Below are positions 1 through 23,900 of a stretch of DNA of 23,900 nucleotides, one piece after another. Source of the stretch: a virus; the IMG/VR virus record IMGVR_UViG_3300037549_000073, positions 1-23,900 of that record; one strand, given 5' to 3'. A program made the translations under genes and the position numbers. Under the pieces are notes generated by a model. The model was not told the origin of the DNA. It searched no databases and worked only from the letters and a program-made list of their open reading frames with translations. Position 1 is the first letter of the stretch; the number at the start of each line of letters is the position of its first letter.

Positions 1-3000
1 CGCGAGAGATCAGGCCGGCATCGAACAGGGTGCGCAGGGTCTGGTGGTTGATGGCGTAGACGCGCGCCGCGACCGCCTTGAAGTCGGCCGCCCTGGGGAG
101 GAAGCGGCTCAAAATATCCCGCGCCTCGTTGCGCGAAAGCCCGGAGGCGCCGGTGATATCGTGATCGTTGATCGCCCGGTTGAAGTCGCTGCCCGGCGGG
201 TGCAGTGCGCCGACGGCCTCGTTGCGCTCTACCGCGTGCCGCGCCATCAGGAATTGGTCGAGTTCTTCGCGGGTGATGCCCCGCGCCTTCATTGCGGCGA
301 TCAGCGGATCGATGCTCTCCCGATCGAGCCGTTCCAGCTTCTCGCCGGTGCGGCCGTAATAGAGACTTTCCGCCTGATAGGCGCTGAGCGCGGACTGGGT
401 GTTGCCGACCGACTGCTCGGCCTTCAAAACGCGATTGAACTTGTCCTGCAACTGAACGCGGGCTTCGGTGGCGTTGAGGTTGCCGAGCTTGCCGAGGGTA
501 CGGGTGCGGAGAATGTCGCCTATGCTGTTGTCGAAAGACCCTGCCCGTTTGAAGGCGTTATCCGGCTCGGAGAGCCCTAATGAACCGTCCTCTTTTGGTT
601 CACCATCCATCGGGCGTGCTGAACCGCCAGATCCTTGCCTAGGAAATCCGGCATTGCCAGCACTTCGGCCAAAAACCGCTCCCATGTCTCCAGGGTGTCG
701 AAGGGGTCGGGCTCGTCCAGCATTACCAGGGGCTTTGTCATTGCCGAAAAATCCTTTGCGCACGCTCTTGGCGATGGCGGTCATGGCATCATGTAGGCCG
801 GGAACGTCACGAACTAAAGTGCCGGGGTCGTAGTTCGTTTCGTAATCGACGATCCCCGCGTCTCTCAGGACCGTATTGACGAGATGGGCGTAAGCGGCGT
901 TGACGTGATCCACTATCTCGGGATTACGGTTGACCTCGGCCTGAAGGATGGCAATCAGCCTCTTCGATATCTGGTCGTAGTCCTGCTTCAACCAGAGGAT
1001 CGGATCAGGAGAACTTTGCTTCAGCTTTGCCTTTGCAGCGTCGGTCAGGTTGACGCGGTATCCGGCCCCTTTGTGGCCATGCGCCCATACGGCGTGGACA
1101 CCAGGCGCCCCCAACAAGGAGATGTCGGAACCGCTGAAACTCCGGTTTTTTGGATGGTTGTGATGGATGACGACACTCTCATCGGGATTCATCAGCCGGG
1201 CATCCAACTCGGGCGGAATATCAATGCGGTTATGGGAGCCTTCGTAGGCACCGATCTCCTTGCCGTTTTCGTCGATGGCGGAAAGGTGCTCGTTGCCGGT
1301 CGCGAGGCCGCGCGCAAGAACCTGATCCTGCGCCCGCGCGCCGGGCGCGATATGGTCCGGCTCCGGTTTCTTGGCCTTCGGCGGCTCCGGTGACTTCGGC
1401 GGCTCTGTGCCGGACTGCTCGTCGAGGAACTTCTGGCGATCCTCTGCCGACTTGAACTGGAAGCCCGGAATGGCGCCCTTCTTGTCGTAGGAGCTGTAAT
1501 ATCCGCCATGCTTCTTGGCGGACGCCGCCATCGCGTCATAGGTCGGCCGATCCGCGCGCGAGGTCGGTGTCGCCACGAACAGCTTGCCGCCGGTCTTGGC
1601 GTGGATCGTCTCGCCGGTCTTGTATTTCATGCCGGACGGAGCTGATACTGGTCCTGCCGCTCCGGAGGTTTGCTGCGCCTCATCTTCCTTCGGCGGGTTG
1701 GCCAGCGCGTCGAGGAACGCCTGCCGCTGCTCGGCCTTCTCGAACACGAAGTCCTTGCCGGAAGCCCCGCCGCCGTTCGCCTGCGCCAGCTTCGCCAGAT
1801 CGCGGTATTTGCCCGGCCCGACGCGGGCTTCCAGGCTGGCGGTTACCATCTTGTTGGGCAGCGACCGCAGCTTGAATTCGACGCCGGCAATGGTGACGTT
1901 GCCTTCGGTCGGGATATCGACGTCCTTGGTCTTCGGCTCACGCCGCTGGCCCATGTCCGCGTTTTCGATGCGGTCGAACAGATCGTTGATCTTCTCGACA
2001 TCGGTGTAGTCGCGGTTTTTCGGCTGCGGCATCGACCGGGCGATTTCCGGATCGGTCTGCTTTTCGAGCACAATGATGTGGGTCATGGCGCTTGTGCCGG
2101 CCCGCTCGAACGTCACCGCCGGCAGATCGATAGCGCCAACGAGGAAAAGGTCGTTCTTGCCCTCAAGGAATTCGACCAGTCGCTTGTCGGCCATGCCGCC
2201 CCTCGGCAGCAGCGCCACGATGCGACCGCCGTTCTTCAGGTGGGCGACAGCCTTGGAAAGGTGCTCGATCGCCGTCTTGCCGCCGGCGCCAAAGGGCGGG
2301 TTCATCACGATGGCGTCGAACTTGTTGGCGGGGATGCTCAGGTTCTCGAAGCGGTCCACGACAACGCGGGCGCCCGGCGAAGACAGCGCGGCGCGGCCGG
2401 CGAGGCTCGACGACGGCTCGATCAGGGTGCGCGCGGTATCCTCGGGGAAGTACCTCGAGATCGCGCCGTGACCAGCCGACGGTTCGAGGATCTTCTCGCC
2501 AGATTTGAGCGCGGCGAACTCGACCATCTTCAGGCCGATGGGTTCCGGCGTAGCGAAGTAATCCGCGCCCTCGCGCTGGTCGCGGCGGGCGCGGTTCTTG
2601 CCCTGGCCGAAATAGTGCGTCTTCGCCTTCTCGAACTCGGAAATGCTGTGCGAGGTCGCCGCGTCCGCGACCTTGCCACCCTTGCCTTCGCCCGGCTCCG
2701 GATCGAAATTGTCGGCATCGTTGAAGGCGTCGATATAGGACTGCTTGATGGTGCGCGCGACGTCGCCGAGCGCGAGGTTTTCGGCGGTCCCGGCCCGCTC
2801 GGCGATCTTGCCGGCGAAGGTCCATCGCTCCCAGGACGTTCCCGTGTTCATGTACCGGAAAATGGCGTCGGAGGCTTGGCCTACACGATATGTGCGGCCC
2901 TCCTGCTGGATCGCCGTCGTTGGCCGGACGGGCATGCCAAGGTTGACGGTGACGCGCTGCCGCTTGCCGGTGGTGTCGTGCAGGCTGATCCCTGCTTCAC

Positions 3001-6000
3001 CAGCGGCCGACTGCACGATGATGATGTCGCGCCCGCTGTTGTCGTCGTTGAACAGCCGCTTGGCTTCGTTGCGGATCTTGTTCGAGACGGTGCCGTTATA
3101 GATCAGCGCGTTCGGGAAAGCCTGCTGCAATGCATAGATCGGCGCTTGCAGGTCAGAGAATTGCAGGTTCTTAACCCAAGGATTGCGATCGAGGAACTCC
3201 TTGTAAAGCTCGGCCGGCTTGACCTCGGTGGCGTCCTTGCCGTGGCCGACCGAAATCTTGACGTTCGGCGGGATATCGAGAATGAACGGCGAGATACCGC
3301 CGCCCTCGTTATAGTCATGGAACACCACGACCTTGCGGCCGAGATCGAGCGACTTCTGAATATAAGGAATGGCGTGCTCGGCCTTGATGGCTTCCAAGAG
3401 CCGCATCCGCGTCAGATAGTCGAATTTCTTCGCGACCAACTCATGCAGCGGGCGGAACTTGCCGTCGTCCGCGTCCTGCAAGAATTCGAGCGCCTTATCG
3501 ATCTGGTTGCCGATCGCGTCGTCGACCAAAAGGAACTTGCGATCATAATCACGGTCGACGGTCAGCGCGCGTCCGGACAGCGAGCCCTGGCGCTTGAGAT
3601 ATTCGTGAAGCTGCCGCTCCATCACCTCGCCGCGAACGTCCGCGTCCGGCTTGGTAAGCTTGTTGGTCCGCATCCGGTAGCCGAGATGCTGCATGTAGAA
3701 CTTGTCGCGACCGCTGCCGGAATTGTAGCGGGCGCCATCTTCGCGCTCATGCTCGAAGAGATAACCCTCCGCATAGTCGAGCGAGAAATGATAGGCGAAC
3801 GGCGTGGCCGACATCATCAGCGTCTTCGGCCGCGGGGTCGCGCGCCACTTCTCGATCAGCGGCTCGGCTTTCTTGTAGAGCGCAAGATAGGCGTCGTCCC
3901 GCTCCTTACTGCCCTTCGGCAGGCGATCAGCCGCGTCGTATTCGTCGCGCAGCACCATCTCGGCGCGGTGGTTCATGCCGTCCGGGTGCAGCGTGATCGC
4001 GCGCAGCGTCCGCAGCGCGGCGGTCGTGGTGCCGTTCTGATCCGACGACAGCTTGTGCGCCTCGTCGGCGACAACCAGATCCCAATCGCGGTCGGCCAGA
4101 TGCCGGTTCGCGCCCATGTTGGCATAGGTCGTGGCAACGATGCCCTTACCCTTGTCCTGGGTGTCGCCGAGAACGGAGACGTCGAGGCCAAGATCTTTCG
4201 CCGACTTCACCCAATCCATGAGGATGCCTTGCGACGGCGCCACGATAAGGGTGTTCTTCTTGCCCTGCATCGCAAAACGCTTGATGACGCCAAGGCCGGA
4301 ATAGGTCTTTCCCGTGCCGGTGCCGTTGGTGAACAGCATCCCGTGGCCGTCCGGCTTGGCGAAGCGTTCTTCGGCTTTCCGCACGTCATCGTGCTGCTCG
4401 GGGAACAGCATCGGCAGCGTATCGGCGATATTGCCGATGTCGCCGGGAACAACTTTCGCGCCCTCGGCCCGGCGCTGCCGGTCGCGGCGCGCGGTTAGGT
4501 CGGCTTCTTTGCGAGCATTTTCGATAGTCTGTTCAGTTGAGGTACGTTCAAGCGGAAGTCGTCCCTCGCTGTCGTCAGAGCCTCGTTCCGGCTCTCCTGG
4601 GGCGGCATCGCCACTCTCATACTCGGGTTGTCGAGCAGGAAGTTCGAGATGGCCGTCCGCTCCCACAACAGGGGCATGATCTTCAGGTACGCCGCCGCCG
4701 TCTGCACGTCCGTCCCCTCCGCTACCAACCGCTTTTCCTCGCGCGCGAGAGCCGCGTCCAGTTGATCCTGCGGTAGAGGAAACATCTGCCTTGCCCACTC
4801 CGTCGCCAGATGTTGCGTTTCCGCGATCTGGTTCCAGTACGTCGCCGCTACCTGATGCATCGAGGTTTTCCTTGCCGGATTGAACGTCTTCGACGAACCG
4901 GACGATGTAGGGTTTCATCTCCCGAATGGCGTCGGGCGCCATGCCGCCCTTGTTCAAGTGCTGGATCAGACCGCGCACCATGCCGGTGACGTCGCCCGCG
5001 TCCTTGAAGTGCGAGACGCCTGCCTTGAAGAACGGGAGCGCCTGGCGATAGGTTGCGTCATCGAACGGCTCGGCATCCTCGAACAGGCCCCGATCCTCGG
5101 ACAGTCCGGGCTTCTTGCCGAACAGTGCGTTTAGGCCCTTGGCAACGTCATCGAGGCCCATCGGCTTCGGTGCGGCTGGGCGCGAGGGCGCCGGGTTTAG
5201 ATCCGCAGCGGGCGGCTTTGCCGCTCTTACCTTTGCCAGTAACTCATGCTTTTGCGCTGGCGTGAGGTCGTCGTATTTGTCGACGCGGTTGTTGGTTATC
5301 GCCTTCATGGCATCGAAGGCGATTTCGTGCTGCTTCGTCCTGCCGTCCTTGTGCATCGGCAGTTGGTGCAGGATTTCCGCCCATGTCGGTGCGTCACGCG
5401 CGGCGCGGCGCTCGGCTGCGGTCGGCTCGGTTTTGGCGGGACGTTCCTTCTTTGCCTGCCCTTCGACGCGCACGACGTCGGTGGTGCGCGGGCCATCCGC
5501 ATCGCCGAACAGTATGTCGTTCACGGTGTCGCGGTCGGACTGGCTGAAATTCTTCGGGTCGATCCCCTTCACAAGCGTCTGCTGCCAGTCGTTGCCGGTC
5601 GCCTGCGCTTCCTTCTTGGCCTCCGATACCAGCCATGCATCGAGGCGACCGAGCGAGGCCGTGGCCTTGCGCTCGCTCGTCATGTCGATCTTCGGCGCGG
5701 GTGATGTCTCCCGGCCGGAAACCGTCCTGATGACGACGCCGGTTTCGATGATCGGCTTGCCGCGCTCGCCCTCTGGCTTCTCGCCGAATTCCTCGCCCAT
5801 CACGTCGTCGAAGATGTCGGAAACGCTCTTGGGTTTGTCCTTCGGTTTCGCGGTTTCCGGCTCGGCCTTTTTGGGGGTCGACCTCTCAGCGGCCTCACCT
5901 GCCGCCTTCATCATGATGTCTTTGATGTCGAGCAGCGAGGCTCGGTTCGCGACAGCGCGCAGGAAGGCGTCTCTTGCCGCGGCGTAAACCGGCTCCGGTG

Positions 6001-9000
6001 AAGCTCCGCGCCATTTGCCGCGGGCCTCATTGTCGAGATAGACGCCAATCTGTCGGTTGACGTCTCTTTCGACGTCGTTGAACGCAACAGCCCTTTCAGG
6101 GTCGCCAGCCAGGATCGCCGCCGCACGCTTTACATGGTCGGATGTTGGCTTGAAATTGACGTGAACAAACGGATCTTTGTGGCCCGGCAAGGTAATCGCC
6201 GCATCGCGCTGCGCCTGCGTCATGTCCGCGGGTGCGCGAGTCGTCGGGTGGATGGTGAGCTCTCGCGCCTTCGCGCCGGCCAGCAGTAACTCGTGCAGCC
6301 GCTCTTTCGAGCCTCCAACTGCTTTCAGCAGATCGCCGATATAGACGATGCCGGTGGCCGCATTGAGCTTGTCATATGCCTTGCGGACGTCTTCGAGAGT
6401 GAGGTCTTTGGTGGGCTTCTCGACCGCCGGCTTCTCTGTGCGCGGGCGCTGTATCCAAAGCACATGGAACGGTTCGCCGGCCGGGTTGTAGGCGGCATCC
6501 TGCATGGCCTTGTCGATCTGCTTGGGATCGTCGTGGCGCATCAGGCTCGCCGTCTCGTCGCCCTTCAAAATGCGCTTCAGGCCCGCGTCGACTTCGGCCC
6601 GGCTCAGATCGGGCAGCGCAGCGCGGATCTTCGCGAGAGATGCGCTCTCGGCGTATTTCCCGCCGGTGACCTTGAGGTAGGCGTCCTCTATGCGGTCCCT
6701 GATGGCGTCGTCGGCATTTTCGGCGGCAGGCTTGTTTTCAGCGGTGTCGCCGGCTTTGTCCCCAGCGGCTTCGTTCCCGCCGGCGGCTGGCTTGAGGGTG
6801 CCGCCAGTCCGGGGATTGCTGGCAGCGCCGCCACCTTCGGCCGTTTCATCTTGTGCGCCAGTCGCGCTGCCGCCCTTAACGACCTCAGTTTTTGCTGAAT
6901 GACCGGGGCCGACTTCCCCAGATGTGGGGCGTTCTTGCTCAGGAGATGTGCCGCCGCCAGATGTCCCTTGGCGTCCGGCGTCCAGTACTGTTTCGATTTC
7001 GGGGCCATATGCCTTCTCTGCTTCCGGTTCGGGAACGAACTTCTGACCGACGAGGTTCTCGACGACCGCTTGGCCGAACGCGGTTTCCGGAGCCATGCCG
7101 TCATTGTTGGCGAGGATTTCCGCCGCGCGCGCCTTGTCGACCGGGAGCACTCCCTCCGCATCCGGGCCGAGCGCCTTGTCGATGTCGGCGTGATGCTTGG
7201 CTGACGGCTGGATGAAGTCCATCAGGTCGGTCTGCTTGTGACCGTCCCCGAACAGGCCGTCATCGGCGGCTTTCTGCGCCACGCGCGGCTTCAGTCTGGC
7301 GTCGGCGCCGCGCTGCGCCATCTGGCCGTCGCCGGCCTTCTCAGCTCCGGGGATTACCGTCTGCGGCTTGTTGTCGGCGCCGGCTTCGGTGGTTGTCCGC
7401 GGGAAGGCCCGGCGGATCGCTGCCGCAAGATCCTTGCCGCGCAACTCGATCCTGCCGAACGGGGAGATCGTGATCGTGACGACCTTGCCGCGGCCCTCGA
7501 CGTTGCCGCGCTCGATGCTGCGACCGCCGTAGCTCTCGCTCCATCCATGCTTTGAAAGGGTGTCGATCAGGTCAGCGTCGGAGGCGCCTCGATCGATCGC
7601 AGCCTGGACCGCGCGCTCTCCACCCTGATTGACGGTGGAAACCGCCCGAACGGCGGCGTCGATATAGTGCTGCCTGCTGCCGGCTACTTCTTCGGCGGGT
7701 TCTTCCCGGCGTTTCTCGCCATCGCCGTCGCCAGCCTTCGGAACCTGTCTGCCATCTCGTTCTGCTTCTTTGCCTTCGCCGGGTCGCTCTCCGTCTTCGC
7801 CTTCTCCTTCAGGAGCCCAGCCATCTTCATATGTTGCTTCGGGGTGAACTGTTGCATCGTATGCTCCGTACCCGTAAATATCATAAAGCTCGCTCTTGGT
7901 CACTCCGTAATCGGGGTCATCCGCCACTTCCGGCACCAGCCGGGCGGCAGCTCGGCCAACCGCGCTATGCGGATCGGTTTCGCCTTCGTCGGCCATGATG
8001 CGAACCGCGAGCTCGCGGTCCTCCGGGTGTATGTCGGCATATCCAGCGGCCTCGATAGCCCGCCGCGCCTCGCCGTAGTATTCCTCGTCGCGCTCGCGCT
8101 CGTGGGCATCGCGCTCCGCGTCGAGGGTGTCCTGAGCCTTGGTCTGGTAAAGCTCGTCGCCCTCGGGGAAGCGGTGCTTCTTGGCGATACCGTCGCGGAC
8201 AGCCTCAACGAGGTCGTCCCCGGTGATCCGATCGTCCTTGGACCAGTAGAAATGCTGCTGCGCCAGGTTGGCCATGTCGTCGGGCGAAAGGCCGCGCTTG
8301 TTGTTCACCAGCGCAGGAAAGCCCTTATGGCCTTTCGGCATCGAGACGATGTGCTTGTGCGCGTCCATCGCTTTCAGCTCAGGACCGTATTTGACGCCTT
8401 TGACCTTTAGGCCGCCCTTGCTGACGATGAATTGCAGCAGGTTCAGCGGCTCGGCGCCGCCCGGCTTGGGTGGTGACCTGGGAGCGGGTTTTGCCTCGGA
8501 AGCCGGCTCCGCATATGGCTTTTCGGGTGGTGACCTATCGGCGGGTTTTTCGCTGACCGGCTTGGTGGGCTGCTCGGGCTGCGCCGGGCGTTTGGCCAAA
8601 TCCGGTATTACGGGATGCTGCCTGATCCACGGCGGTTGCAGTCCGTTCGGATAGTCGGCCGGCTTGGTGTGGTCGGCGAATTTCAACCAAGCTTTGAACT
8701 GGCCCGGCGTGTAGGCGACAACGCCGCCGATGCGATCGCCGCCGCCATCGGTGTAGGAATTCGCGTAGGCGTGCATCGCGTCGATCGGGGTGCGAAAGCC
8801 CGCCAGAATTTTGTGCTCGTCGAACCCTTTGCCGCCTGCATGGTGCTGGTTGATGATGAAGACGTGCGGGCTGGTCGGATGCGGGCCGATGAACACGTCC
8901 AGCGGCTCGCCGTCGGCGCCCTTGGTCCCCTTGATCCTGCCATAAGCCGCGTGCTCCATCTTTACGGACCACGGCTTGCCGTCGGGGTCGGCGCCTTCGC

Positions 9001-11305
9001 GTGTGCCGCCAACGCCAGTCTCGACACTGATCGAATTCTTGCCGCTCAGGCCGAGATGCGGCATTTCGGCATGGCCGTGCTTGAAGTTCTCGGCCTGCGC
9101 TTGGGCCGGCGTTGGCTCCGCGGCTACTTCGCCAGCGCGAACCACGTCATCAGCGGTCTTGACGACAACCGGCTTATCGCGCGTACCGTCGCCTGTCGGC
9201 TCGCTCGGCTTGGGAGTTTCCGGCGACTTTGGAGCAGGCTTAGAGTGCTTCTCGACCAGCGCCCGCATGTTCTTCTGGAAGTTCGCATCGCGCTCAATGC
9301 GAGATTGTTCGTCGGCGAACGCCTTAAACTGGTCGATGGTTTGCAGACCGCCACGCGCCCTGACCATCTTGGCCGCTTGCAAGAGGGCGCTAGGTCCGCC
9401 GGTGCTGTTCTCGCTGGTTTCGCCGGCCTGCACGCGCGCCCATAGATGGTCGCGTAGGCTGTCGCCGATGCCCTGCGCCATGCCCTTGAGGCCAGCCTTG
9501 AGGCCGGTGCTGTCGTCGTCTGATTGCGGCTTCGGCTGCTCGGGCGGTCGCTCTGCGCCGCCGCCGCGTCCTACGGCCTCCTGGTATCGCCGCCGCCGCT
9601 CCGATGGCGACATGGCGCGCACGAGGCTTTCGGGCCAGCCTTTTCGAACGAGGTATTCGCGCTCGGTGCGCTCGCTCGCGGCTTCCTCGCGCGCGGCGAC
9701 TTCTTCCGGCGTCTCGGGCTTGGCCGTGTGGCCGGTGCTCGATGTGTCGCGCAGATGCTCGTTGACGGCGTTGAACAGCTCGTGGTCGGCCAGCTTGCTC
9801 GGGTCTGATCCCGGCTCAAAATGGCGATAGACCTTCTCCATCTTGGCGCGCGTCTTCGCGTCCATCGTGAAGTCGGGGCCTTTGCCTTCGCCGCTGCCGG
9901 GCGGTGGTTTGCCGGCACCAGGACCGGGGCCGGCACCAGGACCGGGGCCGGCACCAGGACCGGGGCCAGGACCAGGACCAGGACCGGGGCCAGGACCAGG
10001 ACCAGGACCGGGGCCGGGACCAGGACCGGGACCGGGGCCGGGACCAGGACCGGGGCCAGGACCAGGGCCAGGACCGGGGTCCTGTTCCCATCGCTTGCCG
10101 TCGGCGGACGGTCTGTATTTCGCGCCGGTGCGTTTGTCGGTCCATGTTTCGCCGAAGTCGTCGGTGTCCCAGTGCGGATCGTCGGTCGGCGGCCGACTTC
10201 TCATCCGGTTGCCGTCGTCAGGTGGCAGCTCGCCCGGCTTCTTCTCGAATAGATGGTGCAGTCCGCCCATGCCGGCGCCGAGGATCAACTCGGCGATGAG
10301 GCGCTTCTGATCGAAGGTGTAGCCAGCTTTCGGGTCGTAATCCTTCTTGATCTGTTGAAGCATCGCTTCCTGCGCTTCACCAGCGGTCGCGAAAGCGGCG
10401 CTGGATGACGCGACCTTCCCGATGAGGCTCTGAGCATACTTGCCGGCACCCAGCGGCAAGCTGCCGAGAACACCAGCGACCAGCGCCGAACGACCGGCAA
10501 CTGAACGCGCAACGTCTTCGCTCGCGCCGTCCTTGATGGCCTGTTCATAGGTCGAGCCGTAGGTATCGGCCGCCATGCCCGTGAAACCAGCCGCGATACC
10601 GAGCGGCGCGTTGACCAGCGTGGCCGCAGCATAAGGCGCGATCGACCCGATCCCCTTTCCGACGCGACCGGCGATCGAGTCGTTTTCCTGATCCGTCATC
10701 GGGATGTTGTCGCGGCCGAACTGCTGGACCGCGTTGCCGGCGCTGACCAGTTGCGGGCCAAGCGGATGCTTTGCCTGTTCGGCGCCAAGCTGCGCTTCTT
10801 GGGCTTTCTGTGCCGCGAGCGCGGCCGGATCGTTGATGACGCCGCTGAATTGGTTCGAGACGCTGTTGGCATCGCCCATCGCGTCGATGGTCGGCTGCCC
10901 CTGCGAAATCAGCGTGCCGGCACCCTTGAGAATGCCGCCGGCACTCTCGATCGCCCCAGCGGGGATACCCTTGAGCAGCGCCTTGGCGTTGCCGGCAACG
11001 CCGAGCGGTTCCTCTGGCTCCTTGTCGGGCTCTACCAGATCGCCATAAGACGACGGCGGTTTAGTGATCGCGCCGGGCGCTTTGACAATATCGCCATAAG
11101 ACGACGGCGGTTTTACTTCCGGCTCTTTCGCGTCGATGTGCCGCGTCTTGCGGTCCTGTCGTCGCGCGACCGCATCCGCGAGCCGGCCGGGATCTACGGG
11201 ATAGCCTGGGCCGACATCCTCGGGGAAAACTTGACGTGCGAGATCGTCGACGCCCTGCCCTGGATCATACGGGGCATCGCTACCGAAAGCGTCGAAGAGA
11301 CCCAT
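1..11305 (-). CDS. Giant phage polyvalent protein (helicase, methyltransferase, pyrophosphatase-like, JAB), 3' end outside window
   Basis: I read this frame codon by codon from ATG 11305 to the left edge and found no stop, giving at least 3768 residues. Order: MGLFDAFG start; two KPPSSYGD repeats (about 65-95); hydrophobic segments (about 215-350); Pro-Gly tract (410-464); InPase-like domain (about 770-880); several charged linkers; DEAH/SNF2 helicase (about 2310-2850); N6-adenine methyltransferase (about 2900-3090); duplicated small domain (3152-3297); JAB/MPN motif (3382-3394); helical C-terminal region (from about 3585). This is the architecture of phage and mobile-element polyvalent proteins, which are thought to be delivered with DNA to modify it or counter host defence. 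The start lies 5 bp after the upstream stop, with AGGAAG about 10 nt before it. Long plus-strand frames here are antisense shadows. Four linkers overlap small ORFs in another frame. Delivery and anti-defence roles are inference. Confidence 0.93.
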   Translation of the reverse strand, partial: MGLFDAFGSDAPYDPGQGVDDLARQVFPEDVGPGYPVDPGRLADAVARRQDRKTRHIDAKEPEVKPPSSYGDIVKAPGAITKPPSSYGDLVEPDKEPEEPLGVAGNAKALLKGIPAGAIESAGGILKGAGTLISQGQPTIDAMGDANSVSNQFSGVINDPAALAAQKAQEAQLGAEQAKHPLGPQLVSAGNAVQQFGRDNIPMTDQENDSIAGRVGKGIGSIAPYAAATLVNAPLGIAAGFTGMAADTYGSTYEQAIKDGASEDVARSVAGRSALVAGVLGSLPLGAGKYAQSLIGKVASSSAAFATAGEAQEAMLQQIKKDYDPKAGYTFDQKRLIAELILGAGMGGLHHLFEKKPGELPPDDGNRMRSRPPTDDPHWDTDDFGETWTDKRTGAKYRPSADGKRWEQDPGPGPGPGPGPGPGPGPGPGPGPGPGPGPGPGPGPGPGPGPGAGPGPGAGPGPGAGKPPPGSGEGKGPDFTMDAKTRAKMEKVYRHFEPGSDPSKLADHELFNAVNEHLRDTSSTGHTAKPETPEEVAAREEAASERTEREYLVRKGWPESLVRAMSPSERRRRYQEAVGRGGGAERPPEQPKPQSDDDSTGLKAGLKGMAQGIGDSLRDHLWARVQAGETSENSTGGPSALLQAAKMVRARGGLQTIDQFKAFADEQSRIERDANFQKNMRALVEKHSKPAPKSPETPKPSEPTGDGTRDKPVVVKTADDVVRAGEVAAEPTPAQAQAENFKHGHAEMPHLGLSGKNSISVETGVGGTREGADPDGKPWSVKMEHAAYGRIKGTKGADGEPLDVFIGPHPTSPHVFIINQHHAGGKGFDEHKILAGFRTPIDAMHAYANSYTDGGGDRIGGVVAYTPGQFKAWLKFADHTKPADYPNGLQPPWIRQHPVIPDLAKRPAQPEQPTKPVSEKPADRSPPEKPYAEPASEAKPAPRSPPKPGGAEPLNLLQFIVSKGGLKVKGVKYGPELKAMDAHKHIVSMPKGHKGFPALVNNKRGLSPDDMANLAQQHFYWSKDDRITGDDLVEAVRDGIAKKHRFPEGDELYQTKAQDTLDAERDAHERERDEEYYGEARRAIEAAGYADIHPEDRELAVRIMADEGETDPHSAVGRAAARLVPEVADDPDYGVTKSELYDIYGYGAYDATVHPEATYEDGWAPEGEGEDGERPGEGKEAERDGRQVPKAGDGDGEKRREEPAEEVAGSRQHYIDAAVRAVSTVNQGGERAVQAAIDRGASDADLIDTLSKHGWSESYGGRSIERGNVEGRGKVVTITISPFGRIELRGKDLAAAIRRAFPRTTTEAGADNKPQTVIPGAEKAGDGQMAQRGADARLKPRVAQKAADDGLFGDGHKQTDLMDFIQPSAKHHADIDKALGPDAEGVLPVDKARAAEILANNDGMAPETAFGQAVVENLVGQKFVPEPEAEKAYGPEIETVLDAGRQGTSGGGTSPEQERPTSGEVGPGHSAKTEVVKGGSATGAQDETAEGGGAASNPRTGGTLKPAAGGNEAAGDKAGDTAENKPAAENADDAIRDRIEDAYLKVTGGKYAESASLAKIRAALPDLSRAEVDAGLKRILKGDETASLMRHDDPKQIDKAMQDAAYNPAGEPFHVLWIQRPRTEKPAVEKPTKDLTLEDVRKAYDKLNAATGIVYIGDLLKAVGGSKERLHELLLAGAKARELTIHPTTRAPADMTQAQRDAAITLPGHKDPFVHVNFKPTSDHVKRAAAILAGDPERAVAFNDVERDVNRQIGVYLDNEARGKWRGASPEPVYAAARDAFLRAVANRASLLDIKDIMMKAAGEAAERSTPKKAEPETAKPKDKPKSVSDIFDDVMGEEFGEKPEGERGKPIIETGVVIRTVSGRETSPAPKIDMTSERKATASLGRLDAWLVSEAKKEAQATGNDWQQTLVKGIDPKNFSQSDRDTVNDILFGDADGPRTTDVVRVEGQAKKERPAKTEPTAAERRAARDAPTWAEILHQLPMHKDGRTKQHEIAFDAMKAITNNRVDKYDDLTPAQKHELLAKVRAAKPPAADLNPAPSRPAAPKPMGLDDVAKGLNALFGKKPGLSEDRGLFEDAEPFDDATYRQALPFFKAGVSHFKDAGDVTGMVRGLIQHLNKGGMAPDAIREMKPYIVRFVEDVQSGKENLDASGSGDVLEPDRGNATSGDGVGKADVSSTAGSTGRGSRARGKAVGSGGDGRADGGGVPEDHAPVVGADGHLELPARQPEYESGDAAPGEPERGSDDSEGRLPLERTSTEQTIENARKEADLTARRDRQRRAEGAKVVPGDIGNIADTLPMLFPEQHDDVRKAEERFAKPDGHGMLFTNGTGTGKTYSGLGVIKRFAMQGKKNTLIVAPSQGILMDWVKSAKDLGLDVSVLGDTQDKGKGIVATTYANMGANRHLADRDWDLVVADEAHKLSSDQNGTTTAALRTLRAITLHPDGMNHRAEMVLRDEYDAADRLPKGSKERDDAYLALYKKAEPLIEKWRATPRPKTLMMSATPFAYHFSLDYAEGYLFEHEREDGARYNSGSGRDKFYMQHLGYRMRTNKLTKPDADVRGEVMERQLHEYLKRQGSLSGRALTVDRDYDRKFLLVDDAIGNQIDKALEFLQDADDGKFRPLHELVAKKFDYLTRMRLLEAIKAEHAIPYIQKSLDLGRKVVVFHDYNEGGGISPFILDIPPNVKISVGHGKDATEVKPAELYKEFLDRNPWVKNLQFSDLQAPIYALQQAFPNALIYNGTVSNKIRNEAKRLFNDDNSGRDIIIVQSAAGEAGISLHDTTGKRQRVTVNLGMPVRPTTAIQQEGRTYRVGQASDAIFRYMNTGTSWERWTFAGKIAERAGTAENLALGDVARTIKQSYIDAFNDADNFDPEPGEGKGGKVADAATSHSISEFEKAKTHYFGQGKNRARRDQREGADYFATPEPIGLKMVEFAALKSGEKILEPSAGHGAISRYFPEDTARTLIEPSSSLAGRAALSSPGARVVVDRFENLSIPANKFDAIVMNPPFGAGGKTAIEHLSKAVAHLKNGGRIVALLPRGGMADKRLVEFLEGKNDLFLVGAIDLPAVTFERAGTSAMTHIIVLEKQTDPEIARSMPQPKNRDYTDVEKINDLFDRIENADMGQRREPKTKDVDIPTEGNVTIAGVEFKLRSLPNKMVTASLEARVGPGKYRDLAKLAQANGGGASGKDFVFEKAEQRQAFLDALANPPKEDEAQQTSGAAGPVSAPSGMKYKTGETIHAKTGGKLFVATPTSRADRPTYDAMAASAKKHGGYYSSYDKKGAIPGFQFKSAEDRQKFLDEQSGTEPPKSPEPPKAKKPEPDHIAPGARAQDQVLARGLATGNEHLSAIDENGKEIGAYEGSHNRIDIPPELDARLMNPDESVVIHHNHPKNRSFSGSDISLLGAPGVHAVWAHGHKGAGYRVNLTDAAKAKLKQSSPDPILWLKQDYDQISKRLIAILQAEVNRNPEIVDHVNAAYAHLVNTVLRDAGIVDYETNYDPGTLVRDVPGLHDAMTAIAKSVRKGFFGNDKAPGNAGRARPLRHPGDMGAVFGRSAGNAGFPRQGSGGSARPMDGEPKEDGSLGLSEPDNAFKRAGSFDNSIGDILRTRTLGKLGNLNATEARVQLQDKFNRVLKAEQSVGNTQSALSAYQAESLYYGRTGEKLERLDRESIDPLIAAMKARGITREELDQFLMARHAVERNEAVGALHPPGSDFNRAINDHDITGASGLSRNEARDILSRFLPRAADFKAVAARVYAINHQTLRTLFDAGLISR
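577..741 (-). CDS. Small ORF (54 aa) embedded in a linker of the giant gene, +1 frame
   Basis: ATG at 741, TAG at 579-577. The protein starts MTKPLVMLDEPDPFDTLE and ends WMVNQKRTVH. It has a balanced, helix-prone composition with three tryptophans/phenylalanine-rich turns and looks like a genuine small protein, although it is short. An AAAGGA sequence lies 10 nt upstream (752-757). In 601-720, hand-counted third-position GC is 31/40 in this frame but 14/40 in the overlapping giant frame, whose residues here (about 3522-3577) are Gly/Ser/Arg/Pro/Glu-rich. Function unknown. The alternative is a chance open frame, which the reversed third-position signal argues against. Confidence 0.68.
   Translation of the reverse strand: MTKPLVMLDEPDPFDTLETWERFLAEVLAMPDFLGKDLAVQHARWMVNQKRTVH
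1040..1330 (-). other. Domain: JAB/MPN (RadC-like) metallopeptidase fold of the giant protein
   Basis: Residues about 3325-3420. The motif HNHPKNRSFSGSD gives H3382-x-H3384-P followed by S3391-x-x-D3394, matching the JAMM/JAB zinc-binding pattern H-x-H-P-x(n)-S-x-x-D. It sits after the duplicated small domain. Such domains are widespread in phage polyvalent proteins; the substrate cannot be told from sequence. I did not securely identify the upstream catalytic glutamate. Confidence 0.75.
1415..1852 (-). other. Tandem duplication of a small domain in the giant protein
   Basis: Two related segments lie between the methyltransferase and the JAB domain: residues 3152-3201 and 3241-3297. Each starts with a beta-like KxxxAT/KMVTAS stretch and ends in a (F)-x-F-x-(K/S)-A-E-x-R-Q-(K/A)-F-L-D pattern. 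The second copy keeps a HGGYYSSYDKKGAIPGFQF core and the first has a shortened, glycine-rich version. This is probably an internal duplication with one degraded copy. I do not know the function. Confidence 0.6.
2040..2620 (-). other. Domain: N6-adenine DNA methyltransferase of the giant protein
   Basis: Residues about 2900-3090. An AdoMet-binding motif I, EPSAGHG, lies at 2941-2947. The catalytic NPPF motif lies at 3002-3005 within the context DAIVMNPPFGAG. Both are hallmarks of amino-methyltransferases acting on adenine in DNA. The domain follows the helicase directly, which suggests the pair acts on the same DNA, for example by methylating incoming phage DNA to avoid restriction. Target sequence unknown. 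Confidence 0.88.
2750..4380 (-). other. Domain: SNF2/DEAH-type superfamily 2 helicase of the giant protein
   Basis: Residues about 2310-2850. Walker A is NGTGTGKTYSG (catalytic lysine 2333). It is followed by the motif Ia-like stretch NTLIVAPSQ, Walker B VVADEAH (DEAH at 2414-2417) and a motif III-like LMMSATPF. The C-terminal lobe ends in motif VI QQEGRTYRVGQ (2800-2810), with the two arginines expected to act as arginine fingers. The set and order fit an intact SF2 ATPase. Helicases of this type next to an adenine methyltransferase are typical of phage and plasmid polyvalent proteins. Confidence 0.9.
4495..4860 (-). CDS. Small helical protein (121 aa) embedded in a linker of the giant gene, +1 frame
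   Basis: ATG at 4860, with AAGGA 8 nt upstream (4869-4873). The protein begins MHQVAATYWNQIAETQH and reads as an ordinary, probably all-helical cytosolic protein with well-spread W, Y, F, L and charged residues. There is no signal peptide or membrane segment. The overlapping giant frame (residues about 2149-2271, just before the helicase) is a Gly/Ser/Asp/Arg-rich linker. Over 4502-4861 third-position GC is 95/120 in this frame and 50/120 in the giant frame, the opposite of the giant gene's domain regions (about 90%). I therefore take this as a real gene. Function unknown; its position beside helicase and methyltransferase domains suggests a related early or accessory role (inference). Confidence 0.8.
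   Translation of the reverse strand: MHQVAATYWNQIAETQHLATEWARQMFPLPQDQLDAALAREEKRLVAEGTDVQTAAAYLKIMPLLWERTAISNFLLDNPSMRVAMPPQESRNEALTTARDDFRLNVPQLNRLSKMLAKKPT
6688..7008 (-). CDS. Small basic protein (106 aa) embedded in a linker of the giant gene, +1 frame
   Basis: I chose the ATG at 7008 because the sequence from MAPKSKQYWTPDAKGHLAAA onward looks like protein, whereas the frame upstream is Arg/Ser-rich noise. AGAAGG lies 3 nt upstream (7012-7017), a short spacing. The first 60 residues are basic and helix-prone (HLLSKNAPHLGKS, RAAARLAHKMKRPK) and could bind nucleic acid. The rest is Pro/Ala/Thr/Lys-rich and probably disordered. Third-position GC is 71/96 here against 57/96 in the giant frame, a weaker contrast than for the other embedded ORFs, especially in the C-terminal half. 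Function unknown. Confidence 0.58.
   Translation of the reverse strand: MAPKSKQYWTPDAKGHLAAAHLLSKNAPHLGKSAPVIQQKLRSLRAAARLAHKMKRPKVAALPAIPGLAAPSSQPPAGTKPLGTKPATPLKTSLPPKMPTTPSGTA
7684..7857 (-). CDS. Small basic helical protein (57 aa) embedded in a linker of the giant gene, +1 frame
   Basis: Start chosen at ATG 7857 (MQQFTPKQHMKMAGLLKEKA) because GGAG lies 6 nt upstream (7864-7867). An in-frame ATG at 7884 has no good ribosome site. The protein is lysine-rich and helical, with an ESDPAKAKKQNEMADRFRRL segment. From memory this resembles small hypothetical proteins of rhizobia and their phages. The overlapping giant frame (residues about 1150-1208) is a Glu/Gly/Asp/Arg-rich linker. Third-position GC is 51/59 in this frame against 24/59 in the giant frame. 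Function unknown. Confidence 0.76.
   Translation of the reverse strand: MQQFTPKQHMKMAGLLKEKAKTESDPAKAKKQNEMADRFRRLATAMARNAGKNPPKK
8660..9000 (-). other. Domain: phage inorganic-pyrophosphatase-like (InPase) domain of the giant protein
   Basis: Residues about 770-880 of the giant protein contain AAYGRIKGTKGADGEPLDVF followed by IGPH (tyrosine at residue 788). The acidic, glycine-rich G-x-x-G-A-D-G-E-x-(L/V)-D-V-F-I-G pattern is the signature of the InPase-like domain found in phage polyvalent proteins. It resembles the metal-binding acidic cluster of soluble pyrophosphatases. Boundaries are approximate and no activity is shown. Confidence 0.72.
9914..10078 (-). repeat. Pro-Gly coding tract with degenerate 6/15/18-bp repeats
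   Basis: The giant gene encodes alternating Pro and Gly for about 55 residues (410-464), with alanine replacing proline three times near the end. The DNA is a mosaic of CCAGGA/CCGGGG units. Three copies of an 18-bp unit lie at about 9911-9966, and shorter units fill the rest. Proline and glycine codons alternate between CCT/CCC and GGT/GGC, so the tract is not a perfect simple repeat. It probably forms a flexible spacer between the hydrophobic N-terminal part and the rest of the protein. Confidence 0.9.
11040..11113 (-). repeat. Two copies of a 23-bp repeat, 51 bp apart, encoding KPPSSYGD
   Basis: The bases TCGCCATAAGACGACGGCGG and three following Ts occur at 11040-11062 and again at 11091-11113. 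The period is 51 bp, that is 17 codons, so both copies encode KPPSSYGD in the giant protein. The reading frame is kept, which points to an internal duplication or a short linear binding motif. Confidence 0.85.
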
Positions 11306-11310
11306 CTACT

Positions 11311-12417
11311 TCAATCTTCCTCTGCGACGTCGCCGGCGGCCGACGGTGCAGTTGAAGGCGTAGACGGTTCGGACGATGCTGTCGCTTCGTTCTCCACACC
11401 TTTCGCGCCATCCTTGCGGCGCTTCCGCATCTGGCCTTTTTCATCGATGTAATACTGGCCGGGCTTAACGATGCTTTCAAAATTTTGTAGAGTATAAGAG
11501 TTCTGAAGGTGAGGGTTTTCGAACGTCAGGCCCGGCACCTTTGCCATTGCCGCGGCGGATACCGGGTCGAGACGGTGCCGGATCAGGCTCTGGTCGCGAA
11601 CGGCCGCGATCAAGTCCTTATGTTCGGCTTCCGCTTTGGCGATTTCTTCCGCGCTGCCGTTCCTGCGCAGCTCACGCAGTTTGTCGGCGCTGGCCTTGAC
11701 GTCCGGATCGTTCGCCAGATCATGCATCGCGTTGGTGTAGCGTTCCTCCGGTGGCTTGTTCCAAGCGGTTCCCTTGCCGTTGCCGTCCTTGAGGTTCTGC
11801 AACTGCAATTTCGCGGTTTCGAGCTTGACCTGGGCGAGCGAGGTGGCAGGGCTTTCGTCACCCGCCTTTCGCTTTTGGTCGATCAGCTTCAGCATCTCAT
11901 CGACGCGTTTTTCCTCGGCCTTCGTGCCGCCCTCGATTGCGGCCCCCGCGGAGCCTGCGAAGGCCGCGAGGCCGGGCTTGTTCCAGTTCTGGCCTACCGA
12001 TTGCAGGCCCGCGCCGAGCGAGCCGAGCATGTTCTTCTCATCGGAGGATTTCAGGCCGAACGCCTGGCCGAGGAAGCCTCTGCCCTGGCCGGGATTGGTC
12101 GGCTGCGATGTCGGCATTCCCGGTGCGGCCGGCGCCGCTGATGGCGGCTGCATGGGAGGCTGCATGGGAGGCTGCGGCGCGGGGCTCGGCTGCGGCATCG
12201 GCGTGGCCGGCTGCGGCGCGGGCGCGATCGTGGTGGGAGGCGGAAGCGGCGGCACTTGCTGCACGGGCGGCATGGGCTGCGTCGGCTGTGGCGGAACGGG
12301 CGATGGTGCTGGTGCGGGCTGGTCCAGCGGTGGGCTCTGCCCTCCGGAATAAAAGTCGTTGGTCACGCCAGATCCAGCAGAGCCGCCGAGATCGGTCAGC
12401 CAGTCGAGAAGTCCCAT
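11311..12417 (-). CDS. Proline-rich virion protein, putative ejection protein (368 aa)
   Basis: I do not recognise a named family. The N-terminus MGLLDWLTDLGGSAGSG is followed by a Pro/Gln/Ala-rich segment (about residues 29-108, including a doubled MQPP unit), a glycine/alanine-rich stretch (GSLGAGLQSVGQNW), charged helices (about 165-260) and an acidic tail ending AEED. High third-position GC through the proline-rich part supports the frame. TTAAGGGAAA overlaps the upstream stop and provides the ribosome site. It lies between the glycine-zipper protein and the giant polyvalent gene, which also begins MGL-x-D, so an internal virion or ejection role is likely but inferred. Confidence 0.85.
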   Translation of the reverse strand: MGLLDWLTDLGGSAGSGVTNDFYSGGQSPPLDQPAPAPSPVPPQPTQPMPPVQQVPPLPPPTTIAPAPQPATPMPQPSPAPQPPMQPPMQPPSAAPAAPGMPTSQPTNPGQGRGFLGQAFGLKSSDEKNMLGSLGAGLQSVGQNWNKPGLAAFAGSAGAAIEGGTKAEEKRVDEMLKLIDQKRKAGDESPATSLAQVKLETAKLQLQNLKDGNGKGTAWNKPPEERYTNAMHDLANDPDVKASADKLRELRRNGSAEEIAKAEAEHKDLIAAVRDQSLIRHRLDPVSAAAMAKVPGLTFENPHLQNSYTLQNFESIVKPGQYYIDEKGQMRKRRKDGAKGVENEATASSEPSTPSTAPSAAGDVAEED

Positions 12418-12429
12418 GTCTATTTTCCC

Positions 12430-13461
12430 TTAACCGACAAGTGCGGCGCCGCCGACTGATGTTGGCCCGACCGCGCCGGCGATTGACCCGTTGGCGTTGA
12501 CGCCACTGCCGAGCGAGCCGCCGATGGCGCTTCCGAGGCTGCTGCCGATGGCTCCGCCGACCGGGCCGCCGAGCAACGCGCCGCCGATCGTGCCAGCGAG
12601 TGCCCATCCCGAATTGTTCGGCTGCTGCGTGGTCGATTGCGTCGAGGCCGGCATCGCCTGGGCGCCCGCGGCCGTCGTCTGGTTCATGAGCTGCGCCGTC
12701 TGGAACGGGTACTGCTGCGCCATCAGCCATTGATTGTATTGGGCGGTGAGGTTGGCTTGTGCGTTCTGCGTGTCCTGGCCCGCCATCTGGTTCGCCGTGG
12801 TCTGAACGCCCTGCTGCTGGGTCTGAAGCCCTTCGAGCGCATTGGCGCCGCCGAGCGATCGGTTGAGTGCGGTCTCGTTGTAGCCGGCGTTGGCATTGGC
12901 CGCGGCGAGCTGGTTGGAGCTATCCTGCGCGCCTGCACCGATTGCGGTATTGAAAGCCGAGTTGTAGGCGTTTCCGATCACTCCCTCGCGCGCGACGTTT
13001 TCGTTTTCGGCGTTCTGCGCCTGCTGGATCCCGGTTCGCGCATCGCCATAGGCGCCGGATCCGGTCGCCTGGGCATCGGTCGCCTGATTGGTCGCGGCGT
13101 TGGTCGCATCCATCTGCTGAAGCTGCGGCGCGAGTGCCTGCATGACGTACTGGTTCATGTAGGGCGACATGTTCGAGGCGATCGAATTCGAGCTCACGCT
13201 CTGCGCCGGTGCGCTGGCATAATTGTCGATCAGCCCGGTCGCGGCCGCGCCAGTGCCGTTGTTGGCGATATTCTGGCTGGCGTCGATCGTGGCCTGTTGA
13301 GCTGGAGCGAGCGGCGCTACCTGCTGCCCGGTATAGCCCTGGAAACCGTTATTTTGGAGGTTCTGGACAAACCCTAAGTTGCTCACGGCATTGGCGGCAA
13401 CGGCCGGGTTGGCTGTCGACGACGTGTTGGTCTGGTTTGTGGTCGTCATGCCAAAGCACAT
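12430..13461 (-). CDS. Gln/Asn/Ala-rich glycine-zipper protein, putative DNA-ejection protein (343 aa)
   Basis: The protein is rich in Gln, Asn, Ala and Ser with long helical stretches. It carries a C-terminal glycine zipper (residues about 287-320: WALAGTIGGALLGGPVGG, then further G-x-x-x-G repeats) that could insert into a membrane. A segment NQWLMAQQYPFQTAQLMNQ (about 243-261) resembles a recurrent pattern in phage structural proteins. The start MCFGMTTTN follows the previous stop by 4 bp; ATG codon 5 is an alternative. Glycine-zipper proteins after the tail genes in short-tailed phages are commonly ejection or pilot proteins. That role is inference from composition and position. Confidence 0.85.
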   Translation of the reverse strand: MCFGMTTTNQTNTSSTANPAVAANAVSNLGFVQNLQNNGFQGYTGQQVAPLAPAQQATIDASQNIANNGTGAAATGLIDNYASAPAQSVSSNSIASNMSPYMNQYVMQALAPQLQQMDATNAATNQATDAQATGSGAYGDARTGIQQAQNAENENVAREGVIGNAYNSAFNTAIGAGAQDSSNQLAAANANAGYNETALNRSLGGANALEGLQTQQQGVQTTANQMAGQDTQNAQANLTAQYNQWLMAQQYPFQTAQLMNQTTAAGAQAMPASTQSTTQQPNNSGWALAGTIGGALLGGPVGGAIGSSLGSAIGGSLGSGVNANGSIAGAVGPTSVGGAALVG

Positions 13462-13465
13462 GGTC

Positions 13466-13999
13466 TTAAACCCCTTCGTAGGCGCGCGGCGTCATCTGCG
13501 AGATGCCGTTGCTCTTGGGCGGCCGGATCTTGCCCTGATGGATGAATTCGATCCCGGCGAGTTCGGCGATTGACTTGGCTTCATCCATGAGCGCGGCAGC
13601 GGTCGGCGTGTGCTCGAAGCTCGGCAAGACGAAATGCCAGCGGTCGACCAGGAAACTTTCGTCGCCATACCACCAGTCGACCCGCATCAGCCCCATGGTG
13701 CCGACCATGACGCCATTGTGGATCACCATCAGCGCCGCCTCGAACTTTGCGACACGGATGATCTCGTTGAGGCTTTTCACGACGTTGACCGGGCAGCGCA
13801 GCGCCGGCTGGGCCACGACCATCAAAAATCGGTGGATGTTGACAATATCCTCGTCGGTGGCCGCATAGCGGATGCTGATGACCGGCTCGGCCGGGCTTTC
13901 GACGACCCTAAGTGGAACGATATTGACCGCCTCGTTTGCAGTCGTCGATGAAGGTTGCGAGGACTGCCGCGATGTTCGCGAGCGTCGGCGTCGTGACAT
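13466..13999 (-). CDS. GNAT-like acetyltransferase-fold protein (177 aa)
   Basis: Residues about 42-165 have the look of a GNAT fold: a beta strand ISIRYAATDEDIVNIHRF, a helix, then the strand pair AALMVIHNGVMVGTMGLMRV, the segment WHFVLPSFEHTPTAAALMDE where acetyl-CoA would bind, and a helix AKSIAELAGIEF. The canonical R/Q-x-x-G-x-G/A loop is not clear, so activity is uncertain. The Arg/Ser/Thr-rich first 26 residues overlap the upstream gene by 92 bp. I keep ATG 13999 because AAGGA lies 6 nt upstream and no later start precedes the domain. GNAT-like proteins are known in phage structural modules, where their role is mostly unclear. Confidence 0.78.
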   Translation of the reverse strand: MSRRRRSRTSRQSSQPSSTTANEAVNIVPLRVVESPAEPVISIRYAATDEDIVNIHRFLMVVAQPALRCPVNVVKSLNEIIRVAKFEAALMVIHNGVMVGTMGLMRVDWWYGDESFLVDRWHFVLPSFEHTPTAAALMDEAKSIAELAGIEFIHQGKIRPPKSNGISQMTPRAYEGV

Positions 14000-14156
14000 T
14001 GAGTGTCCTTGTCTGTGTGTAGGTTCCGGAGACGGTGAAGGCGTTGGAGATATCGGTCAGGTCGACCTCGGCAGACGCCAGTTCGAGGGCTTGAAGCGCG
14101 GCGCGGGTACTCGGGTCGGTGATAAGCCCAAGCATGGTCAGGTTGACGCGCCTCAT
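13908..14156 (-). CDS. Small phage protein of unknown function (82 aa)
   Basis: Start ATG 14156 overlaps the stop of the tail hub gene in an ATGA junction; longer upstream starts would overlap that gene further. The protein begins MRRVNLTMLGLITDPSTRAA, has a helix and a beta-rich middle (AFTVSGTYTQTRTLNVTT), and ends in a conserved-looking helix ANIAAVLATFIDDCKRGG. No transmembrane segment is evident. Its last 92 bp overlap the GNAT-like gene in another frame. Placed between tail genes, it may be a minor structural protein, but I do not recognise it. Confidence 0.8.
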   Translation of the reverse strand: MRRVNLTMLGLITDPSTRAALQALELASAEVDLTDISNAFTVSGTYTQTRTLNVTTPTLANIAAVLATFIDDCKRGGQYRST

Positions 14157-15946
14157 GATCGGTTGCCGCTTTCCTGCACCCATGCCACGGGAGATCCCCA
14201 GCGGAAATAACTGCCGAGAGAAGAGCACGAGGCGACCATCTCGATGTAGCGGCCGGACACGCGCATATCGATCGTGCCGCTATTGCTCGGCACAAGGATC
14301 TCGGTTTCGCTGTCCTCCATCGCCGAGTCGTTGAGCCGGTCCCAGGTATTGAGCGTCAGCGAGATGTTGCCGACCTGGCCGAGAAAGTCCGAGACGATGT
14401 ACTGCACGTCGACATGGGTGCCGCCCGCGTTCATCTGGTAGGGCGCGAGCGTGATGCTCCACGGCAGGATCGCGCCGTTATCGTCGAGGGTGTTCTCGTG
14501 CTGGTAGATGTATCCGTCCGCGGCGCCCATGTAGGGCCGCGTATCGCCTTGGGTGAAGTGCGATCCGGATACCCGGGCAAAGCTCAGGGGCGCCCAGCAT
14601 TGGTTTTCGATCGAGAAGATCAGGCCAAGCGTCGGGTTGGTCTGGCCGTTGACCGTGTAAAAGAACCAGACCTCGTTGTGGGTCGAGCTATAGACCGCCG
14701 TGCATTGATAGCCGTAGGACGTGTTAAGATTGTCAAAGACGAACTTCCTGATGTCCTCGACATTGGGCATCGGCTGCACCGTGCCGTTATACATCCAGAA
14801 CGTATCCTGTCCCTGCCAATAGGCGATGCCGCCCGCGGTGACCGCGCCGCCCGGTGAGATCAGGCCGCAGTCCTTTGCGACCATGCTCGAATTGTAGACA
14901 TAGGCCGAGCCGGTATATTGGAACCGGAACAGCGCGGCGTCAGACCAGACTAGCGCCACGAAATCGGATAGAACCAAGCCTCCGACCAGCTTTGTCCCTT
15001 GGACAAGCGTTCTGATGTTCGCAGTATTGGCTATCGCAGGCGTCCATGTGGTCGGATCGCCCTGGCTGCACCAAGCAAGTTGCATCCCGGTCAGAAGCGC
15101 GAAGATGAACCGCTCATTGGTAACGAACATGAAGCGGACGTTGGCTGGCAGGCTCGCATCCGACGAGATGATGACCGCCCTGCCCCATGGCTGCGCGGCG
15201 GTCGGATCAAACTGCCAAATCGATCCGCCATTGTACGAGCACATCAAAAGCTGGCCGAAATGATCCAGCGACCAGACCCGAGGCTCGATGAAGATGGTGG
15301 AGGTTGATCGCGCCGTACCATAGGTGCCGAGGCCGTAGCCGCCGACGCCCCAGCCGAGGCCGTAGACGCCGAGCTCAACTCCGGCCGGGACTTCATATTG
15401 ATAGGTGACCGCCGATCCGCCGCCGGCCGCGACCGTCGATGTCGCGTTGGAGGTGAACGTGTAGGTGTAATGCCCGCTGTCGGGAACGTTCGCGACTATA
15501 AATGTTCCGTTCGGCGTGATGCCGCCGATGGCCGCCGAGCCGGCGATGATGGCCGTATCGCCGACATTGAGGCCGTGCAGCGATTGCGTGACGGTCACGG
15601 TTGGCGATCCCGACGTCACAGCGAGCGGGTTAGCTCCCAGCGTCCCGGTCGAGCGAAACGGCGTGATGTCGTTCTGCACCCAGCTCGTGTCATAGACATA
15701 GAGCTTCCGGTAGGTGCCGGCCGCCATGTAGTTGTTCTGAAGATTGTCACGCCATGCGTGGAGCGCCCGCGGCGTCCCTGACGTCGGCGTCGTTACCGCC
15801 CGGACATTGCCGGCGAGCTTTTGCGGGCGGCCTTTGACAAAACGGACATTGTTCGAGCCGATCCATCGGCCCTGCGCCGCGCTCGCGCTCTCCGTGAGGA
15901 CGACGCCCGGCGGCGGTACGATCGGAACCGGCGTAAGCTGCGACAT
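14153..15946 (-). CDS. Putative tail hub/nozzle protein with an E1_FCCH-like insert (597 aa)
   Basis: The start MSQLTPVPIVPPPGVV is chosen because its ATG at 15946 overlaps the stop of the collar gene (TGATG). The N-terminus resembles phage proteins with a PxPIVxPPG...GRWIGSNNVRFVKGRPQKLAG opening. The body has repeated aromatic-rich beta strands (WSLDHFGQLLMCSYNGGSIW, ERFIFALLTGMQLAWCSQGD) consistent with a beta-propeller, as in P22 gp10-type hub or nozzle proteins. Residues about 105-185 form an E1_FCCH-like beta insert (HGLNVGDTAIIAG...NGTF) that also occurs in the adaptor gene. It would plug or extend the short tail. The structural assignment is moderate, from pattern and order. Confidence 0.72.
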   Translation of the reverse strand: MSQLTPVPIVPPPGVVLTESASAAQGRWIGSNNVRFVKGRPQKLAGNVRAVTTPTSGTPRALHAWRDNLQNNYMAAGTYRKLYVYDTSWVQNDITPFRSTGTLGANPLAVTSGSPTVTVTQSLHGLNVGDTAIIAGSAAIGGITPNGTFIVANVPDSGHYTYTFTSNATSTVAAGGGSAVTYQYEVPAGVELGVYGLGWGVGGYGLGTYGTARSTSTIFIEPRVWSLDHFGQLLMCSYNGGSIWQFDPTAAQPWGRAVIISSDASLPANVRFMFVTNERFIFALLTGMQLAWCSQGDPTTWTPAIANTANIRTLVQGTKLVGGLVLSDFVALVWSDAALFRFQYTGSAYVYNSSMVAKDCGLISPGGAVTAGGIAYWQGQDTFWMYNGTVQPMPNVEDIRKFVFDNLNTSYGYQCTAVYSSTHNEVWFFYTVNGQTNPTLGLIFSIENQCWAPLSFARVSGSHFTQGDTRPYMGAADGYIYQHENTLDDNGAILPWSITLAPYQMNAGGTHVDVQYIVSDFLGQVGNISLTLNTWDRLNDSAMEDSETEILVPSNSGTIDMRVSGRYIEMVASCSSLGSYFRWGSPVAWVQESGNRS

Positions 15947-16941
15947 CAGTAGCGGATGCACATCATCATGGTGAGGGCTTCCGGTCTGGCTTCGGTGCCG
16001 TCAGCGGAGCCGGCCGAGGTCGTAAAGCTATAGCCGTGGGTGTGCGAGCCAACTTCGTAGCCGGAATTAACGGAGAACGAGAAACTGTGTGCGTGTCGCG
16101 TACTCGCGCCGCTAGTGTTGGCGCCGACCTGAGATGATTCGAAATAATTTGGCGATGTTCCTGTGCCATATCCAGTCGCGGGAGACGTGTAACCATGCGC
16201 ATGGTCCGGGCTATCGTTCCCGGTCGTCCCGCCGCCAGTGACATTGTGATAATGGGCCGCGCTCTCGGCTCCCGTCGTCCCGCTGCCCGTATGGGTATGC
16301 GTCAGGTTTTGGTTGGCCTGATAGGTGCCGACGGCAACGGAAGCTGTGCGCGAGCGCAGAAACGATCCGAAACCACTCCCCTGCGAATAACCGTTCGGCA
16401 GGTTGAACGTGCTAAACCCATCGCCAGCGCCCCAGGTCGTTCCGATGACGCCGTAGAGATCGGCGAACAACGTGCGCGAAATGGCCGCGCCATTGCATTC
16501 GAAGGTGCCGCCCGGCGCCGATGCCGCGGCATGGTAGATCACGTTGCCGATGAAATTGTAATCATCTCGGTACAGAGCCCCAGTGCCGTCAGACACGATG
16601 TCGGTCGGCTTCGCTGTGGGGACATTGACCGCGCTGCCGCCGGCGTTGGCTTGCGTTGCATAATTCCCGGTGCACTGGTTGATGAATGTCCACTTCTTCG
16701 AGGTCGACGGGACCACGATCATCAGCGGTGAGGTCAAAGCGCCGGTCAATTTGATGATCGCCGAAAGGCTTTGCGCTGCATTCAGCGTGACGGTGCCGCC
16801 CGTCGTCGACACCAGCGTTGTCGCCGCAATCGCATCCTCGATCAGGACGATGGTGGCGTTGAGGTTGATGCCCCAGGAATTGTTGTCGCCGCCAGTCCCC
16901 ATCTGGATCAAGCCGAGCAGCGGGGTAGTGGTGTCAGTCAT
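15946..16941 (-). CDS. Phage tail-collar domain fibre protein (331 aa)
   Basis: The start MTDTTTPLLGL (ATG 16941) overlaps the adaptor gene by 8 bp. The N-terminal part (residues about 15-95) is a beta-rich fibre segment with TTGGTVTLNAAQSL and VVPSTSKKWTFINQCTG. Residues about 132-185 are the collar domain: GGTFECNGAAISRTLFADLY, then VIGTTWGAGDGFSTFNLPNG. The C-terminal part carries five H-x-H pairs (215/217, 230/232, 247/249, 283/285, 300/302) and ends TEARPEALTMMMCIRY. Histidine pairs of this kind bind metal ions in trimeric short tail fibres such as T4 gp12. A host-surface-binding tail tip is the likely role. Confidence 0.9.
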   Translation of the reverse strand: MTDTTTPLLGLIQMGTGGDNNSWGINLNATIVLIEDAIAATTLVSTTGGTVTLNAAQSLSAIIKLTGALTSPLMIVVPSTSKKWTFINQCTGNYATQANAGGSAVNVPTAKPTDIVSDGTGALYRDDYNFIGNVIYHAAASAPGGTFECNGAAISRTLFADLYGVIGTTWGAGDGFSTFNLPNGYSQGSGFGSFLRSRTASVAVGTYQANQNLTHTHTGSGTTGAESAAHYHNVTGGGTTGNDSPDHAHGYTSPATGYGTGTSPNYFESSQVGANTSGASTRHAHSFSFSVNSGYEVGSHTHGYSFTTSAGSADGTEARPEALTMMMCIRY

Positions 16942-17845
16942 TATAATACATCCCCGGGACGTCAAGTGTAATGTCGGCGCCGCGATAGAGCATGTCCTGC
17001 TCGACGGCGATCGACTGGACCAGCGCGGTCAAGGCGGCGAGGCCCTTCTGATACTCGGTGTCATCTTTCATGAAGTCGGCCGCCGCCGCTTGCGTGGCGA
17101 CCCGGATCAGCTTCGGATATCGGACCGTCAAGAAGTTGGTGGGGTTGGTCGCCGAGAGAAGCTGCGGCGCGCGGTAATAAAGCTGCTTGTAGGCTTTCGC
17201 GACATCATGGGCGGTGTCGAACTGGACCTCTTCGTTCCAGATCGACCAGCGCGTCGGAGGCGCTGCGGTAAGGTTGTTGGCGGTATAGGTGACGCTGGAG
17301 CCGCCGCCGGTCGCGGATGTCACAGCCAGGGTGTCGACGGTATCGATGGTGAAATCATTGGCGTCGATGATGGCCGTGACCGGGTACGTTCCATTGAGCG
17401 TGAACACGTCAACCGTGGCCGCGCCGGCAATCGTCACTGTCGAGCCCTGGTTGAGGCCGTGGGCGGGGTCGTTGACGGTGACCGTCGATAGACCGGCCGC
17501 GGTCGTGAACGGGTTTGTCGGGCAGGCCCCAACGACCGAATTGTCGTAGGTGCGAAGCCCCTGGATGGTGCCCTCAAGTTTGTGGCCGAGCCAGACGCCA
17601 TCGGTGACGTTGTAAAGCCGCCCGATCGGATCGAGGAAGCGCAGCGGCAGCGCGACGTTGCATTGCCCGACGGCGGCGCCATAGACCCATTCGGTTCGCA
17701 TCTCCCGGCAGCGCAGGACCGAATAGATCAGCGATTGCGCTTCGTCGAGCAGCGTCCCGACGTCAAGCTTGCTGTAACCAATCCATGTCGCGATGGCCCC
17801 TGAACCGCCTTTTGCAGCGGTCAGGGTTCCATAGTTCATCGCCAT
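16934..17845 (-). CDS. Head-tail adaptor protein, SU10-adaptor type, with an E1_FCCH-like insert (303 aa)
   Basis: The N-terminal helices include SKLDVGTLLDEAQSLIYSVL. The C-terminal half has the pattern VQFDTAHDVAKAYKQLYYR, LLSATNPTNFLTVRYPKL and AAADFMKDDTEYQKGLAALT, which I associate with phage head-tail adaptors of the SU10 type. A beta-sandwich-like insert at about residues 110-190 (NDPAHGLNQGSTVTIAGAAT, NGTYPVTAIIDANDFTI) matches the E1_FCCH-like domain in the downstream hub gene. The start is 1 bp after the upstream stop. The protein would join portal and tail; the match is from memory, so moderate confidence. Confidence 0.75.
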   Translation of the reverse strand: MAMNYGTLTAAKGGSGAIATWIGYSKLDVGTLLDEAQSLIYSVLRCREMRTEWVYGAAVGQCNVALPLRFLDPIGRLYNVTDGVWLGHKLEGTIQGLRTYDNSVVGACPTNPFTTAAGLSTVTVNDPAHGLNQGSTVTIAGAATVDVFTLNGTYPVTAIIDANDFTIDTVDTLAVTSATGGGSSVTYTANNLTAAPPTRWSIWNEEVQFDTAHDVAKAYKQLYYRAPQLLSATNPTNFLTVRYPKLIRVATQAAAADFMKDDTEYQKGLAALTALVQSIAVEQDMLYRGADITLDVPGMYYND

Positions 17846-17846
17846 C

Positions 17847-18323
17847 TCAGGCCATGATTTCTTTGAAGGCCGGGCAAAGTCGCTCGACGGGAACTATCTG
17901 TTGCTCGCCGGCCAGGAACATCACGGCGTCCTGGATGCTGTTGACGCGCTTCTTGTAGCGGTCGGCGACAACAGCCCGGATCTTGGCGAAGATGTACTTC
18001 GCTTCGCCGGTCAGCCACATCTCGATGTTGATGTCGCCGTCATCATCGTCGTCGTCGTCCGGAATGTCCTGGGGACTGGCGCCGTCGTCATCGGGGATGA
18101 CGGTGGCGATCTGCTTCTTCTGGCGGGCCAGCTTCTTGGCGGCGATGGCCATGAGGCGCTCGTCGCCGGCGATCATGTCGGCGAGCAGCACCCGGCTCGC
18201 GCTGAAGGGAAGCCCATCCTGATAATAATGGACATGCTGATGGGGATCGCCGGGCGGACGGTCCCCATGGACGGTGGAAAAAGGCTTTCCACCGTCCATT
18301 CGCAATTGTGCCTGAGACGACAT
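17847..18323 (-). CDS. Phage protein of unknown function with an aspartate tract (158 aa)
   Basis: The start overlaps the upstream stop (TGATG at 18325-18321). The protein has a His/Pro-rich N-terminus (PPGDPHQHVHYYQDG), a lysine-rich helix (MAIAAKKLARQKKQ), an acidic tract with seven consecutive aspartates (residues 89-95) from a GTC/ATC repeat, and a helical C-terminal region (AKYIFAKIRAVVADRYKKRV). Codons 9-19 form a perfect DNA inverted repeat. I do not recognise a family. It sits between small capsid-region genes and the adaptor, so a minor structural or assembly role is possible. Confidence 0.82.
   Translation of the reverse strand: MSSQAQLRMDGGKPFSTVHGDRPPGDPHQHVHYYQDGLPFSASRVLLADMIAGDERLMAIAAKKLARQKKQIATVIPDDDGASPQDIPDDDDDDDGDINIEMWLTGEAKYIFAKIRAVVADRYKKRVNSIQDAVMFLAGEQQIVPVERLCPAFKEIMA
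18267..18299 (-). promoter_or_regulatory. Perfect 14-bp inverted repeat with 5-nt loop inside the start of a coding region
   Basis: The arms ATGGACGGTGGAAA (18267-18280) and TTTCCACCGTCCAT (18286-18299) are exact reverse complements around a 5-nt loop. In the mRNA the hairpin begins 24 nt after the start codon of the 158-aa gene and covers exactly codons 9-19. No T-run follows on the transcribed strand, so it is not a standard terminator. It could slow translation or protect the transcript; this is inference. Confidence 0.7.
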
Positions 18324-18592
18324 CAGCCCTTGCGCCCTTTCAGGTCACGGCCGCTGTCGGGTTTGCCGGACTTGTTCGGTTCCATCACGGCCGACGCTCC
18401 CTTGAGCGAATGCCCAAGATAGTTGTCGCCGCCACCGAAACCATTCATGCCGGCCATGGTGCCTTCCAGCGGATAACCGGACTGGTTGTCCTGCGGATAG
18501 GCCGATTTGATCATTTGGCCCGAGCCGATCTTGCTCGTCTTGATCATTTTCGACGGGCTTTCGCCCGTCTCGTTGCTGTCGAACTTACCCAT
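18323..18592 (-). CDS. Small glycine/serine/lysine-rich phage protein (89 aa)
   Basis: Start ATG 18592 (MGKFDSNETGESPSKMIKTS) follows the previous stop by 2 bp; an in-frame ATG at 18625 would intrude on the upstream gene. The protein is hydrophilic, with a repeated S/G-K-Q-(M)-I pattern early on, a glycine-rich middle (MNGFGGGDNYLGHSLKG) and a basic tail ending GRDLKGRKG. No membrane segment or known motif is visible. It is probably a minor virion or head-assembly protein judging from its neighbours. Function unknown. Confidence 0.78.
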   Translation of the reverse strand: MGKFDSNETGESPSKMIKTSKIGSGQMIKSAYPQDNQSGYPLEGTMAGMNGFGGGDNYLGHSLKGASAVMEPNKSGKPDSGRDLKGRKG

Positions 18593-18594
18593 AG

Positions 18595-18804
18595 TCAGTA
18601 GCCTCCGTAGGGTCGCGGCCCCCAATATTCAGGTTCGCCGCCGATGCGTGGACGATCCCCGGTATCCCGGGAAGCGCGCGAAAGTACCGAATAGCCATCG
18701 AGGCCGGCGTCTCCGGTGTTGTTGCTCATGGCGTTCGGCGGCAAAGGATTTGCCGGCGTCAGCTTGAGCGGGTCGTTGCGTGGATTGATACCGAGCATCT
18801 TCAT
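18595..18804 (-). CDS. Small proline/glycine/asparagine-rich phage protein (69 aa)
   Basis: Start ATG 18804 (MKMLGINPRNDPLKLTPANP) lies 1 bp after the stop of the upstream gene; ATG codon 3 is an alternative. A longer frame from 18870 would overlap the upstream gene. The protein is likely disordered, with NPLPPNAMSNNTGDAG and a C-terminal EYWGPRPYGGY. I do not recognise it. Its place in the capsid cluster suggests a small structural or assembly protein. Confidence 0.76.
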   Translation of the reverse strand: MKMLGINPRNDPLKLTPANPLPPNAMSNNTGDAGLDGYSVLSRASRDTGDRPRIGGEPEYWGPRPYGGY

Positions 18805-18805
18805 C

Positions 18806-19360
18806 TCAGTACCATTCGATAATGACGTCGATGTCGCCGGTCCCGGCAGGGGTGCCCCCAACACCAGCAAGTCCGGTGATGAAGAATGCGGTGTCCGCCG
18901 GGATGCGGGTGATCACGTTGGTCTGGATATTTCCATTAACCGTGATCTGGTTGGCCGCGGGAATAGCCGCGGTGCAAGTGCCGCCGGACGGAACGCTCGC
19001 GTTGTTGCCTTCCAAGCAAATGTGGTTTGCAAAGTCGGTCAACTGGTAGGGGAACGATCCGGTGCGCCCCTGCGCGTTAGTGGCGAGCGAGCGGGCCCGG
19101 TACTCGCCGGCGGCGTAGCCAGCGGTGGCGGTGGTGCCGAGCAGGAAGCGGCCGTAGCTGCTGTCGGCCTGGGCAGAGCCCACATCGACTTCAGGAACGG
19201 ACGTGGTGCCAACGGCCGCGGCCGAGAGATAGACGCGGATGTCGCGCACGAGGCCCACTTTGCCGGGCGGCCCCTGGAACTTCTTGCTCGTAGTGGTGGC
19301 GCCGAAGGCAGTAGCCACGATGCTGTACTGCTCTCGGATAGGTACGTCATAGCTGGTCAT
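18806..19360 (-). CDS. Putative capsid decoration protein (184 aa)
   Basis: It follows the major capsid gene by 21 bp, with GGAAAGG (19371-19377) 10 nt before the ATG. The sequence is predominantly beta-strand with many Thr, Ala, Gly and Val residues: YSIVATAFGATTTSKKF, VGLVRDIRVYLSAAAVG, and a C-terminal TGDIDVIIEWY. Two cysteines (in HICLEGN and GGTCTAA) could pair. A beta-rich protein of this size right after the capsid gene is most often a head decoration or stabilisation protein; that is inference by position. Confidence 0.72.
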   Translation of the reverse strand: MTSYDVPIREQYSIVATAFGATTTSKKFQGPPGKVGLVRDIRVYLSAAAVGTTSVPEVDVGSAQADSSYGRFLLGTTATAGYAAGEYRARSLATNAQGRTGSFPYQLTDFANHICLEGNNASVPSGGTCTAAIPAANQITVNGNIQTNVITRIPADTAFFITGLAGVGGTPAGTGDIDVIIEWY

Positions 19361-19381
19361 TGCTGATTTTCCTTTCCGAAA

Positions 19382-20374
19382 TCAGGTTGCCGAGTCCCAA
19401 AACACCACGCGGGCGTTCAGAGCATCGGGATGCACGAGGCCGAAGCCGCCGAGGTAGTACCAGGCGATGCCGCGCGACCGGCCGTAGTCGCCGGGGATCT
19501 TGGCGCGGATTTCTTCCGGCACGCAGACGGCTTCGGTCACCGTGTCGCCGCCCATGAACAGCGCCCAGGAAGACGCCGCGTTGGCCCACGGGGCAGCGGT
19601 GCCGCTCCACGGGTCGTAGGTGGTCGAGTTCGCCGCGCCGCCCTTCGGAATGAAGGTCTGCTCGATAAACCGGAAGCTTTCGTAACGACCGATCTCGCCG
19701 TTGAAGATGTGCCCGAGGCCGGTTTCCGTATATTGGTGAACCGTCTCAAGCGAGTTCTTGAACGTGCGGTAGGTGGTCGGGTGGCTGATGGAGAGATAGT
19801 CATCACCCACATACGGAGGGATGTTTCGCTCCTTCATGGCATCGCCCAGCGCCTTGACGTGGCCGGTGCCGAGCGCGACGTTGTTCGTCACCGAGGCGGT
19901 GCCATTGGTGTCGAGGTTGATCGCGGTGGTGGAAGTGCCGGCAACCGGCTCCGCACGCAGCGCGGTTGCCTTCATCTGTAAAAACGCCTCGATGTCGAAA
20001 TACTTTCGAGCATCGTCTTTCAGCGTCTTGTCGATGATCGACACGACTTCATGCTTCGCCATGTCGGTCAGCTTGCCGGTGTACGGAACGGAGTTGCCCG
20101 CCTCATAGACCGTAAGCTGATGCTGGATGACGGAGAACCCGCCTTCCGGCATCGCCGTGACTTCGCCGAGCCGACGGCCCTGCGAATTGATGATGCCGTA
20201 GACGTTCCAATTGAACTTATCGCCGCGGTTCAGGCCCTTTTCAGAGCCGTCCTGCGCGTCGCAAAGCTGTCGGAATTTGGTGAGAGGCTGGACCTGCTGA
20301 CGCAACACGTCGGACAATTCGTCCGAATACATGTAGCCGCCTTCCGCTGGAACAGCCCAAGACTGGCCTGCCAT
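19382..20374 (-). CDS. Major capsid protein, N4-gp56-like (330 aa)
   Basis: The protein forms the icosahedral shell and its pattern fits N4-gp56-family major capsid proteins. Visible features are an N-terminal MYSDELSDVLRQQVQPLTKF segment, TVYEAGNSVPYTGKLTDMAK, the long helix DDARKYFDIEAFLQMKATAL, and LGDAMKERNIPPYVGDDYLS with SHPTTYRTFKNSLETVHQY, followed by GEIGRYESFRFIEQTFIPKG. The length is usual for short members. A strong ribosome site AAGGAAG (20381-20387) lies 6 nt before the ATG, fitting heavy expression. The putative scaffold lies just upstream. Only the exact family is in doubt. Confidence 0.9.
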   Translation of the reverse strand: MAGQSWAVPAEGGYMYSDELSDVLRQQVQPLTKFRQLCDAQDGSEKGLNRGDKFNWNVYGIINSQGRRLGEVTAMPEGGFSVIQHQLTVYEAGNSVPYTGKLTDMAKHEVVSIIDKTLKDDARKYFDIEAFLQMKATALRAEPVAGTSTTAINLDTNGTASVTNNVALGTGHVKALGDAMKERNIPPYVGDDYLSISHPTTYRTFKNSLETVHQYTETGLGHIFNGEIGRYESFRFIEQTFIPKGGAANSTTYDPWSGTAAPWANAASSWALFMGGDTVTEAVCVPEEIRAKIPGDYGRSRGIAWYYLGGFGLVHPDALNARVVFWDSAT

Positions 20375-20380
20375 TACTTT

Positions 20381-20387
20381 CTTCCTT
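20381..20387 (-). promoter_or_regulatory. Strong ribosome binding site of the major capsid gene
   Basis: AAGGAAG on the minus strand, 6 nt from the capsid ATG, in the longest gap of the window (35 bp, 20375-20409). It is the best Shine-Dalgarno match among the structural genes I checked. Confidence 0.8.
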
Positions 20388-20409
20388 CGATGTTTTGGGT
20401 GATGGCCGC

Positions 20410-21666
20410 TTAAGCGACCGTCTGTCCGCGCTGCTTGCGCATTGCCATGATGACATCGGAGCGCGACTTGCCTTGCGGCTGTCGGGTCAGAGCATCAGGC
20501 GTAGGCGACATGCTGCGGGTCGGCTGGTTCGGGATTGCTGCTCGGCGCTGATCGCGGTCCACGTTGACGACAACGCGGGGTTTCGCTTGCGCTGCTGGCG
20601 ATGGGGTTTGCCCGGAGACGCCTTTCCACTTTTCGTATCTGCCCTTGGCGCTCTCCAAGAGAGCGTCCGGCGTTGATACGGCGCGGCCATTGATCCGGTA
20701 GAAGCGATGCCAGTTGGCAAGCTCCGCAGAGTTCTGAGGGATCTTCGATGCATCGACATCGCCGAGCTTTTCGATTTCCTCGCGGGTGATCTGGTAGACG
20801 AACTGCTCCAGAGCTTGTGCCGCGACTTGATCGTTGGCGATGGTTGGGTTTTTCTCCGAAAAGGCTTTCACGACGGCCTGGGATCTGGCGATATCGTTCT
20901 TCACGAGCCGCCGCATCTGGCCTTCGTCGGCTTCCTGTTCCGAAACGGTCTTCATAACCTTCCGGATCTTGGCTGCCGCCTCTTTCGGATCTCCGAACTG
21001 GATCTGCTCGATCGCCTCTTCCAGCTCGTCGGGGTGTTGACGGCTTTGAGGGTCGACGTCCTGTCGGTCGTATTGCGTGCTGTTGTTGTGCTCGCCCTCG
21101 GGGTGTTGAGGGGCACGGCCTGCACGCTCGGCCTTGATCTGCTTTGCTTCCTCAAGCAGGCTGCGAGCCTCGTCGAGGTAGCTGTCGCCGGCCAGCGTCT
21201 TTTGCGCTGCGGCGAGAATTTCGTCGTCGGTCATTTCGACTTGGCGCCCGCGAACCGTCAGGGTGCGCTTGGGTGCGTTGGTCTCCTTGGGCATGACCGT
21301 CTTGGCCTGCGGGACCAAGATATCCGGCTCATCCGGTTCCGGCTCAAGGGCTTCGCGGCCGGATTTGCCGTACAGCATCTCGGGGTCGTTGAGATTGCCA
21401 TTGAACGGAACATCCTCTTCCGCACCCTGGCGGCGGAAACGCTTGGCCATGTCAAGCCGCGCCTGATCGGCGGGCGACATATGGATCGGCTTGGGACGGC
21501 CGTTGTCGTCGCGTGGCTCATCGCGCTCGACCTGTTGATGCGAGCCGCCTTCATTGCCCTCGCCGGCGCTGTCATTGATATCGGAAACAACTTCCCCGGG
21601 GACGGATCCAGCGGCTTCGGCGCGAGCCGCCGCTTCTGCCTGCTGTTCGGCTTTTGTCATATTCAT
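20410..21666 (-). CDS. Putative capsid scaffolding protein (418 aa)
   Basis: An acidic, Ala/Glu/Gln-rich protein directly before the major capsid gene, the usual place of the scaffold. The N-terminus MNMTKAEQQAEAAARAEAAG is helical. A disordered acidic part follows (about 20-130), then helices around AAQKTLAGDSYLDEARSLLE and EELEEAIEQIQFGDPKEAAA, and a segment FVYQITREEIEKLGDVDASK. The C-terminus is short and basic (QGKSRSDVIMAMRKQRGQ), as expected for a capsid-binding tail of a scaffold. No serine-protease motif is visible, so I do not call it a protease-scaffold fusion. The start overlaps the upstream stop in an ATGA junction. Confidence 0.72.
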   Translation of the reverse strand: MNMTKAEQQAEAAARAEAAGSVPGEVVSDINDSAGEGNEGGSHQQVERDEPRDDNGRPKPIHMSPADQARLDMAKRFRRQGAEEDVPFNGNLNDPEMLYGKSGREALEPEPDEPDILVPQAKTVMPKETNAPKRTLTVRGRQVEMTDDEILAAAQKTLAGDSYLDEARSLLEEAKQIKAERAGRAPQHPEGEHNNSTQYDRQDVDPQSRQHPDELEEAIEQIQFGDPKEAAAKIRKVMKTVSEQEADEGQMRRLVKNDIARSQAVVKAFSEKNPTIANDQVAAQALEQFVYQITREEIEKLGDVDASKIPQNSAELANWHRFYRINGRAVSTPDALLESAKGRYEKWKGVSGQTPSPAAQAKPRVVVNVDRDQRRAAIPNQPTRSMSPTPDALTRQPQGKSRSDVIMAMRKQRGQTVA

Positions 21667-22046
21667 GCGTCGTCATCCTGAATGTTGAGCCCGAACGCCT
21701 TGGCTTCAAGGCGTCCTTCGTCGGTGGTTAGAATTTCTGAGAACTCGTCGGCGTCCTGCTGCTTGAACCAGACCTCGGCGGCGCGGCCCTCCTCAAGGAT
21801 TTCGCTGCACCAGGCGATCAGATCGTCGTAGCGTCGGACTTCGTTCTGAAACGCCTGCACCTTCTCGGTCGCGCGCGGGTCGACTTGGACCAGACCGATC
21901 ATGGCTGACGCGGCCTGCGCCTTGGCCTTGCCAAGGATTGCTTTCATCGGCGTGAAGGTCGGTCCCTTGTCGAGTTGGGTTTCAAGTTCAATAGAAACCG
22001 AAACGGCCCGCTGATATGCGAGCCGTTCTATTGCGTCGGGTGTCAT
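21663..22046 (-). CDS. Phage protein of unknown function (127 aa)
   Basis: A mostly helical acidic protein: MTPDAIERLAYQRAVSVSIE, MKAILGKAKAQAASAMIGLV, then VRRYDDLIAWCSEILEEGRA and an acidic tail ending NIQDDDA. The segment QVDPRATEKVQAFQNEV resembles small phage proteins that sit between portal and scaffold genes. The ribosome site is weak (GAAAG). The end overlaps the scaffold start by 4 bp, suggesting coupled translation. I do not know the function. Confidence 0.82.
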   Translation of the reverse strand: MTPDAIERLAYQRAVSVSIELETQLDKGPTFTPMKAILGKAKAQAASAMIGLVQVDPRATEKVQAFQNEVRRYDDLIAWCSEILEEGRAAEVWFKQQDADEFSEILTTDEGRLEAKAFGLNIQDDDA

Positions 22047-22060
22047 GTTGGGACTTTCGG

Positions 22061-22846
22061 TTAATCGATCTGCTGCAAAAACGCTATGACATCGGCAATG
22101 TCAGCTTCGTCCTGACGCTGGCGATCTGTTGCGCGTTTTGCTTCTATGATCCGCGCTTCGAGCGCTCGCAGATCGTGAAGCTCATATTTGATGTGGTCGA
22201 TCGGCGAGGTCTCGCGCGGCGCGATCGGAGGCGCAACGATGCCGAGGGGCGGCGGCAAAACGACTTTTGGCTTGAGCGGTGACGGTGGCTTTGGTCGCGG
22301 CTTGAGCGGTTCAAGACCATATCCCGGCTTGTATTTTGATCCGCCGCCACCAGAAAGCACCGCCGTAATGACGCCTGCGATGCCCGTGCAGATCGCCGGC
22401 AATTGTGATCCGCTGATGCCTATCTGTCCGGCAACGCCAGTGCCCACGGCTTGGGTAAGGTTTGGCGCTGTGCTCTGCCCCATAACGCTGCCGGCAAAGC
22501 CAACGCCGTAAGCTTGTAACGGCGTCGCCTGCCCCATCGGCATCAGCGTGCCAACCGTGCCAGTGCCAACGGCAATAGTGATGTTGTTCGATGGTGATGG
22601 CGTGAACGCGCCGGCCGTTCCCGCGCCTGTAGCCTGCGGCAGCGTATTGATTACCGCGTCTTGCGCCAGAATATTTGCTGTGCCGGTTCCTGCCGCAATA
22701 GACAGCTGATAGTTAATGTTTTCGATCAGCGAATGTGCAACACCCGTTCCGGCAGCCGTAGTAAGGTTGGCGCTCGCTACCGCGTAGCTCTGGCTGATTT
22801 GCCCAATGGCAAACCGGCCGATTGCATCGAAGCCGAGCAGGGACAT
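22061..22846 (-). CDS. Phage protein with GTG-type glycine repeats and a charged C-terminal helix (261 aa)
   Basis: The opening MSLLGFDAIGRFAIGQISQ resembles a motif common at the start of phage virion proteins. Residues about 30-170 hold seven degenerate copies of an A-x-G-T-G-x-A-G-type motif (AAGTGVAHS, AAGTGTANI, ATGAGTAGA, AVGTGTVGT, AYGVGFAGS, AVGTGVAGQ, CTGIAGV), spaced about 18-27 residues. A GGGGSKYKPGYG hinge, a Pro/Lys-rich linker and a helical tail (HDLRALEARIIEAKRATDRQ) follow. The start directly follows the upstream stop (TAA-ATG). A fibrous or head-surface structural role is plausible. Family not identified. Confidence 0.82.
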   Translation of the reverse strand: MSLLGFDAIGRFAIGQISQSYAVASANLTTAAGTGVAHSLIENINYQLSIAAGTGTANILAQDAVINTLPQATGAGTAGAFTPSPSNNITIAVGTGTVGTLMPMGQATPLQAYGVGFAGSVMGQSTAPNLTQAVGTGVAGQIGISGSQLPAICTGIAGVITAVLSGGGGSKYKPGYGLEPLKPRPKPPSPLKPKVVLPPPLGIVAPPIAPRETSPIDHIKYELHDLRALEARIIEAKRATDRQRQDEADIADVIAFLQQID

Positions 22847-23797
22847 TTACATCCCATGTTCGACGTTGTGGCGCCGCAATGTCCACGCGAGATAATCAAT
22901 GCTAAAAACATCGTAGCCATTGAACGCGAGCGCGCAAGTATCCGAGCCACACGGTATGGTGCGGATAATTGTGCCAGTTTCGTCATACACGCCGATTGAC
23001 CCAGAAACATGCTGTGCGTACCAAAGCTCGTTGCGAACCTTGGTCATGAAGTGGCCGCCACGCCCTGCCGCAAGCGCCCACGTCGCGACGATCGTTCCGG
23101 ACATGATGTCGATTACGCAGATGTTCGTTCCTAGCGCGTAGACGAGGGAGCCGTCGCAGAACACGCCGAACTGCTGCGCGCTGGTCGCCAACGTCGAGAT
23201 TGGAAGCAACGTCGTTCCATCAATTCGGACAACGGTTCCGGAGTTTTGAACCGACTGCCAGAAATCGACGCCATCGAAATCGCTGTAAAGAGGAAAGCTG
23301 CCGACAACGACGGGTGCGCCTACCGGGGCTCCGGTCCCAGCATCGTAGAACTGCACGGTTCCCGCGGTCTGATTGGCCGCCATGATTTTGCCGAGGCCGT
23401 ACACAATACCCCGGATTGGGTTGCCTGCCGCTATCGTCAGATCGACCGCATTGGTGGCCAAATCAATGCGGTAAATATTGTTCAAGTTGAGATCGCCGGC
23501 CCATAGCTTTCCCGGCGAAAGGCACATGTGGTTGATCCACGCGCCAGGAGGCAGCGATATCACGGCTTGAACTGCAAAAGTGTTGGGGTCCATCCTCAAA
23601 ATCTGTGAGGTCATCGGCACCGTTGAATTGTTTCCGATACCGACATATAGGCTCGTTGCATCTGCCTTGATATCGACAGCGGAAAAAGCATTGTTGCCCG
23701 GAAATTGCGCCGCCGTGAATTGGAAAATACTCGGTCCATTGGGCAGCTTGGTCCATCCGAGATTTTGTGCATATTGCTGTATGCGCGTGTTGGTCAT
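22847..23797 (-). CDS. Beta-propeller-like protein (316 aa), possible virion or tail-tip protein
   Basis: Repeated beta blades of about 40-45 residues are visible: LYVGIGNNSTVPMTSQILRM, KLWAGDLNLNNIYRIDLATN, KIMAANQTAGTVQFYDAGTG, VQNSGTVVRIDGTTLLP, VYALGTNICVIDIMSGTIVA and ELWYAQHVSGSIGVYDETG. This pattern matches NHL/YVTN-type propellers, here probably six or seven blades. There is no signal peptide. The start is 9 bp after the preceding stop, with a weak GGTGAG site. Such propellers in phages may act in host-surface or carbohydrate binding; here that is a guess from fold and neighbourhood. Confidence 0.83.
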   Translation of the reverse strand: MTNTRIQQYAQNLGWTKLPNGPSIFQFTAAQFPGNNAFSAVDIKADATSLYVGIGNNSTVPMTSQILRMDPNTFAVQAVISLPPGAWINHMCLSPGKLWAGDLNLNNIYRIDLATNAVDLTIAAGNPIRGIVYGLGKIMAANQTAGTVQFYDAGTGAPVGAPVVVGSFPLYSDFDGVDFWQSVQNSGTVVRIDGTTLLPISTLATSAQQFGVFCDGSLVYALGTNICVIDIMSGTIVATWALAAGRGGHFMTKVRNELWYAQHVSGSIGVYDETGTIIRTIPCGSDTCALAFNGYDVFSIDYLAWTLRRHNVEHGM

Positions 23798-23806
23798 TTT
23801 AACGGC

Positions 23807-23900
23807 TCACCCAATGTATTCGGTAAGAATTATTTCGGCGCCCGCTCCCGACACAGGAAAGGCGATGGTTGTTGCGTTGTCTTGGTTCTTGATCTTGGTG
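23807..23900 (-). CDS. C-terminal end of an unrecognised phage gene (30 residues visible)
   Basis: The minus-strand frame entering from the right edge ends TKIKNQDNATTIAFPVSGAG then AEIILTEYIG and a TGA at 23809-23807. It is in the same orientation and only 9 bp before the propeller gene, so it belongs to the same transcription unit. Too little is visible to name it. Confidence 0.7.
   Translation of the reverse strand, partial: TKIKNQDNATTIAFPVSGAGAEIILTEYIG

Follow-up and report, generated by a model that had tools for sequence, protein, structure and literature searches.

The DNA analysed here, a 23,900-nucleotide stretch of a viral genome (positions 1 to 23,900 of IMG/VR record IMGVR_UViG_3300037549_000073, hereafter the window), very probably carries a DarB-like giant gene whose linkers hold complete protein-coding genes, with the reading frame of the giant passing straight through them. 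Four such small genes, s1 to s4, lie where they were originally predicted, on the minus strand and all in the +1 frame relative to the giant. The features of the window that bear on this conclusion are the following.

2..11305, minus strand: giant polyvalent (DarB-like) gene, its frame open from the ATG at 11305
8681..9106, minus strand: InPase domain of the giant, residues 734-875 (Pfam 3.5e-34)
7684..7857, minus strand: s4, nested +1 gene, 57 aa, lysine-rich and helical (8 nested loci)
6688..7008, minus strand: s3, nested +1 gene, 106 aa (7 loci, the window and six relatives)
4861..4880, minus strand: s2 ribosome-binding region, AAGGAAAA (duplex -5.4 kcal/mol)
4495..4860, minus strand: s2, nested +1 gene, 121 aa, predicted all-helical (55 loci)
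2759..4408, minus strand: helicase region, giant residues 2300-2849 (ResIII 2.8e-11, Helicase_C_4 1.6e-9)
about 2210-2491, minus strand: methyltransferase domain, after the helicase region (Pfam MTS 3.5e-4)
746..1420, minus strand: JAMM/MPN-like metallopeptidase domain, upstream partner of s1 (from signature, model and s1 linkage)
577..741, minus strand: s1, nested +1 gene, 54 aa (nested loci and one free relative)

The giant has at least 3,768 codons and runs past the left end of the window. Its Pfam matches (InPase, ResIII/SNF2-type helicase, Helicase_C_4 and methyltransferase) place several effector or DNA-processing domains on one polypeptide beside virion genes, which is the arrangement of polyvalent, DarB-like proteins, and its relatives carry the annotations DarB-like or PLxRFG. 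In the JAMM/MPN-like domain the signature residues E44, H87, H89, S96 and D99 (E, HxHP, S, D) are invariant in 16 sequences. The best PDB matches of its AF2 model (pLDDT 89.8) are to MPN/JAMM1/RadC structures at E > 0.01, a weak but consistent fold similarity.

The start coordinates of s1 to s4 are all 0 mod 3 and that of the giant is 1 mod 3. This common phase had been remarked on at the outset, but it is uninformative, because background ATGs in the giants number 6,095 in the +1 frame and only 476 in the +2 frame, and because the frame that the giant needs is poor in stops (probability of being open 0.22-0.50, versus 0.001-0.08); codon composition thus explains the phase. The listed ORFs of s3 and s4 could also begin upstream, at 7161 and 7884, and the conserved starts are the ATGs at 7008 and 7857 that were first proposed. 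At the family starts, Shine-Dalgarno complementarity averages -5 to -7 kcal/mol, compared with -2.5 kcal/mol at other ATGs in the giants; the p values range between 0.003 (s3) and 1.5e-27 (s2, whose family mean is -6.9 against a background of -2.5 kcal/mol). Over each ORF the giant frame encodes sequence that is indeed of low complexity (entropy in the 4th to 16th percentile) and rich in residues of the disorder type (90th to 98th percentile).

In terms of their mere presence, the four ORFs do not exceed the chance expectation in this giant, which holds 74 nested same-strand ORFs of at least 35 codons (38 in +1 and 36 in +2), and 25 with a start codon and at least 54 aa. It is conservation that sets s1 to s4 above chance, since exactly these four of the 74 are conserved better than the giant frame. 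The comparison of dN/dS by frame that had been proposed, made from frame-neutral alignments, gave 0.33 for s2 (close pairs), 0.47 for s3, 0.64-0.68 for s1 and 0.82 for s4 (interval 0.64-1.05), while the giant frame in the same overlaps gave 1.04, 1.24, 1.0 and 1.12, respectively; distant pairs are near saturation in divergence. The giant frame is therefore neutral where it crosses the small genes (about 1.0-1.24), in contrast to its flanks (0.30-0.63). The relatives have conserved open frames with start codons, and the inner frames are under purifying selection beyond any effect of the outer frame, marginally so for s4, where constraint is weak and the weakest of the four.

A blind scan of 78 giants recovered seven nested families, all in +1 and none in +2. 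The nested frame was the more conserved one in 1232 of 2534 +1 pairs and in 0 of 1659 +2 pairs. Many of the loci are related, so that neither these nor the other locus counts are independent. The scan also returned antisense "families", which were rejected because the two positive cases from the window lie antisense to s2 and s3 and are shadows cast by these two genes.

The most widespread of the four, s2, was found in 55 giants of alpha-, beta- and gammaproteobacterial phages, prophages and plasmids. It is nested and in +1 at all 55 loci and starts with ATG at 54, and the giant frame is free of stops through every one of the 55, compared with 11.7 expected, over a GC range of 36-70%. Of 1378 pairs, 1322 have the helicase region on the downstream side of s2, and the six phages of the collection with an s2 match (E 1e-5 or better) are also the six that carry the helicase region. 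On an Aquimarina plasmid, where the helicase stands as a gene of its own, no s2 is detectable, and therefore s2 is not universally required. The AF2 model of s2 is of high confidence (pLDDT 95.3). Any role for s2 is a guess, because a profile search of the PDB and a fold search returned no credible structural match.

The s3 gene is nested in +1 with an ATG in 7/7 loci, and its product has a conserved N-terminal part and a Pro-rich tail. The ATG of s4 is kept across its 8 nested loci. Pfam and PHROGs searches with all four small proteins, and tblastn of s3 and s4 against phage records, gave no credible family or relative.

The s1 product has a conserved core, DxPxPxDTLxxW, and s1 is nested at 19 loci including the window. 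It directly follows the JAMM domain and travels with it, the domain lying upstream of s1 in 171/171 pairs. In a single case, the 9.6-kb metagenomic contig L072, a MuF-JAMM gene ends at TAA and a free-standing s1 follows, with GGAGGA ahead of its ATG. Each of the 19 fused giants has that same JAMM domain (i-E 4e-33) before s1. A Cupriavidus plasmid match was too weak to count as a second free copy, and the small gene after the MuF-JAMM gene of Dorea phage DO134P1 is not s1-like.

Another nested family, F7, occurs in +1 in three giants (L009, L010 and L065) and matches the HNH endonuclease family PHROG 3377 (E 8e-45 to 1e-50), although Pfam HNH models had no match in the two F7 proteins scanned. 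This is an ordinary gene common in phages, with a relative in 972 phage records. Three relatives, L013, L015 and L016, have short empty sites at its position, and so the HNH gene looks like an insertion into a giant that was already fused there. A further family, F5, looked like the C-terminal end of a protein of 2,185 aa (PHROG 938), but relatives show it nested instead. Only in Sinorhizobium phage PBC5 is it joined to the upstream gene, through a frame change; PBC5 has the one split giant, at a nested gene other than s1 to s4, and the split looks like a recent frameshift or a sequencing error.

The original prediction held that small genes once lay between separate domain genes, which fused by an open frame running through them while the small genes stayed functional. 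What stands of it is that the small ORFs are constrained genes and that the giant frame, where it crosses them, forms a linker free of stops and not under constraint. The relatives have kept the +1 frames and the small frames are constrained, the opposite of what had been named as fatal to the prediction. Among the relatives, which had been expected to show split giants and free small genes, one free s1 was found and no free s2, s3 or s4, and nearly all carry the fused giant; fusion is therefore only a possible origin of s2 to s4. The sequences support fusion for s1 and insertion for the HNH gene, and the free s1 and the HNH genes with their empty sites together argue that the giant frame came to run through resident genes. 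That giants grow by absorbing and keeping whole genes, with all seven nested families captured, is a broader proposal to which we give somewhat less than an even chance.

The strongest competing account concerns origin only and accepts the genes as real: s2 to s4 would have been born de novo, by overprinting in the +1 frame of disordered linkers of an older giant. It draws on the lack of free copies among relatives, on the abundance of +1 ATGs, on the tolerance of disordered linkers and on the fact that overprinting is the usual source of viral overlaps (PMC8227390). Against this, the HNH gene cannot have arisen anew in three giants, the free s1 adjoins the same domain as the nested copies, and s1, s3 and s4 each keep to a single domain on the upstream side but vary in the domain that comes after, so that we regard de novo birth as rather unlikely. 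Programmed frameshifting from the giant, yielding truncated giants with alternative ends and not separate small proteins, would suit the uniform +1 frame and the lack of a near upstream in-frame stop in several of the small ORFs (at least 14 codons in s3 and s4). It is highly improbable given that start codons and strong Shine-Dalgarno sequences are conserved, that an in-frame stop lies no more than 5 codons before the start in 16 of 53 s2 copies, and that conservation of the protein sets in at the ATG. Open frames arisen by chance in GC-rich DNA, apparently conserved as a shadow of the giant frame, would suit the abundance of such ORFs in this giant (74) but are refuted by the frame-specific selection test, in which the small frame is conserved above the giant frame, the overlap shows the reverse pattern of selection and no +2 pair behaves so, and also by the occurrence of s2 at GC 36-45%.

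Under the preferred reading of nested genes crossed by the giant frame, s1 to s4 would most likely be translated by internal initiation on the mRNA of the giant, each from its own Shine-Dalgarno sequence and start codon; we infer both translation and function of the small products. The giant frame would cross each gene in a stop-poor frame, producing a disordered linker in which openness is required and sequence hardly matters. The s1 gene may have been the partner of a neighbouring domain gene, retained when the domains fused, and the HNH gene of the relatives may be a mobile gene that entered the giant. By analogy with MuF toxin/immunity pairs and with P1 Ulx beside DarB, s1 might tentatively serve the JAMM domain as an antidote or as a partner in assembly, and s2 might be a partner of the helicase-methyltransferase module. 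Under the broader proposal that giants absorb whole genes, one mRNA would yield a giant effector together with its small partners, be they antidotes or loading factors, all encoded by the same DNA, and the overlap would bind effector domain and partner into a single movable cassette.

These results reverse the usual view of overprinting, in that constraint falls on the inner gene and the larger protein is carried along as a passenger where the two overlap. They suggest a testable route to phage proteins of 3,000-5,000 residues and offer candidate partners for DarB-type injected effectors. None of the annotated relatives examined has the inner genes annotated separately, and therefore conserved families of phage genes have gone unrecorded, probably through the rejection of nested ORFs by annotation pipelines. 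No earlier description of such nested genes was found in the literature searched, which covered few subscription journals or preprints.

Genes embedded or overprinted within other phage genes are exemplified by phiX174 E in D and lambda Rz1 in Rz. As in those pairs, a complete small gene lies within a larger one in another frame; unlike them, the large frame here is neutral in the overlap, at least one inner family is an older mobile gene, and one host gene holds several unrelated inner genes. Rz1 has been described as an embedded gene in work that also reports a DarB-like protein of phage JC1 in virions (PMC9144972). Polyvalent proteins of phages and conjugative elements, DarB-like giants included (Iyer et al. 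2017, PMC5512222), resemble the host gene, a multi-domain giant with helicase, methyltransferase and InPase beside virion genes, but the word "overlap" is absent from that text, whereas the linkers here hold conserved genes in another frame. MuF polymorphic toxins are followed by a small immunity ORF (Jamet et al. 2017, PMC5576092), and L072 repeats this order of effector domain and small gene with a MuF protein, its JAMM domain and a free s1; in the window the small gene lies inside the reading frame of the giant, and toxin and immunity roles are putative. P1 Ulx is likewise a small protein encoded beside a DarB-type giant, and it helps DarB to localise to the head (PMC9024508); Ulx is a separate gene, and the likeness is one of gene position. 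Finally, F7 belongs with the phage HNH endonucleases of PHROG 3377, but differs from them in being nested in +1 within a giant that stays open across it.

Four small ORFs (s1-s4) had been proposed to lie within one giant gene, a polyvalent DarB-like gene that runs off the left end of the window, which is a 23,900-base virus record of IMG/VR. An ORF check confirmed their coordinates and showed that each reads in a frame shifted by one base in the 3′ direction from that of the giant, as follows.

From ATG 11305 off the window end, minus strand: giant open frame, at least 3,768 codons
577-741, minus strand: s1, nested in the giant open frame, +1
4495-4860, minus strand: s2, nested in the giant open frame, +1
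6688-7008, minus strand: s3, nested in the giant open frame, +1
7684-7857, minus strand: s4, nested in the giant open frame, +1

Pfam matches in the giant comprised InPase (3.5e-34), a ResIII helicase, Helicase_C_4 and a methyltransferase, and its relatives are annotated as DarB-like, PLxRFG or DNA methylase. The low complexity noted for the giant protein at the small ORFs was borne out for its residues over the small genes. A Gly-Pro dipeptide repeat (GPGPGP...) is encoded at about 9890-10080, where both strands carry long open frames.

The common +1 phase had been regarded as a telling feature, but it is expected from codon composition. The giant of the window contains 38 same-strand nested ORFs of at least 35 codons in +1 and 36 in +2. 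Background ATGs across giants number 6,095 in +1 versus only 476 in +2, and random reordering of the small genes' codons left the frame corresponding to their +1 arrangement open with a probability of 0.22-0.50, compared with 0.001-0.08 for the other frame. Because +1 ATGs are far more common and that frame is poor in stops, neither the presence of the ORFs nor their phase can be taken as evidence. It is conservation that sets s1-s4 apart from chance: among the 74 nested ORFs, exactly these four were better conserved than the giant translation over the same bases, while the remaining ones showed a conservation excess of zero or below.

Selection was determined by frame, using frame-neutral nucleotide alignments for dN/dS in the overlaps and classing nucleotide differences as amino-acid-changing in one of the two frames (giant or small), in both or in neither. 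The small products are under constraint, with small-frame dN/dS values for s2 of 0.33 in close pairs and 0.77 in distant, saturated pairs, and of 0.47 for s3, 0.68 for s1 and 0.82 for s4, the weakest of the four (interval 0.64-1.05). Over the same bases the giant frame gave 1.02-1.24, whereas in the flanking sequence the pattern was reversed (giant 0.30-0.63, virtual +1 frame 0.77-1.00), so that the selected frame switches at each small gene. Across s2 the giant frame was nevertheless open in all 55 copies (expected, 11.7). Since it is neutral, kept open and low in complexity in the overlaps, the giant serves there as a read-through linker, and the small gene is the constrained product.

The small genes recur nested in +1 in the giants of related phages. 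By tblastn, s2 was found unannotated in this position in Ruegeria phage 45A6, Vibrio phages 1.232.O and D274, Klebsiella phage ZX1, Pseudomonas phage Skulduggery and Serratia phage Parlo. Scanning with a profile yielded 51 viral contigs, including two previously found with s2 alone, and the addition of one Comamonas plasmid and two Acinetobacter records (GC 36-38%) brought s2 to 55 giants, nested +1 in every one and starting with ATG in 54 and GTG in one. The s1 ORF was found at 20 loci (nested at 19), s3 at 7 and s4 at 8; kinship among these loci varies, and the counts are not independent events. Although the polyvalent gene is split into two open frames in a plasmid record of Acinetobacter baumannii VB31459 (6388-11874), s2 is still nested in its helicase part. 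On an Aquimarina plasmid (Bacteroidota; 8902-12242), the same helicase is encoded by a gene of its own, with a JAB-domain gene after it and no s2 detected.

A blind all-against-all comparison of the same-strand nested ORFs of 78 giants, with a family defined as three or more loci, yielded seven families, all in +1: s1-s4 and three new ones, F5, F6 and F7. Not one of the 1,659 pairs in +2 showed a clearly more conserved nested frame. F5 occurs in giants of phages of Agrobacterium, Ochrobactrum, Vibrio, Pseudomonas, Erwinia, Klebsiella and Microcystis and in rhizobial prophages, and F6 is a short family of four loci. By sequence, F7 belongs to a family of HNH endonucleases (PHROG 3377, E 1e-45), relatives of which are present in 972 phage records; it lies nested in +1 in three giants.

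L009, 7030-7594: F7 HNH endonuclease gene
L010, 6526-7039: F7 HNH endonuclease gene
L065, 8626-9076: F7 HNH endonuclease gene

A possible further +1 pair, at two loci only (L027 7813-8023 and L029 8860-9127), has 59% nested versus 41% giant identity. In Sinorhizobium phage PBC5 (AF448724, about 7100-8400) the annotation divides the giant into orf33 and orf23; comparison with relatives shows that a frame change near orf33 residue 2070 joins the nested F5 to the upstream part, and this change is probably either a sequencing error or a frameshift that arose recently. In Pseudomonas phage Itty13 (MW460249, 7905-19163) the giant region is annotated as three genes, and the giant's open frame, in which F5 is nested, is on the opposite strand.

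The original prediction held that domain genes had fused past small genes that were retained, and this view found support for s1. On the 9.6-kb contig L072, a gene of 560 codons combines a Phage_Mu_F domain (3.8e-8) with a JAMM-like domain at its C-terminus that matches the domain preceding s1 in giants (i-E 4e-33). This gene stops at TAA; s1 starts three bases on, preceded by GGAGGA, and stands free of any giant frame. Capture of s1 by fusion past a partner gene is supported. Capture of F7 is also supported, in this case by insertion: empty sites were found in relatives of L009 and L010, and the flanking domains are separated by at most 21 residues in the F7-less giants L013, L015 and L016 and by about 120-160 in L009 and L010, so that F7 most likely joined an existing giant whose frame carried on across it. 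This support does not extend to s2, s3 and s4: no free copy of these, or of F5 and F6, was found among the relatives compared, and these families may instead have been born within a giant's linker.

Domain and small gene together form movable cassettes. The JAMM domain was upstream of s1 in 171/171 pairs of fused giants, with the downstream sequence alike in only 52/171, and s3 and s4 were likewise tied to the upstream domain (21/21 and 27/28 pairs). The opposite pattern was seen for s2, with the helicase downstream in 1322/1378 pairs. The order differs in Ruegeria phage 45A6, where JAMM and s1 as a unit precede s2 rather than following the methyltransferase.

As for translation signals, the Shine-Dalgarno-like sequences noted earlier agree with the mean pairing of the start regions with the 16S tail (s1 -5.5, s2 -6.9, s3 -5.1 and s4 -6.6 kcal/mol), which is stronger than that of background ATGs in giants (-2.5 kcal/mol). 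Frameshifting from the giant as the route into the small frames is improbable, since 16 of 53 s2 copies have a small-frame stop within five codons ahead of the start.

Nested genes, overprinting and polyvalent proteins are already known. No earlier account of seven conserved nested families in one giant-gene class was found in the open-access literature searched, relative to which these families, and the neutrality of the giant frame across the four tested (s1-s4), would be new.

The s2 product is predicted with high confidence to be all-helical (pLDDT 95.3), and its model had no structural match in PDB or BFVD. It may be a partner of the helicase-methyltransferase module, because in the phage collection both occur in the same six phages. 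A possible analogue is P1 Ulx, which is encoded beside DarB and helps DarB localise in the head (PMC9024508). The domain before s1 has an invariant JAMM signature, and its predicted model is similar to MPN/RadC/JAMM1 folds, with E-values that are weak. That s1 could be an antidote to this domain is a reasonable, if tentative, proposal by analogy with MuF toxin genes, 89% of which have a small ORF for putative immunity after them (PMC5576092).

Follow-up and report, generated by a model that had tools for sequence, protein, structure and literature searches.

The window analysed here—the whole 23.9-kb stretch of viral DNA—carries a late/virion gene module that ends in a giant gene. The module encodes a major head protein (19382–20374, minus strand) and a tail fibre (15946–16965) and, in the virion module adjoining the giant gene, a DNA-ejection protein (12430–13461, minus strand). 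The giant gene itself (2–11305, minus strand) continues past the window edge and encodes a polyvalent, DarB-like protein of at least 3768 amino acids. Its PF18823 (InPase) domain (8681–9106, minus strand) also matches PHROGs of virion structural and minor head proteins, and a Gly-Pro dipeptide repeat tract with unusual third-position composition lies at 9866–10045. Further along the protein, an ordered helical domain that is variable between phages (4862–5071, minus strand) comes immediately before a linker stretch rich in Gly, Ala, Ser, Asp and Arg (4495–4861, minus strand; giant residues 2149–2270). Directly behind this linker stand an SF2 helicase with a Strawberry-notch-like C-terminal part (2759–4408, minus strand; PF04851, PF13871) and then a DNA methyltransferase domain (2012–2572, minus strand). 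The helicase (residues 2300–2850) is thus placed ahead of the methylase (2912–3098), and the combination of the two in one polypeptide meets the test for a DarB-like polyvalent protein.

The linker stretch coincides with a second open reading frame, which runs from an ATG at 4860 to 4495 on the same (minus) strand, lies entirely within the giant ORF in the +1 frame relative to it and encodes 121 amino acids. The initial annotation had proposed that this is a gene overprinted within the giant gene, a proposal now confirmed by the ORF map and by comparative evidence. The AAGGA that it had placed at good spacing is a Shine-Dalgarno-like site at 4869–4873 (minus strand), 8 nt upstream of the nested ATG. 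Its compositional figures hold to within one codon: over 4502–4861 we count third-position GC at 94/119 in the nested frame (given as 95/120) and, as originally stated, 50/120 in the giant frame, set against 54/60 in three giant-gene control stretches (19/20 at 2282–2341, 19/20 at 3002–3061 and 16/20 at 8702–8761).

This signal alone is insufficient evidence, because 68 ORFs of ≥50 aa lie within the giant gene in frames other than its own, same-strand or antisense, and because giant-frame third-position GC also drops in several other 60-codon windows. Most of the other overlapping ORFs tested in the giant gene proved to be shadows of the conserved giant frame, and ORF 7684–7884 shows no constraint. 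Opposite the helicase-methylase part, on the plus strand (1670–4498), runs an antisense open frame of 942 codons; it has long matches in relatives and is probably also a shadow of the conserved giant frame.

Start signals and distribution of the nested gene

With profile scans of IMG/VR, the set of nested-gene loci grew to 172 records (103 loci when made non-redundant at 90%), with identity down to about 20%. The start codon is ATG in 171 records and GTG in one, and sequence conservation sets in at this Met. Shine-Dalgarno-like pairing at ≤ −4 kcal/mol was found for 90% of the 103 non-redundant nested starts versus 28% of control ATGs (5,373 ATGs in the nested frame; p about 2e-35); the sites are weak in a minority of loci. 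A nested-frame stop occurs within 10 codons upstream of the start in 41/103 loci and directly before the ATG in 8/103. The conserved ATG and the enrichment of ribosome-binding sites suggest that the nested gene has its own translation start and favour internal initiation over frameshifting, without amounting to experimental proof.

Searches of named phages with tblastn returned homologues at 29–48% identity in six: Ruegeria phage 45A6, Vibrio phages 1.232.O and D274, Klebsiella phage ZX1, Pseudomonas phage Skulduggery and Serratia phage Parlo. In all six, the homologue is one base out of step (+1) with the giant gene; none of the six records annotates it, showing the giant coding sequence alone. 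Every named phage with this helicase (6/6) also has the nested gene. Among the non-redundant loci, 102/103 place the nested gene wholly within an ORF of ≥1000 codons and in the +1 frame, with 42–66 codons between the nested stop and the Walker A motif of the SF2 helicase domain, the constant partner of the nested gene, in most loci. With 103 non-redundant homologues that all share one frame relation, apart from a single free-standing copy, the nested ORF is far above chance. Adjacency to the helicase is not absolute, because extra giant domains separate the two in four loci (L015, L018, L024 and L182). In L011, an intein-like insertion after position 10363 splits the helicase Walker A (TNGTGTGK, an insertion ending VVTHN, then TYSGG).

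To guard against ascertainment, a scan of IMG/VR used only the helicase domain as query, and the 80 best loci were taken. The nested gene was present in 78/80, always in the +1 frame and nearly always 155–200 codons before Walker A; the two loci without it (L100 and L116) are free-standing helicase ORFs. A second scan with these two as queries gave 48 further loci (some contigs recur between scans), in which the nested gene accompanied 33/33 helicases of longer ORFs and 0/15 free-standing helicases, the latter being 839–872 codons long where complete. The nested gene is thus found in every fused giant helicase gene sampled. Since all the related giant genes that were examined hold it at one and the same position, it represents a real, widespread family. 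Annotation has overlooked this family, presumably because gene-finding programs rarely predict one gene within another.

A profile search of about 1,150 bacterial genomes gave one match that is nested (G001, the same as L141), one that is free-standing (G003, the same as L143) and two that both lie within long ORFs (G654 and G1108); a weak match in a PrmC-like protein was taken as chance. No standalone copy was found among the phages and plasmids searched, and the single plasmid match was again nested within a giant gene. The 57.7-kb Comamonas thiooxydans record NZ_CP083940 (L192) is catalogued as a plasmid. Alongside the giant and nested genes it has tail genes and a replication initiator, and it is probably a phage-plasmid.

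The free-standing copy in L143, a Burkholderiales MAG, stands alone at 10001–10555 and encodes 184 aa. It has a Shine-Dalgarno site, begins at the conserved Met of the family and has a third-position GC of 116/123 over the conserved part. It belongs to an element of about 9.8 kb (L143:8300–18163) that has tRNA-Pro at one boundary and a direct repeat of the tRNA 3′ end at the other and carries genes for a tyrosine integrase and a Toprim primase as well as a DUF3987 gene; neither the giant gene nor this helicase was detected within the element. Such a layout tentatively points to a phage satellite or a small integrative element. The element lacks this helicase, which shows that retention of the nested protein does not require the presence of its usual partner. 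The search for homologues or a stand-alone gene that the initial annotation had proposed therefore turned up abundant homologues and one free-standing copy. Either of two outcomes would have overturned its claim, namely an absence of homologues or relatives with stops in the nested frame; neither occurred, for homologues abound and no relative has a nested-frame stop.

Constraint and structure in the two frames

Selection was assessed with a site-class test, in which each substitution from 23 independent close pairs was classed according to what it does in either frame. For the nested frame, the dN/dS-like ratio of non-synonymous to synonymous changes at sites that change the giant protein (NN/SN) was 0.42; for the giant frame, the ratio of non-synonymous to synonymous changes at sites that change the nested protein (NN/NS) was 1.14. 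By this measure, the nested frame is under purifying selection and the giant amino-acid sequence over the overlap is neutral. Nested proteins were more alike than giant ones in all 1,571 pairs compared (15–60% DNA divergence), and codon choice in the overlap was closer to genome usage in the nested frame at 77/101 loci (p about 2e-12).

Synonymous shuffling of nested codons in 102 genes led us to expect 167.6 giant-frame stops over the overlap, and none was seen. Under the same shuffling, third-frame stops numbered 1063 versus 1002 expected, and control windows held 2652 versus 2820 expected. In the reciprocal direction, shuffling of giant codons in 44 genes gave an expectation of 69.4 nested-frame stops versus none seen. 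The proposed check of constraint in both frames across relatives thus finds a constrained nested frame and a giant frame that is neutral yet open. The description of the giant frame as one that merely runs through the small gene stands as regards its neutral, disordered product; it does not stand in so far as it implied a dispensable shadow, since stops are absent. The giant frame is presumably kept stop-free because the helicase behind the overlap must be reached.

AlphaFold2, supplied with 83 relatives, predicts a seven-helix nested protein (mean pLDDT 96.9, pTM 0.89), a confident all-helical fold that agrees with the helical product read from the sequence originally. When the giant product was folded with its neighbours, the overlap was predicted to be disordered (segment residues 72–177, pLDDT 30–44), with the preceding domain mostly at 81–89 and the helicase mostly above 90; its composition, rich in Gly, Ala, Ser, Asp, Arg, Glu and Pro, is consistent with the Gly/Ser/Asp/Arg linker first described. 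The two substitution ratios, the fold and the codon choice together support the view that the small gene is the constrained one. Foldseek searches of the nested fold against PDB and BFVD gave no match with E below 0.9. Searches of the nested protein against Pfam, PHROGs, NCBIfam, PADLOC and PDB sequences placed it in no family and returned only scattered weak matches, mostly to single members, of which those to Pfam, PHROG and PADLOC were rejected as noise; weak matches to the T4-like gene e.6 had E about 0.1. Comparative sequence evidence has in this way shown that 4495–4860 (minus strand) genuinely codes for protein: it is a gene nested within the giant DarB-like gene, in the +1 frame, and encodes a predicted all-helical protein of a new, unannotated family.

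Were the nested ORF a compositional artefact, it would be the shadow of a GC-rich giant gene, its high third-position GC supplied by the G-starting Gly, Asp, Glu, Ala and Val codons of the linker. Giant first positions are indeed nested third positions, and the many other-frame ORFs and the dips in third-position GC elsewhere in the gene lend the idea some colour, but the site-class test, with selection on nested amino acids and none on giant ones, the confident nested fold and the missing giant-frame stops refute it. Other overlapping ORFs (2163–2825, 10285–10632, 4207–4452 and 8683–8943) mostly show the opposite pattern and the nested gene is also present in AT-richer phages (L039 and L051), so that we regard the chance of an artefact as negligible. 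Programmed frameshifting into the nested frame, which would give a truncated giant protein with the nested domain as its tail, would suit the constant frame offset and is not excluded by any expression data; it nonetheless appears very improbable, given that conservation starts from the Met, that most loci have properly spaced Shine-Dalgarno sites, that nested-frame stops so often lie close upstream and that the free-standing copy has the same Met start. Internal initiation is preferred over a frameshift product for these reasons.

Origin of the overlap and possible role

Taken as a whole, and with origin and function graded separately, an explanation that joins a nested gene, an internal start, a linker, enclosure and a helper role seems to us highly probable. 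Ribosomes would initiate on the giant-gene mRNA at the nested Shine-Dalgarno site and ATG, as inferred from the start context, and make a seven-helix protein of about 14 kDa. Ribosomes translating the giant gene would pass over these bases shifted by one nucleotide and produce a disordered linker that joins the N-terminal polyvalent domains to the SF2 helicase-methyltransferase; staying stop-free would be the sole remaining duty of the giant frame over the overlap. Expression of the nested gene is an inference from its sequence, in the absence of protein or ribosome-profiling data. Because it would be made from the same message, the nested protein would be inherited together with its target and matched to it in dose.

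Divergence of the nested gene tracks that of the helicase (Mantel r 0.69, p 0.001) and hardly follows the 150 giant residues before the overlap (Spearman 0.18). Free-standing helicases begin at about the position where the nested gene ends. In L186, representative of L183–L189, the giant gene is split. The genes there, in a P1-like Dar order, encode a DarA-like protein, a polyvalent protein of 949 aa, a helicase-methylase of 1233 aa (whose gene retains the nested gene) and a PmgG-like head protein. Free-standing helicase-methylases without the nested gene (L149, L151 and L152) adjoin DnaB-like or primase/helicase genes. From the order in L186, set against the free-standing forms beside replication genes, the nested gene appears to go with the virion-module form of the helicase. 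We infer, with somewhat more confidence than doubt, that the helicase-methyltransferase gene was once free-standing, with the small gene just upstream of it, and that a gene further upstream fused through the small gene in another frame and so enclosed it.

Small genes nested in another frame are familiar from phage lambda, where Rz1 lies within Rz. Gene E within gene D of phiX174 is another nested alternative-frame gene (PMC8227390). As in those pairs, the small gene here lies fully inside another in a different frame and has its own ribosome-binding site, and the criteria for a nested gene of this kind—containment, selection on the inner frame, an outer frame kept coding and, as inferred from sequence, an own start—are met. 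Unlike in those pairs, the outer frame here is neutral and disordered and the inner protein folded and constrained; moreover, the outer gene is a giant polyvalent gene of dsDNA phages and no known family matches the inner product. Spanin and endolysin genes that overlap (PMC6139136, PMC3111421) are likewise nested in tailed phages, but are lysis genes with other proteins and another architecture. With its two frames overlapping completely and constrained in opposite ways, the locus is a clean natural example that bears on the origins of overlapping genes.

The giant protein resembles the polyvalent proteins of phages and conjugative elements in being a giant multidomain protein, with an SF2 helicase and a methylase, encoded in a late phage module (PMC5512222). 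Proteins of the DarB type have the methylase first and then the helicase (PMC5512222); the giant protein has the reverse of the P1 DarB order and does not meet the test of an N-terminal methylase. The text of that paper contains neither ‘overlapping’ nor ‘alternative frame’, and the open-access literature that we searched describes no nested gene in these giant genes. P1 DarB, the archetype, is carried in the phage head and shields the DNA that is injected (PMC5512222). Other proteins take part in its localisation, among them the small Ulx (PMC9024508), a DarB helper encoded beside darB (PMC9024508, PMC9144972). The likeness lies in an injected helicase-methyltransferase with a small gene next to it, the P1 helpers aiding localisation of DarB to the head; the nested gene, encoded with a DarB-like helicase-methylase, meets a location criterion of the Ulx type. 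Ulx is, however, a separate gene, and the nested protein showed no sequence similarity to Ulx or to other ORFs in the P1 darB and ddr/darA stretches that were scanned, so homology to Ulx and to these ORFs was rejected. Homologues of the P1 helpers were not found in Bcep22-like phages (PMC9144972), and the nested protein is one candidate for the small partners still missing for injected, DarB-like proteins of anti-restriction. It may be a packaging, ejection or activity partner of a virion-carried, injected helicase-methyltransferase in anti-restriction of the P1 Dar type. Helping this enzyme is the likeliest role but an inference held only tentatively, as binding, packaging and phenotype have not been directly shown.

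Enclosure has a rival in classical overprinting, in which the giant gene and its linker came first, the small gene arose de novo inside them and one copy later escaped to a satellite-like element. Disorder is typical of young overlapping proteins, whereas the small protein is confidently predicted to be helical; it is the giant sequence over the overlap that is disordered, neutral and codon-atypical, and free-standing helicases start close to the end of the small gene. For overprinting speak the +1 frame, the commonest among de novo internal overlaps (PMC8227390), the status of L143 as the sole homologue outside this setting and our failure to find any genome with the polyvalent gene, the small gene and the helicase as three separate genes. 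Because no such three-gene ancestor was found, de novo birth in the linker is not excluded, and overprinting stays a possibility that we take seriously without expecting it. As to function, the nested protein might instead be an independent late or early factor (a regulator, host-takeover or counter-defence protein) whose position in the giant gene reflects linkage only. The copy in an element without the helicase would fit such a factor, as would the lack of any PADLOC, Pfam, PHROG or NCBIfam family that identifies the protein; its presence in every fused helicase sampled and in no free-standing one, and its co-divergence with the helicase, would not. We consider an independent factor quite conceivable, short of probable.

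A second nested gene in the same giant gene

Enclosure of a folded small gene may also be seen in wider terms. In this account, the gene was enclosed and not born, and the pair has been inherited as a unit by diverse tailed phages, with each injected helicase-methylase supplied with a built-in partner from its own message; a second nested gene was acquired and linkers of polyvalent genes may generally hide unannotated genes. We place this account a little below an even chance. The last suggestion arises because the same giant gene has a second nested gene, and it invites a search for nested genes in other giant phage genes.

The second gene (6688–7008, minus strand; 106 aa) is also in the +1 frame and is contained in an overlapping ORF at 6688–7161, with its start at 7008. 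It is rarer than the 4495–4860 gene, with a narrower distribution and weaker start signals, and had no match in named phages. The same contrast between frames recurs, with NN/SN of 0.23–0.63 (nested frame constrained) versus giant NN/NS of 0.99–1.38 (giant frame neutral). Four further contigs (L009 and L205–L207) carry the gene at 64–84% identity, and its Pro-rich C-terminal tail is kept in L009, L205, L206 and L207.
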